Part shown: positions 1 to 57,186 of the stretch, in pieces
How the letters are laid out: every line of letters starts with the position of its first letter
How positions within the stretch are numbered: the first letter of the stretch is position 1
Source: a virus
IMG/VR virus record: IMGVR_UViG_3300012201_000004
Span: 1-57,186 of that record
DNA length: 57,186 nt
Strand: one strand, 5' to 3'
Notes under the pieces: generated by a model
Databases searched by the model: none
Told to the model about the DNA's origin: nothing
The model's input: only the letters and a program-made list of their open reading frames with translations
Program-made: the position numbers and the translations under genes

Positions 1-272
1 GAGACACTAGCAGTAGAACACAAGGCACGTTCGCACGGAGCGAGATAGCAGCGTAAGAGTCTTTCTTGATTGAGAGACGCGCATTCATCCCACCTCACGG
101 TCGGATTGCTTCTCATCGCACGCTCAGGTAAGACGGGCAAGCCTTTCTCACGGTACCGTAGGGCATACGGGAACCGACACGGTTGCCCGTGTACAACGCT
201 TCTGGACATGCGGGCCTCTACTTTCTGGATAGCACTATTCAGTGAGCAAGTCTCATGGATGAAGGAAGAATT

Positions 273-327
273 CCCCTGCTTTTTAAGCGGGGAAATGTCA
301 ATATACCTCCTGGTATAAAATGACATT
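273..327 (+). repeat. IS605-type right-end hairpin, orphan copy
   Basis: The 20-mer at 273-292 folds as CCCC-(T)-GCTT/AAGC-GGGG. It is followed by AATGTCA at 294-300 pairing with TGACATT at 321-327, around TATACC/GGTATA. The exact reverse complement of the 20-mer occurs at 5126-5145. The form matches right-end palindromes of IS200/IS605 elements, but no transposase gene is next to it. Confidence 0.55.
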
Positions 328-398
328 CCCCTTCAGGCTACAACGAAGTGAGGCGTGATAGGTAATAGTGAGGTACATGTGTGCTACACGCAACGCAT

Positions 399-433
399 AA
401 TGAGGGGATAGTCGTTTTGACTATCCCCTCATT
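399..433. terminator. 15-bp perfect hairpin
   Basis: AATGAGGGGATAGTC at 399-413 pairs perfectly with 419-433 around a GTTTT loop, and the next bases are A/T-rich. It is symmetric enough to terminate in either direction. No gene abuts it directly. Confidence 0.6.
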
Positions 434-876
434 ATTCTCTATCTATGCTAAGACGTGAATAAGACTTGTTTTGCGCATGGATAGTTGGTGTCCCGTTCTC
501 TGAAACTTAGACATTTAGGACAGGCCCAAATGATGTTCAGTTCCTGCATCAACGATCAGAGTTCCACTCAAAGACTGCTCTCTGAGCCAGCGCTCCAATC
601 TCAGTCAGGCGTAAATTCCGGTCGAACTGACCGTACTGACGAATGGAACTTGGTTATCATCCCATCCATAGACCTATTCTCTCACACCGTGTCAAAAGCG
701 GAGATGGGAGAGAAGTCCAGAAAAAGGAACGGATATCCCTGTTTTCAGAAACTAGTTGCTACCCCCTGAGAAGGAGCGCCGTCAAAGCGCGCTACGTGTA
801 AACTTTCTCATGTCTACTGAGACGAGCCAGCACACCAGAGGTAATACTGAGGACATCTAGGCTATGCGGGGAGTGC

Positions 877-927
877 GGACAAGAGGAGAGGCTCGGAGCA
901 ATCCACTCCGAGCCTCTCCTCTTGTCC
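877..927. repeat. Perfect 22-bp inverted repeat
   Basis: Bases 877-898 are the exact reverse complement of 906-927, with a 7-base loop. The repeat lies 10 bp beyond the stop of the leftward gene ending at 938, so it could terminate or stabilise that mRNA. There is no T-run on either side. It may instead be a protein-binding palindrome or a transposon end. Confidence 0.75.
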
Positions 928-937
928 ATGTGGCTAC

Positions 938-1204
938 TTACACGCAACGTAGCCACTCTCGATACTGCTCTACATACTCAGCTATGGCAAGCGCCTCACC
1001 AGAGCCGTACCAGATATCATCGATGACAATACCACGTCTTCCATCTGCTTCTGCTATGCAGATGGTCAAATCGCTGATCGAAGTGAGAGGCTGAGGTCTG
1101 CTTCTGGCCTCAAAGCCGATGTACGGTTTCTTCGTGATGACATAGCGCCGTGGCGGACCAGCGCCCTGGCGAGTGCCGCCGCTATGCCCTTTTGTCCCAC
1201 TCAC
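938..1204 (-). CDS. Hypothetical protein, 88 aa
   Basis: Function unknown. The N-terminal 35 residues are basic and glycine-rich. The C-terminal half looks like a small folded acidic domain, with an IVIDDIWYG segment. Its start overlaps the stop of the upstream gene (1201-1443) by four bases, so the two are translationally coupled. The 22-bp inverted repeat follows its stop. Confidence 0.55.
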   Translation of the reverse strand: MSGTKGHSGGTRQGAGPPRRYVITKKPYIGFEARSRPQPLTSISDLTICIAEADGRRGIVIDDIWYGSGEALAIAEYVEQYREWLRCV

Positions 1205-1443
1205 TTGGCACTCTCTCCATAGACATATTCCACGTCACCATCCTGGTTGTGTACCAAATGCACGGGCGGGAAACTTGCAAGCTTCTGTTGGTACTCTTCA
1301 TAGGTACAACCGCGCCGTGCATTCGCCTCTTGCTTTGCGCGCGCTGCATGCTCTGGATAGTTCGCTGCCAATGCATCCATTTCACTGTCATCGCCCCACA
1401 TTATGATGCTCATTTCTTGCTCTTTGTATTCTTCGTAGGTCAT
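1201..1443 (-). CDS. Hypothetical protein with TYEEY repeats, 80 aa
   Basis: Function unknown. A TYEEY motif occurs twice (residues about 2-6 and 47-51), suggesting two related short helical segments. A GAGG ribosome site lies about 9 bases before the start. It is the first gene after the strong leftward promoter at 1483-1511 and is coupled to the gene ending at 938. It is probably an early phage protein. Confidence 0.6.
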   Translation of the reverse strand: MTYEEYKEQEMSIIMWGDDSEMDALAANYPEHAARAKQEANARRGCTYEEYQQKLASFPPVHLVHNQDGDVEYVYGESAK

Positions 1444-1473
1444 GATCGTTATCCTCTCTTCATTGTTTTATCT

Positions 1474-1511
1474 CGCATTTGAATAATACAACAATCAAAT
1501 GCGAATGTCAA
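1474..1511 (-). promoter_or_regulatory. Leftward promoter with embedded operator
   Basis: Read leftward, TTGACA (1511-1506), a 17-bp spacer and TATTAT (1488-1483) form a near-consensus sigma-70 promoter. A 9-bp inverted repeat, CGCATTTGA (1474-1482) and TCAAATGCG (1495-1503), brackets the -10. A repressor bound there would block RNA polymerase. Confidence 0.75.
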
Positions 1512-1523
1512 TCCTTTTCCCTA

Positions 1524-1745
1524 TCAGTTTTCGAGACGAGGGAAAATTCGTGCTATACTTCCTCTGGCGACACGGACACTTCCTGACACTAGACAATGCC
1601 ATACATCTTTTCGGGCGTTATGCCGTGATGGACGCACATTGGCGTATCCCACAAAAGATGATATCTTCCCGACCTGCTCCCGTTGCTCGTACATCTTCCG
1701 TACAAGCTCCTGCACCTCGGGATGGTTCTCTGGCAAGTAGTTCAT
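1524..1745 (-). CDS. Hypothetical protein, 73 aa (uncertain)
   Basis: The first 35 residues are helical and charged and could be a real domain. The rest is arginine-rich and may not be under selection. No good ribosome site precedes the start. It follows the small Cys protein at 1753-1863 and ends just before the 1474-1511 promoter. It may be a truncated gene. Confidence 0.3.
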   Translation of the reverse strand: MNYLPENHPEVQELVRKMYEQREQVGKISSFVGYANVRPSRHNARKDVWHCLVSGSVRVARGSIARIFPRLEN

Positions 1746-1752
1746 AAAACTA

Positions 1753-1863
1753 CTACAACTGCTGTATAGGATGCTTTGGGCAGTAGCAGTAAAAGCAATT
1801 CTTCACTAAATGCTGCCGATCTGGCGGTACCTGTTCTAATGGGACAATCTGGCGTCTTTTCAT
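1753..1863 (-). CDS. Small CxxC-type protein, 36 aa
   Basis: A short reading frame with an AGGA site close before its ATG. The C-terminal part carries a CFYCYCPKH cluster that could bind one zinc ion. Similar tiny zinc-ribbon proteins are common in phage early regions. Function unknown; it may be translated with the next small frame. Confidence 0.4.
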   Translation of the reverse strand: MKRRQIVPLEQVPPDRQHLVKNCFYCYCPKHPIQQL

Positions 1864-1927
1864 TCCTGTGATCTATCCCCTTGCGCTCCATCTTCCCTTG
1901 CCACGGCGGGGTTGATCAATCGGCTTG

Positions 1928-2146
1928 TCAGGTGCATCGGCAAAGCCGTTTGCGAGGGGCGTCGCTATTCTGTTGTGCAAGAGCGGGTGGAGCGCAAGGA
2001 AACAACGCAGCAAGGAGCGCCGCGTCCTGGTCCGCCTGGTGCTGTTGTCGCCAGTAGGCTTGTCTATGCGCGTCGTTACAATATTCCCGTTGGCGATGCC
2101 CGCCCGGTTTCTCTTCCACTGGCTGGCCACAAAACTTACAATTCAT
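1928..2146 (-). CDS. Zinc-finger-like small protein, possibly truncated, 72 aa
   Basis: The start at 2146 is chosen because GAGGGA lies 9 bases upstream; the frame is open to 2263. The N-terminus MNCKFCGQP followed by REYCNDAHRQ gives four metal ligands (C3, C6, C23 and a His), as in a treble-clef or zinc-ribbon fold used to bind nucleic acid or partners. After about residue 50 it becomes Ala/Pro-rich and stops abruptly. Relatives I recall are longer, so a frameshift may have trimmed the tail. Confidence 0.5.
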   Translation of the reverse strand: MNCKFCGQPVEEKPGGHRQREYCNDAHRQAYWRQQHQADQDAALLAALFPCAPPALAQQNSDAPRKRLCRCT

Positions 2147-2256
2147 TGCTTGCTTCCCTCTCTTCAATCGTTTGTAACGCTTCAATCGTATCATGGTTGT
2201 GTCACGCTTACAAGGCAAAGAAAAGAGCGCCACTCCGAAGAGTGACGCCCGTCCTT

Positions 2257-2517
2257 CTACCAATTGGCCGGATCGCCTTTTTCAGCGCCCTTTGCCATTT
2301 CTTCATATTCCTTGAATAGCTGGTTTTTGCGCTCCTGCTCTCGTTGGGCAATGGCAGCATTCCAGCCTCTCAAGAAGTCTGCGCGCCGCTCGCCCGTGTA
2401 GAGGCCGACGCGCACGGACTCTTGCTCTGCTGTCGTCTCATGCCACCAGTCCCAGGACCGCGCTGCTATAGAGCCTGCGAGGTAGGGATCGGTGCGCGCC
2501 AGTGCGTTGTCGGTCAT
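2257..2517 (-). CDS. Hypothetical protein, 86 aa
   Basis: Function unknown. A compact helical, charged protein with several Trp residues (RSWDWWHET) and a basic/acidic C-terminal helix. Its start overlaps the stop of the upstream gene (2514-3005), placing it in the same leftward operon. No motif I can name. Confidence 0.6.
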   Translation of the reverse strand: MTDNALARTDPYLAGSIAARSWDWWHETTAEQESVRVGLYTGERRADFLRGWNAAIAQREQERKNQLFKEYEEMAKGAEKGDPANW

Positions 2518-3005
2518 GGCCTGCGCTCCCCCTTGACCAGGCCGACCTCATAGAGTGAGGTGTAGAACTCTATGAGGCTCTTGCTGTACGGCCCACGCCA
2601 GAATAACTCAACGGCGTCAATGATGGCCTGAGACTGCACTTCTGTGAGCGCGTCGATGCGTGCCAGGAATGCCGCCTGGTCTACATCGTAGCCGTGAACC
2701 ATTGCACCTGCTATATTGCCGTGCAGCGTGCCAGGAGTGCAGCGTACGCCGTTGAGCGCGTCACACAAGAGGAGCGCTTCAGCTTCTGTGAACTCTGGTA
2801 TGTCGTCGTCGTCGTACAGCGGTACTTTTTGCGGCCATGACGGAGCCGATTCAGGATGCATCAGCGCGACCAGATCGCCTCGGCGGTGATCGATCCAATC
2901 ACCGAGCAGGAGCGCGTCCTCTGGCGAGAGGGAGATGGTGTGTCCATGCATGTCCGTAATCTCGAACGTGTCGCCTTCTGTGGTAGTGATGTGTTCTAGT
3001 TTCAT
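2514..3005 (-). CDS. Hypothetical protein, 163 aa
   Basis: Function unknown. The N-terminal 35 residues contain an ISLSPEDALLLGDWI segment. The same kind of strand plus short helix ending in 'ALSLLDWL' occurs in the protein at 21722-21970, so the two may share a small fold. A GGAAAGG ribosome site precedes the start. It overlaps the next gene by four bases. Confidence 0.65.
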   Translation of the reverse strand: MKLEHITTTEGDTFEITDMHGHTISLSPEDALLLGDWIDHRRGDLVALMHPESAPSWPQKVPLYDDDDIPEFTEAEALLLCDALNGVRCTPGTLHGNIAGAMVHGYDVDQAAFLARIDALTEVQSQAIIDAVELFWRGPYSKSLIEFYTSLYEVGLVKGERRP

Positions 3006-3033
3006 TTGCTTCCTTTCCTTTCCTGCCTTGGCG

Positions 3034-3240
3034 CTACTGTCTCTTGAGCGATTCGCATAGCGCTACGAAATCTTCATAGCTCATCTCTGGCAAGACTTCC
3101 ATCTCAAATGTCTCACCCGTTTCATCGTCAGTCAATGACTGGCCATCTAGCGTTTCCTTAATCTCCTGATGAAATCTCTGCATTTGTTCTTGGCGTTCGT
3201 TGTCCTGATTGTTGCCGAAAAGTTTGCTGAATAGGCCCAT
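3034..3240 (-). CDS. Hypothetical acidic protein, 68 aa
   Basis: The start at 3240 follows AAAGGAAG at good spacing; longer frames reach 3345 without such a site. The N-terminus MGLFSKLFG is an amphipathic hydrophobic helix, the rest acidic and helical. Function unknown. It sits between two other short leftward genes. Confidence 0.55.
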   Translation of the reverse strand: MGLFSKLFGNNQDNERQEQMQRFHQEIKETLDGQSLTDDETGETFEMEVLPEMSYEDFVALCESLKRQ

Positions 3241-3344
3241 TGTTTGCTTCCTTTCTTGAATGGCGTATAGGAGCGCTCCTAACGTTCCTATACGCGTTAC
3301 ACTACTGCATGATAAGATAGTTTTCCTGATACCATCCCGATACA

Positions 3345-3542
3345 CTAACGTGCGGTATCTGCCTCAGTCTCATCGTTTGGAACAAAGCGCCTGACATACG
3401 ACGACACCGCGTCGAACTGATCTATCGCGTGTGTCAGCACGAGCTGCTGTAAGTGTTCAGGAAGTGCGTTGATACGCTGTTGCTCGTAGAGATCGTCAAG
3501 GGTTGTGTCGTCGGTCATCTGCTCAGGAGGCGTAATCTTCAT
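3345..3542 (-). CDS. Hypothetical acidic protein, 65 aa
   Basis: Function unknown. Short, acidic and largely helical. Its start overlaps the end of the upstream gene (3539-3733) by four bases, so both are read from one mRNA. Confidence 0.55.
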   Translation of the reverse strand: MKITPPEQMTDDTTLDDLYEQQRINALPEHLQQLVLTHAIDQFDAVSSYVRRFVPNDETEADTAR

Positions 3543-3733
3543 AGCGTCCTCCCATGATAGATGTTATCCGCATCGTTGGCGGACACCAGCCCCTCCTGGT
3601 AGAATGCGCCCAACAGCGCGATCTCGTCGGCGTCTTCCTTGTCGCTACAATTCGGGTCCGTGCAAAACCTGTGCTCGCTGTGGTTGTCAGGGTTACGCGG
3701 GTCGGTGGCGCTCTCGTATTCTGGAACGATCAT
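3539..3733 (-). CDS. Hypothetical small protein, 64 aa
   Basis: Function unknown. It contains HSEHRFCTDPNC, a possible partial metal site. A perfect AAGGAG lies 9 bases before the start. The mRNA leader between this gene and 3903 contains the structured element at 3802-3890 that is repeated at 4118-4195. Confidence 0.6.
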   Translation of the reverse strand: MIVPEYESATDPRNPDNHSEHRFCTDPNCSDKEDADEIALLGAFYQEGLVSANDADNIYHGRTL

Positions 3734-3801
3734 ATGCTATACTCCTTGTTATGCAAAGCCTACTTCGTGGGAACTTGGGAGGCTTTGCCGCTTAGCTATG
3801 G

Positions 3802-3890
3802 CGGTCGGTATTTCCAGTACCGACCGTTTATCGTTTCCTCCACAATCTAGGAGGCGTCTACCAGCCAGCAATGAACCGACTGGCACCCGT
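3802..3890 (-). promoter_or_regulatory. Structured leader element, copy A
   Basis: Three hairpins in a row: CGGTCGGTA/TACCGACCG (3802-3826), CCTCC/GGAGG (3837-3854) and a CCAG/CTGG arm (about 3860-3884). The same series, with compensating stem changes and a conserved GATTGT loop on the minus strand, recurs at 4118-4195. Each copy lies upstream of a leftward gene, so a 5' regulatory RNA is plausible. Reading the other way, hairpin one plus T-rich DNA could act as a terminator. Confidence 0.5.
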
Positions 3891-3902
3891 CTACTAACTG
3901 CA

Positions 3903-4088
3903 CTACTCTTCGTCAGGCTGGACCTGAGCCACTTTGACCAACTTCGCCAACGTCTGATCAGTCCAGCCTATGTACTGACGACTGAACTCTTCAGCCGCCT
4001 CTTTCTTGGAAGTCGCTTCCACTGGATAGGTCACTTCTTTGTCAGTGCCCTGTGCGAACGTGACTTCGTACTGTTTCTGCGTTGCCAT
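3903..4088 (-). CDS. Hypothetical protein, 61 aa
   Basis: Function unknown. The sequence alternates strand and helix (YEVTFAQG then a KKEAAEEFSRQY helix), typical of small beta-beta-alpha phage proteins. AAAGGAG precedes the start. Leader copy B (4118-4195) lies directly upstream. Confidence 0.6.
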   Translation of the reverse strand: MATQKQYEVTFAQGTDKEVTYPVEATSKKEAAEEFSRQYIGWTDQTLAKLVKVAQVQPDEE

Positions 4089-4117
4089 GATGTTGCTCCT
4101 TTGTGTTTGTGTGAGTT

Positions 4118-4195
4118 GGTCGGTATTTCAGCACCGGCCTTTTCTTTTGCCTCTCACAATCCGAGAGGCACTGACGTACCGACGTGAGCCGATAC
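4118..4195 (-). promoter_or_regulatory. Structured leader element, copy B
   Basis: Second copy of the element at 3802-3890: GGTCGGT/ACCGGCC (4118-4139), GCCTCTC/GAGAGGC (4149-4169) with the conserved GATTGT-type loop, and a weaker third arm (4177-4195). On the plus strand the first hairpin is followed by TTTTCTTTT. The paired copies suggest a real structured RNA. Confidence 0.5.
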
Positions 4196-4203
4196 ACCAG
4201 GGT

Positions 4204-5037
4204 CTATCGACTGTCGCGCTGTACCGATTCTCTATAGATGCGTGCAAAATGCGCATCTGATGTTTCCAAATCTAAGAGAAAACGTGGAAAGCGGTCACCC
4301 TCCTGCTTTGGTTGCTCAATAAACCCCAATGCCCGACACAACTTTTTCCCATCATCCTCATCTGACACCGCATAGAGCCGTCGAATAACAATGTGTCGCT
4401 CTGCCAATTCTCCGAGGAAATCAATAAAACCAGATATGAGACGAAATCCGAAGCGTCGGGTGTGCTTCTCCACATCGGGTCTTACAGCGATGCCGATGTA
4501 CAAATCGTAGGCTCTCCCTGGCTTGTATGCTAAGTAGTCCTGTGGCGTCATATCCCACGAACGCCGTTTGCCGCTCATGATATCTTCTAATGCATCAGGC
4601 TTGAACGGAGCTGCATGGATGTAGCCAGCGATTTCACCATGAAACAGTACCACGTAGTCTAGATAGGGGTTGACGACGTACCATTCTCGTCTCTGCTCTG
4701 GCGTCGTCGTTTGCCATCCTAGCACGGCAAGAACATGTACAATGCCCTCAGCATCTTCAGGTAAAGCTGTGCGTGTCTCTGTCTCTGGCTCCTCTACTGT
4801 AGTCGTATGCAGATACAAAGCCATCTCATTAGCCAATCGATCTATTTCCCTTCTTTCATAATAACCTTCTACTTTCAGAGGCGGCACATATTTCTTGATT
4901 CGACCTTGCCGCACAAGGTAGCTGAAAGCAGAGGGTGTCATTCCTAGTCGCTCACGTGCCTGCTTGGCCGTGTAGTATCCTTGTGGCGCACGTTTCGGTC
5001 CCCCACCGGTCTTTTTTCTCTTCGGTTTTTCTGACAT
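4204..5037 (-). CDS. Helix-turn-helix plus GNAT acetyltransferase, 277 aa
   Basis: Residues about 20-70 form a helix-turn-helix of the DNA-binding excisionase/MerR type (YYTAKQARERLGMTPSAFSYLVRQGRI). Residues about 95-265 look like a GNAT N-acetyltransferase fold: the sensor strand VVLFHGEIAGYIHA, the strand LYIGIAVRP, a basic RRFGFR turn in the acetyl-CoA loop position, and LCRALGFIEQ near the end. The fusion suggests a regulator that senses or modifies a small molecule or protein. I recall similar fusions in Ktedonobacteria. Its promoter (5088-5116) is overlaid by repeats, so it may control itself. The acetyl acceptor is unknown. Confidence 0.75.
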   Translation of the reverse strand: MSEKPKRKKTGGGPKRAPQGYYTAKQARERLGMTPSAFSYLVRQGRIKKYVPPLKVEGYYERREIDRLANEMALYLHTTTVEEPETETRTALPEDAEGIVHVLAVLGWQTTTPEQRREWYVVNPYLDYVVLFHGEIAGYIHAAPFKPDALEDIMSGKRRSWDMTPQDYLAYKPGRAYDLYIGIAVRPDVEKHTRRFGFRLISGFIDFLGELAERHIVIRRLYAVSDEDDGKKLCRALGFIEQPKQEGDRFPRFLLDLETSDAHFARIYRESVQRDSR

Positions 5038-5051
5038 CTAACCCCCTTGAC

Positions 5052-5116
5052 AGCGTGTGAAACCTGTGATATGTTTGACACATAAGAAATGTAACATACC
5101 GAATGGAGGATGTCAA
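5052..5116 (-). promoter_or_regulatory. Leftward promoter and operator of HTH-GNAT gene
   Basis: TTGACA (5116-5111), a 17-bp spacer and TACATT (5093-5088) form the promoter. Between it and the start codon lies the imperfect palindrome TGTGATATGTTTGACACA, and TTGACA recurs on the plus strand at about 5047-5052 and 5075-5080. The HTH protein it drives is the obvious candidate ligand. Confidence 0.6.
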
Positions 5117-5555
5117 GTCAGGTACCCCCGCTTAAAAAGCAGGGGGCTTGTAAGTAGGGCCGACTTCTAGCCGTCTCTTGCAAGCCCTGGACCTGACCAG
5201 ACTTAGTTTGCACGTACAGCCTGGAACAATCAGTCTGGTGCAAGCTACCTTACCGGCGAAATAGGTACGTCAGAATACGAGGCCAGTTCTGACCTCTACG
5301 GCATATGGTTAAACAGAGAAACGGGGTCTACTCAGTGCTGTATGCGTTAAACCGTCGGATAAGTTTGTCGAGGCCACCTTTACTTTGTGCGGAAAAGGGC
5401 TGGTTGAGCCATATTCTCAACCAGAGAAAGAGCACCGCACATGCTTCTTTCTCCCCCGTAAGGGGATGGTATTGGCACAAGGCGCGCGCAGCAGAGTGTG
5501 CGCCTTGCATTCCTCCCCTGGCTGAAGCCGTAGGGCTTCCTGAAAGGAAAATCCT
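5117..5555. mobile_element. Noncoding block with IS605-like hairpins at both ends
   Basis: No coding frame with a ribosome site. At the left is the minus-oriented hairpin 5126-5145, exact reverse complement of 273-292. At the right is a plus-oriented hairpin 5516-5535, preceded by an 8-bp inverted repeat (5478-5485 with 5500-5507). The two tips point outward like the ends of a palindrome-associated or non-autonomous IS200/IS605 derivative, possibly still holding an omega-RNA scaffold. No transposase remnant was recognised. Confidence 0.4.
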
Positions 5556-5810
5556 GTGATCGATGCCTATAGGAGAGGCTATCAATCTGGCAGTGAAGCA
5601 TCACACAAAGATCCTCAACTGCGCCTCTTGTCTGAGGAGGCAGTGAGTGATATTGCTCACCGCGTCTTTGCTGGCATGATGAAGCAAGGCTTTGCACACA
5701 TTGAACCAAAGTCGGACTTTATCGTGGGTTTCGTAGAAGGCGTTCAGATATCTTTCCTCCATCAAAATTTCTGTAGCGCGTCAGTAGTATCAAGACGGCT
5801 AACCATGTAG
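5556..5810 (+). CDS. Hypothetical protein, 84 aa
   Basis: The GTG start is chosen because AAAGGA from the tail of the preceding hairpin block lies 9 bases upstream. The protein is helical, with RRGYQSGSEAS and a central AHRVFAGMMKQGF helix. Function unknown. The last 20 residues look random, so the gene may have lost its original 3' end. Confidence 0.45.
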   Translation: MIDAYRRGYQSGSEASHKDPQLRLLSEEAVSDIAHRVFAGMMKQGFAHIEPKSDFIVGFVEGVQISFLHQNFCSASVVSRRLTM

Positions 5811-5853
5811 TGAGCATGATTAGCCCTACCAACCAGAAAGGACATAACCCCTT

Positions 5854-6219
5854 ATGGCAAGCATTACCACTATACAACCAGCCACTGCGCCACTAGAGCG
5901 CGAGCAACCAAACACCCTAGAGAACGTTTGTCCCACCGAGGAGAGCGCCGCTCGCTTGTTCGCCATCGTACACGGACTCTGGCCGGTGACGCTCGCCTCC
6001 ATTCGTACCCTGATCGCGCTAGAGGATCAGGCCATACGCACACAACAGGCGAGCGCGCGCAGGGAGCGAGATGCGTCGATACGAGCGCTGGATCATGGGA
6101 CGCGTGGCGCGTGCGCGAAGATGTGTGGATCGGACTATTGCGACACATTCGGGTGCATGCTCGATCAGTCTCCACCGCTAGAGGGTGATCGTACTCCGTC
6201 GGGAGGAGGTACGCAGTGA
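5854..6219 (+). CDS. Hypothetical protein, 121 aa
   Basis: Function unknown. A central helical, basic segment is followed by a Cys/Asp-containing part (ACAKMCGSDYCDTFGC) that might bind metal. It is the first of five overlapping rightward genes (5854-8532), so it probably belongs with the winged-helix and FtsK-like proteins. AGAAAGGA precedes the start. Confidence 0.6.
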   Translation: MASITTIQPATAPLEREQPNTLENVCPTEESAARLFAIVHGLWPVTLASIRTLIALEDQAIRTQQASARRERDASIRALDHGTRGACAKMCGSDYCDTFGCMLDQSPPLEGDRTPSGGGTQ

Positions 6220-6668
6220 GTACTACCGCGCCGCTTGATCGTCCTGATCGCTTTCATAGCTACACGCTAGAGGTGCTCCCGCCCGACTCACGTTTGTGGA
6301 TTGATCGTCAAACGCAAGTGGTCATCCTCATCGACGGGGATGGCCGGATCGTGAACCTGGAAATCCTGACGGGTTCTGAATGGTTGCTCATGATTACGCT
6401 GCTAGCAGAGATCCCGCCATTCTGTACGTACGAGAAGCTCTACGCGTCCTTCTTTGGCATGGATTTTGAGCAGTCGCAAGAGCAACTACACGACGCGTGG
6501 GGTTCACCCGCGTGGGATCTCATGATGAAACCGATCCGCAATATCCTCTCAAGGTTGCGTATCAAGATGCGCTCGTTTGGCTTCGAGATCTCAAATATTA
6601 GCGAGATCGGTTATACCTTCGTTCGTGCTGGACGGCGGTATATGACGAACGCGGAGGGGGAGTCATGA
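6216..6668 (+). CDS. Winged-helix (OmpR/PhoB C-terminal-like) protein, 150 aa
   Basis: The GTG start overlaps the previous stop. Residues about 60-142 match the pattern of an OmpR/PhoB-type winged helix: a first helix followed by YEKLYASFFG, a recognition-type segment with ILSRLRIKMRSFGFEI, then a beta-hairpin wing ending in IGYTFV. There is no receiver domain. It probably binds DNA or docks the neighbouring ATPase to DNA. The pairing with an FtsK-like gene suggests a transfer, segregation or plasmid-maintenance unit. Confidence 0.6.
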   Translation: MSTTAPLDRPDRFHSYTLEVLPPDSRLWIDRQTQVVILIDGDGRIVNLEILTGSEWLLMITLLAEIPPFCTYEKLYASFFGMDFEQSQEQLHDAWGSPAWDLMMKPIRNILSRLRIKMRSFGFEISNISEIGYTFVRAGRRYMTNAEGES

Positions 6669-6952
6669 TCATTCTCAATCCCGCCCTCTATCAAACGTGC
6701 CAGGTGGCCTTCTTCGTGTGCGGTGGTATGGCGTTGTCGATTGCGCTGTATCTGTTCGTTGAGTGGTGGAATGCGTTCACAGCGCATCCACCCGTTCGTG
6801 CCACTGTCCCCGTAGCGATGGGTCCGTATATCGTGAGTCGTGGCCGCCGTACGAGACGGCGCGACTATTTGACGGCTGGACGATTGCAGTGTGACTTGCA
6901 TAGGATGCGCATACTGCAACGTCAACTCAGCCTGCGAGGGATAGTGGCATGA
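6665..6952 (+). CDS. Single-pass membrane protein, 95 aa
   Basis: One hydrophobic helix (residues about 8-34) is followed by a strongly basic cytoplasmic tail containing RGRRTRRRDY. Start and stop overlap the neighbours by four bases, so it is made together with the winged-helix protein and the ATPase and may anchor them at the membrane. Confidence 0.6.
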   Translation: MIILNPALYQTCQVAFFVCGGMALSIALYLFVEWWNAFTAHPPVRATVPVAMGPYIVSRGRRTRRRDYLTAGRLQCDLHRMRILQRQLSLRGIVA

Positions 6953-8532
6953 AGAACGACACAAAAGCGGCCATCTTCGCCGCGCTCACCATCATCGGTG
7001 GCGTCGCGGTTGCCATGCTCAGCTTTTTCTACGGACGCTACATTCTCTACGGGCTTGGTGTGATCCTTGCCATTCTGCTAGTCAAGCTCGTAGTAGTGCC
7101 AATGCATGACATCCGCGCACAGACGGCGCTCCAACGGGCGGAGGCCAAGAAGATACGCGCTGAGGCCAAACGAATACACAGAGAGACGCGCATTTTGAGC
7201 GAGTTGCATGATCAGAATATGGAGAGCTTTCCATCAGTCTTCTTCCACAAGCCTGATACGAATGGCAATTTTGCGCTCCCGATCGGTCGTGATGGCCGTC
7301 TCGTTACGCACCTCTTGCCTGGGAATACGGCGACTGGCAATGGTGGCATCCCACCGAAGATGGTGCTGGACTATCTCCAACAGCAGAATACGGTGGAGGG
7401 GGAAATCTGGGAAGAAGACGAAGAAGAGGAGCAGCAGCAGATTGCCCGCCCGAAGATCCTGCTGTCTCAGCAGATTGAGCAGGGTCTCACATCCTGGGGG
7501 GAAGAGGAAAGTGTCTTTGGCTACCCGATCGATACCTATGAGCCGTTCTGTGTACCGCTCTTCAAGAAAGAGGGCAATTTCATCGATAGCCTGATGGTCA
7601 TTGGTATGCAGGGACAAGGGAAAAGCACAATAGGAACCTACTTTGCCGGGTTGACGGTCAATCATGGCGGTCACTTGCTCCTGATTGATCCTGACGCGCA
7701 AGAGGATCAGAGTTTGAGCAATCGCCTGGGTCCGCTCAAATCGTTCTTACTCATGGAGGTTGCCGATACTCCTGAGAAAGCGGAGCGCCTTTTGAGGTTG
7801 GCAGAAGACGAGATCGATACGCCGTCAGACTTTCCTCTGTTGCTCTTGGTCGATGAGTTCTCCATGATCATGCGGCACAAGCAACTCAAAGGCAAGTGGC
7901 AAGAAGTCGCTGATATGGTGGCAAATACCGTTGAGAACTATGCGACTCGCGGAAGAAAGCGTCGTCGTCGCGCTATCGTGTTTGGGCAAATTAGCAATGC
8001 CACACGGACAGGTGGAACGGAGCTGCGTGATAGTTGCGCCTATATCATTTTCAATACGCCACTGAGGAAAGCGGCGCTGGTCCTGCAAGACGCCAGCGAC
8101 GAGGACATAGAGACGTTAGCTCCTTCATTAACACCAGGAATGGCGATTGTCTCACCTGCGAAGAGTAGCGATACGTACATCATGCAGTTCACCTTCCCCG
8201 ATGATCAGGGATTGCAGATCATTGCAGAAGTACGTAGTGAGAGCGATGAACTTGAGGGTTCAAGTCACGTTCAAGATACGTTCACTGATGGGCTTAGTAC
8301 CGACACGGTTCACGAACGTTCAGAACTGTTGAACGTTGATGAACTGGCTCTACAGGCCGACGTTCGCAAAGTGCGCAATCTCTATGGGAAACAGAACCAG
8401 GACGAAATAATCTATATGCTGTGGGGTGCTCGTAAGGGTGGCACGAAACGGTATCAAGAAGCACGTACGCGCTATCAAGCTATAGCGATGTTTATTGAGA
8501 CGGGACAATGGCCGGATGTGAGGCAGGCATAG
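6949..8532 (+). CDS. FtsK/HerA-type membrane ATPase, 527 aa
   Basis: Two N-terminal transmembrane segments (about residues 10-55) are followed by a basic coiled linker and a RecA-like ATPase domain. Walker A is GMQGQGKST (Lys225) and Walker B is LLLVDEF (Asp302-Glu303). A GRKRRRRAI segment and an arginine-rich loop fit a DNA-pumping ring. The C-terminal 70 residues resemble a small winged helix. Such proteins move double-stranded DNA in conjugation or segregation. This one is shorter than FtsK and is not the phage terminase, which lies at 17202. A phage-plasmid or transfer module is the likeliest context. Confidence 0.75.
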   Translation: MKNDTKAAIFAALTIIGGVAVAMLSFFYGRYILYGLGVILAILLVKLVVVPMHDIRAQTALQRAEAKKIRAEAKRIHRETRILSELHDQNMESFPSVFFHKPDTNGNFALPIGRDGRLVTHLLPGNTATGNGGIPPKMVLDYLQQQNTVEGEIWEEDEEEEQQQIARPKILLSQQIEQGLTSWGEEESVFGYPIDTYEPFCVPLFKKEGNFIDSLMVIGMQGQGKSTIGTYFAGLTVNHGGHLLLIDPDAQEDQSLSNRLGPLKSFLLMEVADTPEKAERLLRLAEDEIDTPSDFPLLLLVDEFSMIMRHKQLKGKWQEVADMVANTVENYATRGRKRRRRAIVFGQISNATRTGGTELRDSCAYIIFNTPLRKAALVLQDASDEDIETLAPSLTPGMAIVSPAKSSDTYIMQFTFPDDQGLQIIAEVRSESDELEGSSHVQDTFTDGLSTDTVHERSELLNVDELALQADVRKVRNLYGKQNQDEIIYMLWGARKGGTKRYQEARTRYQAIAMFIETGQWPDVRQA

Positions 8533-8991
8533 ATGGAAGATTTACCGATGAAGCCGCAACCCGTGCCGCAGACCCAAACGCATGCTCCTCAGAAGCAGCG
8601 CGTCCCTAAGCATCTCGAGCGGTATGAGCGGCAATTCGGCGTGACACACGTTCCTCAACTGAGCACCGCGAAACGGCGGCTCAATCAGCAGGGACAGCCG
8701 CGCACAGGTGAGGGCCAATACGCCAACAAACCGGAGAGCAAGTGGAGGCAGGCCATGAGCGGGCAGCAACCCATAGCGCCTACATCTCTGAAACGGCAAA
8801 AGACGCCCGCTCGTCCTGGGACAACACGGCAACCGTTACTGCGCCTTGCTGCAAAGAAGCGAGCAAGACCGCTCCCGTCAATGGAGGCGATGATGGACAG
8901 GCCATTGCATCACAAGGTGGGATATGTGGTCAGGCGATGGTTCAGGCGCAAGAAGCAACATTTGAGAGCATTGTTTTCACTGAGAGGGTAA
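8533..8991 (+). CDS. Basic hypothetical protein, 152 aa
   Basis: Very rich in Lys, Arg, Gln and Pro and probably largely disordered, with a basic C-terminal helix (VRRWFRRKKQ). Its start abuts the FtsK-like stop. It could be a nucleic-acid-binding partner of the ATPase; no family recognised. Confidence 0.5.
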   Translation: MEDLPMKPQPVPQTQTHAPQKQRVPKHLERYERQFGVTHVPQLSTAKRRLNQQGQPRTGEGQYANKPESKWRQAMSGQQPIAPTSLKRQKTPARPGTTRQPLLRLAAKKRARPLPSMEAMMDRPLHHKVGYVVRRWFRRKKQHLRALFSLRG

Positions 8992-9009
8992 CGAGAGAGA
9001 GGAAAACGT

Positions 9010-10155
9010 ATGTCGTCAGAATTAATCAATCAGTATGTCAATCATTATCAAGGTGAGAAGTACCCAGGTCTGCCACGCTTGGATTACATGCGTCGGTATC
9101 TAGACGGGCTGGTGTCGATCCTAGAGGGGTATCTCATGACCTTCTCGACGATCCTCATCACCATAGGTATAAGCTTCTCAATGTATGATTTCTTAAGCGG
9201 TGGGACTGCTCTCAACGATCCGAACGTTTTCAAAGTTTGGGCGATTGTTCAGACGGTTGCCATAGATGCGCAATTCGTGAATATGTGGTACCGCCTGAAA
9301 GTCTCATTACGTGAGGAGAAACGTTGGCAGGCAGGAGGGTATCTGGTGTTGGGTGTCACGCTGGCATTTGTGACGTTCGGAGCCTCTGTTATTCCCGCGC
9401 TACAGAAGTCGTTAGGACTCAATTTCGACGCGGCAATTTTGCAGGCTGGACTCAACCCAACCGCAATGATTTGGGCACGTTCTTTTGTCGCTATTCTGCT
9501 AGCTATTATTGGAGCATTCCAGCGTACCGTGATCGTGTTCGATAAGTCCGGTCAGATTAAAAATACCGAACAGAAATCGAACACTGCAACACCCGTGAAG
9601 ACTAGCGTAAAACAGCCTGGGTTTTTTGCCAGAAAGTACACCCAAATCACGGCGCTTCTCGCAAAGAAATCGAACAGGTCACAAGATCCTAATGAGGTCG
9701 TAACCGATGGCGGTGAACCCGCTCTGCAAGTGCAACTAGTAGAGGTACAACCGGAAGTAAAAACGGAACCGCTCACATCTGCTAGCAAAGAGACTAAGCA
9801 GCAGAAACCGGAAGCAACGCCGGTAGTCGGGAGCATCATAACACCACCACAAAGAGAGGAGCCGATAACCGACCCTGAGCTAGACACTGCGAACGTGACG
9901 ACCTTCCCCGTGAGTGGGAGCACAAAGGGGCCAAAAACTACCGTCAAACTGAGTGATATTCCGGTAGCTATCGACATCAACAGCCGCCGTAAACCGCTCA
10001 CCACTTCGGAAGCAATGACGATCCTGGGAGTGTCTGAAAAGACGGTACGGGAGTGGAAGAAGTCAGGGAAGTTAGTAGCATCTGCCGACGGTAAAATGAT
10101 TACCGCCTCTTCCGTACGTAGGATGATAGAGAGCAGGCAGGAAAGAGTGTCATGA
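9010..10155 (+). CDS. Four-helix membrane protein with C-terminal HTH, 381 aa
   Basis: Four hydrophobic segments lie at about residues 36-60, 75-92, 113-133 and 155-175. A disordered Lys/Thr/Glu-rich linker (180-320) follows, then a 50-residue excisionase/MerR-type helix-turn-helix (LTTSEAMTILGVSEKTVREW). A membrane-tethered DNA-binding protein would suit anchoring of DNA or signal-dependent regulation. AGAGAGG precedes the start. It lies in the same strand and cluster as the FtsK-like ATPase. Confidence 0.65.
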   Translation: MSSELINQYVNHYQGEKYPGLPRLDYMRRYLDGLVSILEGYLMTFSTILITIGISFSMYDFLSGGTALNDPNVFKVWAIVQTVAIDAQFVNMWYRLKVSLREEKRWQAGGYLVLGVTLAFVTFGASVIPALQKSLGLNFDAAILQAGLNPTAMIWARSFVAILLAIIGAFQRTVIVFDKSGQIKNTEQKSNTATPVKTSVKQPGFFARKYTQITALLAKKSNRSQDPNEVVTDGGEPALQVQLVEVQPEVKTEPLTSASKETKQQKPEATPVVGSIITPPQREEPITDPELDTANVTTFPVSGSTKGPKTTVKLSDIPVAIDINSRRKPLTTSEAMTILGVSEKTVREWKKSGKLVASADGKMITASSVRRMIESRQERVS

Positions 10156-10478
10156 AAAAAGCTGAATTGGAAGAGCAGCTTGAACAGCAGCGCGCGGTTA
10201 TCATAAAACAGCGCCAACAGATCGACGCGCTTTCGAACCGCTGGCAAGCAGAGCAAGAGCACTGGCAACACGTCTGCGACGAACACAATGCGATACTGCA
10301 CATGCTTGATGATCTCTTTTCGTTCAAGGTCGGTGCAACGGAGTTCGACGGTGATACGCCGCTGTGGGATATCACCGACCGCACAACCGGAGAGCGTCTG
10401 GTCTCGCAGCAACGGGATAGTGCAGAGGCGTATAGGCTAGCGATCTCGAAGAGGGTCAGCTACCCTCCCATAGAATGA
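10152..10478 (+). CDS. Coiled-coil protein, 108 aa
   Basis: Residues 1-50 are a Glu/Gln-rich coiled coil (KAELEEQLEQQ). The C-terminal half is a small mixed domain. It overlaps the membrane-HTH gene by four bases and is probably its partner. Function unknown. Confidence 0.55.
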   Translation: MKKAELEEQLEQQRAVIIKQRQQIDALSNRWQAEQEHWQHVCDEHNAILHMLDDLFSFKVGATEFDGDTPLWDITDRTTGERLVSQQRDSAEAYRLAISKRVSYPPIE

Positions 10479-10908
10479 GAGGGCTTGTATCTCTTCTCAC
10501 TCTTGCCAGTGGATCAGAGAAGGATACATTAATCAGAAGCGAACTCCTGACCGTTGGGCCGGCTGACATCAGGGAGCTACCCTTGCCGTCCGTAGACGGG
10601 GCGACCCATACACCAGGCGAAGCGCAAGCTCTCGACGCCAGAACCGTTACCAATCCTTATAGCGAGGTGTACATGAGCCACAGTGGAGTGACCAGAGGCC
10701 CTCCGCGAGCGGAGCGCACGTTGTCCATCACTGTCGCTTCCTACTTATTCTTCTCAACGTGGGGAAAAGCGGAAGGAGAGCATCTGCGGATGCCCTTTCA
10801 TTCCTCCCCTGCTTTGAAAGCAGGGGTCCCCAGAAAGGAAACATCTATGGAAGCGAAACCGTAGTGCGTCAATTGAGCAACACAATACAAACGAGAAAGG
10901 GAAAGATC
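10479..10908 (+). mobile_element. Noncoding block ending in IS605-type hairpin
   Basis: The frame 10475-10864 has no usual ribosome site and reads as low-complexity sequence. The hairpin CCCCTGCTT/AAGCAGGGG at 10806-10826 sits in the same context (CATTCCTCCCC ... AGAAAGG or TGAAAGG) as the one at 5509-5547. I read the block as a decayed or non-autonomous IS200/IS605 element, or an orphan omega-RNA-like sequence. No protein remnant is recognised. Confidence 0.4.
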
Positions 10909-11109
10909 ATGGCGTGGCTCAGCAACAACGAGGAAGTGAGAACGATTGTCGTCCCTGACGATTGGAGTATGCCCTACGACCAGGAGAGCGGACACTTGTT
11001 CAACCCGTCCGAGGTGGAAGATCTTGTTGAGAATGGGCAGGTGCTTAATGCAGATGGCACCACTATGACGGTAGAGCAGTTTCAGCAGCAGTGCTATGGG
11101 CAAGACTAG
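10909..11109 (+). CDS. Hypothetical protein, 66 aa
   Basis: The start at 10909 follows AAAGGGA at good spacing. The acidic protein begins MAWLSNNEE; the next gene begins MAWFNRTNN, so the two may be diverged relatives. It includes a strand-rich middle (RTIVVPDDWSM) and a C-terminal helix. Function unknown. Confidence 0.55.
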   Translation: MAWLSNNEEVRTIVVPDDWSMPYDQESGHLFNPSEVEDLVENGQVLNADGTTMTVEQFQQQCYGQD

Positions 11110-11136
11110 CACACGACAGCAGAAAGGATACACATC

Positions 11137-11367
11137 ATGGCATGGTTCAACAGGACAAACAACACTGGTCCAGAGTTACCAACATTCACAGAAGAAGACG
11201 AACTTGTAGGGAAGCAGGCAACAGATAGCGAAGGGACGCCTGGTACCATCACAGCGGTGTACCTCAATCCTGATGGTACGAAATCTGTAGATCTCACGGT
11301 CAAAGGCGGCATCACAGGCCATGTCACCTATGGCGGTCTAGATTCTGAAGAGTACACATTGAAATAG
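11137..11367 (+). CDS. Small beta-rich protein, 76 aa
   Basis: An acidic, largely beta-strand protein with a repeated glycine/threonine turn pattern (GTPGTITAVYLNPDGT). AGAAAGGA precedes the start. It may be an SH3-like small barrel. Function unknown. Confidence 0.55.
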   Translation: MAWFNRTNNTGPELPTFTEEDELVGKQATDSEGTPGTITAVYLNPDGTKSVDLTVKGGITGHVTYGGLDSEEYTLK

Positions 11368-11421
11368 CCCACCATCACCTCCCTCACACGGCACTGGTTG
11401 CGATCTCGTCACCGCGCCGTC

Positions 11422-11450
11422 TTGCATCCATGACGCCTGCATGCTATAGT
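11422..11450 (+). promoter_or_regulatory. Rightward promoter TTGCAT-17-TATAGT
   Basis: TTGCAT (11422-11427), a 17-bp spacer and an extended TGC-TATAGT -10 (11445-11450). A GCTATC/GATAGC hairpin lies about 10-30 bases into the transcript (11459-11481). The unit continues through one small gene and the tRNA-like element to the terminator at 11878-11921. Confidence 0.6.
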
Positions 11451-11508
11451 TAGCGTAAGCTATCTACGGGTGTGGGATAGCGAGGGGTCTACTCAGGAAT
11501 GCAACGAC

Positions 11509-11754
11509 ATGACTCTGGGGGATGATACGAAGAAGATGTTAGCGGTGAGGTTTCCGAACTCTTGTCATCTCTTGCCTGAATTTGAAGAAGTGTGCGCAGA
11601 CATCAAGCACAACAATCGGGGAAAGTCCCACGTCGAGTTTAATGCACAAGGACTCGACATTCATGGACGGATCATTGTCAAGTTCTTTGATATCCTGAAG
11701 CGCCGCTTCTGTCATAAAGAGGACGATGGTGAGGACTGTAAACGCATCAGCTAA
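11509..11754 (+). CDS. Hypothetical protein, 81 aa
   Basis: The start at 11509 is preceded by AGGA at about 10 bases. The frame is also open to 11470 but without a ribosome site. The sequence is mixed alpha/beta with a conserved-looking DIHGRIIVKFFDILKR segment. It is followed after 3 bases by the tRNA-like element and shares its promoter and terminator. Function unknown. Confidence 0.45.
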   Translation: MTLGDDTKKMLAVRFPNSCHLLPEFEEVCADIKHNNRGKSHVEFNAQGLDIHGRIIVKFFDILKRRFCHKEDDGEDCKRIS

Positions 11755-11757
11755 CAC

Positions 11758-11824
11758 GCCTGTTTCGCGTAACGGGAGCGCGCCCCATTGAGGTGGGGAA
11801 GAACGGTTCGATTCCGTAGCAGGT
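11758..11824 (+). tRNA. tRNA-like element, aberrant anticodon arm
   Basis: All four arms can be drawn. The 7-bp acceptor is GCCTGTT/AGCAGGT. The D-stem is GCGT/GCGC with a GGG-containing loop. The anticodon stem is CCCC/GGGG. The T-arm is ACGG-TTCGATT-CCGT, with the canonical TTCGA loop. Departures are a 4-bp T-stem, TC rather than TA at 8-9, and an anticodon loop of 6 or 8 bases instead of 7. The anticodon is therefore uncertain (GAG, Leu, or TGA, Ser). CCA is not encoded. It may be a degenerate phage tRNA, a tRNA mimic or an attachment-site remnant. Confidence 0.5.
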
Positions 11825-11877
11825 ACACCTTCAACAATTGAATACTGAACTGCGTGACAGAACTGTTTAAAAGTAAC

Positions 11878-11921
11878 GACGCCTTTGACTTACGAGAGTA
11901 GGTTGAGGGCGTCTTTTGTTT
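11878..11921 (+). terminator. Rho-independent terminator
   Basis: A 16-bp stem including several G-U pairs (11878-11893 with 11898-11913) around a GAGA loop is followed by TTTTGTTT. It ends the transcript carrying the tRNA-like element. Confidence 0.85.
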
Positions 11922-11935
11922 GTTAAGGGGGAACG

Positions 11936-12166
11936 ATGCATCCAGATGATGTGAAAGACTCAGAGATACCAGTAGTTGAGCACGGGATCACCGTATTGGG
12001 GAACTCTATTGGTACCATTATCGATCATGCGCAGATCATGGCGAAAGAGATTGCACGCGGTCCTGGCGGTCGTGAGGTAGCACTCGCTATCACTAACCTG
12101 CAACAAGCGAGACATTGGGTTGCTGACGCGCTCAGAGAGATTGAGCATCCTTTACCGGAAAAGTAA
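11936..12166 (+). CDS. Hypothetical helical protein, 76 aa
   Basis: Acidic and helical, resembling the small phage proteins that carry a VALAITNLQQARHWVADALREI-type helix (sometimes called Acb2- or Tad1-region 'DUF' proteins). I cannot assign a family. AGGGGG lies just before the start. It begins right after the terminator, so it needs its own promoter, which I did not find. Confidence 0.6.
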   Translation: MHPDDVKDSEIPVVEHGITVLGNSIGTIIDHAQIMAKEIARGPGGREVALAITNLQQARHWVADALREIEHPLPEK

Positions 12167-12172
12167 GGCACC

Positions 12173-12415
12173 ATGAAAGACTACGAGAAGCGCGTGATCG
12201 TGCAGTACTTCCAGCAGTCTCACGCACTGCTCAGGGAGATACAGCATCACACGGAGGCGCATCCTGACGAGCCACTCACAGGAGAGCTGGCAGAGCGTGT
12301 ACAACGGCTCACGAGCGACTACGCGGTGTGGGTGTCCGACATGTGCGCGGTGGTCGGTCTCGACCTGGGACGTGTCGATTGGAGCAAGCCACCGTACTTG
12401 TTGCCGGTGTCGTAG
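12173..12415 (+). CDS. Hypothetical helical protein, 80 aa
   Basis: Function unknown. An all-helical, charged protein starting seven bases after the previous gene and probably co-transcribed with it. An imperfect long hairpin (12423-12471) lies behind its stop. Confidence 0.55.
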   Translation: MKDYEKRVIVQYFQQSHALLREIQHHTEAHPDEPLTGELAERVQRLTSDYAVWVSDMCAVVGLDLGRVDWSKPPYLLPVS

Positions 12416-12422
12416 TCGTTAT

Positions 12423-12471
12423 GGAGAGGGAGCAAGCGAGCAGTAGACTACCTCGTCTCGTTCCCCTCTCC
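12423..12471 (+). repeat. Imperfect long hairpin
   Basis: GGAGAGGG (12423-12430) pairs with CCCTCTCC (12464-12471) and CGAG with CTCG inside, around a loop near 12441-12451. There is no T-run, so it may stabilise or process the mRNA rather than terminate it. Confidence 0.4.
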
Positions 12472-12517
12472 TTGCTCAGGTGACGCGCGTCGGGCCTGGG
12501 TTCTCATGTGAGGCAAT

Positions 12518-12658
12518 ATGACAGCACAGTGGCCGCAATGGAGTTACAAACCGAATAGGCAGCTACCGCGACACACGGCGTTGGTGCTGGTGTTGGTCGT
12601 GCCGGTTGTGATTGCGGGCGTCGTTGCGTTGGGCGAATTGTTGAGGATATGGCCGTGA
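12518..12658 (+). CDS. Small membrane protein, 46 aa
   Basis: A short frame with GAGG before its ATG. Basic N-terminus, then one hydrophobic helix (residues about 20-40). Its TGA overlaps the GTG start of the ParB-like gene, so it opens the modification operon. Function unknown. Confidence 0.5.
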   Translation: MTAQWPQWSYKPNRQLPRHTALVLVLVVPVVIAGVVALGELLRIWP

Positions 12659-13518
12659 GTGAACAGCGAATACAGGATCTCAAAGAGAATAGAGTCATTC
12701 CTCTCGCCGCCTTATATCCTCATAATAGAAATTACAAAAGTCATCCACCTGAGCAAATACGCAAAATCAAGGCGAGTCTTGAGCGATGGGGTCAAGTTCG
12801 GAGCATTGTCATCAAAGACGATGGCAACGGCTCATATACCATCGTTGCCGGTCATGGTGTGGTAGAAGCGGCACAACAACTCAAGATGAGCGACCTGCGT
12901 GCCGATGTTTTCCCTCAATGGGTTCCTGATGAAGAAATACTCGGGTATCTTGTGGCTGATAACGAGCTCGGCAATGACGCTGTAGATGATACGGAACTTT
13001 TAGCAAGCCTCCTGCAAGAGCAACAAGATGCGGGGTACGATCTGGCATCAATGGGTAGTGATGAGGAGACGTTGCGGCAGATGTTGGAGAGCCTGGGTGA
13101 TGAGTATGTGGGGGATGGTGAAACGCAAGAGGAGGAGGAAAGTGGAAGTCTCTTATCTTTACTGGACATCACTATAGCCGATCCTCGCCATGTGGTGTCG
13201 TCTGGCGACATCTGGAAGATGGGCAAACATACTCTCGTCATTGCCCATGTCTTCAAGGACTGGCATATCTGGACGCAGTACCTCAAAGATGAGTCGTGTT
13301 TATTCCTTCCGTTTCCTGGCCCGATGGTGGCACTTTCCGATAAGGCAGAGGAGTATACCCTCGTGCTCGTCCAACCTGACGCCTATATCGGCGGGCATGT
13401 GCTAGACCGCTACGCCGATATTCACGGTGAGAAGAGTGTTAAGAAGATTGAGCATGTGCAAGTAAGTGTGTTGCGGGAGGATGAAGCAGAGGTAGAGGAG
13501 GATATGGAGAATGAGTAG
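12655..13518 (+). CDS. ParB-like protein, DpdB-type partner of DpdA, 287 aa
   Basis: The GTG at 12655 has GAGG at 8 bases; the ATG at 12649 is too close to it. Residues about 12-105 are a ParB/sulfiredoxin-like domain (VIPLAALYPHNRNYKSHPPEQIRKIKASL, then IVAGHGVVEAAQQL). After an acidic linker, residues about 180-275 resemble the start and end of an adenine/cytosine methyltransferase domain (SGDIWKMGKHTLVI; DRYADIHGEKSVKK), but I see no catalytic DPPY/NPPY motif. In bacterial dpd clusters DpdB is a ParB-like ATPase needed with DpdA to insert 7-deazaguanine bases into DNA. The four-base overlap with the DpdA-like gene supports that role here. Confidence 0.65.
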   Translation: MSEQRIQDLKENRVIPLAALYPHNRNYKSHPPEQIRKIKASLERWGQVRSIVIKDDGNGSYTIVAGHGVVEAAQQLKMSDLRADVFPQWVPDEEILGYLVADNELGNDAVDDTELLASLLQEQQDAGYDLASMGSDEETLRQMLESLGDEYVGDGETQEEEESGSLLSLLDITIADPRHVVSSGDIWKMGKHTLVIAHVFKDWHIWTQYLKDESCLFLPFPGPMVALSDKAEEYTLVLVQPDAYIGGHVLDRYADIHGEKSVKKIEHVQVSVLREDEAEVEEDMENE

Positions 13519-14449
13519 CGTCATCCGTACCGGTGGAGGCACCTTTGACCCACACGAGGAAAACGTATACTTTATCGCTTCGGGCGCTGAACAATTAGCT
13601 ATCGCTGAAGAGGTGCATCATCATCTTCTTATCGCAGTAAATGAAATTGAAAGCAGCGAGTCTTTAGCGTGTTTAGATAGATGGACGAAAGACAATAGGA
13701 AACGCATTTTCCTTGACTCTGGCGTGTTTAACTTGTCTATGTCCTATGCGCGCAACCACAATGTTTCTATGGATACCGCCTTATCTCTAGATCCTACTGA
13801 AATTGATGGCTTTGATAAACTATGGGAGCAATACGTATCACTTGTTCTCAAGTATGGCGATAAATTGTGGGGGTATATCGAGATTGACCAGGGCGGGCGT
13901 GAGAATAAGATTAAGACTCGCGCCAGGCTCGAAGCGTTGGGATTGCGTCCTACTCCCGTATATCACCCCCTTAATGATGGATGGGACTACTTTGATTACC
14001 TGGCAGAGCGATATGATCGTATTTGCTTTGGAAATATTGTTAAGGCGAATGCATCTACCCGTCAACGCCTTATCGCAACTGCTTGGGAACGGCACCGTAA
14101 ATACCCAAATTTGTGGATACACTTTCTTGGCTTAACTCCTAATCAGTGGCTCAATGCTATGCCACTGAACAGCGGAGACTCTTCATCATGGCTTCACCCT
14201 ATTCGTTGGACAGTCTATCCATCATCGTGCGATGGTCAACAATTTAGCGAGATGGGAAGAGGATATCGCTATCTACTTCAGAAGGATGGTGGTGAGACTC
14301 ATGCTGAAAACGGCTCAGCCAAGGCTATTAAACTGTGTGGCTACAAATCTCGTATGGATATGCTTACTTGGAGACGGCATATGAACGATCTGATCTCACT
14401 CGGTTTTGAGAAATATCCCGCGCCGCAATGTGAGGTGACACATGGGTAG
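13511..14449 (+). CDS. dpdA: DpdA-like DNA 7-deazaguanine transglycosylase
   Basis: A distant tRNA-guanine transglycosylase relative. It shows a DSGVF motif (Asp69), a YIEID strand ending in Asp126, PVYHPL and FGNIV strands of the barrel, and a SGDSSSW motif (Asp223) near the C-terminus, as I know from phage DpdA proteins. The enzyme swaps guanine in DNA for a 7-deazaguanine base. Its neighbours supply exactly that base (FolE, QueD, QueE), and the ParB-like gene overlaps its start. At 312 aa it fits the shorter phage forms. Which Asp is the nucleophile is inference. Confidence 0.8.
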   Translation: MSSVIRTGGGTFDPHEENVYFIASGAEQLAIAEEVHHHLLIAVNEIESSESLACLDRWTKDNRKRIFLDSGVFNLSMSYARNHNVSMDTALSLDPTEIDGFDKLWEQYVSLVLKYGDKLWGYIEIDQGGRENKIKTRARLEALGLRPTPVYHPLNDGWDYFDYLAERYDRICFGNIVKANASTRQRLIATAWERHRKYPNLWIHFLGLTPNQWLNAMPLNSGDSSSWLHPIRWTVYPSSCDGQQFSEMGRGYRYLLQKDGGETHAENGSAKAIKLCGYKSRMDMLTWRRHMNDLISLGFEKYPAPQCEVTHG

Positions 14450-14786
14450 AATGCTTGCAGTTGTGCGCTTCACGCGTGAGGGCTGGCACTCGTGGCCCGA
14501 CGCGCCAGAGTCACGCGCTTACCTTGCCTCACTGCATCGACACCTGTTTCATGTGGAGGTGCAACTAGAAGTGTTTCATGCTGAGAGGGAAGTTGAGTAT
14601 CACGATCTCCTTGATTTCTGCAAAGAGCATTTCCATGGTGGAGATAGGGGTGGAGTCTCCTGTGAGACAATGGCGAAAGGGTTAGCACAAAGAATTACCG
14701 CTCGGTTTCCAGAGCGGTGGGGGCAGGTGTCGGTATTTGAGGATAACGAGGTGGGAGCTGTTTACTCCTGGGAGGTACAGAGATAA
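14442..14786 (+). CDS. QueD/PTPS-like paralogue, 114 aa
   Basis: A small relative of 6-pyruvoyl-tetrahydropterin/6-carboxy-tetrahydropterin synthase. HRHLFHVEV (His32, His34, His37) resembles the HGHNY zinc strand. A CETMAKGLA helix occupies the place of the usual TAENIA helix, and EDNEVGA the place of the C-terminal SETP-type strand. It lacks the leading SASH motif and part of the first strand, so activity may differ. The true QueD lies 270 bp downstream. It overlaps DpdA by eight bases and is likely part of the modification pathway. Confidence 0.6.
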   Translation: MGRMLAVVRFTREGWHSWPDAPESRAYLASLHRHLFHVEVQLEVFHAEREVEYHDLLDFCKEHFHGGDRGGVSCETMAKGLAQRITARFPERWGQVSVFEDNEVGAVYSWEVQR

Positions 14787-14935
14787 TGGTGGGTAGTGGC
14801 AGACGTAACGACAAGTCGGTCTCCATTGGTCAGCGCGTAGACATGACCAAGCTCGTTCTGCTCGTAGTCCTCTACCATGTCAGTATACCCAAGTGTTTCA
14901 ATCAGATTGTCAGCCTGTTCAATAGTGGTGTTCAT
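14762..14935 (-). CDS. Small leftward gene inside the modification operon, 57 aa
   Basis: The frame is oriented against all neighbours. ATG at 14935 is preceded by AGGAGAG at 10 bases, and an AT-rich TATTAT/TATACA -10 candidate lies just upstream. The acidic protein (MNTTIEQADNLIETLGY) has no family I recognise. Its end overlaps the QueD-like paralogue by 25 bp. It could be an independent small regulator or a moron gene. Confidence 0.5.
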   Translation of the reverse strand: MNTTIEQADNLIETLGYTDMVEDYEQNELGHVYALTNGDRLVVTSATTHHYLCTSQE

Positions 14936-15053
14936 GTTGTTTTTCTCTCCTGTATAATAAAACATTCATTTGATGACTCTAGTATCACCTATCTCGCGCA
15001 ATATGACAAGCGGCTTTACTGGCATATTCTTCCCATTTTTCGAGGGAGTACTT

Positions 15054-15413
15054 ATGTACACAATTAGCAAGCAGTTCGCGTTTAGCGCATCGCACGCGTT
15101 ACTTCATCTTCCAGATGGACACGTATGCAAGAGACTGCATGGTCATAACTACATGGTGGAATTGCTCTTGCGCCGCCCTGCGCTGGATGGGAGCGGCTTT
15201 GTGGTGGACTACAATGACATGAAACCCTTTGGGCTGTACCTTGACGAGCACCTTGACCACCAACATCTGAACGACGTGCTTCCAGACATGCCTCCCACGG
15301 CTGAGAACATTGCGAAACATTTGTACGGGATTGCCTGGGAGATGTTTCACGATGTCGCTATCACGGTACGGGTGAGCGAGACGCCAAAGACTTGCGCAGA
15401 GTACACACAATGA
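15054..15413 (+). CDS. queD: 6-carboxy-5,6,7,8-tetrahydropterin synthase
   Basis: The start at 15054 follows GAGGGAG. Hallmarks of the T-fold family are present: FSASHALL (His14), Cys25 four residues before LHGHNY (His29 and His31, zinc ligands), VVDYNDMK, LDHQHLND, PPTAENIA and a final VSETPKTCAEY strand. It converts dihydroneopterin triphosphate to carboxy-tetrahydropterin, the second step of 7-deazaguanine synthesis. At 119 aa it has the usual length. ATGA overlap links it to QueE. Confidence 0.9.
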   Translation: MYTISKQFAFSASHALLHLPDGHVCKRLHGHNYMVELLLRRPALDGSGFVVDYNDMKPFGLYLDEHLDHQHLNDVLPDMPPTAENIAKHLYGIAWEMFHDVAITVRVSETPKTCAEYTQ

Positions 15414-16108
15414 GCAAACTTACCATCTCAGAGTGCTTTGGGCCAACGGTGCAGGGTGAAGGTGCCTTGATCGGGAAGCCCACCGTCTTTGTACGTACTG
15501 GCGGGTGCGAGTATCGCTGTTCCTGGTGTGATACCCTCTATGCCGTCCTCCCTGAATATAAAGACGAGTGGCGGCAGATGAGTACCCAGGAGGTGTTTAC
15601 TGAAATACAACGCTTATCGCCAAAGCCTATTCTCGTGACGCTCTCAGGTGGCAATCCAGCGATACAACCACTCGGAGACTTGATCGACCTGGGACATCAG
15701 CACGGGTACACCTTCTGCATGGAGACGCAGGGAAGTATAGCACGGTCCTACATGCGGCGGCTGGATTATCTCACGTTATCGCCTAAGCCACCATCTAGCG
15801 GGATGAAAACACGGTGGGAGCGATTAGATGGATGCTTCGAGACAGAGGCAAGTGTATTTCTCAAGGTGGTGGTATTCGATGACGCCGATTATGCCTATGC
15901 TCAACATATTCATGAACGGTATCCAACAACGCCAATGTACTTACAACCTGGGAATGCTACACCTCCACATGTGGGAGCATTCGATATCGAAGGGGTACTC
16001 AGTAAGACTCGTTGGCTCATTGAGAAGGTGACACAGGATCAGTGGAATGAGGTCACGGTGTTACCACAACTCCACACTCTTTTGTGGCAAAACCAGAGGG
16101 GGATGTAA
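15410..16108 (+). CDS. queE: 7-carboxy-7-deazaguanine synthase
   Basis: A radical-SAM enzyme. The cluster motif is CEYRCSWC (Cys33, Cys37, Cys40; the CX3CX2C spacing usual in QueE), preceded by GPTVQGEGALIGKP, which binds SAM and substrate. SGGNP replaces the common SGGEP. ETQGS and LSPKP follow as in the family. It ring-contracts carboxy-tetrahydropterin to 7-carboxy-7-deazaguanine. At 232 aa the length is normal. It overlaps QueD and runs into FolE. Confidence 0.92.
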   Translation: MSKLTISECFGPTVQGEGALIGKPTVFVRTGGCEYRCSWCDTLYAVLPEYKDEWRQMSTQEVFTEIQRLSPKPILVTLSGGNPAIQPLGDLIDLGHQHGYTFCMETQGSIARSYMRRLDYLTLSPKPPSSGMKTRWERLDGCFETEASVFLKVVVFDDADYAYAQHIHERYPTTPMYLQPGNATPPHVGAFDIEGVLSKTRWLIEKVTQDQWNEVTVLPQLHTLLWQNQRGM

Positions 16109-16110
16109 AG

Positions 16111-16674
16111 GTGTCTGAGGTAAATTATCAAGCGTTGCTTACAATAGGGCGTGAACTGCTACAAGCCATAGGGGAAGACCCTGAGCGAGAGGGGATCAAG
16201 GACACGCCACGTCGTTTTGCAGATTGGTGGAAAGAGTTCATTGACTACCAACCTGGAAGTCTTGATACGTGTTTCGAGAGCATCACGACCGACCAAATGG
16301 TGACGGTATCAGGTATGCGGGTGTGGAGCCTCTGTGAGCATCATCTCCTCCCATTCTGGTGTGATGTCTCTATTGGGTATATCGCAGGTGAACAGGTTTT
16401 AGGATTATCGAAGTTTGCGCGGATCGCTCACAAGTATGCTCATACCTTGCAACTCCAAGAGCGATTATGTCACCAGATCGCCGATGAGATTACACGGATT
16501 GTCGGCACTGAGGATGTGGCGGTGTTAGCGCGTGGGCGACACCTGTGTATGGAGATGCGCGGTGTGAGGACACCTGGACTTATGTCCTCGTCCGTGATGC
16601 GTGGTTTGTTTCGTGATAAGAACGAGGCCCGTATGGAGTTTTTGCAGTTGGTGAAGGAGTCAAGACATGACTGA
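16111..16674 (+). CDS. folE: GTP cyclohydrolase I
   Basis: GTG at 16111 is used because AGGGGG lies about 10 bases upstream; the earlier GTG at 16084 has no site. Zinc ligands are visible in SLCEHHLLPF (Cys75, His78) and HLCMEMRGV (Cys146). REGIKDTPRR and GLSKFARIAHKYA match substrate and oligomer segments. It opens GTP to dihydroneopterin triphosphate, the first step towards 7-deazaguanine bases. Its presence lets the phage raise precursor flux. The stop overlaps the terminase small subunit start. Confidence 0.93.
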   Translation: MSEVNYQALLTIGRELLQAIGEDPEREGIKDTPRRFADWWKEFIDYQPGSLDTCFESITTDQMVTVSGMRVWSLCEHHLLPFWCDVSIGYIAGEQVLGLSKFARIAHKYAHTLQLQERLCHQIADEITRIVGTEDVAVLARGRHLCMEMRGVRTPGLMSSSVMRGLFRDKNEARMEFLQLVKESRHD

Positions 16675-17209
16675 TACCCGCAAACCATCCTTACAAAAAA
16701 ACACGAGTAGCCATGTCCGTACCAGCGCCCGCCGCCCTGGTCATCGTCTCACCGAAGAGCAGACGCACGAGGCACAAGAGAAGTTCCTCAAAGCTTTTGC
16801 CTCCAACGGTAATGTACGTGTCGCGTGTACCGCCGCTGGCATTGACCGCTCAACCGTTCACGCCTGGACTGAGCATGACGAACAGTTCTCGATGGAGTAC
16901 AACCTTGCTAAAGAGGATGTCAACGATGCGATCCGTGCTGAGATCTATAGACGCGGCATGTTTGGAGAGGAACGCTTTGTCGTCGCTCAGGGGAGGATTG
17001 TCAACGGGCCTGATGGGAAGCCGCTCACGTACCGGGAGAAGTCGGATACGCTACTCATCTTCCATGCAAAGAGTCGCATGCCTGAGTATCGAGATAAGCA
17101 ACAGGTAGAGCATTCGGGAAGCATTGATGTTTCTGGCGCGGCTGAATCACTCTTTCAGAAGGTGGCGATGGGTATGTCTCAAGAGTCGGAGGCACCCAAA
17201 GATGGGTAG
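16667..17209 (+). CDS. Terminase small subunit
   Basis: 180 aa with a basic disordered N-terminus (about 1-30), then a helix-turn-helix (FLKAFASNGNVRVACTAAGIDRSTVHAW) typical of small terminases that recognise packaging sites. The C-terminus is a helical oligomerisation region. It overlaps the large subunit gene. AAGGAG precedes the start. The tandem FolE-terminase overlap suggests modification and packaging genes share a transcript. Confidence 0.8.
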   Translation: MTDTRKPSLQKNTSSHVRTSARRPGHRLTEEQTHEAQEKFLKAFASNGNVRVACTAAGIDRSTVHAWTEHDEQFSMEYNLAKEDVNDAIRAEIYRRGMFGEERFVVAQGRIVNGPDGKPLTYREKSDTLLIFHAKSRMPEYRDKQQVEHSGSIDVSGAAESLFQKVAMGMSQESEAPKDG

Positions 17210-18665
17210 TGCCGTTTCTCGCGTCCCCATGACCGATGAATACTTCCAGCGATGCCGGTGGTTTGCCCATCAGCCACGCGAGAAGAAACTGGAAATCATC
17301 AAGACGCTCAGCGACGAAGAAGCACTTATTTTCAAATATACGTGGGAAGCATGGGCGCGTGACAAGCAATTGGCACAGATAGAGGCTCCTGGGTATCGTT
17401 GGAGGAACTGGATTCACCTTGCGGGCCGTGGGAATGGGAAGACGCGAACGGGTGCGGAATGGATACGACAGCAGGCAGAGAGTAACAAGATTGAACGTAT
17501 GATCCTCGTTGCTCGCACCGCCGCCGATGTGCGAGATACGATGGTCGAGGGAGAGAGCGGCATCCTTGCCATTAGTCCCCCCTGGTTCGCGCCTAAGTAT
17601 GAGCCATCAAAACGGCGGCTTACGTGGCCTAATGGGAGTATGGCGATCACTTTTAGCGCAGATGAACCTGATGCGCTCCGTGGGCCTCAGTGCGCGAGGG
17701 CATGGGCAGATGAACGCGCATCTTGGCAGTATGACCAGGCGTGGGATAACCTCATGATGGGTATGCGTTTAGGCGAAGATCCTCAGTGTATCGTGACGAC
17801 GACACCGCGCCCGACAAAGGCCATCATTGAACTGAAGAAGGCGAAAACCTCTAAGGTTACGGTAGGCGTGACCTATGAGAATAGAGATAACCTTGCACCG
17901 TCATTTCTCACCGAGATATTACGCAAGTACGAGAATACTCGCCTGGGCAGACAGGAGATCTATGCTGAAATCCTCGAGGATATCGAAGGGGCGCTCTGGA
18001 ACTATGCCATGTTGGAGCGGAACCGCGTGGTCAAAGCTCCTGAATTGGTGCGTGTCGTGGTGGGCGTCGATCCGTCTGTGACCAATAATGAAGACTCTGA
18101 CGAGACGGGTATCATCGTAACGGGCCTGGGTGTTGATGGACATGCCTATGTGTTGGCAGATTACACTATCAAAGGCTCCCCGCTAGAATGGGCAACCGCC
18201 GTTGTGACTGCCTATCACCTGTTCCATGCTGATCGCGTCGTAGCTGAAGTGAACAATGGTGGAGATCTCGTAGAGCAGAATGTGAAGCTTGTTGATGAGA
18301 ATATTTCCTACAAGGCGGTTCATGCTTCACGCGGGAAGATTACCCGTGCTGAGCCGGTTGTGGCAATCTACGAGCAGGGGCGCGCTCACCATGTCGGCAA
18401 CCTGGCAAAGCTGGAAGACGAGCAATGTACATGGCTGCAAGGAATGAAGTCACCTAATAGGCTGGATGCGTGTGTTTGGACAATAAACGAACTAGTGTTG
18501 AATAGCGGTACTATCCCTCTTGTTATTTCTACAGGCGGCACACCCAATCCACTCCCACCATTCAACACGGTAGAAGACGAAGAAGAGAATGCCCGCTTGC
18601 AGGCAGAGCAAGAGCGCCGCGCCAACATCGTCGGGGTGCTACAGAGACTTGGAGGACTGATATGA
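17202..18665 (+). CDS. terL: Terminase large subunit
   Basis: ATG at 17202 overlaps the small-subunit stop; the frame is open to 17124. The ATPase domain has Walker A GRGNGKT (Lys80), Walker B ARAWADE (Asp170-Glu171) and a TTTPRP coupling motif. The nuclease domain begins at VVGVDPS (Asp290), an RNase H-like fold with further acidic residues downstream. It powers DNA packaging and cuts concatemers. Length (487 aa) is normal. Confidence 0.93.
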   Translation: MGSAVSRVPMTDEYFQRCRWFAHQPREKKLEIIKTLSDEEALIFKYTWEAWARDKQLAQIEAPGYRWRNWIHLAGRGNGKTRTGAEWIRQQAESNKIERMILVARTAADVRDTMVEGESGILAISPPWFAPKYEPSKRRLTWPNGSMAITFSADEPDALRGPQCARAWADERASWQYDQAWDNLMMGMRLGEDPQCIVTTTPRPTKAIIELKKAKTSKVTVGVTYENRDNLAPSFLTEILRKYENTRLGRQEIYAEILEDIEGALWNYAMLERNRVVKAPELVRVVVGVDPSVTNNEDSDETGIIVTGLGVDGHAYVLADYTIKGSPLEWATAVVTAYHLFHADRVVAEVNNGGDLVEQNVKLVDENISYKAVHASRGKITRAEPVVAIYEQGRAHHVGNLAKLEDEQCTWLQGMKSPNRLDACVWTINELVLNSGTIPLVISTGGTPNPLPPFNTVEDEEENARLQAEQERRANIVGVLQRLGGLI

Positions 18666-18835
18666 GTATGTGGGGACCTCTCCGCTTTTATAGAGAGAGT
18701 CGATCATACATGGCTGGATACTCGATCTGGTATTTCTGGCGTCACTTCCCAAAGGCATTTGTGAGGTTTTATGCGATGAGTGCGCGTGACTTGCTTCGCG
18801 CAAGAAGATCAGTCGAATGGATTGACGAGGAGTAG
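18662..18835 (+). CDS. Small basic protein between terminase and portal, 57 aa
   Basis: GGAGG lies 8 bases before the ATG, and the start overlaps the terL stop. Aromatic- and Arg-rich (FYRESRSY, WYFWRHFPK), partly hydrophobic. Function unknown. Confidence 0.55.
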   Translation: MSMWGPLRFYRESRSYMAGYSIWYFWRHFPKAFVRFYAMSARDLLRARRSVEWIDEE

Positions 18836-18838
18836 CCG

Positions 18839-20731
18839 ATGAGCCGACACAAGAAACGCCGTGGGACACTCAAGCCCGTTCCCGTGATGGCACAGGATGC
18901 GTATCGTCAGCTCGTCGAAGCGGTGGAACGCGCGAACGCTACAACGCCCCCAGGCCGCAATGCTGACCTCTCAGAAGCGGGTCGCATCCTCTCAGCCAAT
19001 CCCGCGCTCGTCACGATGCTGCAAGCCGTACAGGACCGTGAGTACGCCCGTCAAGATGCCCTTGCCCGTCTGGATGTGAAGGGCGCTCCCACAGGTGCAT
19101 ACCCACAGGCAGGGATGGCGGGATGGACAGGGACAAAGAACTACCCTCAAGGCGTCCCGAATGCTCGCCTCTTGCGTGATTGGGCGGATACGAATGAATG
19201 GACACGCGCCGCGATCAATGCCCGCCGTCAACAGGTTGAACGCGCTGACATCGCGGTCCTGCCCAACGATGAGAGCAAGCCCTATAACAAGCCGGTCATG
19301 AAGGCCATTCAGCAGCTCCTCGACCAGCCCAACGAACTACGCGATAGTTGGCGCTCGCTCATCGGGCCGGTCCTAGAGGATGTTCTGGTGTTAGATCGGG
19401 GCGTCATCTCGAAGAACATGACCGCCTCGCGTAAGCCGACCGCACTCTACTATGAGGACGGGAGTACGATCAAGATTTACCCTGAATGGTCAGGCAACCC
19501 AAAGGAGCCGCGCTATCTGTATGAGGAGCCAGGAAGCAACAACAAGAAACCGTTGCTCAATGATGAACTTATGGTCATCATGGCGAACAGCGCGTCCTAC
19601 CGCTACGGTCTCTCACCCGTGCAGGTGCTTCGTCAAACGATCGTTGCCGACCTTGAGGCCATGCGGAGCGGAGCCGACCTCGTAGCGAACAAGCCGCCTC
19701 CCCATGCTCTACAGATGACCGGTGCCAGCGATACGCAGATACGCGGCTTTATCAATGCGTATGACAACGAGATTGCCGGGCGGAAGCAACTCTTTGCCTT
19801 TGGCGGTCCCCAGGAGGCACACCTCTTCAAACTGGTGTATTCCGCGAAAGATAACCAGTGGATGGAGTGGCAAGAGTACCTTGCGCGTAAGATCTGCGCC
19901 ATATTCCAGATTAGCCCGCAACAAATCGGGTTGACCTTCGATATTAACAAGGCGACGGCTGGCACGCAACAGCAGATCTTTGAGGATACGGGACTGATCC
20001 CCTTGCTGCTGTTGTTGGAGGAGTACCTGAACCGTGAACTGCTTGCTGACTTTGCACCCAAGCAATCAGGAGACCGCTTCAACCTGGATGCGCTCAACTT
20101 GCGCATCGTGTTTCCAGAGGTGTCAGAGGCAGCAAGGCAGGTACACCTTGAACGCATGTTGTCGATGGCAGAGACGGGGCTAGCAGGACTGCCATCACAG
20201 ACGCCCAATCAGGTATTAATGGCGATGGGGCAGGAGCCTATCCCTGGTGGCAATACTTTATGGGTCATGACGACAAATGGCCCGATGCCCTGGTTGTCAT
20301 ATGACAACGAGTATGGGGACTATCAACCACCGATCACGGGCGGTCAACTTGGCGCTCAAGATGTGGCTGGCGGGCCTTCGGATAGCTCTGACGATGACTT
20401 AGGACTCAATGAGGATACGTCCTCATCGGAGAGTGATAGTAACGCGGCTGAGGCGGCTCAGAGTGCTTCTAGCGGCGGTTCACCCAATGGCGATGCTCAA
20501 TCATCTGAGAAACGCATGGTGTACCGTGATGTACGCCGTCCTGGGGTCAAGTGGAGTCCTACACTCCTCACATTAGCGCATGGCCGCCCGATGCCTGAGC
20601 GTCTTGCTCGTCCACATCGCACAGCGGAAGAGGAGCAAGCACAGCGGGTGTTAGAGCAGGCTGTGAAACGGGTGTTCGATGGTGCTGCGACACGTGGGAC
20701 GTCGGCATTGAAGGAGAGAGGAAAGTCATGA
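18839..20731 (+). CDS. Portal protein
   Basis: 630 aa in the canonical place after terL. HK97/SPP1-type portal signs: a region with NARRQQVERADIAVL, a wing with DDRGVISKN-like strands, and the crown-proximal FQISPQQIGLTFD motif that matches the 'iF.vPp..lG' portal signature. The C-terminal 120 residues are acidic, Ser-rich and disordered, then basic. The dodecamer forms the DNA channel at one capsid vertex. Confidence 0.88.
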   Translation: MSRHKKRRGTLKPVPVMAQDAYRQLVEAVERANATTPPGRNADLSEAGRILSANPALVTMLQAVQDREYARQDALARLDVKGAPTGAYPQAGMAGWTGTKNYPQGVPNARLLRDWADTNEWTRAAINARRQQVERADIAVLPNDESKPYNKPVMKAIQQLLDQPNELRDSWRSLIGPVLEDVLVLDRGVISKNMTASRKPTALYYEDGSTIKIYPEWSGNPKEPRYLYEEPGSNNKKPLLNDELMVIMANSASYRYGLSPVQVLRQTIVADLEAMRSGADLVANKPPPHALQMTGASDTQIRGFINAYDNEIAGRKQLFAFGGPQEAHLFKLVYSAKDNQWMEWQEYLARKICAIFQISPQQIGLTFDINKATAGTQQQIFEDTGLIPLLLLLEEYLNRELLADFAPKQSGDRFNLDALNLRIVFPEVSEAARQVHLERMLSMAETGLAGLPSQTPNQVLMAMGQEPIPGGNTLWVMTTNGPMPWLSYDNEYGDYQPPITGGQLGAQDVAGGPSDSSDDDLGLNEDTSSSESDSNAAEAAQSASSGGSPNGDAQSSEKRMVYRDVRRPGVKWSPTLLTLAHGRPMPERLARPHRTAEEEQAQRVLEQAVKRVFDGAATRGTSALKERGKS

Positions 20732-20829
20732 ACTGGACAATGCGCCACACCTCAAGCGTTACGTTGACTCGATGCCTGGTGCGCTCATGGCAATGCACGG
20801 ACGAGAGCAAGAAGGAGCAATCATTATGA
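20728..20829 (+). CDS. Tiny coupled ORF, 33 aa
   Basis: Good ribosome site (GGAGAGAGG), ATGA overlap with the portal stop and again with the next frame. The translated peptide has no recognisable feature and may be a translational coupler. Confidence 0.35.
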   Translation: MNWTMRHTSSVTLTRCLVRSWQCTDESKKEQSL

Positions 20830-20945
20830 TGACGCTCATTGACCTGATAGCCGATTATGCCGTGTTGCATCTCACCGCAGAGTATCGGTACGAGTTGGCA
20901 GAGTTTGTCGAGGCGTATTTGGAGGAGATGACATCATGCTCTTGA
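20826..20945 (+). CDS. Small acidic protein, 39 aa
   Basis: AAGGAG lies 8 bases before the ATG. Helical and acidic (MTLIDLIADYAVLHL). It overlaps the DUF3307-like gene by ten bases. Function unknown. Confidence 0.45.
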   Translation: MMTLIDLIADYAVLHLTAEYRYELAEFVEAYLEEMTSCS

Positions 20946-21313
20946 TGCTCATTCCTGATCTGGCAACAAAACTACTGCTTTGGGGAATAGTCATTCATTT
21001 AGTGCTTGATTGGTTAGGGCAAAATGATTGGATGGCCCGCTACAAATCATCTTTGCTCCATCCCGCATCCTGGGTACATAGTGGCATACACTTTATCGGC
21101 TTGCTGCTCATCTTTCCCGTGTGGATGGCGGCTCTTGTTGCGATTGTTCACCTACTCGTAGATACCCGCGTACCGCTCCAATGGTGGCGCAAGTTCTACA
21201 GGCAGACACAGCAGGGAGAGGTAGCATTGCACGTGGCGCTATGGAGCGATCAAACCTTGCATATAGTTGTGATAGCCATTGCTGCATTAGTTATCGGGAG
21301 GATTGGGTTATGA
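20936..21313 (+). CDS. DUF3307-like membrane protein, 125 aa
   Basis: Four hydrophobic segments with HLVLDWLGQNDWMA, SSLLHPASWVHSGIHF and VHLLVDTRVP, the His/Asp pattern of the DUF3307 family found in phages and bacteria. The conserved His and Asp residues in the membrane suggest metal binding or proteolysis, but the family role is not established. It sits in the accessory cluster between portal and head genes. Confidence 0.7.
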   Translation: MLLMLIPDLATKLLLWGIVIHLVLDWLGQNDWMARYKSSLLHPASWVHSGIHFIGLLLIFPVWMAALVAIVHLLVDTRVPLQWWRKFYRQTQQGEVALHVALWSDQTLHIVVIAIAALVIGRIGL

Positions 21314-21639
21314 GCGAAGAGAGCAACCTATGTAAGCAATGTGGCAAGTTGCTCCATTTTGATTACATTGTGACCTTTGAGCAAGGGAGGCCGCATACCA
21401 TACGGATGGAACCTCATGTGCCTCAACATCAGTTTTGTCCTGGGCATCCTACTAGCGCGGGTACCGGCGATTGGGATCGGCTCAACAACGAGCAGCAGGG
21501 TGCGATAGATCGGGAGCGCAGTGATATGAGAGACTATTTCATTGCAATTACTGAATTATTCTATAAGACACATCCTGAGTTACGGCTCATCTGGCAATTC
21601 ACTCTCGACGCCGTACTGAGAGAGGAGCAAGCGAAGTGA
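21310..21639 (+). CDS. Zinc-ribbon-like hypothetical protein, 109 aa
   Basis: N-terminal CKQCGKLLHF with HQFCPGH gives a plausible zinc site. The C-terminal half is helical. ATGA overlap with the DUF3307-like gene. Function unknown. Confidence 0.6.
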   Translation: MSEESNLCKQCGKLLHFDYIVTFEQGRPHTIRMEPHVPQHQFCPGHPTSAGTGDWDRLNNEQQGAIDRERSDMRDYFIAITELFYKTHPELRLIWQFTLDAVLREEQAK

Positions 21640-21719
21640 ACGGACTCATCATCGGGCTACCTTTCGCCTTTGCACTGCTTTTCCGATGGTGGCGGCGCAT
21701 ATTGGAGGCAAGCGACTAA
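21636..21719 (+). CDS. Tiny membrane peptide, 27 aa
   Basis: GTGA overlap with the previous stop. One hydrophobic helix followed by FRWWRRIL. Too short to classify; coupling suggests it is translated. Confidence 0.35.
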   Translation: MNGLIIGLPFAFALLFRWWRRILEASD

Positions 21720-21721
21720 TC

Positions 21722-21970
21722 ATGTCATATGAAGAGAACAACATTTGTGAAGTAAAGAAGCACAACGGCGACCTAGGCCATAACGCGATGGTCAGCTTTG
21801 ACGAGTGCCGCTATTCCACATCAGACGGGGACACCTTCTACTTCGAAGAAGTGCTGATTAGTGATCAGATGCGTCACATCTTCCTCACCCCAAAAGAGGC
21901 GCTCTCACTGCTTGATTGGCTCCTACAGGAGAAACCCAAATTACAGCGATTGGTAGAAGAGCAGAGATGA
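21722..21970 (+). CDS. Hypothetical protein, 82 aa
   Basis: Begins MSYEENN; the frame is open to 21686 but without a good site. The EVLISDQMRHIFLTPKEALSLLDWLLQ part resembles the N-terminal segment of the protein at 2514-3005. Function unknown. Confidence 0.55.
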   Translation: MSYEENNICEVKKHNGDLGHNAMVSFDECRYSTSDGDTFYFEEVLISDQMRHIFLTPKEALSLLDWLLQEKPKLQRLVEEQR

Positions 21971-22020
21971 TAGATGACACTGAGAAGAAGCGAACTTAGA
22001 GAAACTGGCAAAGGAGCAAA

Positions 22021-22272
22021 GTGATGGTATCTGATTTATTCAAAGAGATGGAGGACAAGATAGGGAACCAACTTCTCCTCCAGAATGATCTGATCCAGGA
22101 GATTACAGACAGGTTAGGCAAGGACAAAACGGTTATTGAGCGGGCTGTGTATGGGGCATGCGTGGCAACCGGAGCACGTGTCATGGAGGTGACTGTTCTC
22201 GTGCATGAGTTCCTCGCAGCACTCGAAGAGACGGAACTATCAGAAGAGACAAAGGAGCAAGGCAATGACTGA
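22021..22272 (+). CDS. Hypothetical helical protein, 83 aa
   Basis: AAAGGAG precedes the start. Mostly helical, acidic at the C-terminus; overlaps the next gene by eight bases. Function unknown. Confidence 0.6.
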   Translation: MMVSDLFKEMEDKIGNQLLLQNDLIQEITDRLGKDKTVIERAVYGACVATGARVMEVTVLVHEFLAALEETELSEETKEQGND

Positions 22273-22597
22273 CAAACTCCCACGTTTTCGCTACAGCACG
22301 AATGATACGCATGACGAACAGATACATGCACTCATGATGCAAGTACCCGCCTATGCTGCATTACAAGAGCAACCTACGCCCAAATACGGCATGTTCCATT
22401 TGACGTTCAATAATAGCAAGCGGCGGGTAAAAGGGTATGAGTCCCATGAATGCATGGGCGTGCTCTATCCAGAGGGCAATGTACACATCAACACACGAGC
22501 CTTCCATCTCAGGGAGTTTGAGAGTCTGTCAGAGATGCGCGATATGTTGGAAGAATGGGGAGATGTCTGGATACGGTTTGAGGGAGGAGCGTCTTGA
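22265..22597 (+). CDS. Hypothetical protein, 110 aa
   Basis: Starts at MTDKLPRF (AAAGGAG upstream). Mixed alpha/beta with FHLTFNNSKRRVKGYE. Function unknown. Part of the small-gene run, overlapping both neighbours. Confidence 0.6.
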   Translation: MTDKLPRFRYSTNDTHDEQIHALMMQVPAYAALQEQPTPKYGMFHLTFNNSKRRVKGYESHECMGVLYPEGNVHINTRAFHLREFESLSEMRDMLEEWGDVWIRFEGGAS

Positions 22598-22887
22598 GTA
22601 GCAAGCAGTTTGAATATATCTACCATCCTGGTGGAACACGTTCACTACGAGAAAGGGAATATTCCATGTCATCCTATTGGCCTTATACTCTACAACCAAG
22701 TTCTGTCGCAACCCACTATTACTCCCCATCACTGACCGAACATCAAGTACGTCAGATCGTTGCAGAGGAACTACAGAAGGCGCTCCATCCTGAAGAGAGC
22801 CGCCCATCAGCTACTGTCGAGTACGTGATAGAAGGGAAGCGATATAAGGGGACGGTCTATCTTGTAGAGGATGAGGAAGAGGAATGA
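22594..22887 (+). CDS. Hypothetical protein, 97 aa
   Basis: TTG start overlapping the upstream stop, with GGGAGGAG at good distance. Tyr- and Ser-rich N-terminus, a helix with EHQVRQIVAEELQKAL, and an acidic tail. Function unknown. Confidence 0.55.
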   Translation: MSSKQFEYIYHPGGTRSLREREYSMSSYWPYTLQPSSVATHYYSPSLTEHQVRQIVAEELQKALHPEESRPSATVEYVIEGKRYKGTVYLVEDEEEE

Positions 22888-23243
22888 ACTACTACGATGC
22901 GAGAGAGACGAGAGACGCACAGGGCAATCCTAGCGGTCTCTTTCACTATACCGCACAAAACGATGGGCGCATTTTCCCCGTTGGTTATTGCGCTCAGGGA
23001 TGCGCTGGACATGCGACACCTGAAGAAGCGCGAGAACACTACCGGCTCTATCTCCTCGATACTGCGAGATATGACGGCATGTTACAAGGTGAGCAACGTC
23101 AGTGTGAGATATGCGGTCTTTGGGTTCAGACGTATGCTCACATTCCGCTCGCTATGGAAGCACATTTCTTATGTGATGAACACTTGAATCGCGAGACACT
23201 GGATACCGTGATGTACCGCGTCGGACAGATCATTTCATCATAG
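22884..23243 (+). CDS. Hypothetical Cys/His-containing protein, 119 aa
   Basis: CAQGCAGHATPEEAREHYRLYLLD followed by CEICGLW and CDEH suggests a zinc ribbon late in the chain. ATGA overlap with the preceding gene. Function unknown. Confidence 0.6.
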   Translation: MNYYDARETRDAQGNPSGLFHYTAQNDGRIFPVGYCAQGCAGHATPEEAREHYRLYLLDTARYDGMLQGEQRQCEICGLWVQTYAHIPLAMEAHFLCDEHLNRETLDTVMYRVGQIISS

Positions 23244-23255
23244 GGAGGGCTAGAG

Positions 23256-23465
23256 ATGCTGGAAGAATTGAAGCGCATCGAAACGATGATGCAAAAGTGC
23301 ATCACTGCACAGGACGACAAGCAAGGGCATATCGAGGGCGATCACCTCATGGGCGATCTCGCGCTTGCCCTCTCAGAACGCCTCTACGACGATGAGCGGG
23401 CGTATGTTGAGCGTATTTGCGAGGCGTATATAGCCGCTACGGAAGAAAGGTGGTGGTATGCATGA
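23256..23465 (+). CDS. Hypothetical helical protein, 69 aa
   Basis: GGGAGGG before the ATG. Two or three helices with AERLYDDERAYVERI-like charge pattern. Overlaps the next gene by four bases. Function unknown. Confidence 0.55.
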   Translation: MLEELKRIETMMQKCITAQDDKQGHIEGDHLMGDLALALSERLYDDERAYVERICEAYIAATEERWWYA

Positions 23466-23668
23466 GCGAAGAAGAAGTACGTATCCTCCTGAGCATCCTA
23501 CACGATCTCTTCCCGCAGAAGGTCATGCGCGTCGTGACCACGCTCATACAGGAGGATGTGAACGGGCTGTGCAAGCAGCTTGACCGTGCGACACCACTGC
23601 TCAAGGCAATGCTGCACGATCGCATAGGCCAACCCATACTCGTGAAAATTGGGAGGAAGGAGCAATAA
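23462..23668 (+). CDS. Hypothetical helical protein, 68 aa
   Basis: Begins MSEEEVRILLS; the frame opens earlier (23417) but overlap and coupling favour 23462. All-helical. Function unknown. Confidence 0.55.
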   Translation: MSEEEVRILLSILHDLFPQKVMRVVTTLIQEDVNGLCKQLDRATPLLKAMLHDRIGQPILVKIGRKEQ

Positions 23669-23676
23669 ACACTACT

Positions 23677-23982
23677 ATGTCTGACACATTTCTCTTCCAT
23701 CCTCGTAGCCGCGCCGACGTGCTAGAAGAGGATGCCTGTCTCACGTACATCTGTTCTCGCTGTGGGCGTATCATGAACAAGATCGTCCCTTCCCTATCCG
23801 TACAAGAGCAGCAGGCGTTCTCTCGCTCTGTACGGGAGTGTCGCTGTGATCTGCCTAAGAGCGGTATGGACCCGCACGCGCTCCTGACAGAACTGTATCA
23901 ATCCATGCAAACCTGCTATACCCACGAGGAGGATCTACGGCTCGTACAGCGGCTGGTGTCACAATTGGAGATGGCATCGTGA
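23677..23982 (+). CDS. Hypothetical zinc-ribbon protein, 101 aa
   Basis: TYICSRCGRIMNK and CRCDLPKSGM give a possible four-Cys site. A helical C-terminus follows. Overlaps the exonuclease-like gene by four bases. Function unknown. Confidence 0.55.
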   Translation: MSDTFLFHPRSRADVLEEDACLTYICSRCGRIMNKIVPSLSVQEQQAFSRSVRECRCDLPKSGMDPHALLTELYQSMQTCYTHEEDLRLVQRLVSQLEMAS

Positions 23983-24521
23983 CAAGATACTACATCGACG
24001 AGGAATTTGCTGAAGATGGCAAGACGATAGCTCTCATTTCCATCGGGATTATCTCTGAGGATGGCAGGGAGTTATATCTACAGTCGGTAGACTTCGATGA
24101 ATATAAAGTAAACCCGTGGGTACAAGAACATGTCCTGCCTCATCTTCTGCTCTGTCCTTGTTGTGGACACAAGTGTAATCATGAAGATGTTGGGAAGTGT
24201 CGGTCTAAGCTCTGCATGTGGCGTACAGATGAGCAGATCAAGCAAGAAGTAACAGCATTCATGGACCCTGAAAAGTACGGCAAACCTCAGTTCATTGGGT
24301 GGTGCTGTTCCTACGATCATGTCGCGCTCTGCCAACTCTTTGGCCCGATGGTGAATATTCCAGCGGGTTGGCCCTATCACATCCATGATATTCAATGTGT
24401 GTTAGAAGATCGAAAGATACCTGACGATCAACTTCCACAGCAGGAGGGGCAGGTTCACAACGCCCTCCAAGACGCACGCCAGATCAAGAAGATATGGGAG
24501 ATGCTGTATCATGCCAAGTGA
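23979..24521 (+). CDS. RNase T-like (DEDDh) 3'-5' exoribonuclease, 180 aa
   Basis: GTG start overlapping the previous stop. The N-terminal YYIDEEF (Asp7, Glu8 or Glu9), a central Asp in WCCSYDHVALCQLF and HNALQDAR (His160, Asp165; H-x4-D) give the DEDDh set. The arrangement matches Rv2179c-like/DUF5051 exoribonucleases. An inserted four-Cys loop (CPCCGHKCNHE ... CRSKLC) is unusual and may bind zinc. It could trim RNA during infection. Confidence 0.75.
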   Translation: MTRYYIDEEFAEDGKTIALISIGIISEDGRELYLQSVDFDEYKVNPWVQEHVLPHLLLCPCCGHKCNHEDVGKCRSKLCMWRTDEQIKQEVTAFMDPEKYGKPQFIGWCCSYDHVALCQLFGPMVNIPAGWPYHIHDIQCVLEDRKIPDDQLPQQEGQVHNALQDARQIKKIWEMLYHAK

Positions 24522-24978
24522 GTACATAAAAGATCTCGTAGACCACAAGCGGCGTGTCGCGCGCCACATGCAGACCGTTGCGAATGACCTTTTCCATCGA
24601 GCCGCAGTACACGATAACTCGAAGTTCTCTCCTGAAGAGTACGAAGCCTATGAAGAGGCGTTCCCCAACCTGCAAAAGTACGCCTATGGCTCTGAGGAAC
24701 TGCGTGCTGAGTTGCGCAAGATCAAGCCTGCCATACAGCATCATTTCCAGCACAATCGGCACCACCCTGAATATCATGAGCACGGTATAGATGATATGAA
24801 CCTGCTAGACCTACTAGAGATGGTCTGTGATTGGCTGGCAGCCTCAGAGCGGAGCCAGACCGACATGAGGAAGGGGCTTGAGATCAACAGAGAACGTTTT
24901 CACATTGATGACCAACTCTATGGGATTATCAAGCGCACCATTGACGTGCTTCTCAAGGACAAAGAGGAGGGGTTATGA
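24511..24978 (+). CDS. DUF5662-like phage protein, 155 aa
   Basis: Helical protein with HMQTVANDLFHRAAVHDNSKFSPEEYEAY split over residues about 18-48, and HHFQHNRHHPEYH near 75-88. The His/Asp spacing is that of DUF5662 proteins, widespread in phages, and resembles metal-dependent HD-like helices. Biochemical role unknown. It overlaps the exonuclease by 11 bases. Confidence 0.75.
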   Translation: MPSEYIKDLVDHKRRVARHMQTVANDLFHRAAVHDNSKFSPEEYEAYEEAFPNLQKYAYGSEELRAELRKIKPAIQHHFQHNRHHPEYHEHGIDDMNLLDLLEMVCDWLAASERSQTDMRKGLEINRERFHIDDQLYGIIKRTIDVLLKDKEEGL

Positions 24979-25214
24979 AAACGATAGAGCAGCGTATAGA
25001 GGATCTACAAAAGCTCACAGAAGTGCAGTGTGACAATGGGAATTGGAACTATGCTCCGTATATGATGGGACTGGCTAACGGGCTTATCCTAGCACTTCAC
25101 ATGATAAGAGACGACGAAGGAGAGCCGCCATTCAAAAGCCAACCCGATGAGTGGCTATGTGATCGTGATGCCCCCTCTATCGAGCCAGACCCATGCGACG
25201 CAACGGCGCAGTGA
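24975..25214 (+). CDS. Hypothetical protein, 79 aa
   Basis: ATGA overlap with DUF5662-like gene. A helical N-terminus (MKTIEQRIEDLQKLTEVQ) and an ANGLILALHMIRDDEGEPP segment typical of small phage structural-accessory proteins. Function unknown. Confidence 0.55.
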   Translation: MKTIEQRIEDLQKLTEVQCDNGNWNYAPYMMGLANGLILALHMIRDDEGEPPFKSQPDEWLCDRDAPSIEPDPCDATAQ

Positions 25215-25321
25215 GATGGACCTACATCACGGTTGCCGCGCTCATGCTCACCCTGATCGTGATGCTCATCCTTGCCTACTGGTTGCCCGTGATCGTAGCG
25301 TTGGAGCAGCATAAACGTTGA
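25211..25321 (+). CDS. Tiny membrane protein, 36 aa
   Basis: GTGA overlap with the previous stop. One hydrophobic helix of about 25 residues, then QHKR. Its own stop overlaps a TTG start (TTGA). Confidence 0.4.
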   Translation: MRWTYITVAALMLTLIVMLILAYWLPVIVALEQHKR

Positions 25322-25539
25322 CGAAGATAGAGACGATCGTTGAGATGATGCGCCAGGGCCACGCCGTCGAGTTCTGTCCTGATCGACGCTCTACCGTCAT
25401 GGGCAATAAGGAGGTTATTCTCGAAATCGCCTCTAGTGGCATTCTGGCCTATTGCAAGATCTGTAAGGAAACACACCTGGTCAGTAGACAGCATATCCTA
25501 GACATATGGGCGGATATGGATAAGACGAGGCGCGCATAG
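25318..25539 (+). CDS. Hypothetical protein, 73 aa
   Basis: TTG start coupled to the preceding stop. It contains CKICKETHLV, a possible half zinc site, and a C-terminal helix. Last gene before the promoter-hairpin module at 25548. Function unknown. Confidence 0.5.
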   Translation: MTKIETIVEMMRQGHAVEFCPDRRSTVMGNKEVILEIASSGILAYCKICKETHLVSRQHILDIWADMDKTRRA

Positions 25540-25547
25540 CACCTGCA

Positions 25548-25577
25548 TTGTGCTCTCGCTTCCCTTCATGCTATACT
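25548..25577 (+). promoter_or_regulatory. Promoter TTGTGC-18-TATACT (extended -10)
   Basis: TTGTGC at 25548-25553, an 18-bp spacer and TGC-TATACT (-10 at 25572-25577). The transcript would meet the terminator-like hairpin at 25600-25632 within about 25 bases, before the gene at 25654. Same architecture as at 51825 and 30631. Confidence 0.6.
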
Positions 25578-25599
25578 AGCCTCAAGAACGAAACGCCTG

Positions 25600-25632
25600 C
25601 GAGCTGGTGCCTATGCATCGGCTCGTTTTTTT
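25600..25632 (+). terminator. Attenuator-like terminator hairpin
   Basis: An 11-bp stem (25600-25610 with 25615-25625, two G-U pairs), a CTAT loop and seven T residues. It lies between a promoter and the next gene, so it can only serve as an attenuator, or end a roughly 50-base RNA. Confidence 0.75.
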
Positions 25633-25653
25633 GTGCCCAAATGGGGGTCGCTT

Positions 25654-25875
25654 ATGATCGTCAAATCGCCAATCTGCCCAACATGCGGCAAATATACATC
25701 CTATACCCGCCGTGTACTCATTCAGAAGGCGAGCAGCACGACAGACAACCTACCCGCGCCGCCACATAACCAGTTGTGCCAGTGTGGCCTCCGTCGTGGG
25801 ATGCTCAAGCGCGCGGTCGTGAACAATAGAACATTTGGCACACTACATGGTGTGGATGAATACAGAGTCGAATAG
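25654..25875 (+). CDS. Zinc-ribbon-type hypothetical protein, 73 aa
   Basis: Starts at the ATG after GGGGG (25645-25649). CPTCGKY and LCQCGLRRGML give a four-Cys zinc-ribbon pattern. It directly precedes the minor head protein. Function unknown. Confidence 0.55.
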   Translation: MIVKSPICPTCGKYTSYTRRVLIQKASSTTDNLPAPPHNQLCQCGLRRGMLKRAVVNNRTFGTLHGVDEYRVE

Positions 25876-25877
25876 GC

Positions 25878-26522
25878 ATGACCGACCTGCTTGATTACAT
25901 CTTACAAGTATTCGGCCTATCTGTCAGTGACCTTGCTGCTCTTGCCGCTTCCATCCGTGATGCATTGCTCGCTGCTGTACGGGGTGCATATAGACGGTGG
26001 AACAAGCTGACGGGTGCGTCGTCACAGGATTGGATGCCACTACCAGCACAGGTCAAGCAGATTGAGATGCAGGCACAGGAACACGCGGGAATGATAGCGC
26101 AGACGTACGAGCGTGAACTCTCAAACGCTGCCAGTACCTACATCGACGCATGGCGCTCTGCCAACGAAACACTAGACGGCATTGAAGAGCCGCTTATGTC
26201 GATGCTCAGTGAGTGGACAGCGGCGCGCACCCGCTACAAGTCAGTCCAGATCGCGGGATATGAGACGGGAACGGGTGCGGACCTGGGGACAACACAATTT
26301 GTACAGGATCTCATGAATGGTGATCTCATCGATGCGGATACGGGCGAGGTGATCGACTCCGAGCAGTACGAGATAGGCGTGGTACCGTCTGAGAGTAGTG
26401 GGGATATATGCAGTGCCTACGCAGGACAGGTATTTTCAATGGAAGAAGCTGATGAGATCCCCGAATTCCCCATGCACGGGAACTGCATACATGAAAAAAT
26501 ACTTATTGCAGCAGGAGAATGA
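25878..26522 (+). CDS. Minor head protein (SPP1 gp7/MuF-like), 214 aa
   Basis: Long helical N-terminal half, then a C-terminal segment DICSAYAGQVFSM ... EIPEFPMHGNCIH that matches the Cys/His end of phage head-morphogenesis (MuF/gp7) domains ('D.C..laG..f....lP..H.nC.h'). These proteins are packed in few copies near the portal. The position, six kilobases after the portal and just before the protease, fits. Confidence 0.65.
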   Translation: MTDLLDYILQVFGLSVSDLAALAASIRDALLAAVRGAYRRWNKLTGASSQDWMPLPAQVKQIEMQAQEHAGMIAQTYERELSNAASTYIDAWRSANETLDGIEEPLMSMLSEWTAARTRYKSVQIAGYETGTGADLGTTQFVQDLMNGDLIDADTGEVIDSEQYEIGVVPSESSGDICSAYAGQVFSMEEADEIPEFPMHGNCIHEKILIAAGE

Positions 26523-26527
26523 AATAG

Positions 26528-26842
26528 ATGGTAGAGACTCAAACAAAGGGGCGTGGTTGGTTCCGTGTTTCTTGGAAGGTCATACCCTTCCTACTGGAAA
26601 AGGGATTGCTTCTGCCTCCTGACTATCAAGTTGTAGAGGTTAGCGATTCTCTTCCCCGTATTGGGGAGGACAGTATCACGATTGTAGTAGAGAGTGAGCA
26701 TATTCCTGCCGTTGGTGATGATGAAGCATTGCCTGAAATCGTGCCTATCTACGCACGCGAGGACGATCAGGTGTTTCTCGATCGCATAGAACTCACAGAT
26801 GGAACAGTACTCTACAAACGGGAGGTGGTAGGCAATGGGTGA
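26528..26842 (+). CDS. Hypothetical protein, 104 aa
   Basis: Acidic, beta-rich protein with an N-terminal aromatic patch (RGWFRVSWKVIPF). It lies between the minor head and protease genes and overlaps the latter. Function unknown; likely head-associated. Confidence 0.55.
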   Translation: MVETQTKGRGWFRVSWKVIPFLLEKGLLLPPDYQVVEVSDSLPRIGEDSITIVVESEHIPAVGDDEALPEIVPIYAREDDQVFLDRIELTDGTVLYKREVVGNG

Positions 26843-29384
26843 AACACTTGTTGCGCCGTATGTTGCAGAACAAGGCTTGCTCAATGCCTGCCTTGGTCGT
26901 GGTGCTGACTTTGAGGTGTATACCGATGCGCTCAAAGTCGATGAGAATGCAGAGCCAGGGCACTATATCGTCAACATGATCGGATCGTCCACAGTGCAGG
27001 ACTTGCAAGGCGACATTATGAAAATGTCTGCACTTGACGATATGACCACAGTACCGGATGGCATGCTTATCTGGCTAGATCATTCTTATTCCGTTCCATC
27101 CGACCTCTTCGGCTCGCTCTATGGTCGTCCCTGGATCAAGTCGGCAAGCGGCATAGCTGACTTGCATTTGTCTGCTGAGGTGGAAACTGACAACCCGAGA
27201 GCACTGCAAACCTACAACATGATCACGAAGGGTCGTCGTAAGTTCGGATGTAGCATAGGCTGTCAGGTGCTTGACTATGAATATGACGATACAATAGATG
27301 CATTAATAATAAATCGGGTACAAGTGGTAGAATGGTCGGTAGTTGGCATACCAGCCCAACAGAGATGTTGGGTAGAGATCGCTACCAAGTCACTCTTTGA
27401 ACGCTCATTGCTTGACGGGCGCGGTGATGACGCGCTCCGGCTTGCTCCCGCCGTCAAGGGGATGCATTCACGATCCTATGACACGATCCTCAAACATATC
27501 GAAAGCCCAGGACTCCGGCGCGATCTTGAGCATGTGACACCTCGCGGGACATCTCCTCATCGTATCATGACCGCCTTTAATGATGGTGAGGCTGGTTTCG
27601 CGCTAGTAGACCGCAAAGGTATCACGAAGTCTCTCTCCCGCGATGAAGTAAGCACATTATTAGCAAAGGAGCCTACAATGGATGACCTCACCGCGAAAGC
27701 TGCAACCGGTAAAACGTCATGGCCGCTTATGGACATCAGGACCGAATGGACTGGCAGCAAAGCAGAGAAGCAAATATTTGCCTGGGCGCGCAATGATCAG
27801 GATGAGATTGTCGCCAGCAAAGCAAAACAGTGCTTCTTATACTGTAATCCCGATGACAGCGATAAACAGTCTGGATACAAAATGCCCTTCTGCTATATCC
27901 CAGGTGAAGCACCCCAGATTGTTCCGTTGGGCGTCCGAGCGGCAGCCGGAGTCTTGGCGGGCGGAATGGGCGGTGGAAAGTTCGGCGGTGACGATGCCGC
28001 CATGAAAGCCAAAGTCAAGACGATGTACGGGCGCATCAATAGTCAATTTAGCCCTGATCCTGAGTGGGTTGTGCCGTGGGAGAAAGACGACAAAGAGAAG
28101 AGTGTCGAGAAGGACATTCTCGGTACTGATAGCGGCGGGGAATTGATACGCCAAGACCTCGCAGAAAATGGAGATGACATGGAAGTAACGAAAGCCGCCG
28201 ATGTCAAGGTTGCCAGCGATGGCACACATGAGGCATGCACCGGATCTCATAGCCACGCACATAAGGCGTTTGGAACGCAAGGCAACGATGAGCAGCATTC
28301 ACATGAGCACAGCCACGATGGAGACTCGGCGCATGAGCACAGCCATGCTGAGAAAGCTGCTGAAGCTGAGCATACCACTGAGAGCGAGCCTGAGAGGGTC
28401 AAGGAAACGCTGCAAGAAGAGACACATACCGAAGTGGTAGACCCTGCTCGTATCGGCCTTCTTGCGGCGTACAACACCATAGGGAAGCAGTTGGGGTTCG
28501 ATGAGCAAACACTCGAAAAGAAATCCATCGACAATCCTGCTGATATGCAAGCGGCTATCTCCTGCATCTCTGAAGCTGATCGCTATATCGATCAGGCAAT
28601 GGCGCTTCTTGGCATTCCCGATGCTGACGATGTTGACGATGTTGACGCTCCTGCACCTTCAGGCCCGTCGCCACTGCTCTATAGCATGGATGCACAATTC
28701 ACTAGGTCACTCAGAGACTTCATGGTCAAAGAAGGCCGTGAGTTGAGCACCGCTAATGTTGCCGTGATTAAGACCATGCATGATCTCTGTGCGTCGATGC
28801 ATCCCGACGTATGCAAGGGTGCGTCAATGGGCAATCAAGGGACCGACGTAGAGAATGCGCGACAAGATGCAGAGTACCAGATGGGCAATGAGAACGGGGC
28901 AGGCAAAGCATACGAGCCGTTGACTGAGGCGATGCAATTGCTTGCTAAGGCGTTGGACAATCTACATATCCCTGCTATCACGAACGAGGTTCAGCAGGCA
29001 CAAAAAGCGTTGGACACGATCAAACAGCAGATCGGCGCGAAGGACCGTGAGCTGAAGACGCTCAGTAGCAATATTGCCGCGCTCAGTAATGCGCCACTTG
29101 GCCGCCCGACGCAACTCAACCGCTCCATTGTTGGTGAGGCGTCGTATGTCGATATGAAGCTTGCAAGCGGTGAGCGCGTCACTCCCCAGGACATCCTCGC
29201 GCTTACGAGCGTCAAGGCCATCGGGCAATCGCGCTATCGCTACTGGCCATCTGAGGTCGGGAATGGTATGCGTCCTGAACTTTCGACGGATCAGAAAAGC
29301 CTCATGCACCCTTATGATGTTATTGCCTATCAGGACGGCAAGGAAGCGTATATTCCCATGATCGATGACCCTGTTGGCATCTAG
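26835..29384 (+). CDS. Prohead protease fused to scaffold-like region, 849 aa
   Basis: Residues about 45-170 follow the HK97-type prohead protease pattern: LDHSYSV (His83), FGCSIGCQV (Ser140) and VQVVEWSVVGIPAQ. Residues about 285-400 form a second domain (AATGKTSWPLMD ... GVRAAAGVLAGGMGGG). A His-rich stretch lies at about 470-505 (HSHEHSHDGD), able to bind metal. The C-terminal 300 residues are helical, acidic and partly coiled, as expected for a scaffold the protease would later digest. The fusion and His cluster are unusual for length and content. Confidence 0.75.
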   Translation: MGETLVAPYVAEQGLLNACLGRGADFEVYTDALKVDENAEPGHYIVNMIGSSTVQDLQGDIMKMSALDDMTTVPDGMLIWLDHSYSVPSDLFGSLYGRPWIKSASGIADLHLSAEVETDNPRALQTYNMITKGRRKFGCSIGCQVLDYEYDDTIDALIINRVQVVEWSVVGIPAQQRCWVEIATKSLFERSLLDGRGDDALRLAPAVKGMHSRSYDTILKHIESPGLRRDLEHVTPRGTSPHRIMTAFNDGEAGFALVDRKGITKSLSRDEVSTLLAKEPTMDDLTAKAATGKTSWPLMDIRTEWTGSKAEKQIFAWARNDQDEIVASKAKQCFLYCNPDDSDKQSGYKMPFCYIPGEAPQIVPLGVRAAAGVLAGGMGGGKFGGDDAAMKAKVKTMYGRINSQFSPDPEWVVPWEKDDKEKSVEKDILGTDSGGELIRQDLAENGDDMEVTKAADVKVASDGTHEACTGSHSHAHKAFGTQGNDEQHSHEHSHDGDSAHEHSHAEKAAEAEHTTESEPERVKETLQEETHTEVVDPARIGLLAAYNTIGKQLGFDEQTLEKKSIDNPADMQAAISCISEADRYIDQAMALLGIPDADDVDDVDAPAPSGPSPLLYSMDAQFTRSLRDFMVKEGRELSTANVAVIKTMHDLCASMHPDVCKGASMGNQGTDVENARQDAEYQMGNENGAGKAYEPLTEAMQLLAKALDNLHIPAITNEVQQAQKALDTIKQQIGAKDRELKTLSSNIAALSNAPLGRPTQLNRSIVGEASYVDMKLASGERVTPQDILALTSVKAIGQSRYRYWPSEVGNGMRPELSTDQKSLMHPYDVIAYQDGKEAYIPMIDDPVGI

Positions 29385-29416
29385 AAGGCGAGCAACCAGT
29401 AGCAGAACTGGAATCC

Positions 29417-29725
29417 ATGACAGCACAGCCACAAGATCTATCGACGATTGCTTATCGGCTCAATACCCTAGAGCAGCAGGTACAGCAGTTGCATACTCAA
29501 TTGCAATTGTACGTACCAGTGAGAGAGAATGAGTTGCAGTTACAAGCCATCAAGTCAACGGTAGACCGTATTGAGACAGATGTGCTTGACACAAAAAAGC
29601 AAGTGGGTGCGATGCGCGAGTCTCAGGACAAATTACAAATTCGCGTCCTCCTGGGGATTATCACTACCGTCGTGACCATCCTGGGAGGCATCCTTATTGG
29701 CTATGTCACTCATCTGATCCATTGA
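29417..29725 (+). CDS. Coiled-coil membrane protein, 102 aa
   Basis: Residues 8-75 are a coiled coil (TLEQQVQQLHTQLQL). Residues about 76-98 are one transmembrane helix. The layout is like haemolysin XhlA or phage-membrane linker proteins, but it stands among head genes. TTGA links it to the next gene. Confidence 0.6.
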   Translation: MTAQPQDLSTIAYRLNTLEQQVQQLHTQLQLYVPVRENELQLQAIKSTVDRIETDVLDTKKQVGAMRESQDKLQIRVLLGIITTVVTILGGILIGYVTHLIH

Positions 29726-29745
29726 AGAAGGGGAGAGAGCGTTCA

Positions 29746-30348
29746 TTGAAACGAAAGAGCATCTATGCCTGGATCGCATTGCTCACGACGCTCCTGCTCT
29801 TGCTGATCCTCTTTGGCTTTCTCGGAATATGGGTACTCTACGGGAGCGCGGCGAACGTCATGAGTCTGGTAGGTGTGCAACGCGCGCGTGCGGAGCACAT
29901 GGTCAAGGATGTGCTCGTTCTGGAATATCGTTCGTCTTCGACAGAGCGTACAACCGCAATCAGTGAATTGCAGGATACGTTACCGCTATGGGAAAAGACA
30001 CAGCAAGGGTTACAGGTAGGGGATACCTCGTTGGGACTTCCTAGGCATCCCCCTGCTGATGTGCTCCTCTCAGTCATTCAAGCACAATCTGACTTTGTTC
30101 CGATGCAGGTAGCCTTGCAGAATATCCTTGCGCATCCAACACACATTGACCCGACACAACTCCAAATCGTGTTAGACCATGAACGGGGCTATTATGTGAC
30201 CATGAGCCAGACGAATGCGCTCTGGCAACAGCAGATTGATGAGATATTCTTCCAGCTCTTCTGGATTGAGACGGGACTCGTTGCAGCGATAGCAGGTATC
30301 GTGGTGGTCAACTTCGTGTTCGTCAGAAGAAGTTTGACAACGCTGTGA
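29746..30348 (+). CDS. Orphan membrane sensor domain (PilJ-like), 200 aa
   Basis: TTG at 29746 has GGGGAGAG at 8 bases; an earlier TTG at 29722 lacks a site. A transmembrane helix (about 8-32) is followed by an extracellular four-helix bundle (RARAEHMVKDVLVLEYR; LPLWEKTQQGLQVGDTSLGL; the final helices) and a second transmembrane helix (about 172-195). The pattern is that of PilJ/type IV-pilus chemoreceptor sensor domains. No HAMP, kinase or signalling output follows. Phage use is unknown: decoy receptor, superinfection function or captured host fragment. Confidence 0.6.
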   Translation: MKRKSIYAWIALLTTLLLLLILFGFLGIWVLYGSAANVMSLVGVQRARAEHMVKDVLVLEYRSSSTERTTAISELQDTLPLWEKTQQGLQVGDTSLGLPRHPPADVLLSVIQAQSDFVPMQVALQNILAHPTHIDPTQLQIVLDHERGYYVTMSQTNALWQQQIDEIFFQLFWIETGLVAAIAGIVVVNFVFVRRSLTTL

Positions 30349-30376
30349 TATACTGTACGAAAATAGGAGCAAGCGC

Positions 30377-30634
30377 ATGGAGATGGGATACAAGATTAAC
30401 GAGAGTACTGTTAGCCCCGATGGGGTGAGAGAACTGAAAGATATCACGGTCTATGAGTTGAGCATAACAGAGGAAGAGTTGGAGTGGATGAGGATCAAAG
30501 AAGAGATATACGAAGCTATCACCAGCGCCTTTGGCATCCCTCCCCAACTTTTGGGACTGCATGACGGTCAGATTGTCGAAGGGACAATTCAACCTGCGCC
30601 GTTGCCGTTGCCTCCTCCTACGCCGGACGTTTGA
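30377..30634 (+). CDS. Small protein with portal-like motif, 85 aa
   Basis: AGGAG precedes the ATG. Residues about 45-68 (EIYEAITSAFGIPPQLLGLHDG) match the portal-protein core signature, although the rest is too short for a portal, and the end is Pro-rich. It could be a decayed portal fragment or a protein that docks on portals. It lies directly before the capsid promoter. Confidence 0.5.
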   Translation: MEMGYKINESTVSPDGVRELKDITVYELSITEEELEWMRIKEEIYEAITSAFGIPPQLLGLHDGQIVEGTIQPAPLPLPPPTPDV

Positions 30635-30659
30635 CAACGCCGTCACGACCGCGTATACT
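30631..30659 (+). promoter_or_regulatory. Capsid promoter TTGACA-17-TATACT
   Basis: TTGACA (30631-30636), 17-bp spacer and TATACT (30654-30659) is the best sigma-70 match on the plus strand. It drives the major capsid gene through a 120-base structured leader. Confidence 0.8.
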
Positions 30660-30694
30660 TGAAACAACAACTTATCGTACACCGCAAATGTGCA

Positions 30695-30785
30695 GCACGC
30701 TACAACGCGTGTCTCCGGGAGCAAACTCCTGAGACCCCCACTGCGAGCCACGGCATGAAGGTTATCATGAAGGACTCGCATTTTT
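30695..30785 (+). promoter_or_regulatory. Structured capsid leader with terminator-like hairpin
   Basis: Three stems: CACGC/GCGTG (30695-30710), GTCTC..GGAG/CTCC.GAGAC (30711-30735) and TGCGAGCC/GG.CTCGCA with an inner CATGA/TCATG (30742-30780), followed by TTTTT (30781-30785), one base before the ATG at 30787. The AAGGA ribosome site lies inside the third stem. The hairpin could both stop transcription and hide the ribosome site. Confidence 0.65.
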
Positions 30786-30786
30786 C

Positions 30787-32019
30787 ATGGAAACTTTTAC
30801 CCAGGCGTATCACCCCTCTGATCCACAGTACATGATCAAGAGGCAGCGCCAACTCAAAGAACTTTCCTCACTGTCCACGGCGCAACTCAAGCGCATGGTC
30901 AATAGCATGCTCACTAATCCTCTCCCTGAAGAGGCGAAGGAGCAGAACACCCAGGTCGCTAAACAGTTTGTTGGTCAGTTGCATGATGGTGCACTCCATC
31001 CAGCACTACGCCGCAGCATTCTCGATAGCACAGGCGGCGGTACATCGGGCGGTTCGGTCATGATCCGTCAAGACCTGGAAGTGCCTTTATATCTGCTTTT
31101 TGTTCGCAAGTTCCCATTTTACGAGAGAATAGAAGCGGGACCGTCGAATGGCTTAGTTCACGCATACAATCAGGTCACAGCCGTTGACGCTAATGCACTC
31201 GGCTCCTCGGTCATCACAGAGACAGGGGCCGTTACCTACTCTTCAAGCACTTATGCACGCGGCGCGACTACACCCATTGCGGTGTTTGCACAGGGTCGTG
31301 GCGTTACCCTCAAAGAGATTGCAGCGGTTCGTCAAGGCGGCGCGGCCTATGACCCTGCAAGGCAGGAGCTTGCCGATGGCATGACTCGTCTGAGCACGGA
31401 TACGCAGTACTTCATGTTTCAAGGGAATGCCACCAACTCTAGCGGTACAGCCGCGCAGGAGGCAGGACTCTACAATGCGAACGGTATTGATGGGGTACGT
31501 GGTGTGCTCGGCTCGGCTGGTTCCTTCTCTACCAATGGGGCGATCCAGGTGGATGTCGGTAGCCTCAATACTACAGAGAGCATCCAGGTAGCCGCAACGA
31601 AAGCCGCGAACAATGGCGGCAATCCTACCGCCGTCATCCTCTCGATCAACGCGAAGCAGGCCGTAGACATCGAGAACCAGGGCAACAAACGCTATACGGA
31701 CAATACCGTCGAGATTATCCCAGGTGTCGATACGACGCAGATCCCCTACGCCAATGGCATGCTCACACTCGTACCGGTTCCTGGCAACACGATCGGCACC
31801 TACAACCGCACGTCCGATAGTGCGCTTGTCGAGGACATTTACATCCTGGACGAGAGCACGATCAAACGGCGTTGGCTGTATTCTGAGAGCTTTACCACAT
31901 TGCAGATTCCATCAGGCGTAGACGGTGTACTATCGGACCGCTGGATCATTTTTCAAATGTCGGGACTAGAGATTGCCGCGCCGCTTTTTTGCGCGAAGGT
32001 GAGACGGCTCGCGGCTTAG
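30787..32019 (+). CDS. Major capsid protein (HK97 fold)
   Basis: 410 aa. Residues about 80-400 follow the HK97 pattern: the N-arm after about residue 85 (MIRQDLEVPLYLLFVRKFPF), an E-loop region with VITETGAVTY, the spine helix with RQELADGMTRLSTDTQYFMFQGN, and the P-domain end RWIIFQMSGLEI. The first 70 residues are helical and basic and may be trimmed by the protease at 26835. It builds the icosahedral shell. It has its own strong promoter and leader. Confidence 0.85.
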   Translation: METFTQAYHPSDPQYMIKRQRQLKELSSLSTAQLKRMVNSMLTNPLPEEAKEQNTQVAKQFVGQLHDGALHPALRRSILDSTGGGTSGGSVMIRQDLEVPLYLLFVRKFPFYERIEAGPSNGLVHAYNQVTAVDANALGSSVITETGAVTYSSSTYARGATTPIAVFAQGRGVTLKEIAAVRQGGAAYDPARQELADGMTRLSTDTQYFMFQGNATNSSGTAAQEAGLYNANGIDGVRGVLGSAGSFSTNGAIQVDVGSLNTTESIQVAATKAANNGGNPTAVILSINAKQAVDIENQGNKRYTDNTVEIIPGVDTTQIPYANGMLTLVPVPGNTIGTYNRTSDSALVEDIYILDESTIKRRWLYSESFTTLQIPSGVDGVLSDRWIIFQMSGLEIAAPLFCAKVRRLAA

Positions 32020-32051
32020 TAGACCATCTCGTCTCTCTCCTTTGACTCAGT

Positions 32052-32077
32052 AGGGTAGGGGAGCAATCCCTTACCCT
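32052..32077 (+). repeat. Intercistronic hairpin
   Basis: AGGGTAGGGG (32052-32061) pairs with CCCTTACCCT (32068-32077) around a 6-base loop, without a T-run. It sits between capsid and next gene and could protect the capsid mRNA 3' end. Confidence 0.5.
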
Positions 32078-32095
32078 CTCATGAAAGAAAAGAAC

Positions 32096-32521
32096 ATGCC
32101 TACGATAGAAAAACATAGTGAAAAGGTGGAAGCGGTCCAGGTAGAGGAGCCACAGTTCAAGGATAGCGATGAAGTGACGGTACTCTTCGGATACGGCAAA
32201 GAGCCAGCGGCCAAGCAACATTACATTGACAACATCACCTTTGTTGGCGGTGTTGCTCGCAATGTCCCGTATGGCGTCGTGAAGCATTGGCAGAATGGTA
32301 CACGACCCGATGGAAAGCTTGCCACTTCACGGATCAAGGTCCAGGCAGTGCTTCCCAATAATGCCACAGAAGCTGACTTTATACGCGTCACCGGCATCAA
32401 AGGTGATATCTCCGATGCGCATCTCTCTGCATTAGTGAGCGGTCTGGACGCAGCACAACTCGAAAAGATGCTTACTCCTGCTCAGGCGAGAGCGTTAGCT
32501 ACAAGGTTGGGAGGGCGTTAA
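32096..32521 (+). CDS. Hypothetical head protein, 141 aa
   Basis: The start MPTIEKHSEK at 32096 is preferred; the frame is open to 32081. It has a beta-rich N-terminal half and a C-terminal helical end (SALVSGLDAAQLEKMLTPAQARAL). Likely head decoration or completion, from its place right after the capsid gene. Its stop overlaps the next ATG. Confidence 0.6.
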   Translation: MPTIEKHSEKVEAVQVEEPQFKDSDEVTVLFGYGKEPAAKQHYIDNITFVGGVARNVPYGVVKHWQNGTRPDGKLATSRIKVQAVLPNNATEADFIRVTGIKGDISDAHLSALVSGLDAAQLEKMLTPAQARALATRLGGR

Positions 32522-33405
32522 TGGCAAATCCTGATAAGTGGCTTGGGCACCATCGGGATCTCCCGATAGCGGCAGGTGAGCAATTTACTTCTGCTACTGC
32601 TGGTACGGGCAGTGACTATGAGCATGTCATCTTTGCGCTCCCTAATCTCGCACTCAACGTTGCAAGTGGGACTGCTAGCGATCTGCCCGTCAACTCGATG
32701 AACGTGCGCTCCATCAATCTCACGACTGAAGCGAACCTGACCGGGACCGCAACGAATTACATGACCTGGAACTTCTGGCAGAAGCGTGCAGGGGCGATCT
32801 TAGTCAGCACCTCATCGTCTACCACCGTGACGGCTAGCACCATGGCGGTCACTCCCGCGTCCATGTCCAACATTTACGTTGGCTCGCAGTTGATCTTTGC
32901 CGGTGGCACCGGTGCGACGGAAACCGTGACGGTTGCATCTCTGACGCCAACAACTTTCACTGCCACCTTTGCGAACGGGCATAGCGGCGGTTACACCATC
33001 ACGTCGGCACCGCTGGCAACAGCCACGTATACCACGACATCCAGTAGCACGACCATCACAGCGAGCACGATGGCCGTCACTCCTGCTTCAATGGCGAGTA
33101 TCTATGTTGGCTCACAGCTCACCCTCTCAGGTGGTACGGGCTCTGCTGAGACGGTAGTGGTGACATCTGTTACCTCAACGACCTTTACCGCGACGTTCGC
33201 GAACGGACACAGCGGCGCGTATGTGATTGCGATTGCTGAGGTGGCTCTGGTGCCACATCAGTTCAATGTGCTCGTCAATAACGCACAGGCGTTGCTCCCT
33301 GGTGACATCGTGACGATCGCGCGCCTCTCGAATAATGCGACTGGACTCGCGAGTCCTGCCTTGACCGTGATCCTTGATCTGGTACCGGCTGGCATCGGGA
33401 GGTAG
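32521..33405 (+). CDS. Repeat-domain surface protein, 294 aa
   Basis: Two tandem copies of a roughly 65-residue beta domain: both run from SSSTT(V/I)TASTMAVTPASM to FANGHSG. A third relative occurs in the next gene. The Ser/Thr/Gly-rich strands look like immunoglobulin- or fimbrial-type decoration modules. It is probably exposed on the capsid or collar, where such modules help bind host surface carbohydrate. Confidence 0.6.
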   Translation: MANPDKWLGHHRDLPIAAGEQFTSATAGTGSDYEHVIFALPNLALNVASGTASDLPVNSMNVRSINLTTEANLTGTATNYMTWNFWQKRAGAILVSTSSSTTVTASTMAVTPASMSNIYVGSQLIFAGGTGATETVTVASLTPTTFTATFANGHSGGYTITSAPLATATYTTTSSSTTITASTMAVTPASMASIYVGSQLTLSGGTGSAETVVVTSVTSTTFTATFANGHSGAYVIAIAEVALVPHQFNVLVNNAQALLPGDIVTIARLSNNATGLASPALTVILDLVPAGIGR

Positions 33406-33412
33406 TTGAGAA

Positions 33413-33955
33413 ATGGCACGTCATCAGCGATTTACTCCCGTCGGTGAATACCAGCCGCTCCACATATCGGGCGCGGGAACAATAGTTCCAGTTGGGCGCT
33501 GTGTGAGCACCACGTCAGCAACGACGATCACAGCGGGCTCTAGCATAGTAGTCACTCCCGCGTCGATGTCCAACATCACGCCTGGGATGCTCCTGAACTT
33601 CGCCAATGGGACGGGGACCGCTGAGGATGTACTGGTCATCTCTACCACTTCGACGACCCTGACCGCCAACTTTGTCAATAATCACAGTGGGGCCTATACG
33701 ATCATCTCGCGGCGTGGGATTGATCTGGGTAATGTGGTGATTGGGAAATCCGGTTCAGGGTGTACGCTCACCCTCTACAATGGGCACCCCTCGCTGCTCC
33801 CAGATGCGGGTGCCAGTATGGCGGTGATCGACCCTTCCGATCCGACGGGTCGAGAGTTCTTTTGTACCTGCGACAAAGGTCTATTCTACACGTACGCGGG
33901 TAGCACGCTTGGGGATATCACGCTTATGTATCTCGATCACGCCACGGCGTTGTAG
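33413..33955 (+). CDS. Repeat-domain surface protein, 180 aa
   Basis: Residues about 38-95 are a third copy of the domain in the preceding gene (TPASMSN, FVNNHSGAYTI). The C-terminal half (LGNVVIGKSGSGCTLTLYNGHPS) is another beta sandwich. GGGAGG precedes the start. Likely virion surface. Confidence 0.55.
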   Translation: MARHQRFTPVGEYQPLHISGAGTIVPVGRCVSTTSATTITAGSSIVVTPASMSNITPGMLLNFANGTGTAEDVLVISTTSTTLTANFVNNHSGAYTIISRRGIDLGNVVIGKSGSGCTLTLYNGHPSLLPDAGASMAVIDPSDPTGREFFCTCDKGLFYTYAGSTLGDITLMYLDHATAL

Positions 33956-33966
33956 GAGGGAAGAGT

Positions 33967-34998
33967 ATGCCACAAAATGTCTCACTCGTCGATCAGAATG
34001 GTAATGCTGTTTCCGTGAGCGGTGGCACGCAGTATACCGATGGCGCGGCGGCTCCTACCCATCCTATCGGGACGGAGCTAGTCTACAACAATGCGGGTAC
34101 CATGACGGCGGTGTCCAACTCGGCGGGATTACCTATCAGTGGGTCAATCACGGCATCTAACCCGTCAGTGGGGACGGACGGTTCTGCTATCCCGTCCTCC
34201 TCTACGCTCGTTGGAGCATCAGACGGGACGAACTTACAGCAGTTGCTCGTTGAGAGTGCATCGAACCGTAACTTGAGGACGGCTCTCTACAACGGCGCGA
34301 ATGAAGTAGCCGTCGATGCATCGGGACGCTTGAGCATCCTCTCAATCAATAATGCGCTCCCTGCTGGAAACAACGTCATCGGGCACATCATAGCTGATAG
34401 CGGATCAACCACTGCTGTTACGAGCCTACCGGCCTTGCCTGCTGGAACCAACGTCATCGGCCATGTCATCAATGATGCGGGAACAGCGGTTATCGGGAGC
34501 GTGCTGCTGCAATCCGTCAGTGGAACGGCGCTGAGTGCGGATGTCAGCAACACGGAACTCCGTGTTTCCAACTATGGCAAGAGCAGCGCTGCTGGTGACA
34601 CCGCGCTCCTGGTAGACTCGACGGGGCGCGTGCTCATCGGGCGCAGTGCCACAGCCGTGTACTCTCTTGCCTCAACGCAGACATCAGGCAGTACGCAAAA
34701 TAGCGGCGACTTGACCGTAGGGGCGTACACAGAAATCTCTCTTGATATCAACACCACCGCGCAAAGTGGAACCAGCCCAACATTGCAGCTTTTCTACGAG
34801 CGTAAAGGGGCAGACGGCATTTACTACGTCTTGTGGCAATCAGCAGTGTTGACAGTAGCTGCCAACACGCTTTCAACTAGTATTGGCTCTGGAATGGCGT
34901 ACAACCAATCATTAGGGCTTACGGGTCGTTTGCGTTGGGTTGTTGGTGGGAGCGCAACACCTACATATACGTTTTCAGCGAACATTCAAGGGAAATAG
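33967..34998 (+). CDS. Beta-rich structural protein, 343 aa
   Basis: Ser/Thr/Ala-rich with repeated LPAGNNVIGHIIADSGSTT and LPAGTNVIGHVINDAG segments (about residues 128-180), and a final domain like a beta jelly roll (TLQLFYERKGADGIYYVLWQSA). Likely head or neck fibre. GGAGGGAAG before ATG. Confidence 0.55.
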   Translation: MPQNVSLVDQNGNAVSVSGGTQYTDGAAAPTHPIGTELVYNNAGTMTAVSNSAGLPISGSITASNPSVGTDGSAIPSSSTLVGASDGTNLQQLLVESASNRNLRTALYNGANEVAVDASGRLSILSINNALPAGNNVIGHIIADSGSTTAVTSLPALPAGTNVIGHVINDAGTAVIGSVLLQSVSGTALSADVSNTELRVSNYGKSSAAGDTALLVDSTGRVLIGRSATAVYSLASTQTSGSTQNSGDLTVGAYTEISLDINTTAQSGTSPTLQLFYERKGADGIYYVLWQSAVLTVAANTLSTSIGSGMAYNQSLGLTGRLRWVVGGSATPTYTFSANIQGK

Positions 34999-35007
34999 GG
35001 GTGTTAC

Positions 35008-35544
35008 ATGCCTTACCCGACAACTATAGGAGGTGCGCTCATGAGTTCTCCGAGTACGGTTGATACCGGCCAGGTGTCACCGTGGACCGTCACACAAGCC
35101 GAGATTATCCAGGGCGCATCAAGTAGTACGCTTGGTGCAAACACGGTGTACTGCTACGTGTTTGAACTGCTCGCCACGACGACATTTTCAGGCACGAAGG
35201 TCAAGATGGGGGCTACTGTTACTGGAACCGTTGATGTGGGGATCTACGATTCTGGCGGAAATCTCCTCATCCATTCTGGTGCCACTGCGCCTACTGCCAA
35301 TACTGTCAGTAGCATTACCTTTACCAGTACAACGCTTAACCCAGGACGCTACATCATGGCAATGACGCCTTCCAATTCCACAGATACGTACTTCCGAACG
35401 GGATCAATAGCGGCAGGTATGGAACGAGCATACACCGCTACTACTACTGGCACATCGGGTGTGCTTCCAAACACGACGGGAACGCTCAACACCACGACCT
35501 CTTGTGCGTCAATGAGTCTTATCGTTGTTGGAGGGTCGGCATAG
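35008..35544 (+). CDS. Beta-rich structural protein, 178 aa
   Basis: One carbohydrate-binding-like beta sandwich (TFSGTKVKMGATVTGTVDVGIY), rich in Ser/Thr. It overlaps the start of the glycoside hydrolase gene by one base, so the two are probably used together, for instance as binding module and enzyme. Confidence 0.55.
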   Translation: MPYPTTIGGALMSSPSTVDTGQVSPWTVTQAEIIQGASSSTLGANTVYCYVFELLATTTFSGTKVKMGATVTGTVDVGIYDSGGNLLIHSGATAPTANTVSSITFTSTTLNPGRYIMAMTPSNSTDTYFRTGSIAAGMERAYTATTTGTSGVLPNTTGTLNTTTSCASMSLIVVGGSA

Positions 35545-37190
35545 TGGGCATTCTTGAGTCTGATACCGGAGCACGTGCAGTAGCACTCGCGTCATCCTGG
35601 GGAGCGGCGACCGATGGGAACACCTGGGTCGTTGCCGCAGGGTCGGCCTCCGCGCTCTCGACGACGACCAACCTGCTGCAAATCAAGGGAGTCTCAAACG
35701 TCAATATGACGATTGGGCCGCCTTCAGTGCAACAGGTGATGCTCTCCGTACAGACAACGATCAATGCCAGTGGAGACAGCCCCTCGCTCCTCTTGCGTTA
35801 TACCGATAACAACAACTTTATCAAGTGCGACGTGAGCGGCGGTCTCTTACGCATTCGTAAAAATGTGGCCCCAACCGGCTTTACTAACGTGGCTACGGTG
35901 TCCTTCACGCTTACGGCTGGTGTGCTCTATCAATTCGTTTTTCAGGTACAAGGGACAACCTATAGCGCAAAGGCATATCCTGTGAGCGCCGCTGATCCTG
36001 GCTGGTTAGTTACGGGCACTGCGAGTGATAGTATCCTGGCATCGGGCAAATGGGGTCTTTCCGCAACGTCAGCAAGTGTGGCAGTGCAGTACAGTCAATT
36101 CACCGTGACCAATCTGCGCGCCGATAACCCGTACACTACGATCGATAATCCCTATGGCGTCACCGTCTACTGCTCAAGTGCTACGCGCCTACCCCTCTCT
36201 CAGCTTATCCCTGATATGCAGAAACTTGGCTTAACCTGGTTGCGCTATCAGGTACCGTTCACGTCCATAGACTCGCCACAAGGAACGTACACCTGGACAG
36301 CACTTGATGCCGCAGTATCAGCGGCCAATGCTGCGGGGATCAATATCACCTTCTCACTGGATCAAGCGCCGTCCTGGGGGCTAGATGGTACAACCAACCT
36401 ACCGACACCAGCGTATACTACGACCGTCGCGGGATTGGTGGCCGCACGCTATAACGGGACGGCAGGGCACGGACATCTTGACGCAATAGAAATCTGGAAC
36501 GAAGAGTTTGACTTTGGCTCTTTCTCAAATACGACCTATGCGGCGATAGCCAACGCTGGCTATACGGCCATTCGCGGCGCGGGCTTCACGGGCAAGATCG
36601 GATGTGCCGCCATGTTGGGCATCTCATCGACGAGCCATATTACCACCTGGATAAACCAACTGTATACGAGCGGGATATCCTCACTCTTTGACTACTTGCA
36701 ACTGCACTACTACCCGAGCAATCAAGATCCATCGGTGACGACGAGCAGTTTTATTTCTTTTCATGCGGCAGTGCAGGCCATCAATGCTGCACTGCTTGCC
36801 AATAATGACATTTTGAAACCTGTCTGGATCACGGAGTTTGGTTATGCCACCTCAACCAATGGCGGACACTCAGCAGGCGCGTTGGTGAGCCAACTCACAC
36901 AAAATCAATACTATGCCTACATCGTCAATGCCGCGCGCTCCAACTCTCAGCAGATCGCGGGTGGCTCCGTGGCAAAAGTGATGTTCTACAGCATGGACAC
37001 GGACCCTGCCAATACCGACGGAGAAAGCATTACACAAGGACTGACACCCTCCGAAACCTATTATCAGGCGTACAACACGCTCAAAGGCTTTATTGATGCC
37101 TACTATATGTGGCCTGGGTATGCCGCCGTGTTTCCGCCTGCCAACCGTCGAACGGGCGTGTTTCCAGCCGCCAACAGGAGGGGAATCTAA
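35544..37190 (+). CDS. Clan GH-A glycoside hydrolase, putative depolymerase, 548 aa
   Basis: GTG at 35544 is chosen (GGAGGG at 8 bases; one-base overlap). Residues about 1-190 form a laminin/LamG-like beta sandwich. Residues about 200-520 form a (beta/alpha)8 barrel: LGLTWLRYQVPF, TYTWTALDAAVSAANAAGI, acid/base Glu320 in IEIWNEE and nucleophile Glu431 in VWITEFGY, as in GH39/GH5 enzymes. It should cleave a surface polysaccharide. Its place between capsid and connector genes, rather than in the tail tip, is unusual. Confidence 0.8.
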   Translation: MGILESDTGARAVALASSWGAATDGNTWVVAAGSASALSTTTNLLQIKGVSNVNMTIGPPSVQQVMLSVQTTINASGDSPSLLLRYTDNNNFIKCDVSGGLLRIRKNVAPTGFTNVATVSFTLTAGVLYQFVFQVQGTTYSAKAYPVSAADPGWLVTGTASDSILASGKWGLSATSASVAVQYSQFTVTNLRADNPYTTIDNPYGVTVYCSSATRLPLSQLIPDMQKLGLTWLRYQVPFTSIDSPQGTYTWTALDAAVSAANAAGINITFSLDQAPSWGLDGTTNLPTPAYTTTVAGLVAARYNGTAGHGHLDAIEIWNEEFDFGSFSNTTYAAIANAGYTAIRGAGFTGKIGCAAMLGISSTSHITTWINQLYTSGISSLFDYLQLHYYPSNQDPSVTTSSFISFHAAVQAINAALLANNDILKPVWITEFGYATSTNGGHSAGALVSQLTQNQYYAYIVNAARSNSQQIAGGSVAKVMFYSMDTDPANTDGESITQGLTPSETYYQAYNTLKGFIDAYYMWPGYAAVFPPANRRTGVFPAANRRGI

Positions 37191-37531
37191 TGGCCGTGAC
37201 AGTAGATTTTCAACCGTGTTATGTGGGCGCAACCTCGCCATCCTGGGATATCCCGATCACGGCTGGCGGGCAGCCTGAAAATCTCGCGGGCGTCGATGTC
37301 ACAAAGTTCACGCTCTACTTCAAGCTGAATTCAGGGAGTGAGACACCAGGGACCGGAACCTTTACCCTTAAGACCCCTTATCCTGGCGAGGTCTTTTACA
37401 AACCATCGGTCACTGACGTTGCGGCGATCTTTGGCGGGAGTATCGTCATCAAGGCGTTCTATCCACCGTCCTTTACCAATGCCGACGAGATGGTTTTTGA
37501 CCCGATTGCCTTCTCGATAGTGGCGAGTTAG
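37190..37531 (+). CDS. Small beta-sandwich protein, 113 aa
   Basis: AGGAGGGG precedes the ATG. The pattern (PSWDIPITAGGQPENLAGVDVTKF split by turns, then VTDVAAIFGGSIVIKAFYPPS) resembles the N-terminal domain of baseplate upper protein BppU. It may attach the preceding enzyme to the virion. Confidence 0.55.
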   Translation: MAVTVDFQPCYVGATSPSWDIPITAGGQPENLAGVDVTKFTLYFKLNSGSETPGTGTFTLKTPYPGEVFYKPSVTDVAAIFGGSIVIKAFYPPSFTNADEMVFDPIAFSIVAS

Positions 37532-37544
37532 AGAGGAAACGCAC

Positions 37545-38474
37545 GTGAAATATATAACGCTCAGTCAGTACAAACTCTCCGATGACGGTATTCCTCTCTC
37601 CGATGTCACTGATGTGTCGCTTGCGCGCTACATTAGTCGTGCCGAGTCGGATCTGGATTCCTACGTTGGGCTCGACTTGAAACGCGGCGGATTTGAGCCA
37701 CACAACGTCTGGCTACAATCCAAGTTCGATGAGCGCACGCGCAAGATGCCATTCCCTAGCTATCCCGTTCCGATCAGGCAAGTGACGCGCTATCGTATCC
37801 AGGTGAGTAACATCAACACCAGCGGCGCGGGTTTCTTCGCCAATATCGATAGTAGCGATTGTGTGATCAATGTGGACGCGGGCTATGTGGAGATCGTACC
37901 ACTACAGGCAGTGACATACTCTCTCTCTCCGGTCATCTTGCAACTAGGTTTACATCCGCCGATTGTGCAGATGGACTGTGAAGTAGGCTATTTCCTTGCA
38001 CAGTTTGGGGAAACGCTCATCGCCACGGACAACACCTACCTGACGTACACAGCAGAACGCGGCTTTTGGGCGCAAACGTATACTCAGGCGCTTGCATCAC
38101 AGCCTCTACAGTTACCGCCTATACCACCAACTATCTATGTCAATGGGGCGGCTCAGAGGTTCGGGTATACCATCAACGCTACTGAAGGCACCGTGACTTT
38201 TACCACGTCTCAGCAAGCGAACACGATTAGTGCAGACTACACCTACACCATTCCTGATGAGGTACGGGATGCGTGCATAGATCAGGTGACGTACTTGCTT
38301 GCTATGAGGGCGCTCAACAAGCAAGGGATGGGGGGGCTAGCGATGGTACGCAACGCTGATGTGGAACTGAGAACGATTGAAAGCTATCCCGCTCGCTTCC
38401 CTAGTGACAACGGTTCTCTGTGTGAACGGGCGGCGCAACGACTCAAGCGACAAGTGGCTATTGCGATAGCGTAG
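37545..38474 (+). CDS. Head-tail connector (adaptor), 309 aa
   Basis: GTG start with GAGAGG. N-terminal ISRAESDLDSYVGLDLKRG and C-terminal DEVRDACIDQVTYLLAMRA helices match the SPP1 gp15/HK97 gp6-type adaptor pattern. A central beta insertion (about 80-215) makes it longer than usual. It would sit beneath the portal. Confidence 0.65.
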   Translation: MKYITLSQYKLSDDGIPLSDVTDVSLARYISRAESDLDSYVGLDLKRGGFEPHNVWLQSKFDERTRKMPFPSYPVPIRQVTRYRIQVSNINTSGAGFFANIDSSDCVINVDAGYVEIVPLQAVTYSLSPVILQLGLHPPIVQMDCEVGYFLAQFGETLIATDNTYLTYTAERGFWAQTYTQALASQPLQLPPIPPTIYVNGAAQRFGYTINATEGTVTFTTSQQANTISADYTYTIPDEVRDACIDQVTYLLAMRALNKQGMGGLAMVRNADVELRTIESYPARFPSDNGSLCERAAQRLKRQVAIAIA

Positions 38475-38488
38475 GTGGGAGGGTATGC

Positions 38489-38878
38489 ATGCCGGTATTG
38501 CCAAATGTCTTGATCTGGACGACGCGTTCGTCTTATACACCCGCGACGGGTGTCACCAGCGCGGCGACCAACGCTGTCCAGACGGGCATTGTGGCACACA
38601 TCCGACCGATGACCGGCTCAGCCTACAAGATTTTACCTGAGGCAGCATTAGAGAGTGACTATGTGGCAACAGCAGACACGGGAGCGGATATCAGAGAGGG
38701 GGATATCCTCTCGACGATCACACTGATGGATGGGGTGACACCGTGGCCTGGGCTTGGGTTGGCGACCAATACGAATGAGACGTGGCGTGTGACCTTTGTG
38801 TCAGAAGCGACACCAGGACCGCTCGCACACCGCAACGTGTATATCAAGCGTGAAAGAGGGGGAGGGCCATCTTACTAG
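38489..38878 (+). CDS. Head closure protein, 129 aa
   Basis: A small beta barrel with IVAHIRPMTGSAYKIL, DIREGDIL and a final VYIKRER strand, like SPP1 gp16-type stoppers. Its place after the adaptor supports this. Confidence 0.6.
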   Translation: MPVLPNVLIWTTRSSYTPATGVTSAATNAVQTGIVAHIRPMTGSAYKILPEAALESDYVATADTGADIREGDILSTITLMDGVTPWPGLGLATNTNETWRVTFVSEATPGPLAHRNVYIKRERGGGPSY

Positions 38879-38887
38879 GTTTAATGC

Positions 38888-39037
38888 ATGACAAGACGTA
38901 GAACGCATAGAGCGCACAGAGTACGGGTGCATCGTGCAAGAGTACACAGACCGCATAAGGCGAGAGTGACGCATATGAGAGTAGTGCATCACAATATTTC
39001 ACATAGGGCATATATGTTTCGATTGTATGGAGCGTGA
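38888..39037 (+). CDS. Arg/His-rich small basic protein, 49 aa
   Basis: The frame reads MTRRRTHRAHRVRVHRARVH and on in the same style: nearly half of the first 40 residues are Arg or His. It overlaps the start of the next gene. It may bind nucleic acid, or the frame may be a fortuitous product of a repeated CAGAGTA/CGCATA sequence. No clear ribosome site. Confidence 0.3.
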   Translation: MTRRRTHRAHRVRVHRARVHRPHKARVTHMRVVHHNISHRAYMFRLYGA

Positions 39038-39041
39038 CAAC

Positions 39042-39524
39042 ATGAGACTGACGATCACAGGAGGAACCGACGAACTACGGGCGCGCATTGCCGATGCTCA
39101 GGCGCAACTGCCTGCACTCATTGAGGAAGCGATGCAAGAGGTTGGCCTCTCGGTCGTCGATGCACTCAGTGCAGCCGCTCCGCGTGGCGCGAATAGTGGT
39201 GGGACGCCTCTCGCGAGTGATGCAGCGGGACCGCTTGCAGACTCCTTCTTTGTGCAGGACGAGGGCGCGGTAGGTGATCCAGGTGCGGCTATCTCTGTCC
39301 AGACATCACAGCCCGCGAAGCTTGATCTGGTCTTGAATGGTCGTGGGGAGGTGAGACCAGTCACGGCGCGCGCGCTCTGGTGGCAGGGACTACAGCACCC
39401 TGTGATGAGGTCAGGACCTGTAGCGCCTAACGATTTCGCCAGTCCGGTGATCGACTCGATCGACGCAGAGGCAGAGTTGCAGACGCTTTCCGATGAGTTT
39501 GCCGCGATATTGGAGGGTGTGTGA
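39042..39524 (+). CDS. HK97 gp10-like tail completion protein, 160 aa
   Basis: Start MRLTITGG at 39042 follows GGAG. The pattern of a helix with EEAMQEVGLSVVDALSAAAPRGAN and a beta layer matches HK97 gp10/tail-completion proteins. Canonical position between head closure and tail terminator. Confidence 0.65.
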   Translation: MRLTITGGTDELRARIADAQAQLPALIEEAMQEVGLSVVDALSAAAPRGANSGGTPLASDAAGPLADSFFVQDEGAVGDPGAAISVQTSQPAKLDLVLNGRGEVRPVTARALWWQGLQHPVMRSGPVAPNDFASPVIDSIDAEAELQTLSDEFAAILEGV

Positions 39525-39733
39525 TGCTCCCATGCTGTCCTGTATGCCACAAACCCATATCATTTCAGTCTACGGCGAACACGCTCTATTGTCAGTGTTC
39601 CTGTGGACAGTTCCCCGTACAACGCACCGTTTCCGGTTTCACCATCATGAAGAGCGTCAAGGGAGTCGAGAGGACAGCCGTACCCCAGGCGTTCTACGAC
39701 GCATTCGGTGAGGATGAGGAGGTGCAACCATGA
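39524..39733 (+). CDS. Zinc-ribbon small protein, 69 aa
   Basis: CCPVCHKP and YCQCSCGQFP give a zinc-ribbon motif. GGAGG is 7 bases before the ATG. Function unknown; overlaps both neighbours. Confidence 0.55.
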   Translation: MLPCCPVCHKPISFQSTANTLYCQCSCGQFPVQRTVSGFTIMKSVKGVERTAVPQAFYDAFGEDEEVQP

Positions 39734-40107
39734 CTCAGATGCCGCCATTGCCACCCAATACCCATAGCGAGTTACTTGATGAGATGAGAGCAGTGAGGAC
39801 GCTTACAGAGACGCTGGTGACACGTCTCCCCCAACCTGTTGCGCCTCAGCAGGAAAGCATATTACAGCGGTGGCGCTGGCTTATCGGTCTTTGCGCCACG
39901 GGGATTATGACCATAGGCATCATCTCAGGCATTATTTCAGGGGTCATCTGGGGCTCTCGTACTGTCGATGGAACCCTGCTTGCACATCTCGTCACACTGA
40001 CCTTTTGTGTCTTGCTCGTTCTTGCGAATATCTTTGCGATCGGGTGGGTCATCTTGACGCTCTTGGAAAAGGCGTATCGCGGGAAGTACGAGGTGGCACA
40101 ATCATGA
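39730..40107 (+). CDS. Two-helix membrane protein, 125 aa
   Basis: A helical N-terminal part (LLDEMRAVRTLTETLVTRL), then two transmembrane helices (about 52-78 and 85-112). Overlaps the tail terminator gene by four bases. Its role among connector genes is unclear. Confidence 0.55.
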   Translation: MTQMPPLPPNTHSELLDEMRAVRTLTETLVTRLPQPVAPQQESILQRWRWLIGLCATGIMTIGIISGIISGVIWGSRTVDGTLLAHLVTLTFCVLLVLANIFAIGWVILTLLEKAYRGKYEVAQS

Positions 40108-40631
40108 CGCTCCGGACCGCAAATAACCCGATGCTCGATTCTGTGGTGTTGAACGTTCTTGCACAGCTTTTACCCAACGATCCTGTAACGGGACTTCCCA
40201 ACACGGTGATCGGACAAAATCAGGTGGCATTAGGCAGCTCACTCGTCTATGTGCAAAATAAATATCTCATGTCACTAGGGCAGTTTCCCGCTGTCCATCT
40301 CTCATCAGGGGAACAACACTACCGCATTGTGACACGGGCTGGATACGTCGGTCTCTTCATCGCAGAAATCGAGTATTACGATAGATGGGATACGCAGCCT
40401 TCGACAATAGACGCAATACGCACTAACATCGCAACCGACTTAGAACGCATGAAAGCCAATATCGAAGACCAGGACTCACTCGCGTATCAGGGACAAGCCT
40501 ATGCAATCAGTATCCCTGAGATGTCCCTCTCCCCATATAAGGGAGAGATAGATACACAGTTCCCAGGACTTACCCTGGTTTATAGGACGCTCACATTACA
40601 CGTAAATCTGCTTCCTTACGATGCAGCTTAG
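40104..40631 (+). CDS. Tail terminator protein, 175 aa
   Basis: ATG at 40104 overlaps the previous stop. It has an N-terminal helix, beta strands (HYRIVTRAGYVGLFIAEIEYYDRW) and the final LTLVYRTLTLHVNLLPYD strand, as expected for tail terminators. Position before the tail tube fits. Confidence 0.55.
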   Translation: MTLRTANNPMLDSVVLNVLAQLLPNDPVTGLPNTVIGQNQVALGSSLVYVQNKYLMSLGQFPAVHLSSGEQHYRIVTRAGYVGLFIAEIEYYDRWDTQPSTIDAIRTNIATDLERMKANIEDQDSLAYQGQAYAISIPEMSLSPYKGEIDTQFPGLTLVYRTLTLHVNLLPYDAA

Positions 40632-40640
40632 GAGAATTAC

Positions 40641-41090
40641 ATGGAAACACCACAGAAGATCGCCGCTCGCTACATCGGCAACCACGCCGTCCTGTTGCAG
40701 GCTGGCATGGGGCCGTACTACGACGCGGACGGCAAGCGCTTGACCTCACTTGTCCTCTCGTACGGGGATACGCTCATGATGCCAGCCGAAGAAGTACTCG
40801 GCAAAACCTACCTTCGGCAAGGCGAGACGTTGCTCTCTCTCGGTATCGGGAAGGTGGTACTGCCTGAAAACGCGCACAAGTCGCCGGAGGAGTTAGCGGC
40901 GTCGAATTATGAGTTTCATAGCGGGCGCTCTGACTTTGAGCCGGTTGTACTGTCAGTCCTGGAGCCTCCGGTAGAGGAGCCGGCACAGGCAGAGGAGCCA
41001 CCAGCGCCCGTAGAGGAACCTACGCCCGACACGTCATCACAGCCAGAACAACCTGCAAAAGATGCATCACAGATAGAGGAGGTACAATAG
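40641..41090 (+). CDS. Hypothetical tail-region protein, 149 aa
   Basis: An N-terminal small domain (about 1-75) and an acidic Pro/Glu-rich tail (PPVEEPAQAEEPPAPVEEP), like many phage structural accessory proteins. GGAG before ATG. Function unknown. Confidence 0.55.
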   Translation: METPQKIAARYIGNHAVLLQAGMGPYYDADGKRLTSLVLSYGDTLMMPAEEVLGKTYLRQGETLLSLGIGKVVLPENAHKSPEELAASNYEFHSGRSDFEPVVLSVLEPPVEEPAQAEEPPAPVEEPTPDTSSQPEQPAKDASQIEEVQ

Positions 41091-41091
41091 C

Positions 41092-42594
41092 ATGCCAACG
41101 GTACTAGTTCCCATCAGGAGCGATAATGCTTATTGGGGCTTTAGCAAGGAGGTAGTTCCTGGTACGCCTGTTGCACCTTCTGTCTTCCCACGCTGGCAAG
41201 ACGGCTCAAGCCTTGAGTACGACCTGAAGATGGAAGAGATTTGGGAAGGTGACGGCTCCCGTCGTCTCTCGCAGCTCGTCAAGAACCAGCAAGGCGTCAA
41301 GATCAAGCTCACCATCATGCCGCGCATGAACGAGATCGGCTTTTTCGAGATGCTCGCAATGGGAGCCAGTTCAGACACGATCACGACGGCCTCACCCTCG
41401 ACAACGCTCTCAGCAGGTGCGACGGGCGGGACATCGACGAGCCTGTCAGTAGCCGCCAACACTGGTCTCACTGGTACCGGCAACATCCAGATGGTTGTCG
41501 GGCAAGGCACCGCAACCGTCGAGACGGCCACCTTCACCCTGCCTGTGACCGGTGGGGGACCGTACGTGCTTGCAGTGGCTGCTAGCTACAATGGTGGCAA
41601 GATCGCCAATAACCACAGTAGTGCTGATACCATTGCCAGTGTTGCCACTGCGAATACTGCCTTTACGAGTGGTGCCTCCGCAGGTGCTACGACCATTATT
41701 GTCGGCAACAACAACGGCTTGACTGGCTCAGGTACCGCGTCGGTCGTGCTCTCTCCTGGCACTGCTAATGAGGAGATTGTGACCATTACCACTCCTGGCA
41801 CTGGCGCAGGGCCATACACCTACACGCTCGCCAATGCCGCCACGCTCAAGAATGCGCACACCAGCGGAGACTTCGTGAGTACTCCGGTGATTCATGTCAT
41901 CTCAGATCAGACGGACGGGGCCTATGCCACCATTGAAGTCGGACTCGGCTCACTCTATGGCTCATCCGGCATTGCGTTACGTGTGCGCTCCTGCAAGGTA
42001 GAGAGTATCAAACGATCGGGCAAAGCTGGCGGTGTAATCGCCTATGAGATGGAGTTTGCTGGTATCGCATCAACCGTTCAATCGACACCGCCAACGATCA
42101 CACTAGAGAAGCACAACATCTTTCTCTACACACAAGGCACCTGGACATTGGATGGAAGCACAAGCGGGGATGCGCTCAATATCGAGATGTTTGACATTCA
42201 GCAGAAAAACAATCTCGCCACGGAGATCCAGACCGAACAACTCACGCGCGCGGCGCTCATCTTTGGCAATCTCGCGGTAGATCTTGGCTTCGATGTGGTC
42301 TACCAGAACGGTTCACGTATCCAGGAAGTCTACTTCGGATCTTCGACGGGTACAACTGATAGCCAGACCATCTACCTGGGAGCGTTCAACGTGAGTTTTC
42401 TCCAACCAAGCGGCTTTGACCAGCTCGTCCTCAACGTCCCGACCATCGCTTACACGAAGGTTGGCATGCCAGCTCCGAAGAAGGACGGCAAATACTTCAA
42501 GCAGTCGCTCAGTGCGGTGGGTACGAGCAATCAGGGGGCTAATACCTACGTTGCACAAACGACCGTGTACAACACGCAATACTCGCAAAACTAG
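41092..42594 (+). CDS. Major tail (tube) protein with repeated beta modules, 500 aa
   Basis: N- and C-terminal parts (about 1-95 and 270-500) form the tube domain: WGFSKEVVPGTPVAPSVFP, MNEIGFFEMLA, MEFAGIAS, AFNVSFLQPSGFDQLVL. Inserted at about 95-260 are two tandem 80-residue Ser/Thr/Gly-rich modules (LTGTGNIQ... and LTGSGTAS...). They would decorate the tube surface. It precedes the tail chaperones, as is usual. Confidence 0.75.
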   Translation: MPTVLVPIRSDNAYWGFSKEVVPGTPVAPSVFPRWQDGSSLEYDLKMEEIWEGDGSRRLSQLVKNQQGVKIKLTIMPRMNEIGFFEMLAMGASSDTITTASPSTTLSAGATGGTSTSLSVAANTGLTGTGNIQMVVGQGTATVETATFTLPVTGGGPYVLAVAASYNGGKIANNHSSADTIASVATANTAFTSGASAGATTIIVGNNNGLTGSGTASVVLSPGTANEEIVTITTPGTGAGPYTYTLANAATLKNAHTSGDFVSTPVIHVISDQTDGAYATIEVGLGSLYGSSGIALRVRSCKVESIKRSGKAGGVIAYEMEFAGIASTVQSTPPTITLEKHNIFLYTQGTWTLDGSTSGDALNIEMFDIQQKNNLATEIQTEQLTRAALIFGNLAVDLGFDVVYQNGSRIQEVYFGSSTGTTDSQTIYLGAFNVSFLQPSGFDQLVLNVPTIAYTKVGMPAPKKDGKYFKQSLSAVGTSNQGANTYVAQTTVYNTQYSQN

Positions 42595-42615
42595 CTATAA
42601 GGTAACAATATACGT

Positions 42616-43116
42616 ATGAACGTACATATAAAAGAAGATGAGGATTTGACCGCCATTGATGTAGCGGCGCTCAGAGAGCAGGCACAGGCTGAGCAGGCGC
42701 TGAACACGCTTGATCGGCTCGGTTCGGTCAATCTCGACGAGGTGACTACTGACATCGTGCCAGTGGCCTTCGTCGAGTTTGAGCCGCATGAGTCTGGTGG
42801 TGTGAAGCGCATGAAACCGAGAGTGCGGCATGCGGAGATCATCGACTACGTGCCGATGTACCTGCTCAACCGTGCGCTCGCCAACGAAAGAAAGATCAAG
42901 AAGATACGCGCAAAGATTGATGCGGAAGAGATGGAGGAACCGGAAGAAGATGTGCAGATGACCTCCTTGCAACGATCGGTCTACGAGGTGTGGAAGCTCT
43001 CTGAGCCGGAGATGACGTTTGACCGCTTCAAGGTTGGGCTTGAGTTGAGTCAGGTCATGGGGCTGTACAATCGTTTTTTCGGCGTGCGCTTCCGCCAGAT
43101 GACGAGCAAAGCGTAG
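42616..43116 (+). CDS. Tail assembly chaperone (short product), 166 aa
   Basis: Acidic helical protein ending ...RFFGVRFRQMTSKA, between tail tube and tape measure where lambda G-type chaperones lie. It carries the slippery heptamer T-TTT-TTC (43074-43080), from which some ribosomes would shift to the frame of the next feature. It helps fold and coat the tape measure. Confidence 0.75.
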   Translation: MNVHIKEDEDLTAIDVAALREQAQAEQALNTLDRLGSVNLDEVTTDIVPVAFVEFEPHESGGVKRMKPRVRHAEIIDYVPMYLLNRALANERKIKKIRAKIDAEEMEEPEEDVQMTSLQRSVYEVWKLSEPEMTFDRFKVGLELSQVMGLYNRFFGVRFRQMTSKA

Positions 43117-43637
43117 CGCGTCGAGAGCATACCGCACGGGAGCATGGAATAGCACTCCTTGCAGGAGAACAAGACTTCTCCGAAGTGACGATTGATGAGT
43201 CGTGTGAGTGGGACGAGGAGGCGATAGAGCAAGCGTATGAGCAGGCACGGACACTGGATACGTGCGATCCGGCGGCAGCAAAGCAGTTGAGAGCACAGGC
43301 GCACTATGCACAACAGAGAAAGAGGGGACAGGTATCAAGTGATGAGACGATGCTACTGGGCAAGACGTACGATCCGATGCGACTCTACGCTCGCATGGCA
43401 AAGTACTATGGCTTCTCTCATCGCACGATGGACACAATGCACATTCCAACTTTCTTTGGCTATGTCCGTGAGGCGTCCATTATGATCGACGAGGAGCAGG
43501 CAGAGATCGACAAGAAGAACAAAGCAGGCAACACCGCAAAGCAACCGCTCAGCCCACAGGAGGCGGAGGCGTTCGTCAAGCGCGAGTTTGGGGTAGCGCA
43601 ACCGTATCCTGGGGAGGTCGTGGCGTATGCAGGGTAA
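42616..43637 (+). CDS. Tail assembly chaperone, -1 frameshift product (G-T type)
   Basis: After slipping back one base at 43074-43080, reading continues from CGG at 43080 with no stop to 43637, giving about 340 aa. The downstream frame has no ribosome site of its own; the GTG at 43185 has AGGAG too far away. It continues LYARMAKYYGFSHRTMDTM and similar helices. It is the equivalent of lambda GT, which links chaperone to tape measure and tube. Confidence 0.8.
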
Positions 43638-46600
43638 TGGCGTGATGTGGCAGGCGAGTCTTGACGCCTCAGAGGTCATGGCCGCGCTTGATGAAATCAT
43701 GACTGGTCTGGATGCAGTTGACCAGTCCATGTCCTCATTAGGAGCGTCGGGCGCTCAACTTTCCGGCATGGATGACGTGCTCACGTCGCTGCAAAACGTG
43801 GTCACTGAACTTTCAGTTGGTTTTGATAATCTCGACAACTCACTGCAACAAGTCATCGCCAACACAGACGCCACGACGACCGCCGTCACCGACCTGGAAG
43901 GCTCAATTGCCGGGGTATCCGCTTCTATCGACGCGCTCGGAGCAAGTGCGGGCACGGCAGGAGCGCAAGTCGGGGCTTTAGGGCCAGAAGCTGATGCTGC
44001 TGTTGGACCGCTTGAGGCACTACAAGGCGCAATGGGGCCGCTCATGATGATCGGCACCGTCGCGGCCATGGTGGGCGGCAAGCTCGTGTCGATGGGCATG
44101 GACGGCCAGAAAGGCGAGGCGTTGCTACGCGGAATGGCCGGGGCAAGCCAGGCCGATATCAATGCGCTGGAGACTGATGCAGAGAAGCTTGGCGTTGGCA
44201 TGGATCAGGCGACCGCCGGCTTCTACCGAATCGAGAGCGCGGGGTATGATGCGGCTCATGGTGGTATCCAGGTCTTCGATGCATCCATGCGGCTTGCTAA
44301 GGGCGGGCAGGCCGACGCGAGCGACGTGATGACGGGCCTCACCGCGATCATGCATGATTATGGGCAGGGAGCGAATCAAGCGAGCAATGATACAGACCTC
44401 ATGGCGCAGGCCGTCTTCGAAGGCAACCAGTCCATGCAGGACTTTGCACAGAGCGTCGGACCTCTTGCCGCAGCCGCCCACAATGCAGGCTTCTCGCTCA
44501 AGGAAGTGTTGGCCGCTGAGGCTGCCATGACCCTGGTCAATCCCCACGTGCGCCAGGACACGCAGCAGCTTACCGGCCTCATGCAGTCGCTTAGTCCAGC
44601 CATGGGCAAGACGGCGGCAACCGCGAAAACACTTGGCCTCTCCTTCGACGAAGCGCATTTCAAGAGCCTGGACCTGCTGGGCAAACTAGAGTACCTGGCG
44701 CAGATCTCCGGCGGCACAGGAACCGCTGCATTCGTGAAACTCACCGGCGGCGTGCGTGGCAGTACGGCGGCAGTGGATCTGATGATGGGGAAGGCAGGGA
44801 AGTTTAAGCAGGACCTGGAGGGCATGAATCAGGCCGCAGGCAGGGCAGGCAATTCCTTCAATCAGTGGGAAAATACCATCCCAGGCGCGCTAGATCACGT
44901 CGGAGCGTCTCTCTCCATTTTTTCCACAAAACTTCTGGATGCTATCGGACCCAAAGTCGGGCCACTTATCGCACAAGTAAGCACCGGCATATCGAATATG
45001 GCTGACCTCATCCTCAATCATACTAATGAGGTTATGCCTGTCTTGACTGGTCTGGCAGGAGTGGTCGGCGGTGCTCTGGTACTAGCCATCGCTGCCTTTA
45101 TAGCATCAGCCTGGCCGGTGCTCGCGGTCCTTGCTGGAATCGGTCTAGCGGTGGCCGGAGTGACCTTTGTGATTCAGCATTGGGGGCAGATCACCACGTC
45201 TGTCGGGACGTTTTTTCAATCGACCTGGACTACCGTATCTTCTACCTTCAAGGGGGCTCTCTCTGGCATCGGAAGCGCACTGACGCAGGCTGGTAACACC
45301 GTGTCTTCCGTTGGGGCTGGGATAGTCAACTGGTTTCATCAGTGGGAAGGGGTCATTAAAGGGGTTGCTATCGTGCTTGGTGTCTTCTTCGGACCTGCTT
45401 TAATTAAGGCTGGTGTTGAAGCAGTGGTGAGCGGTGCTAAGATCGCGGGACAATTTGTGGGGTCGCTCATCAAAACAGGCATAGAAGCGGCGGTGAGCGG
45501 TGTGAAACTCAGTATATCCTTTGTGCAGACTATGATCAAGGCTGGTGTTGAAGCAGTGGTGAGCGGTGCGAAAATCGCTGCTAGTTTTGTGGCAAGTATG
45601 GTCAGGGCAGGGATAGAAGCCGTCATTAATGGTGCAAAAATCACTGCCAGTTTTGTAGCAAGCCTAATCAAAACGGGCATTGAAGGTTGGCAGTCAGCCG
45701 GAAAGCTGGCTACCTTCATTGGCTCTATGATTGCTAGCGGTACGCAAGCGGTACTTGCCGGGGCAAAAATCGCGGCAAGCTTTGTCGCCAGCATGGTGAA
45801 GGCAGGTGTGGAGGCGGCGGCAGCAGGCGCAAAAATTGCAGCACAATTTATTGCTACGCTCATCAAGACCGGAATCCAGGCCGCTATTACGGGCGCGCAA
45901 ATGCTAGCTTCGCTGGTACCTGCCATCGCATCGGTGGTTGCTGAAGCAGTCGTAGCCGCTGCAACGGCTATCCCTGGATTAGTCATAGGCTTCATCGCCT
46001 GGGCAGGGGCAGCCTGGACAGCAGCAGCAGGCACTATTGCTGCCACATGGCCCGTACTGCTTATAATAGTTGCTATTGCAGCTCTCATCGCTATCATCGT
46101 CTTGTTGGCTACGCATTGGAAGCAAGTCACGCAGGCAGTAGGGAACGCTATGTCTGCCCTAGGCACAAAGGTGCATCAGATCCTTGAGGGCATCGGGCAA
46201 AAATTTTCAGAACTTGGCACAAAAGCGAATCAAATGAAAAATACGATCGGGCAAAAATTTTCAGAACTTGGCACAAACGTCCATAATTCCGTCACGACAC
46301 TAGGTACCAATGTGCTCGCACAGTGGAATAAACTCAACGGCTCTAGCGATAAGTCGTGGTCGGATATTGCGCACACGGCAGCCACACGTGCAGGTCAACT
46401 CAAGGATATGGTGCTAACCAGTATCAGGCAGATGGTGACCAATTTTGGGCTCTTGATCATCAGGATGGTATCGAGTTTCAGGCCATTTTTCGAGATGCTT
46501 TCGCATGTACCAGGACCGGTCGGGGACATGGCAAAGGGCGTGCTGAAGCAGATGGATACGCTCAAAAATGGTGTGTCGGACAAAACGGCGCAAATGAAGG

Positions 46601-47487
46601 TACTGGCATTACAGCATACCGCAGACATGCACAATGAAGCCGTTGCTCAGCTTGAGCAGATGCGTCAAAAGATCATTCAGCAAATTCAGGACACCAAAGA
46701 TCCGGTAACAAAGAAAATGCTGGAGATGAAAGAGCAATCCGTCCAGCATATGGAAAATATGCATCATGATGCCGCTAATCAAGCTCTGCAAATGAAGAGT
46801 GAGATTGTCCAACATACGCAGGATATGTCTAACCAGGTCGTGGGACACAGCATCATTCCCGATATGGTCAATGGCGTCGTATCCTGGTTTCAGCAACTCC
46901 CAGGTCGAGCGGGGGCTGCACTACAATCTATGGTGAGCACCGGTATAGGTATCCTTAATGGCATGATAGGACAAGCTATGACCGCTGGCTCCAATATCGT
47001 CAATGGCATCGCCAACGGGATTCGAGGGGCGATCGGCGCGGTTGGCTCGGCGATCGGGGCCGTCACCTCGTTTATCTCCGACCATCTCCCACACTCACCC
47101 GCGAAAGTCGGCCCGTTGCGCGATCTTCCACAAGCCGCAGCGAATATCTCTAAACAGATTGCTGAAGGGATGCTCACGGAGATACCAACCATTCAGGCAT
47201 CCATGACACATCTCCTCCAACCAGTGATCACCATGCCAAAGGTGCCAGTCGGAGCGGCAACCGGCTTTGGAGGAGGCGGCAGCGCACAGACGAACGCGCA
47301 ACTGCAACAGATCATCGCACTCTTGCAACAGCAACAACAGGTGCAAAACACGATCTCGCATACGAATATGAATAACACGATCAATGCACCTGGAATATCG
47401 GATGTTCAGAAGCTCTATCGCTTGCTACAGTCGCTTGGAGGGTATGGATATGAATCCGTCCAGAGGGGTTCCTACGGCATTGGATAA
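43627..47487 (+). CDS. Tape measure protein, 1286 aa
   Basis: Starts inside the end of the chaperone frame (43627 or the ATG at 43645). An N-terminal helical part with heptads is followed at about 130-430 by a TP901/PhiC31-type domain (AKTLGLSFDEAHFKSL). A hydrophobic middle at about 590-800 has at least seven repeats of a 22-residue unit (IKAGVEAVVSGAKIAASFV), then a coiled C-terminus and a LPHSPAKVGPL motif common in tape measures. Length predicts a tail of roughly 190 nm at 1.5 angstrom per residue. Confidence 0.9.
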   Translation: MQGNGVMWQASLDASEVMAALDEIMTGLDAVDQSMSSLGASGAQLSGMDDVLTSLQNVVTELSVGFDNLDNSLQQVIANTDATTTAVTDLEGSIAGVSASIDALGASAGTAGAQVGALGPEADAAVGPLEALQGAMGPLMMIGTVAAMVGGKLVSMGMDGQKGEALLRGMAGASQADINALETDAEKLGVGMDQATAGFYRIESAGYDAAHGGIQVFDASMRLAKGGQADASDVMTGLTAIMHDYGQGANQASNDTDLMAQAVFEGNQSMQDFAQSVGPLAAAAHNAGFSLKEVLAAEAAMTLVNPHVRQDTQQLTGLMQSLSPAMGKTAATAKTLGLSFDEAHFKSLDLLGKLEYLAQISGGTGTAAFVKLTGGVRGSTAAVDLMMGKAGKFKQDLEGMNQAAGRAGNSFNQWENTIPGALDHVGASLSIFSTKLLDAIGPKVGPLIAQVSTGISNMADLILNHTNEVMPVLTGLAGVVGGALVLAIAAFIASAWPVLAVLAGIGLAVAGVTFVIQHWGQITTSVGTFFQSTWTTVSSTFKGALSGIGSALTQAGNTVSSVGAGIVNWFHQWEGVIKGVAIVLGVFFGPALIKAGVEAVVSGAKIAGQFVGSLIKTGIEAAVSGVKLSISFVQTMIKAGVEAVVSGAKIAASFVASMVRAGIEAVINGAKITASFVASLIKTGIEGWQSAGKLATFIGSMIASGTQAVLAGAKIAASFVASMVKAGVEAAAAGAKIAAQFIATLIKTGIQAAITGAQMLASLVPAIASVVAEAVVAAATAIPGLVIGFIAWAGAAWTAAAGTIAATWPVLLIIVAIAALIAIIVLLATHWKQVTQAVGNAMSALGTKVHQILEGIGQKFSELGTKANQMKNTIGQKFSELGTNVHNSVTTLGTNVLAQWNKLNGSSDKSWSDIAHTAATRAGQLKDMVLTSIRQMVTNFGLLIIRMVSSFRPFFEMLSHVPGPVGDMAKGVLKQMDTLKNGVSDKTAQMKVLALQHTADMHNEAVAQLEQMRQKIIQQIQDTKDPVTKKMLEMKEQSVQHMENMHHDAANQALQMKSEIVQHTQDMSNQVVGHSIIPDMVNGVVSWFQQLPGRAGAALQSMVSTGIGILNGMIGQAMTAGSNIVNGIANGIRGAIGAVGSAIGAVTSFISDHLPHSPAKVGPLRDLPQAAANISKQIAEGMLTEIPTIQASMTHLLQPVITMPKVPVGAATGFGGGGSAQTNAQLQQIIALLQQQQQVQNTISHTNMNNTINAPGISDVQKLYRLLQSLGGYGYESVQRGSYGIG

Positions 47488-47508
47488 TAAAAGAGGTATA
47501 GACTAGAT

Positions 47509-48579
47509 ATGCCGACGTATTCGTATGGGGCGTTTGCCCTCAATCAAAACGCTTCTGGGCTTGGGTACTACCTGATCGCAAAGCAACTTCCGATACCAGA
47601 GGTCAAGCCGGTCACGTTTCCAGTCGCCCGTCTCGCCGGACTGAAAAAATCGGGAGAGCAGGTCACAGAGCGTACCATCACGGTCAAGATCGTCGTCGTC
47701 GGGACTTCACGCGTTGATCTTATCGCCCGTGTCGATGCACTACAGGCCGCACTCTCCCTACGATCTCAGACGCTCATCATCCACGAGGACGGACGCTACT
47801 ACCAGAGCGTCGATGCAATCTCCGCGCCGACGGACTTCCAGGCGGGCAACGGGATAGTACAGTGTCACATCGCGGTCGTTCTCACGGCGTACGATCCCTA
47901 CGCCTATGCTGCCAGCTCTACCACCTACGATAGCGGGAGTACCGTACTTACCTTGTCTAGCGGCTCCTGGGTCTTCCCAGCCATCAATATCACCGGAGGA
48001 GGTACGGTCTACAGTTACCCCTTCATTCGCTTAATCAATCTGACGAGTACGGGAAGCACGACACTCACGGCCAATCGAAATAGCGGGACTGCCTACACCA
48101 CCATCGCAGTAGCAGCAACATCCTTTAGCGGCTCGGTGGGAGATACCATCACGATTACGCATGGGGTGACGACACAGACCTTGACGGTTGGAACCGCCTT
48201 TAGTGTTGGAGCGACCACGATCACGGTGTCCTCTTTTACCGCTTCTGCCAACTATGTGAGTGGAGATGTCGCGGCCAAAGTGACGCAGTGGAACAGTTTC
48301 ACGATCGCGCAAACGACCGATACGCTCACGCTCTCTGGCAATACGTCAGTTGGTGCTCCATTGCCAGAGGTCAATGGGGACTATGTCGATATCCAGTGTG
48401 ATCCGGCTGCCGCTTCTGGATGGACTATCCAAACCAATAATTCAGGCGTCTACGCGGAGCCTGTGGGACTCTTCCCCGTGGTGGAGCCATTCTCAACTGC
48501 GTTCAGCATCTCGATTGCGAGCGGATCAGCGGTTACGGCTCAATGCCAAATTACGTACGTACCCCGCTACGCGAGTTAG
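47509..48579 (+). CDS. Distal tail protein (Dit-like), 356 aa
   Basis: N-terminal sipho-tail pattern (GLKKSGEQVTERTITVKIVVVGTSR; RVDALQAALSLRSQTLIIHEDGRYY as separate strands) and a C-terminal galectin-like part with an inserted Ser/Thr-rich beta module (about 175-260), similar to those in the tube protein. It forms the hub ring at the tail end. Confidence 0.75.
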   Translation: MPTYSYGAFALNQNASGLGYYLIAKQLPIPEVKPVTFPVARLAGLKKSGEQVTERTITVKIVVVGTSRVDLIARVDALQAALSLRSQTLIIHEDGRYYQSVDAISAPTDFQAGNGIVQCHIAVVLTAYDPYAYAASSTTYDSGSTVLTLSSGSWVFPAINITGGGTVYSYPFIRLINLTSTGSTTLTANRNSGTAYTTIAVAATSFSGSVGDTITITHGVTTQTLTVGTAFSVGATTITVSSFTASANYVSGDVAAKVTQWNSFTIAQTTDTLTLSGNTSVGAPLPEVNGDYVDIQCDPAAASGWTIQTNNSGVYAEPVGLFPVVEPFSTAFSISIASGSAVTAQCQITYVPRYAS

Positions 48580-48591
48580 GAAAGAGGAACA

Positions 48592-49917
48592 ATGCCAAGT
48601 TACACCGCAATGGATAGCTCCCTACTAAAATCGCAAGTCGTAAAAGCGTATAGCAGTACAGGTGTCTATCTGGGCGTCATTGCCGATGCACCCTACCTCA
48701 CCGGCTTTACAGAGGCAGTCAACGCGGCAACTACCAGTATCACAGTAAATCTCCCGCGCCACATTGATGCCTATGACGGCGCGAACATGCCTGGAACGCA
48801 AAATACGGTGGTGCTCGGGAACGTCTGGAAGTGGTATCTCTACGGCCCTGGACTCCCGACGAATGGATTGATGAGGTATCAGGGCGTCGTAGATACCATA
48901 CGTCCCCACATCGATGAGGGCGGAGGCGAATCGGTGGATGTGACGATCACGCCCTATTCACAGATCCTCGGAGATCAGGCCGTCATCGGGCCGCTGAATT
49001 ACGGGACGGCGGGCAATCCACTGACGTATGTCGATAGCGGGACGATGTTCTCAGGCGTGCTCTCCGCGACCGATCCCGATACCGGTTCGCCCTACATGTA
49101 TCCCTTCACACTGGACGGTACCAATCCGGCAACGGTCGGCATTGCGGTACAATCGTCTTTCCAAAATCAGACGCTCCTCTCAGAACTCACGACGATCTTA
49201 CTGCTCTCACCTGCCAACTACTTTTTCCGGATGAATGATACGGCACTCACGATCACCTACAACCAGTTTCCAGTCGCGCCCAATCACTTTCTGAAGTTGG
49301 GGCAGCACATTACATCGATGGAGTACGCCGTAGACAATGTGCCACGCAAGAATATGATCCTTGTGCAAGGAAAAGGCGTCTCTGCAAAGGCGGTGGGAGC
49401 CAGCGTAGCCACCATCGGGAAACGTTCCTACTTCAAGAGCGACAACCGCATCACCGATGTGATCACCGCGCAAACGCTCGCCAATGGTCTGCTCGCCTTT
49501 TACGATCGCTCGCAGATCAGGACAAAGATCAAGATCCCCGATTATCGCGGAGATGCACGCCCCGGCATTGGCTACGACATCGAGTCATTCAAGGTCGGGC
49601 AAACCGTGACGATCCTGGACACCAAAGCGCCGCCAATTGCGACAGGTACCTCTTCGCCACCGTGGGGTCAGTTTACCTGGGGCTCGTCGAAGTGGGGTAT
49701 TAGCCCATCTACGCCGTCATTGTGGGGAACATTCACCTGGGGTCAGTCGAATTGGGGTTTCGGCGTCGGCGCGATCTTCAATGTGACCGTACCGATTGTG
49801 GCTATCAACTATTTGTATCATTCGGTTGAATTAGAAATCGGCTTTAGGCAGCCCTCTACAAATCGTTCTGTGTTCAATTTAGAGTCGAAATTCTCGGATG
49901 CGACACTTGTTTCGTAA
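48592..49917 (+). CDS. Tail tip protein (Gp37/Tal-like), 441 aa
   Basis: Resembles the siphovirus Gp37-like baseplate family: ITVNLPRHIDAYDGANM, VDTIRPHIDEGGGESVDVTITPYSQILG, and PRKNMILVQGKG. Near the C-terminus WGQFTWGSSKWG and WGTFTWGQSNWGFG are tandem Trp-Gly motifs, perhaps for carbohydrate contact. Likely hub of host adsorption. Confidence 0.7.
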   Translation: MPSYTAMDSSLLKSQVVKAYSSTGVYLGVIADAPYLTGFTEAVNAATTSITVNLPRHIDAYDGANMPGTQNTVVLGNVWKWYLYGPGLPTNGLMRYQGVVDTIRPHIDEGGGESVDVTITPYSQILGDQAVIGPLNYGTAGNPLTYVDSGTMFSGVLSATDPDTGSPYMYPFTLDGTNPATVGIAVQSSFQNQTLLSELTTILLLSPANYFFRMNDTALTITYNQFPVAPNHFLKLGQHITSMEYAVDNVPRKNMILVQGKGVSAKAVGASVATIGKRSYFKSDNRITDVITAQTLANGLLAFYDRSQIRTKIKIPDYRGDARPGIGYDIESFKVGQTVTILDTKAPPIATGTSSPPWGQFTWGSSKWGISPSTPSLWGTFTWGQSNWGFGVGAIFNVTVPIVAINYLYHSVELEIGFRQPSTNRSVFNLESKFSDATLVS

Positions 49918-49937
49918 ATAGTAGAAAGGAATATACT

Positions 49938-50279
49938 ATGAGTCTCACACTTATAACTAACGGCACCCTCAGCGACGCGTCGCAGTTGAATCAAGTCATC
50001 AATGTGCTTATGCAGCCCTCGGGCGGCACGGAGGCAGGCCGCTGGTTCGTGGAGGCGGGCACCTACGAGACGAATTCAACGATTGGCTGTGATATTATCT
50101 CGCGGTCCTACGGCGGTGCGGCGGTCTCCGTCTCTATTGACACGTCGGATACATCTCCGACAAGTCTGGGGACACCAACCACGCAGGCGCTCACCACCGG
50201 AGGCTTCTACATTATCGCGAGCGGGACCAGCGCATCACATACACCACGAGCTGGTGGCAGGTATACAATTCAGAATTAG
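49938..50279 (+). CDS. Hypothetical tail-associated protein, 113 aa
   Basis: AAAGGA before ATG. Small beta-rich protein, Ser/Thr/Gly-rich (GGTEAGRWFVEAGTYET). Probably a virion part, from position. Function unknown. Confidence 0.55.
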   Translation: MSLTLITNGTLSDASQLNQVINVLMQPSGGTEAGRWFVEAGTYETNSTIGCDIISRSYGGAAVSVSIDTSDTSPTSLGTPTTQALTTGGFYIIASGTSASHTPRAGGRYTIQN

Positions 50280-50304
50280 TTTTGTATGGTATAAAGGGAA
50301 CCTC

Positions 50305-50946
50305 ATGCTAGAAACGATCTACGAGGATGGGTATTTTGCCTATCATTGCCATGATGAGGACTGTCATACCGCGTTATGTGCACATATCAGTGATAGCGCG
50401 GTAGAGCACCTCCACATGCCACAAGCGCCGGTACCGATGCGCCCGTTTGACCCTGAGCGCCCGTTGCTCTCATTGCGCGCCTCCCCGATGCAAGGCTCAG
50501 TCGTCGGTTTGCCTCCGTGTCCTCATTGCGGATCACGCATGTTCCTCAAGGCCGACTATTCGGTCAGAAACGTCATGAAGGAAAAGATGCTCCATACCTT
50601 CGTCTCGGATGGACGGGTGCGTGGCTATGCAATGGAGTTGCGCTATGCGAGGAGCTTCCGCCTGCTCAATATGCTCTATGACGTGGGCAAACTCAAAGCC
50701 CGTCCTTTGCTGCCTGTGCTTCCCTTCGACGCGATCAAGCAATCAGAGCTACGCGGATTGCCTCTCGATGTGGTAGACGCGTTCTGGCTCCCCTACGCGC
50801 TCTGTGGGCGGGTAATCGACTACGAGGGGATAGATCAGCATCTCATCGCTCTAGGGGGCGGTATGACGCCGCTCTTGCCGATAGGGACGGTGCTGGTGCA
50901 CGAGAAGATGCGGCATGGTGGGGAGTTGCCGCCACCATCTCACTAG
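50305..50946 (+). CDS. Cys/His-rich hypothetical protein, 213 aa
   Basis: ATG at 50305 after AAGGGA. YHCHDEDCHTALCAHI and PCPHCGSRMF indicate one or two zinc sites. The remainder is a mixed domain without recognisable motifs. Located between tail and lysis genes. Confidence 0.55.
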   Translation: MLETIYEDGYFAYHCHDEDCHTALCAHISDSAVEHLHMPQAPVPMRPFDPERPLLSLRASPMQGSVVGLPPCPHCGSRMFLKADYSVRNVMKEKMLHTFVSDGRVRGYAMELRYARSFRLLNMLYDVGKLKARPLLPVLPFDAIKQSELRGLPLDVVDAFWLPYALCGRVIDYEGIDQHLIALGGGMTPLLPIGTVLVHEKMRHGGELPPPSH

Positions 50947-50963
50947 ACAAAAGGAGAAAGAGT

Positions 50964-51152
50964 ATGTCACTTATTGTTCACGGATTCGGAATCGGGCTCA
51001 TTGACTTTACCTTTTTTCTCATATGCGGGTACTTTGCGTCGCAGAATTTCCGACCGCCTGAGTTCTGGCGTTGGGTGATCTTTGCGCTCTTTACGCTTGT
51101 AGCGTTCTTGTTCTTTCTCGCGTGGTTGGTTGATCTTGGCGGGCATCTCTGA
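50964..51152 (+). CDS. Small membrane protein, 62 aa
   Basis: AAAAGGAG before ATG. Two transmembrane helices (about 8-26 and 36-58). By its place before the lysis genes it could be a holin-like or antiholin-like protein, but the better holin candidate is 53676-54023. Confidence 0.55.
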   Translation: MSLIVHGFGIGLIDFTFFLICGYFASQNFRPPEFWRWVIFALFTLVAFLFFLAWLVDLGGHL

Positions 51153-51161
51153 GAGCATAGC

Positions 51162-51350
51162 CTAATCGTGCTTCTGCTCATCCATTCCAAATTCACGACG
51201 TATCAGGTTCTCGATAAATGCTGACCGTTGCTTTTCAGGGATACGCTGCTCTAATTCCTTGAGCGTATCAGGGTAAAGGGTCACATTGATACGCAACTTG
51301 CGATCAGGCTTTGAGGGGCGACCTGCACCCCTCGTCTCTCGTTGGTCCAT
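51162..51350 (-). CDS. Ribbon-helix-helix repressor, 62 aa
   Basis: KLRINVTLYPDTLKELEQRIP followed by QRSAFIENLIRREFG is a classical Arc/CopG ribbon-helix-helix. The basic N-terminus adds DNA contacts. It abuts the upstream gene stop (TAAATG), forming a two-gene leftward operon. Such RHH proteins often repress their own promoter. The perfect palindrome in that promoter (51776-51789) is the likely target. Confidence 0.8.
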   Translation of the reverse strand: MDQRETRGAGRPSKPDRKLRINVTLYPDTLKELEQRIPEKQRSAFIENLIRREFGMDEQKHD

Positions 51351-51728
51351 TTATGCTTCCTTACCGTATCGATCATTAAGGTAATGAGAAACATCAATCT
51401 GTGTTGGGCATGCAGTATGTAGCTCATGGATGAGTTGAATGATCTCACGGACCTTCATGCTCTCAAGGACATGCTCAACAGGGATATTGAGGCGAAGCGT
51501 CTCTTGAGACCATCGGACTGCATAGGCTGTCCATCCGTAGGTCACTGAGATACCTTCCTCGTCGTTATAACGGGCGTATCGCTCAATATCGAGCAGGACG
51601 TTCTTCATGCGCTCGCGCCCATCCATATTGTTGTATTTGCGTATAACATGCTGCAAGTAGAGTACTAACCTTTGAGTGAACTCTCCCTTACTTAGATGAC
51701 TGTTGTCTTCAATGATAGTAGTTGTCAT
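51351..51728 (-). CDS. Partner gene of RHH repressor, 125 aa
   Basis: ATG at 51728 has GGAGAG 9 bases ahead; the frame is open to 51815. Helical, with ERYARYNDEEGISVTYGWTAYAV and RLNIPVEHVLESM. It could be a toxin paired with the RHH antitoxin (the order toxin-antitoxin is less usual) or an unrelated early protein. No catalytic motif recognised. Confidence 0.6.
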   Translation of the reverse strand: MTTTIIEDNSHLSKGEFTQRLVLYLQHVIRKYNNMDGRERMKNVLLDIERYARYNDEEGISVTYGWTAYAVRWSQETLRLNIPVEHVLESMKVREIIQLIHELHTACPTQIDVSHYLNDRYGKEA

Positions 51729-51770
51729 GATCTCTCTCTCCTTCATTCGTGTGTTTTCTTCACTGTCTAT

Positions 51771-51799
51771 ATTATAGTGTGTACACACTGAATTGTCAA
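51771..51799 (-). promoter_or_regulatory. Perfect promoter with palindromic operator
   Basis: TTGACA (51799-51794), 17-bp spacer and TATAAT (51776-51771), both consensus. The spacer contains AGTGTGTACACACT (51776-51789), a perfect 14-bp palindrome touching the -10. It should be strong unless bound by a repressor. Confidence 0.85.
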
Positions 51800-51824
51800 G
51801 AGGTTTACAAGGCAATTTCCCATC

Positions 51825-51853
51825 TCGTCAAAAACCCGTCTACATGCTATACT
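51825..51853 (+). promoter_or_regulatory. Endolysin promoter TCGTCA-17-TATACT (extended -10)
   Basis: TCGTCA (51825-51830) and TGC-TATACT (51848-51853), spaced 17. The hairpin-T-run at 51864-51892 follows, then the AAAGGA of the endolysin. Confidence 0.55.
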
Positions 51854-51863
51854 CAGAGTGAGA

Positions 51864-51892
51864 GCCTGCGCGCCATGCGTCGGGCGTTTTTT
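51864..51892 (+). terminator. Attenuator-like terminator hairpin before endolysin
   Basis: GCCTG-CGC (51864-51871) pairs with GCG-(T)-CGGGC (51877-51885), then G and six T. It lies only about 10 bases into the transcript and before the endolysin ribosome site. Confidence 0.65.
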
Positions 51893-51914
51893 CTTGTTCA
51901 AAAGGACTCATTGT

Positions 51915-53588
51915 ATGGTTGATTATCCACAGGCAATCACCTATCTTGTCGATGCAAGCCGCGTCTTCGTGGGGGAAAATGATCACGCGGCGTTGGTCAT
52001 TCATGGCACGGGCGGGAGCGCCACGCAAACGGCACAACAGTTAGGTGATTACTTCCGTACCACGCCTCTAGAGACGTCATCGCATTATGGCGTAGATCGC
52101 GCCGGTATCATCTGTCAGTACGTTCTTGAGCGTGACGGGGCTGGTGGAAACTGCTGTACAGAAGCAGGACATGACACCTTCTGGGATCAGTTCGGCGGGG
52201 ATAATCTCAATAAACATACGCTCTCTATCGAATGCGAGAACGATACTGAGAACAGTCTCACGCTCTCATCTGCACAGCAACATGCACTTTTCCCACTCAT
52301 AGCGCATCTCTGCAAAAAATATAGTATTGCGCCCGACCACATCAAGTCGCATGCCTCTATTGCGCCTGTGACACGTGCGAGTTGTCCAGGAAAGAACTTC
52401 CCCTGGTCGGCATTGTGGGACTATTTGAAAGGAGTCACCAGTATGACAGAAGTATGCAGCGTGACCGACACGTCACAATTTTCCCCGAATAAATCGGTTG
52501 AAAAATGTGGATTTTTCTCAATCGCACTCTTGAAATATGCCGGACATCCTGGGCAAGCACCATCAGGCAATGCAAGCGAGATCACGGCATGGGCGGATAG
52601 TGAATACGTGAAGTACGATGGGCAAGATACGAGCAGTAACAGTTCAGGAATGACCGTCCCGATGGAGTATCAAGTCATCCAGGATGCAGGCTTGCACTAC
52701 CAGGGAATAGGCGCGACGGAAACTGGTTTCCACGTCGATCATCTCACCGCCGACTACATACGCGCGTGGCTTAAGGACGGCTATCCCGTCCTGCTGGCAG
52801 TTGCAGAGGATGCCGTCTTCGACGAAGATCTGGGAGCAAAACCATACAGTTGGAATACGGCAGGCTTGTACCACATCATCACCGCAACGGGCTATGATGG
52901 GAAGGTGCTGCTCTGTCATGATACCGCATCCATCGGAACTGATGGAGTGAGGCCAGGACCGCGCCGTTACGACGCACAGAGACTACAGAGCGGGCTTATC
53001 TCAGCTACGGCGGTTGTACTCCCGTGGCTCTCTCGTCCCGCCTCAGATTTCGATCCTACGCAACCTACTCCTCACACACAATCAGCACTACTAGGAGAGA
53101 CACCTATGGATATCAAAGACCCCGACTTTGCAGCAAGGTTCTTTCAGCAAGTCACTGATGGTGACTGGTACTGTCCTACGAAGCGACAGCATATCATTGG
53201 TGACATCCTCAAGTTCTACCGCAAGACCTGGGGTGCGGCGCGTTTACCGCTCTCCGCAGAGATGACGGACGTTGCTGGTATCAAGTGGCAGCATTGTGAA
53301 GCAGGCGTGATCATCTTTGACCCGTCTCACGTGCATGACCATCCCGCAGGCGATCCGTGCTACCTGGCACGGCTAGACGATCCGATGGTGCAACGGCTCT
53401 TCGCCAAACAGCAGATCGTCATCACAGGCAACGCAGGCACGGCGCTTGATGCACTGTTGGCAAACATCACCTTGCAGAAGCAAACATTGGAGCAAGTAGC
53501 AGGCGACCTGACGGCGTTGGAACATGGAACGGATGCAGCGGCGGTGACGGTGGCGAACATAAAAACGGCGCTCGCGGCGGGGAAATGA
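51915..53588 (+). CDS. Modular endolysin: amidase, C39-like peptidase, wall-binding tail, 557 aa
   Basis: ATG at 51915 with AAAGGA. Module 1 (1-175) is a PGRP/amidase_2 domain with zinc ligands His30 (VIHGT), His146 (SHASI) and Cys157 (SCPGK). Module 2 (177-395) resembles a papain-like C39 peptidase: Cys198 (EKCGFFS), His320 (YHIITATG) and a following Asp (CHDTA). Module 3 (398-557) may bind cell wall and ends in a coiled coil. It would cut amide and peptide bonds in murein. Strong internal ribosome sites precede ATG 52443 and ATG 53106, exactly at module borders. Confidence 0.85.
   Translation: MVDYPQAITYLVDASRVFVGENDHAALVIHGTGGSATQTAQQLGDYFRTTPLETSSHYGVDRAGIICQYVLERDGAGGNCCTEAGHDTFWDQFGGDNLNKHTLSIECENDTENSLTLSSAQQHALFPLIAHLCKKYSIAPDHIKSHASIAPVTRASCPGKNFPWSALWDYLKGVTSMTEVCSVTDTSQFSPNKSVEKCGFFSIALLKYAGHPGQAPSGNASEITAWADSEYVKYDGQDTSSNSSGMTVPMEYQVIQDAGLHYQGIGATETGFHVDHLTADYIRAWLKDGYPVLLAVAEDAVFDEDLGAKPYSWNTAGLYHIITATGYDGKVLLCHDTASIGTDGVRPGPRRYDAQRLQSGLISATAVVLPWLSRPASDFDPTQPTPHTQSALLGETPMDIKDPDFAARFFQQVTDGDWYCPTKRQHIIGDILKFYRKTWGAARLPLSAEMTDVAGIKWQHCEAGVIIFDPSHVHDHPAGDPCYLARLDDPMVQRLFAKQQIVITGNAGTALDALLANITLQKQTLEQVAGDLTALEHGTDAAAVTVANIKTALAAGK
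52428..52445 (+). promoter_or_regulatory. Internal ribosome site, endolysin module 2
   Basis: AAAGGAG at 52428-52434 lies 8 bases before the in-frame ATG at 52443 that opens the peptidase module. Free initiation here would yield a 381-aa peptidase plus wall-binding protein. Confidence 0.65.
53093..53108 (+). promoter_or_regulatory. Internal ribosome site, endolysin module 3
   Basis: AGGAGA at 53093-53098 lies 7 bases before the in-frame ATG at 53106. It would give a 160-aa wall-binding/coiled protein able to multimerise with the full-length lysin. Confidence 0.6.
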
Positions 53589-53675
53589 TGAGAATAGGCA
53601 AGAAAGATGCGAGCGATTAAGCGGAATCTTACCAGTGTTGGCACTGTTCCATAAAGTTTAGAAAGAGCAATCATT

Positions 53676-54023
53676 ATGGCCTTACCAACCATCCCAGGCG
53701 TACTCATCACCGCTGGCTCTGTCGTGATCGCCTATCTCGCCAGTTGGCTCAAATCAGACGGTCTACCACAGCGAACCAATGTCGTGATCGGGTGGATAGC
53801 GGTGATCATCCTCGCCGCTCTCACGCTCTGGCTCACGGGGAACTTCACCAGCAATATTGCTCAGGACCTCGTGTTGGTTGCAGTATCGGCGGGCGCGCTC
53901 TCGCAGCAACTCATCTCGCTGCTACAGACGGCACAGAAGACACCCTCGCCACTGTTGCCCCAGGTGCAACCTGCACAGGCGTACAAGCCTCTTGCAGCGG
54001 GGAGTGATCCGGCGGCAAAGTAG
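53676..54023 (+). CDS. Putative holin, 115 aa
   Basis: Hydrophobic segments at about 5-25, 37-54 and 60-82, with a Pro/Ala/Gln-rich hydrophilic C-terminus. It lies directly behind the endolysin, the usual place. It would permeabilise the membrane to time lysis. A ribosome site AGAAAGAG precedes the start. Confidence 0.65.
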   Translation: MALPTIPGVLITAGSVVIAYLASWLKSDGLPQRTNVVIGWIAVIILAALTLWLTGNFTSNIAQDLVLVAVSAGALSQQLISLLQTAQKTPSPLLPQVQPAQAYKPLAAGSDPAAK

Positions 54024-54049
54024 ACAGGAGCGGCGCGTTCTGCTATACT
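54021..54049 (+). promoter_or_regulatory. Promoter TAGACA-17-TATACT of small RNA
   Basis: TAGACA (54021-54026), 17-bp spacer and extended TGC-TATACT (54044-54049), overlapping the holin stop codon region. It points at the structured RNA that follows; no gene lies downstream on this strand. Confidence 0.7.
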
Positions 54050-54055
54050 AGCGGC

Positions 54056-54134
54056 GCAGACCAGCAGAGAGCCAGGGTCAGCACGGACAATACCATCACA
54101 TGTAGGGGTTTCACCGTGCCAGCCCTGGCTTTTT
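54056..54134 (+). ncRNA. Standalone small RNA with intrinsic terminator
   Basis: A roughly 80-base transcript is bounded by the promoter at 54021-54049 and a hairpin-T5 end. The long hairpin pairs AGCCAGGG (54070-54077) with CCCTGGCT (54123-54130) and GCACGG (54081-54086) with CCGTGC (54114-54119), with a 3x3 internal loop and a 27-base apical loop (54087-54113) containing TGTAGGGGTTT. No gene follows on this strand, so it is not a leader. Confidence 0.65.
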
Positions 54135-54141
54135 GCACATA

Positions 54142-54170
54142 AGACGGACCTGCCCCCACCAGGTCCGTCT
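54142..54170. repeat. 11-bp palindrome ACGGACCTG..CAGGTCCGT, copy 1
   Basis: AGACGGACCTG (54142-54152) and CAGGTCCGTCT (54160-54170) around a 7-base loop, without T-run. The same half-site occurs at 55104-55131. The two copies bracket the leftward gene 54221-55000. Confidence 0.7.
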
Positions 54171-54220
54171 CAATCCTCTCCTCTCTTTCTTATTCCATTT
54201 CTTGCGACGTAGAACGCTTG

Positions 54221-55000
54221 TCATACAGCCGATGCAGGCACGGGTGCTTCCCTCAACACTTCCAGAAGCTTCTCCGCCTGCCGCTTTGTGGCAGCGTCCC
54301 AGGCAGAGTCCCGGGCAGCGGCCCTGTCAGCGGGGCTGGCAGCGTCCCTGTCAGCGGCCCTGGAAGCGGTCCGGGCAGCGGCACTGGCCGCGTACCAGGC
54401 AGCGTCCCAAGCAGCGTCCCTGGAAGCGACACTGGAAGCGACACTGGAAGCGTCCCTGGCAGCAGCCCAGGCAGCGTCCCTGGCAGGGCCGCTTCCAGCG
54501 CCATTGGCAGCGTCACTGGCAGCGTCCCAGGCAGCGGCCCACTCTGAATCCGCCACCTCCCCACCATGCAGCAGCCGCTGATAGAGGCCCGCAACCAGCA
54601 CGATGACTTCTTTGCCTGCCTCGTCGGCAAAACGAATCACTCCATCTTGCGCGTCGATCAGGAGCCATACCAAGAAGCGCGGGATGATCCTCGAGAGATC
54701 AGCGCCAACCGGGATCGCCTCAAGGAAGGCGAGCGGGAACGCCTGGTAGTAGTCAATCGGCGTTTTCTCGAAGAGATGATCTTCGAGATATGCCACCTGG
54801 CGCGGGATGCCGAGCTCCGGCTCGAATTGCTCATGGATATTCTCGCCATCGGGGATCTCCAGAGTGCATGCGACACCGCATCCGGTACGCGTCCGGGGAT
54901 CCCAATAATGGCCGCGCACCAGCTCATCTGCGGCCATATGCGCCTTCATCTTTTCGATGTAAAAATCTTTGGTGGCTTGCTTGCCGTGAAATGCTTTCAT
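54221..55000 (-). CDS. Alanine-rich repeat protein, 259 aa
   Basis: Residues 1-150 are a globular domain (GHYWDPRTRTGCGVACTLE; a DQRxA-like region is absent). Residues about 152-245 are a repeat tract in which Trp, Ala, Ser, Arg and Asp recur (WAAAWDAASDAAN...), encoded by 12- to 24-bp repeats of GCGTCCC-type DNA. The tract should be a long amphipathic helix or coiled stack. AAAGGGAAAG before ATG. I know this kind of Ala-repeat tail from phage and host proteins but no function. Confidence 0.65.
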   Translation of the reverse strand: MKAFHGKQATKDFYIEKMKAHMAADELVRGHYWDPRTRTGCGVACTLEIPDGENIHEQFEPELGIPRQVAYLEDHLFEKTPIDYYQAFPLAFLEAIPVGADLSRIIPRFLVWLLIDAQDGVIRFADEAGKEVIVLVAGLYQRLLHGGEVADSEWAAAWDAASDAANGAGSGPARDAAWAAARDASSVASSVASRDAAWDAAWYAASAAARTASRAADRDAASPADRAAARDSAWDAATKRQAEKLLEVLREAPVPASAV

Positions 55001-55065
55001 GATGTCTTTCCCTTTCGTTTTGTTGTTTCCAATTTCTTGAGCGTTTCGTAATGTGCAGCGATGAC

Positions 55066-55089
55066 AAAAAGCGCCCGACCAGCGAGCGC
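55066..55089 (-). terminator. Leftward terminator
   Basis: Reading leftward, GCGCTCG (55089-55083) pairs with CGGGCGC (55077-55071), loop CTGGT, followed by five T (55070-55066). It ends the gene 55143-55346. Confidence 0.75.
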
Positions 55090-55103
55090 CTCTTGTTTGC
55101 GTG

Positions 55104-55131
55104 AACGGACCTGATGGGGATCAGGTCCGTT
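55104..55131. repeat. 11-bp palindrome ACGGACCTG..CAGGTCCGT, copy 2
   Basis: AACGGACCTGA (55104-55114) and TCAGGTCCGTT (55121-55131), 6-base loop. It shares the ACGGACCTG half-site with copy 1. Either a second terminator stem or an operator. Confidence 0.7.
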
Positions 55132-55142
55132 GTGGGCAGCCG

Positions 55143-55346
55143 CTATCCCCGCCCGAGATAGAGCGGCTCGCGCTTGTCGCGTCGTGGGACATCCCACCTA
55201 CTTTCAGCATAGAGCATCGCAGGGGCGCTTTCCCCATTAATACCCTGCGTATCCACGATAAGTACCATTTGCTGCTCAGCGAGGTACGCTGTAAGCTGTT
55301 CTTTATCCATGCTCTCAAAGGCCGCTTTAATCTCTTGATCGCTCAT
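55143..55346 (-). CDS. Hypothetical protein, 67 aa
   Basis: ATG at 55346 after AAAGGGA; longer frames to 55382 are less likely. Acidic helix (MSDQEIKAAFESMDKEQL) and a beta part with VLIVDTQGING. Function unknown. Driven by the promoter at 55442-55470. Confidence 0.55.
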   Translation of the reverse strand: MSDQEIKAAFESMDKEQLTAYLAEQQMVLIVDTQGINGESAPAMLYAESRWDVPRRDKREPLYLGRG

Positions 55347-55441
55347 GACTTCATTCCCTTTCATTTTGCCCGTCTCGGGCACTCTCGTTTGCTCTTCGCC
55401 AGTGCATCGGCACCGGCCTCACTTGTTTCTCGTCTATGAAT

Positions 55442-55470
55442 ACTGTACTACAGAAACGAATAGAAGTCAA
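55442..55470 (-). promoter_or_regulatory. Leftward promoter with TGTACTAC operator, copy 1
   Basis: TTGACT (55470-55465), 17-bp spacer and TACAGT (55447-55442). The plus-strand sequence over the -10, CTGTACTACAGAAACGAA, nearly repeats at the 56512-56540 promoter, and CTGTA/TACAG is palindromic. Confidence 0.7.
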
Positions 55471-55508
55471 GCCTTTTCTGACGAGTTTTGGCACTCTCAG
55501 AAAATTGG

Positions 55509-55790
55509 TTAGCAGATGATCGCACGTTCTTGCTCCTTCTCAATCTGATCGCAATATACCTCCCAGGCGGCATAGGCGATCTGTCGTGCCTTTTTTTCTA
55601 CTTTCTCATCTTCAGGGATGTAGCCTTCGTGCCATGCTATGGCATTGCGGAGGCGCTCTCTGTACCGCGTGTTCAGAGAGAGCGTAAGGGGCGTGCGCTC
55701 ATCTACCTTCTCTGCTTCCTCTTTGACCGCATTCTGATTGCCTTGTTGTGCACCACGCTTCCGCTTGTTGCTACCCTTTGTCGTTGTCAT
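55509..55790 (-). CDS. Hypothetical basic-acidic protein, 93 aa
   Basis: AAGGAGG lies about 10 bases before ATG 55790. The KRGAQQGNQNA motif near residue 12 is common at the N-termini of phage DNA-binding and homing proteins. A DUF-like helical rest (LSLNTRYRERLRNAIAWHEGY) resembles RHH-type antitoxin helices. Function unknown. Confidence 0.6.
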   Translation of the reverse strand: MTTTKGSNKRKRGAQQGNQNAVKEEAEKVDERTPLTLSLNTRYRERLRNAIAWHEGYIPEDEKVEKKARQIAYAAWEVYCDQIEKEQERAIIC

Positions 55791-55977
55791 GCTCTGCTTC
55801 CTCCTTCGGTTCGTCAACGATCTCCCACGCCTCCGAGAACTCTCTCTCCGCAAACATCTCAGCAAGCCCGCTAATCTGCTTGAGGCGTAGCACCTCATCA
55901 GGGTCCATCCCCAACTCGTGGGAAATCTTCGCATCTGTCCAGTTGCGACGGGATAACTCCTGCACGATCTCCGACAT
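55771..55977 (-). pseudogene. ParB-type C-terminal fragment, 68 aa
   Basis: The segment MSEIVQELSRRNWTDAKISHELGMDPDEVLRLKQ plus KQISGLAEMF and EFSEAWE (given here in overlapping parts under 40 residues in total) resembles the HTH part that follows the nuclease domain in ParB-like phage proteins. The same frame reads RGKHQVQA just upstream and is then cut by TAA at about 56013. The N-terminal domain is missing, so I read it as a remnant, although the ATG at 55977 could still make a short HTH protein. Confidence 0.45.
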
Positions 55978-55979
55978 GG

Positions 55980-56231
55980 CCTGTACTTGATGCTTCCCAC
56001 GCGCGCGATCTTATAGCGTAGATAGCACGGCTCACCTTCGATCTGATAGAACCGTCGCACGATCTCACGCGCCTGCTGCTCTGAGGCAAGCGGGACAGAC
56101 CATGCCTGAAGGTCAGGCTTCCATCGTCGGCCAGGGATGCCCCGTATCTCTGCAACGAGCCTTGGATGATACGGGGCGCGAATAAAGAGGCCACCTTGCA
56201 TTCTGACGACCTCTGCTAGTGGCTGCTGCAT
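55980..56231 (-). CDS. HARP-like domain protein (partial frame)
   Basis: The first 75 residues (GGLFIRAPYHPRLVAEI; IPGRRWKPDLQAWSVP) match the HARP/SMARCAL1-type accessory domain often linked to phage helicases. The open frame continues to 55509 only as a shadow of the two genes below. I therefore limit the supported part to this segment; its true end is unclear and a frameshift with the ParB fragment is possible. Confidence 0.5.
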
Positions 56232-56232
56232 A

Positions 56233-56481
56233 TTACCTCACGATCCTGACCAGAGAATGCTTTGGCTCTGGATCGAGATAGCGATAATCGAAATCAGCGA
56301 AGTAGTCGATACCCAGGCCATCATCATGACCTCGGAGCTTGATCCACTGGCATTCTCCGAAACGGTTCTGAATATGGCATTCAACGATGCCATATTCCCA
56401 ATGACCAGGGAATGCCTCATTCTCAAAACGGACCTTCGCACCGATCGGAAAAATCTCTTCGTAGTTGGGTTCTTTCTCCAT
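56233..56481 (-). CDS. Hypothetical small beta-rich protein, 82 aa
   Basis: ATG at 56481 with AAGGAG. IGAKVRFENEAFPGHWEYGIV then QWIKLRGHDDG suggests an SH3/KOW-like barrel. Function unknown. Its promoter is at 56512-56540. Confidence 0.6.
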   Translation of the reverse strand: MEKEPNYEEIFPIGAKVRFENEAFPGHWEYGIVECHIQNRFGECQWIKLRGHDDGLGIDYFADFDYRYLDPEPKHSLVRIVR

Positions 56482-56500
56482 CACTCTCTCCTTCGTTTCT

Positions 56501-56540
56501 GTACTACACACAGTGTACTACGAAAACGAAACGATGTCAA
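56501..56540 (-). promoter_or_regulatory. Leftward promoter with TGTACTAC operator, copy 2
   Basis: TTGACA (56540-56535), 17-bp spacer and TACACT (56517-56512). GTACTAC occurs at 56501-56507 and 56515-56521 and TACAC/GTGTA is palindromic. The bases TGTACTACGAAAACGAA match copy 1 at 55444-55460 closely. The upstream CACTCTC..GAAAA region is also shared. Confidence 0.7.
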
Positions 56541-56541
56541 G

Positions 56542-56811
56542 GGGTTTGAGGCGAACTTGGAGCACTCTCGAAAAACTGGTAGACATTCACCGATACTCAC
56601 GTTACAATGACACGGCTCAATCTACGCATGTAGAGAGAGCGAGAGGCTGGCGCGGGTTTTGTTGGTTATGTTCCACAGTTGAAATATCATTCAATGAACA
56701 GACCTGGGATGTTTACAAAATTGTCACCCCGCGCCGGTCTTTTTTGCGCGAGATGCGAGAGCCAGCGTTGGAAGAGCAACGCTGGCTGGTGAGGAGGAGA
56801 GATGTCATGAA
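56542..56811 (+). other. Noncoding interval with rightward promoter and hairpin
   Basis: No gene is supported. TAGACA (56580-56585), 17-bp spacer and TACAAT (56603-56608) form a rightward promoter. An 11-bp perfect inverted repeat AGCCAGCGTTG/CAACGCTGGCT lies at 56760-56787. A transcript would run antisense into the TnpB right end. It may hold another small RNA. Confidence 0.45.
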
Positions 56812-56832
56812 CCCCCGGCTGAAGCCTGGGGG
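56812..56832 (-). repeat. IS605-type right-end hairpin of TnpB element
   Basis: CCCCC-GGCT-GA-AGCC-T-GGGGG, 13 bp beyond the TnpB stop. In such elements the 3' part of tnpB and this hairpin belong to the omega-RNA scaffold, and the bases after the hairpin (from about 56805 leftward, ACATCTCTCC...) would be the guide. Confidence 0.65.
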
Positions 56833-56845
56833 CTTGCAGTCATCT

Positions 56846-57186
56846 TTAACCGAACAGACGATTGTTCCGGCTGTTCTCAGATGCCACGATGGGTTGCATG
56901 ACGGCAGCCCTTGAGATGTTGATGGCGGCGTTGCGATCAGCGTTATCGGTGTAGCCGCAGTTCTGACAGACAAAGGAGGCTTGACTCTTGCGATTGGCTT
57001 TCTCGCAATGCTTGCAGACCTGGCAGGTCCGCGAGGTATTGCGTGGGTCTACCGTATGCAAGAGAACGCCAGCAAGAGTCGCCTTGTACTGAAGAAAGAA
57101 ACGAAGTTGCCAGAAGGACCAGGAGGAATGGCGAGCACGCTGAGACTTTCTTAACCGTGCCTCCGTACGCGTACGGATGTGCCTTA
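56846..57186 (-). CDS. tnpB: TnpB (IS200/IS605 OrfB) C-terminal part, partial
   Basis: The gene enters from beyond the right edge. In frame: FWQLRFFLQYKATLAGVLLH, VDPRNTSRTCQVCKHC, CQNCGYTDNADRNAAINI. The last gives the RuvC-III Asp region (DRNAA) and the two CxxC pairs of the zinc ribbon. TnpB is an RNA-guided DNA nuclease linked to transposon maintenance. The reading frame is intact as far as visible. Confidence 0.85.
   Translation of the reverse strand, partial: RHIRTRTEARLRKSQRARHSSWSFWQLRFFLQYKATLAGVLLHTVDPRNTSRTCQVCKHCEKANRKSQASFVCQNCGYTDNADRNAAINISRAAVMQPIVASENSRNNRLFG

What the first reader, a model, noticed from the sequence alone, without database searches (positions are those of the whole stretch)
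12655..16674. Phage 7-deazaguanine DNA modification operon lacking QueC
Seen: ParB-like, DpdA-like, QueD-like, QueD, QueE and FolE genes in overlapping order directly before terminase. Known: FolE, QueD and QueE lead from GTP to 7-carboxy-7-deazaguanine; QueC then makes preQ0; DpdA inserts such bases into DNA, protecting phage from restriction. Inference: without QueC, the base inserted may be the carboxy form itself, or the host supplies QueC. This would be a rare chemistry and, to my knowledge, little described in this host group.
Basis: partly seen in the sequence, partly recalled or inferred. Interest (0 to 1): 0.9.

Follow-up and report, generated by a model that had tools for sequence, protein, structure and literature searches.

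The report
Phage DNA-base operon with QueC swapped
This phage carries a set of genes for replacing guanine in its DNA with a 7-deazaguanine base, and in the place where relatives keep the enzyme QueC it has a small remodelled copy of another pathway enzyme, which suggests that it makes a different, probably simpler, base to hide its DNA from bacterial defences.

Summary
The operon is real: a ParB-like protein, DpdA, a small QueD-like protein ("sQ"), QueD, QueE and FolE, directly before the terminase, and no QueC in the 57-kb record. It is the gene order of Rosebush-type mycobacteriophages (ParB-DpdA-QueC-QueD-QueE-FolE-terminase; Rosebush DNA carries dPreQ0) with QueC replaced by sQ. Among 90 related loci, 73 have sQ and none of these has QueC. 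The 7 with QueC all lack sQ, and in 5 of them QueC starts 3-9 bp after dpdA, in sQ's slot. sQ has the QueD fold and its zinc histidines, but none of 187 relatives keeps the catalytic cysteine, and most sQ genomes checked also encode a normal QueD. Seven actinobacterial hosts of such operons have no real QueC. So sQ most likely acts on QueE's product CDG in QueC's place. Decarboxylation to 7-deazaguanine is the best guess; it would match the predicted enzyme DpdL of Cui et al. 2023, which I recall but could not read. The chemistry is inferred, not measured.

The parts
12649..13518 (+). ParB-like protein (289 aa): ParB/Noc-type N-terminal domain plus a conserved C-terminal domain of about 110 aa with (F/C)xPYPGP...VQPDxYxAGHxLDRY; possible reduced ParB-methyltransferase fusion; putative DpdA partner
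   Evidence: phrog_498/620; PADLOC MTase_II over residues 17-199; AF2 pLDDT 85.5, C-terminal domain mostly above 95; Foldseek Noc/ParB; present in 85 of 90 DpdA loci, and the other 5 have dpdA at a contig edge
13511..14449 (+). DpdA, DNA guanine transglycosylase (312 aa), nearest (of ten compared) to the DpdA of phage 9g
   Evidence: phrog_887; hhalign to 9g DpdA E 7e-15; invariant D69-S70-G71, E124, D126 and D223 across 31 homologues
14442..14786 (+). Small QueD paralogue 'sQ' (114 aa), in QueC's slot; probable CDG-acting enzyme, best guess CDG decarboxylase (DpdL-like)
   Evidence: AF2 pLDDT 95.6 and Foldseek top hit E. coli QueD TM 0.80; hhalign to QueD E 2e-9; CxxxHxH cysteine absent in 187/187; mutually exclusive with QueC
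14762..14935 (-). Short antisense ORF (57 aa) with a strong Shine-Dalgarno-like sequence, in the gap between sQ and QueD; unknown, not clearly part of the pathway
15054..15413 (+). QueD, 6-carboxytetrahydropterin synthase (119 aa), canonical CxxxHGH
   Evidence: PF01242 7e-28, TIGR03367, own-record hit 15060-15407
15410..16108 (+). QueE, radical-SAM 7-carboxy-7-deazaguanine synthase
   Evidence: TIGR03365 E 2e-98, above cut-off; phrog_2076
16084..16674 (+). FolE, GTP cyclohydrolase I
   Evidence: PF01227 6e-53; NF006826 above cut-off
16667..17209 (+). Terminase small subunit (context)
   Evidence: phrog_4044 1e-29
17229..18665 (+). Terminase large subunit (context)
   Evidence: PF03237/PF17289

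Best explanation
The operon makes a 7-deazaguanine base from GTP (FolE, QueD, QueE -> CDG) and puts it into phage DNA by guanine exchange (DpdA, probably with its ParB-like partner). In QueC's place a catalytically remodelled QueD paralogue (sQ) acts on CDG, most likely removing the 7-carboxyl group to give 7-deazaguanine, which DpdA inserts; the modified DNA resists host restriction. Shown here: the gene set, the swap with QueC, the predicted QueD fold of sQ, and the loss of QueD's cysteine. Inferred: that sQ's substrate is CDG (likely), that the reaction is decarboxylation (best guess), the role of the ParB-like protein, and the anti-restriction effect (known for relatives).
For: Same gene order as Rosebush-type phage Eaglehorse with QueC in the sQ position; Rosebush DNA has dPreQ0 at about 28% of G (PMC6884629). 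sQ and QueC never co-occur: 73 sQ+/QueC-, 7 sQ-/QueC+, 0 both, Fisher P 2.6e-6; a further 46 sQ+ records have no QueC above cut-off, nor do six isolate phages. In 5 of 7 QueC carriers an intact QueC starts 3-9 bp after dpdA. QueC carriers are scattered on the DpdA tree, at least 3 changes forced by strong branches. sQ folds like QueD, keeps the H16/H32/H34 zinc triad and E100, but no relative has QueD's Cys. 30 of 34 records checked (31 of them sQ+) have a separate PTPS/QueD, so sQ is an extra step. No sQ+ record has a QueF above cut-off, as expected without preQ0. DpdA position 88 is D/N in 66/72 sQ+ and 0/6 QueC+ proteins, consistent with DpdA meeting a different base. Actinobacterial hosts lack QueC.
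Against: No chemistry was measured. Decarboxylation is not implied by the fold: the decarboxylase proposed for CDG-derived nucleotide in tubercidin synthesis (TubF) is an unrelated UbiD enzyme (PMC6112128). Two long sQ+ records (G002, G003) show no QueD. Mycobacterium phage Bipper has an apparently unrelated protein (gp4) in the same slot and no QueC, so the slot can hold other things. The Fisher and permutation tests ignore phylogeny.
Confidence: 0.6

Rival explanations
1. CDG itself is inserted: sQ is a binding, delivery or regulatory protein, or an inactive paralogue, and DpdA accepts CDG.
For: No QueC in the record, and no other recognised tailoring gene among the window ORFs scanned; dCDG in phage DNA is, from memory, reported by Cui et al. 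2023.
Against: sQ is kept in 73 of 90 related loci beside dpdA, with invariant polar residues (H16, H32, R33, H34, R49, E52, C74, E75, E100, D101, E103) as expected for an enzyme, and it excludes QueC.
Confidence: 0.13
2. sQ does another reaction on CDG (for example amide formation or conjugation through the invariant Cys74), giving a different 7-substituted base.
For: The T-fold also supports QueF and QueF-like chemistry; Foldseek lists QueF-like structures among weaker matches; sQ has a new invariant S73-C74-E75.
Against: No ATP-binding motif for amide synthesis was seen in the 114-residue protein; QueF itself keeps a different motif (own knowledge).
Confidence: 0.15
3. The host supplies QueC, the phage inserts preQ0, and sQ is a spare QueD-like enzyme.
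For: Three of the ten bacterial genomes searched carry full-length QueC; the window's host is unknown.
Against: Seven actinobacterial genomes with sQ-type operons have no full-length QueC; sQ lacks QueD's catalytic cysteine; mutual exclusion with QueC is then unexplained.
Confidence: 0.08
4. Products go to tRNA queuosine rather than DNA.
For: DpdA belongs to the tRNA-guanine transglycosylase superfamily.
Against: Nearest to the DNA-type DpdA of phage 9g; linked to a ParB-like protein and the terminase; no queF, and tRNA queuosine needs preQ1.
Confidence: 0.03

Closest known systems
Rosebush-type mycobacteriophage dPreQ0 operon (ParB-DpdA-QueC-QueD-QueE-FolE-terminase)
   Same: Same six-gene order next to the terminase, with a ParB-like and a DpdA-type protein; inserts a 7-deazaguanine (dPreQ0, about 28% of G)
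   Different: QueC is replaced by sQ; the DpdA similarity is remote (hhalign E 0.001); the ParB-like protein here has an extra conserved C-terminal domain
Mycobacterium phage Bipper/Typha operon (QueC-less)
   Same: ParB-DpdA-X-QueD-QueE-FolE-terminase without QueC; Bipper was noted in 2019 as possibly having CDG in DNA
   Different: The protein in the slot (gp4) is not recognisably sQ (hhalign E 0.2)
DpdL, predicted CDG decarboxylase, and dDG/dCDG phages (Cui et al. 2023, NAR, gkad657; recalled, paper not held)
   Same: Same predicted step (CDG to 7-deazaguanine); Cellulophaga phage phi13:1 carries sQ near QueD/QueE/FolE
   Different: I could not check whether DpdL is the sQ family; no chemistry here
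QueD / 6-carboxytetrahydropterin synthase
   Same: Fold (TM 0.80 to 4ntk), zinc-binding H...HxH, terminal Glu
   Different: Catalytic Cys and the Asp-His of QueD missing; invariant SCE, R49 and E52 gained; a separate QueD is present
Phage 9g dG+ pathway
   Same: Its DpdA is the closest of the ten compared
   Different: 9g uses Gat-QueC and makes archaeosine

Membership tests
Phage 7-deazaguanine DNA-modification pathway | FolE, QueD and QueE encoded together | tested here: met
Phage 7-deazaguanine DNA-modification pathway | DpdA-type transglycosylase | tested here: met
   phrog_887 2e-22; hhalign to 9g DpdA 7e-15
Phage 7-deazaguanine DNA-modification pathway | QueC (for preQ0-type bases) | tested here: not met
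   No PF06508 in the record
Phage 7-deazaguanine DNA-modification pathway | Modified deoxyguanosine in virion DNA | not testable with these tools
   Needs LC-MS of virion DNA
QueD (CPH4 synthase), for sQ | T-fold with three zinc histidines | tested here: met
QueD (CPH4 synthase), for sQ | Catalytic Cys in CxxxHxH | tested here: not met
   0 of 187 sQ proteins against 52 of 53 QueD proteins
DpdL (CDG decarboxylase) | Membership in the DpdL sequence family of Cui et al. 2023 | not testable with these tools
   Paper not held; no held phage paper names DpdL
DpdL (CDG decarboxylase) | Occurs with FolE/QueD/QueE/DpdA and without QueC | tested here: met
DpdL (CDG decarboxylase) | Decarboxylates CDG | not testable with these tools
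   Needs enzyme assay
Bacterial dpd island | dpdB/dpdC and restriction genes dpdD-K | not tested
   Not searched for by name; PADLOC gave no Dpd-named hit for the six operon proteins

The most novel reading that the evidence does not exclude
sQ is a QueD-fold enzyme that has exchanged places with QueC several times independently, so phages switch the base in their DNA by swapping one gene in a fixed operon slot, with DpdA changing to match; a decarboxylation (or other reaction) on CDG by a T-fold enzyme would be a new use of that fold.
Probability: 0.45. Interest if true: 0.7.

Novelty: new variant of a known kind. Interest (0 to 1): 0.55.

Why it matters
If true, one interchangeable gene slot decides which 7-deazaguanine base a phage puts in its DNA. 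That makes the base predictable from sequence, gives a function to phrog_17812 (recorded as unknown; all 30 sQ proteins scanned hit it), and offers a small enzyme for making 7-deazaguanine. At least 575 stretches in viral contigs encode sQ relatives, so the modification may be common.

Tried and rejected
QueC hidden elsewhere in the record: none. sQ as the pathway's only QueD: rejected, a canonical QueD is also present in the window and in most sQ+ records. Fusion of sQ to DpdA as direct proof of a shared step: the two long sQ proteins (Bakedbeans gp176, MA9V-3) have N-terminal parts with no convincing Pfam match. Bipper gp4 as a divergent sQ: not supported. Sequence search of the PDB with DpdA: no hit; with sQ: only a weak full-length PTPS match (E 0.31), so the fold comparison was used instead. 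The methyltransferase-relic reading of the ParB-like C-terminus: suggestive only; no Pfam match to the isolated domain from the window, and Foldseek's 50 listed matches are ParB/Noc-like and sulfiredoxin/serine-kinase-like folds with no methyltransferase. Cui et al. 2023 and the 2024 MMBR review are not held.

Full report
Observation. The window is the whole held viral record of 57,186 bp and contains no QueC; QueE and FolE pass curated cut-offs. The only break in the overlapping order is a gap of about 267 bp between the small QueD-like gene and QueD, which holds a short antisense ORF.

Relatives. A DpdA search of IMG/VR gave 48 loci, 46-60% identical apart from one identical contig, an alignment search 79, and a bacterial genome search 10. 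The block ParB-DpdA-sQ with QueD, QueE and FolE nearby recurs in most. A ParB-like gene was found in 85 of 90 loci; the other five have dpdA at a contig edge.

The swap. QueC is found in only 7 of the 90 loci, and all 7 lack sQ; 73 have sQ and no QueC (Fisher P 2.6e-6). In 5 of the 7, a QueC with intact SGGxDS and zinc motifs starts 3-9 bp after the dpdA frame, where sQ sits elsewhere. Of the ten loci with neither, most are short or cut near the slot; L101, L125 and L128 pair with QueC carriers on the DpdA tree (L128 lies in a 43.7-kb record without either gene), and L114 is a fragment with the same match as QueC carrier L113. QueC carriers are scattered over the DpdA tree: 6 changes needed, 3 forced by strong branches. 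Another 46 records fetched through sQ have no QueC above cut-off, nor do six isolate phages. Mycobacterium phage Eaglehorse, of the Rosebush type, has the identical order with QueC in the slot, and Rosebush DNA carries dPreQ0 (PMC6884629).

What sQ is. The model (pLDDT 95.6) matches E. coli QueD best (4ntk, TM 0.80), and profile comparison with QueD gives E 2e-9. The three zinc histidines and a C-terminal Glu are kept; the CxxxHxH cysteine is absent in all 187 sQ proteins and present in 52 of 53 QueDs; new invariant residues include S73-C74-E75, R49 and E52. A separate PTPS/QueD is present in 30 of 34 records tested, 31 of which carry sQ. No sQ+ record has a QueF above cut-off, while both positive controls do. 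All 30 sQ proteins scanned match phrog_17812, recorded as unknown function.

Host supply. Seven Streptomyces, Kitasatospora and Amycolatopsis genomes with sQ-type operons have only short partial PF06508 hits inside long open frames, not QueC. The window's host is not known.

Mechanism. FolE, QueD and QueE give CDG. sQ, standing where QueC stands, most simply acts on CDG; removing the carboxyl gives 7-deazaguanine. The decarboxylation proposed in tubercidin synthesis uses an unrelated UbiD enzyme (PMC6112128), so the reaction is plausible but not dictated by the fold. DpdA then exchanges guanine for the base, possibly guided by the ParB-like protein. DpdA position 88 is Asp/Asn in 66 of 72 sQ+ proteins and in none of 6 QueC+ ones, a lead, not corrected for phylogeny.

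Known and new. QueC-less operons and possible CDG in DNA were discussed in 2019. From memory, Cui et al. 2023 report dDG and dCDG in phages and predict a CDG decarboxylase DpdL; I could not read it. If DpdL is the sQ family, the enzyme is known and the new part is the repeated slot swap, the QueC-less hosts and the ParB-like partner.

Noticed in passing
window 5117-5383 (+): HEARO (IscB-type omega) RNA, 118 bits, well above the family cut-off, but no RRXRR/IscB match in the record and only ORFs of 121 and 150 aa downstream.
   Followed up: partly
window 14762-14935 (-): Antisense ORF of 57 aa with a strong Shine-Dalgarno-like sequence inside the operon gap.
   Followed up: partly
L049 6957-7985; L050 5440-6600; L051 6831-7892: In large phages ACP17, X1 and Cassandra, ORFs of a shared glycosyltransferase-like type (judged by eye) lie in the sQ gene cluster, in ACP17 and Cassandra directly between the DpdA-like gene and sQ; possible further decoration of the base.
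   Followed up: no
L060 2047-2472; L215 2043-2468; L216 2043-2468: Mycobacteriophages Bipper, Typha and Nadezda carry a conserved protein of about 141 aa (gp4) in the QueC/sQ slot that is not recognisably sQ or QueD.
   Followed up: partly
window 13165-13518: Conserved C-terminal domain of the ParB-like protein, predicted with high confidence, without a Pfam family.
   Followed up: partly
L057 6125-7276; L053 7461-8342: sQ domain as the C-terminal part of longer proteins (383 and 293 aa) in Vibrio phage Bakedbeans and Chryseobacterium phage MA9V-3.
   Followed up: partly

Follow-up and report, generated by a model that had tools for sequence, protein, structure and literature searches.

A phage endolysin gene with two in-frame internal start signals at its module junctions

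Endolysins with internal starts

Internal starts (iTSSs) in endolysins are of two kinds, with Type I situated between a pair of enzyme modules and Type II ahead of the wall-binding part (PMC9430671), and both have been proven experimentally (PMC9430671, PMC12203907). Type II complexes have compositions of 1:3, 2:2 or 1:5 (PMC9430671), and the Type I enzyme Ply2638A is a heterodimer with faster lysis (PMC12203907). In E. coli, the internal starts predicted in LysP008 and Lysc2 failed to give a second product (PMC9371310). A survey of iTSSs retained the best internal start of each gene only, so that two starts in one gene could not be reported there (PMC9430671). In the open-access literature we found no report of both kinds in one endolysin gene.

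We analysed a viral DNA of 57,186 nucleotides (IMG/VR record IMGVR_UViG_3300012201_000004; the whole stretch is called the window), whose endolysin gene appears to have the anatomy of Type I plus Type II. Like the Type II enzymes Lys170, LysIME-EF1, CTP1L, CD27L, CS74L and LysP7951 (PMC9430671, PMC12203907, PMC4777826), it carries an in-frame Shine-Dalgarno (SD) site and start just before the C-terminal module. Unlike them, it has a second internal start further upstream and a C-terminal module of another family (LGFP-like, weak), and its complex, in contrast to theirs, is a prediction from sequence. In common with the Type I enzymes Ply2638A, Ms6 LysA, LysPollywog and LysJavan488 (PMC9430671, PMC12203907), an in-frame SD and ATG follow a catalytic module and precede a candidate second one; here that second module is weakly identified as a peptidase and is followed by a further start. 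An earlier reading of this DNA from its letters alone (the sequence-only reading) had stated that secondary initiation is known for some lysins; single internal starts of Type I or Type II are indeed well known.

The lysin gene and its candidate internal starts

The gene lies after the tail genes of a tailed phage, in the position of a lysis cassette, and its product matches PHROG endolysin families and contains a peptidoglycan hydrolase module, Amidase_2. Its features are as follows.

51901–51917 (+): SD (AAAGGA), spacer 8 and the ATG from which the full-length lysin begins; duplex energy −5.3 kcal/mol, RBS-like score +2.8
51915–53588 (+): endolysin ORF, 557 aa, 60.3 kDa, uninterrupted frame
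51987–52394 (+): Amidase_2 catalytic module, residues 25–160 (Pfam PF01510, E = 1.3e-18)
52428–52445 (+): first internal SD (AAAGGAG, 52428–52434), spacer 8, ATG 52443 (residue 177); predicted product 381 aa, 41.2 kDa
52443–53105 (+): C39-like peptidase module (weak); sub-threshold PF13529 match, candidate catalytic C198, H320 and D336
53093–53108 (+): second internal SD (AGGAGA, 53093–53098), spacer 7, ATG 53106 (residue 398); predicted product 160 aa, 17.5 kDa
53106–53588 (+): C-terminal module, putatively wall binding, with helical tail; common to lysins L074, L082, L085 and L073
53676–54023 (+): putative lysis-cassette holin, a small membrane protein with no significant Pfam family; shares 31% identity (E = 3e-10) with the gene that follows the lysin in L074

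In the amidase, the zinc-ligand candidates H30, H146 and C157 are also conserved in the L074 lysin by alignment. Residues 177–397 fell short of the Pfam cut-off for Peptidase_C39_2 (16.6 bits against 24; E = 0.012). The catalytic residues of that family are expected in the order Cys, then His, then Asp, which is the order of the three candidates of the middle module, where C39-like residues span about 198–337. A C39_2 match in contig G006 was rejected as a relative of this module, as it lies near a papain-like ORF and bears no similarity to the window module. Separately, a papain-family (Peptidase_C1) ORF lies three genes downstream of the lysin in L085 (6986–7744, +) and could be a further peptidase, distinct from the lysin but close to the lysis genes.

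The C-terminal module (residues 398–557), searched alone, matched no Pfam family and did not reach the LGFP cut-off; weak LGFP matches occur in the lysins P0002 (E = 0.23) and L082 (E = 0.12), not in the window module. Its position, its sharing among different lysins and this weak LGFP-like resemblance suggest that it binds the wall. The end of the module is predicted to be helical in a low-confidence model, and this tail could be its oligomerising part; AlphaFold gave models of poor quality (pLDDT 42 and 32).

Both internal ATGs are in frame with the ORF, and the positions, spacers and frame given in the sequence-only reading agree with ours. That reading set the starts exactly at the boundaries of amidase, C39-like and wall-binding modules. 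Both do lie in linkers, the first 17 residues past the amidase end and the second at the residue from which the C-terminal module is homologous to its relatives; the C39-like and wall-binding labels, however, are weak. A misannotated gene start for the lysin was ruled out, since both ATGs come after the significant amidase module.

By anti-SD duplex energy, 52443 (−8.2 kcal/mol) and 53106 (−7.3 kcal/mol) rank first and second among the 27 internal in-frame ATG, GTG and TTG codons. They surpass the gene's own start and come close to what is typical of the phage (median −7.8 kcal/mol over 24 gene starts). We also computed an RBS-like score (duplex plus start codon minus local fold), in which the opening of structure by ribosomes initiated upstream is ignored. 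On this score 53106 is the best of the gene (−1.6), ahead of the gene's own start, and 52443 is third of the 27 (+5.3) because of a stable local mRNA structure (−14.7 kcal/mol). Ribosomes arriving from upstream may open that structure.

Junction start signals in related lysins

Related phage contigs were reached through the window portal and terminase; one of them, G004, encodes a GH25 lysin (L073, P0002) ending in the C-terminal module of the window lysin. Searches in which this module and the lysins of relatives served as queries added L074 and L082–L085, which makes six related lysins, all on contigs of other uncultivated phages. The L074 lysin consists of an amidase and the same C-terminal module as that of the window, without the C39-like part. 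The L082 and L085 lysins join an amidase to a related C-terminal module, and those of L083 and L084 join one to an unrelated module beginning near GWKD.

In all six, the internal SD and start that is strongest by SD energy stands at the junction before the last module, whether the upstream catalytic module is an amidase or GH25 and whichever last module follows. The sites are:

L074: AGGAGAGGATACCACT-ATG
L073: AAGGAGGAATACCCCTT-GTG
L082: AGGAGGTGACACC-GTG
L083: GGAGTTTCT-ATG
L084: AAAGGAGGAACAACCTGC-ATG
L085: GGAGGAACCA-ATG

The L083 site is first by SD and second in the RBS-like model. These lysins thus share with the window lysin a homologous amidase and/or C-terminal module and a best internal SD and start at a junction; unlike it, each has one junction and one internal start, and none has a C39-like module. 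Among viral contigs and GTDB genomes the whole window lysin had no close relative, and among viral contigs neither had its C39-like plus C-terminal part; phage and plasmid records gave one distant amidase as the sole match. Since the C39-like module turned up no relative, 52443 is without a direct orthologue. Internal initiation, as put forward in the sequence-only reading, is therefore backed unevenly: equivalent junction starts in six relatives speak for 53106, and the case for 52443 is weaker. A search with the window's HTH protein for a host clade found nothing.

Two comparisons point to exchange of modules. GGA GAG ... ATG, with similar residues downstream, is common to the linkers of the window and L074, yet the module before this linker is C39-like in the window and an amidase in L074. 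In L082 and L083 the amidases are 87% identical and the downstream modules unrelated; DNA similarity between the two breaks off 20–35 nt upstream of the internal starts, on the 5′ side of both SDs, and returns near the 3′ end, so the exchanged segment includes SD and start. In addition, the start position relative to the amidase is alike in the window (52443, YLKGVTS-M), L084 (YLKGGTTC-M) and L083 (YLQNGVS-M). The downstream modules of these lysins are best read as cassettes, each with its own start, and the two stacked starts of the window may reflect insertion of a C39-like cassette between the amidase and the C-terminal module.

Three proposed nested products and competing explanations

On the cassette reading, lysins of this group would recombine as units of SD, start and module, each combination yielding a free module, and two cassettes in one gene would give three nested products of one three-component lysin. 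We regard this full proposal as plausible rather than probable. Initiation at 51915 would give the chain of amidase, C39-like and C-terminal modules (60 kDa); at 52443, the C39-like and C-terminal chain (41 kDa); and at 53106, nothing but the C-terminal module (17.5 kDa). In its free form this module would associate with the longer chains and increase avidity for the wall, as in Type II endolysins, and the 41 kDa chain would act as a second enzyme with the same C-terminal module, as in Type I. From the sequence comparisons, 53106 is very probably used, whereas for 52443 the prospects are evenly balanced, and whether both serve as starts could equally go either way. Initiation, assembly, peptidase activity and wall binding of the window lysin are what we infer. 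The enzyme is likely a multi-part complex instead of one chain, because its later modules carry start signals of their own, kept at like joints in related phages.

How far such sites could arise by chance was examined in several ways. An SD match of at least 5 nt at usable spacing precedes 12 of the 226 internal ATGs in the window's ORFs, 52443 and 53106 being two of the 12. Same-length internal windows of 137 background ORFs held a site as strong in 3.5% (52443) and 5.9% (53106) of cases, and synonymous codon permutation within the gene gave p = 0.31 and 0.29 for the two linkers; with figures this mild, the window alone is suggestive, not decisive. Most single-linker permutation values lay at p = 0.06–0.31, so the SDs are partly explained by the glycine/glutamate-rich residues of the linkers. 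Combined, the permutations gave a Fisher p of 0.007 over 8 linkers and 0.005 for the relatives only, random placement of the best candidate start over seven genes gave p = 4e-9, and comparison of the relatives' linkers with background ORFs gave a Fisher p of 3e-8, all values that overstate significance because the compared lysins share ancestry. No excess of strong starts was found outside the linkers by codon permutation.

The mild single-site figures are what would be expected if SD-like purine runs merely happened to fall near methionines in such linkers, with no internal initiation at all, and portal proteins yield 15% predicted iTSSs, which count as false positives (PMC9430671). Against so simple an account, the pattern recurs in 7 of 7 lysins with the SD top-ranked each time and no excess outside the linkers, and we regard chance as highly unlikely. 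The internal SDs might instead be relics of separate genes that became fused, persisting without use or need. Each module does resemble an exchangeable unit with its own start, and an origin of iTSSs by gene fusion has already been proposed (PMC12203907). Unused SDs should decay, however, whereas SD and start are kept in lysins whose amidase or module is only 32–38% identical to that of the window, and the permutations show a modest excess; this explanation is also unlikely, if slightly less so. A stronger competitor has 53106 alone at work, making the window lysin a Type II endolysin of full chain plus free C-terminal module, with the SD of 52443 either a by-product of the codons at the amidase end (Leu-Lys-Gly, ttg aaa gga) or too structured for use. 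The RBS-like ranking of the two sites and the fold at 52443 fit this account, as does the homologous SD and start in L074; but the gene's strongest SD belongs to 52443, its position relative to the amidase matches the L083 and L084 starts, and translation from upstream may unfold the site. We judge it possible, leaning towards doubtful.

If the cassette reading is true, nested initiation comes built into the module exchange of these lysins and is not the oddity of a single gene, which would help account for the persistence of internal starts. Three-product lysins would then escape surveys in which each gene is represented by its best internal start alone (PMC9430671). Codon-recoded DNA can lose internal starts, so that native DNA would be advisable for lysin tests.

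Several further observations concern the phage at large. In the 849-aa prohead protease (Peptidase_S78; ORF 26835–29384, +), AAAGGAG-6-ATG at 27660–27680 offers an internal start at residue 282, just past the protease domain, an arrangement reminiscent of nested scaffold starts as in lambda C/Nu3. As a parallel to the lysin this start (27678) was rejected, since the matching place in its L006 relative, which is 40% identical, lacks a strong site. A coiled-coil protein and a membrane protein are encoded at 29417–30348 (+), after the protease and before the major head protein. Their homologues adjoin the lysin in L074 and L085 (47–55% best identity), and in the window the two may be displaced lysis genes. 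At 54221–55000 (−), a 259-aa ORF with no Pfam match is repetitive over a long stretch rich in Ala, Trp and Asp (WDAAW, ARDA-type units). Positions 8740–20005 are 99.97% identical to IMG/VR record 3300012356_000027 (L005) over its whole length of 11266 bases, which makes L005 a second record of this virus or of one almost identical to it. Finally, genes for PTPS/QueD-like, radical SAM (QueE-like) and GTP cyclohydrolase I proteins stand in a row at 14970–16674 (+), which suggests 7-deazaguanine synthesis and modified phage DNA.

Follow-up and report, generated by a model that had tools for sequence, protein, structure and literature searches.

A probable lysis-operon terminator with a candidate nested promoter in an uncultivated phage

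Results

The window analysed here, the whole of an IMG/VR virus record of 57,186 bases, carries terminase, portal and capsid-type genes; no cultured relative of this phage group was found in the searches made. Its lysis region, at the right end, contains an endolysin gene followed by a gene for a hydrophobic protein and ends at a boundary with convergent, leftward genes (Table 1). The endolysin was recognized by an amidase domain match (PF01510, E 1.2e-18, obtained with the longer ORF 51858-53588) and by matches of the product to PHROG endolysin families. For the 115-aa holin-like protein there was no Pfam match above the cut-off, no PHROG match and no relative in viral_contigs; a weak local match (E 7e-4, with one internal stop) was seen in a related genome, G003. 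Neither the N-terminal part of the 259-aa convergent gene product nor the tail-region protein encoded at 48592-49914 yielded any relatives. A 12-nt tandem array (54265-54577, 17 registers listed) lies within the 3' part of this convergent gene, in a stretch with DNA-level matches to hypothetical proteins from unrelated phages. Elsewhere in the window, a HEARO RNA (RF02033, 118 bits) lies at 5117-5383 on the plus strand, closely preceded by promoter-like sites of the extended -10 kind at 5047 (+) and 5116 (-). A minus-strand ORF at the window end (56846-57061) carries CxxC motifs and may encode the C-terminus of a transposon protein of the TnpB type.

Table 1. Features of the lysis boundary and related promoter-terminator units
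Feature	Position	Strand	Basis or remark
TGCTATACT unit	25569..25577	+	hairpin and T7 48 nt on; T-run from 25626/25627
TGCTATACT extended -10 unit	51845..51853	+	hairpin and T6 33 nt on, just before 51887
Endolysin (N-acetylmuramoyl-L-alanine amidase, PF01510), extra C-terminal sequence	51918..53588 (start taken at 51918)	+	Pfam, PHROG
115-aa hydrophobic protein, after endolysin gene	53676..54023	+	holin-like by position and composition only
Promoter-like site: TAGACA 54021-54026, 17-nt spacer, TATACT 54044-54049	54021..54049	+	motif
Predicted short RNA, ~79 nt	54056..54134	+	start inferred 7 nt past -10; end at T5
Long hairpin ending in T5, candidate intrinsic terminator	54066..54134	+	fold
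Second hairpin, 11-bp stem, GGACCTG...CAGGTCC core	54142..54171		no T-run on either strand
Convergent gene, 259 aa, function not assigned, phrog_3416	54221..55000	-	ORF, PHROG

Directly behind the holin-like gene, the DNA can form a long hairpin. The segment 54054-54134 folds at -37 kcal/mol against a shuffled mean of -20.6 (sd 2.8; z -5.8), and none of 200 shuffles folded as well. The long hairpin described in a sequence-only reading of this DNA is thus borne out in its stability, its stem however being interrupted: 13 pairs are followed by a 2x2 CA/CA internal loop, 6 further pairs and a 27-nt apical loop. This loop (54087-54113), predicted to be largely unpaired, contains the TAGGGGT that the same reading had located there. 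T5 directly abuts the hairpin base, and the outer five of the 13 pairs are made with the U-run. A stable GC-rich hairpin with an immediate T-run at an operon end has the make-up of an intrinsic terminator, a function that the sequence-only reading did not mention and that would be equally expected here. Intrinsic terminators usually have a short loop of 3-8 nt, although this is not strictly required; the 27-nt loop is on the long side for a simple terminator, and a consensus terminator scan with loops of 3-8 leaves the hairpin out. Comparable or stronger folds occur in other 75-nt segments of the window, at 861 (-52), 55101, 5456, 54331 and 44036. Perfect or near-perfect hairpins of ~22 bp (877-929) and ~17 bp (398-438) are also present, without a long T-run. 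The GGACCTG...CAGGTCC stem of the second hairpin recurs at 55107-55128 with another loop (0 expected, 100 shuffles), so that each of two consecutive leftward genes has one such hairpin downstream. Rfam gave nothing at gathering score in the hairpin region, the one sub-threshold match being mir-1954 on the minus strand (20.3 bits, cut-off 99).

A promoter motif of the form TAGACA-17-TATACT is present before the hairpin, as had been noted from the sequence, and it is of the extended -10 type, with TG at 54041-54042 preceding TATACT. Its -35 hexamer overlaps the stop codon of the holin-like gene (54021-54023). Only three sites matching the consensus in at least 10 of 12 positions with TG occur on both strands of the window, against 0.475 expected (sd 0.67; 40 first-order Markov resamplings), and this site is among them. 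At the looser level of at least 9 of 12, the segment 45000-57186 holds 19 sites against 9.0 expected. Transcription from this promoter up to the T5 would give the short RNA of Table 1, in agreement with the roughly 80 bases proposed previously. No plausible plus-strand gene follows 54134, the next gene being the convergent one, as had also been stated. The stretch 54050-54134 is itself without a plausible ORF, containing only an ATG-TAG and an 8-codon GTG frame that starts within the stem.

The word TGNTATACT is found seven times in the window against 1.06 expected, a count reached by none of 100 shuffles, and it tops 60 letter permutations of its hexamer (mean 1.05), whereas TGNTATAAT does not occur in the window at all. 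Together, enrichment, rank and this absence suggest that TGNTATACT is likely a specific promoter word. According to a simple greedy ORF map, four of the seven sites are inside ORFs and three are intergenic; the site at 3735, counted with the former, is perhaps within a false ORF. These data bear on a terminator-only alternative, with the hairpin closing the lysis operon and the promoter-like hexamers before it being fortuitous. The frequency of looser consensus matches and the abundance of strong hairpins in the window speak for such a reading, but the exact TGNTATACT word is enriched and the 54021 site ranks among the three best with TG; we consider this reading unlikely. The promoter nested before the hairpin is probably active, judging from its motif.

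Each of the three intergenic TGNTATACT sites is followed by a hairpin and a run of T5 or longer 33-80 nt downstream, the T5 of the 54041 unit lying at 80 nt, against a background of 4.7% of intergenic plus-strand positions with a terminator 20-100 nt downstream. When the 54041 site is left out, both remaining sites still have a terminator (~0.002 by simple multiplication, for a pattern seen after the fact). This suggests that a promoter followed by a terminator is a recurrent arrangement in this phage. One unit, at 25569, precedes a head-region gene of 73 aa (25654), and another, at 51845, lies directly upstream of the endolysin gene. At 3735-3835 (+), TGCTATACT is followed by two hairpins, the second one before T3 only, perhaps a fourth unit.

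Such units could form a set of attenuated promoters, closed by terminators and opened by a phage antiterminator as in lambda pR'-tR'. The 25569 unit would then gate the head-region gene and the 51845 unit the lysis genes; what the 54041 unit gates would be transcription antisense to the convergent operon, unless it yields a terminated RNA only. The terminators behind all three intergenic sites and the position of one unit immediately before the endolysin gene are as expected from this model, and the 51845 and 25569 units both show a layout of the pR'-tR' type. At 54041, however, the terminator is present and the plus-strand gene behind it is absent. Moreover, the pattern was spotted after the fact, no antiterminator gene was identified among the subset of proteins scanned, and none of seven distinct TGNTATACT sites examined in two relatives (five of the ten sites of G003 and two of the three of G001) has such a terminator. 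We therefore give the model little credence as an account of this locus. Improbable as well is a more elaborate version, in which the head and lysis genes of this lineage are governed by TGCTATACT promoters, each shut off by a terminator 33-80 nt on until an antiterminator opens it. The post-lysis copy would in this version have lost its gene and turned into a stand-alone hairpin RNA with an effect in trans or on the convergent operon.

Relatives were sought for both the hairpin and its surroundings. L059 (11 kb) represents nearly the same virus and ends short of the lysis end. G003 (122 kb) has a terminase 60% identical and shares terminase, portal and capsid-region genes with the window; no amidase match was found in it, and it therefore provides no control for the lysis end. 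The sole relative found with this endolysin (66-67% identical) is G001/L007 (67.6 kb); against genome_contigs, the endolysin alignment found none in 76 stretches. In L007, an extended -10 site, TGATATACT, is located at 8127 between the lysis region and convergent genes, and is followed by an ORF of 77 aa that has a good ribosome site and then by two terminator-like hairpins. A single TGATATACT site in 12.5 kb does not exceed chance, 46 of 200 shuffles also containing one. Both phages with this endolysin thus have a promoter-like site at the lysis/convergent boundary, and the transcribed stretch differs. Searches for the hairpin itself gave four stretches in viral_contigs with the exact 17-base 5' stem arm, none with the hairpin, and 11 stretches with a two-arm pattern of variable loop, all lacking a T-run behind it. 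Against phages, a distant blastn search with 155 bases returned four weak matches (E at least 0.5), of which the one inspected was within a coding gene, and no hairpin homologues were found in plasmids.

The L007 arrangement raises the prospect that a post-lysis promoter once drove a small gene in our phage too, leaving behind the promoter and terminator of a moron. The promoter-like site, small ORF and terminator-like hairpins at the same post-lysis place in L007 speak for such an origin. A moron unit consists of a promoter, a small gene and a terminator, though, and 54050-54134 contains no coding remnant; nor was similarity seen by eye between the post-lysis stretches of L007 and the window. 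We regard this origin as very unlikely.

The sequence-only reading had further likened the TAGGGGT of the loop to a ribosome site or a pairing seed; as a seed, it would make the transcript a trans-acting small RNA that uses its 27-nt loop to bind an mRNA of the phage or of the host. The loop, predicted to be largely unpaired, and a size and layout like those of lambda OOP (77 nt) and P22 sar (68/69 nt), as tabulated in PMC12197685, are in keeping with this idea. Over 85 start regions of the window, however, the best duplex of the loop reached -22.9 kcal/mol, and shuffled loops (mean -20.2) did as well in 13% of 200 cases. With shuffled loops performing alike, an antisense seed in the loop is ruled out at this level. 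Since no homologue was found either, a trans-acting role seems very improbable to us. The word TAGGGG is common in the window (nine on the plus strand, two on the minus strand), and its occurrence in the small post-promoter hairpin of L007 was judged to be chance given these 11 copies.

Pairing in cis is another option, in which the RNA would base-pair with the leftward mRNA of the convergent gene where this reads through at its 3' end. Lambda OOP acts on cII by cis-antisense, and the convergent layout would allow it here. The minus-strand hairpin 54171-54142 lacks a T-run, so leftward transcripts could plausibly continue into 54134-54056. The RNA is nevertheless ~87 nt past the stop of the leftward gene and has no coding overlap with it, which makes this explanation very doubtful.

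Discussion

The reading that we favour as the simplest, and to which we assign about an even chance, is that a terminator closes the lysis operon at the convergent gene boundary and that a promoter nested before it would give a terminated RNA of ~79 nt. The promoter motif, the hairpin, the T-run and the convergent layout can be read directly from the DNA. The hairpin would end the rightward lysis operon by intrinsic termination, halting RNA polymerase ahead of the convergent leftward genes, the first of which runs from 55000 to 54221; that this termination is efficient we infer. An extended -10 promoter of a type used elsewhere by the phage would sit just before this terminator, overlapping the stop codon with which the lysis-region genes end. 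If it fires, as we infer, its transcripts would end at the same terminator and yield a short, presumably stable RNA that is nearly all hairpin. The proposal of a phage small RNA consequently survives in part: a promoter-plus-terminator unit is well supported by the sequence, whereas its regulatory part is not, the hairpin being equally expected as the terminator of the lysis operon. A regulatory role of the RNA is possible; against a conserved one stand the lack of hairpin homologues in the searches made, the small gene that follows the post-lysis promoter-like site of L007, the missing terminators behind the seven TGNTATACT sites examined in relatives and the chance-level targets of the loop. 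Should the RNA have a role beyond termination, its layout would be that of 3'-end-derived small RNAs transcribed from a promoter of their own. As it stands, the locus is an ordinary operon end containing a good promoter.

Should the RNA be made and stable, it would be an additional small RNA, contributed by a phage represented by its sequence alone. Promoters with immediate terminators before a head-region gene and before the lysis genes would, in turn, point to antitermination control of late genes.

Short phage RNAs of such size and layout are already known, and by analogy 54056-54134 would be a further example. The OOP and sar entries in the table of PMC12197685 are alike in short length, and OOP likewise has its own promoter, pO. 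They pair with the mRNA of a phage gene (cII and ant, respectively), whereas the 54056-54134 RNA overlaps no opposite-strand coding sequence. StxS, which according to PMC7873438 derives from the region between the late promoter pR' and the terminator tR', is similar in that a phage promoter with an immediate terminator gives a short RNA. There its unit is upstream of late genes and opened by antitermination, while the 54041 unit is at a 3' end with no gene behind it, so that the 51845 unit is the closer analogue of StxS. Compared with an ordinary convergent-operon terminator, 54066-54134 shares the GC-rich stem, the T5 and the position, and differs by its 27-nt apical loop and by the promoter nested before it. 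Bacterial small RNAs of the DapZ type, as outlined in PMC9438474, come from an mRNA 3' end with their own promoter at the stop codon of the preceding gene and share its terminator. At the motif level this 3'-end layout is found at our locus, with a -35 that overlaps the stop codon and a terminator common to both transcripts.
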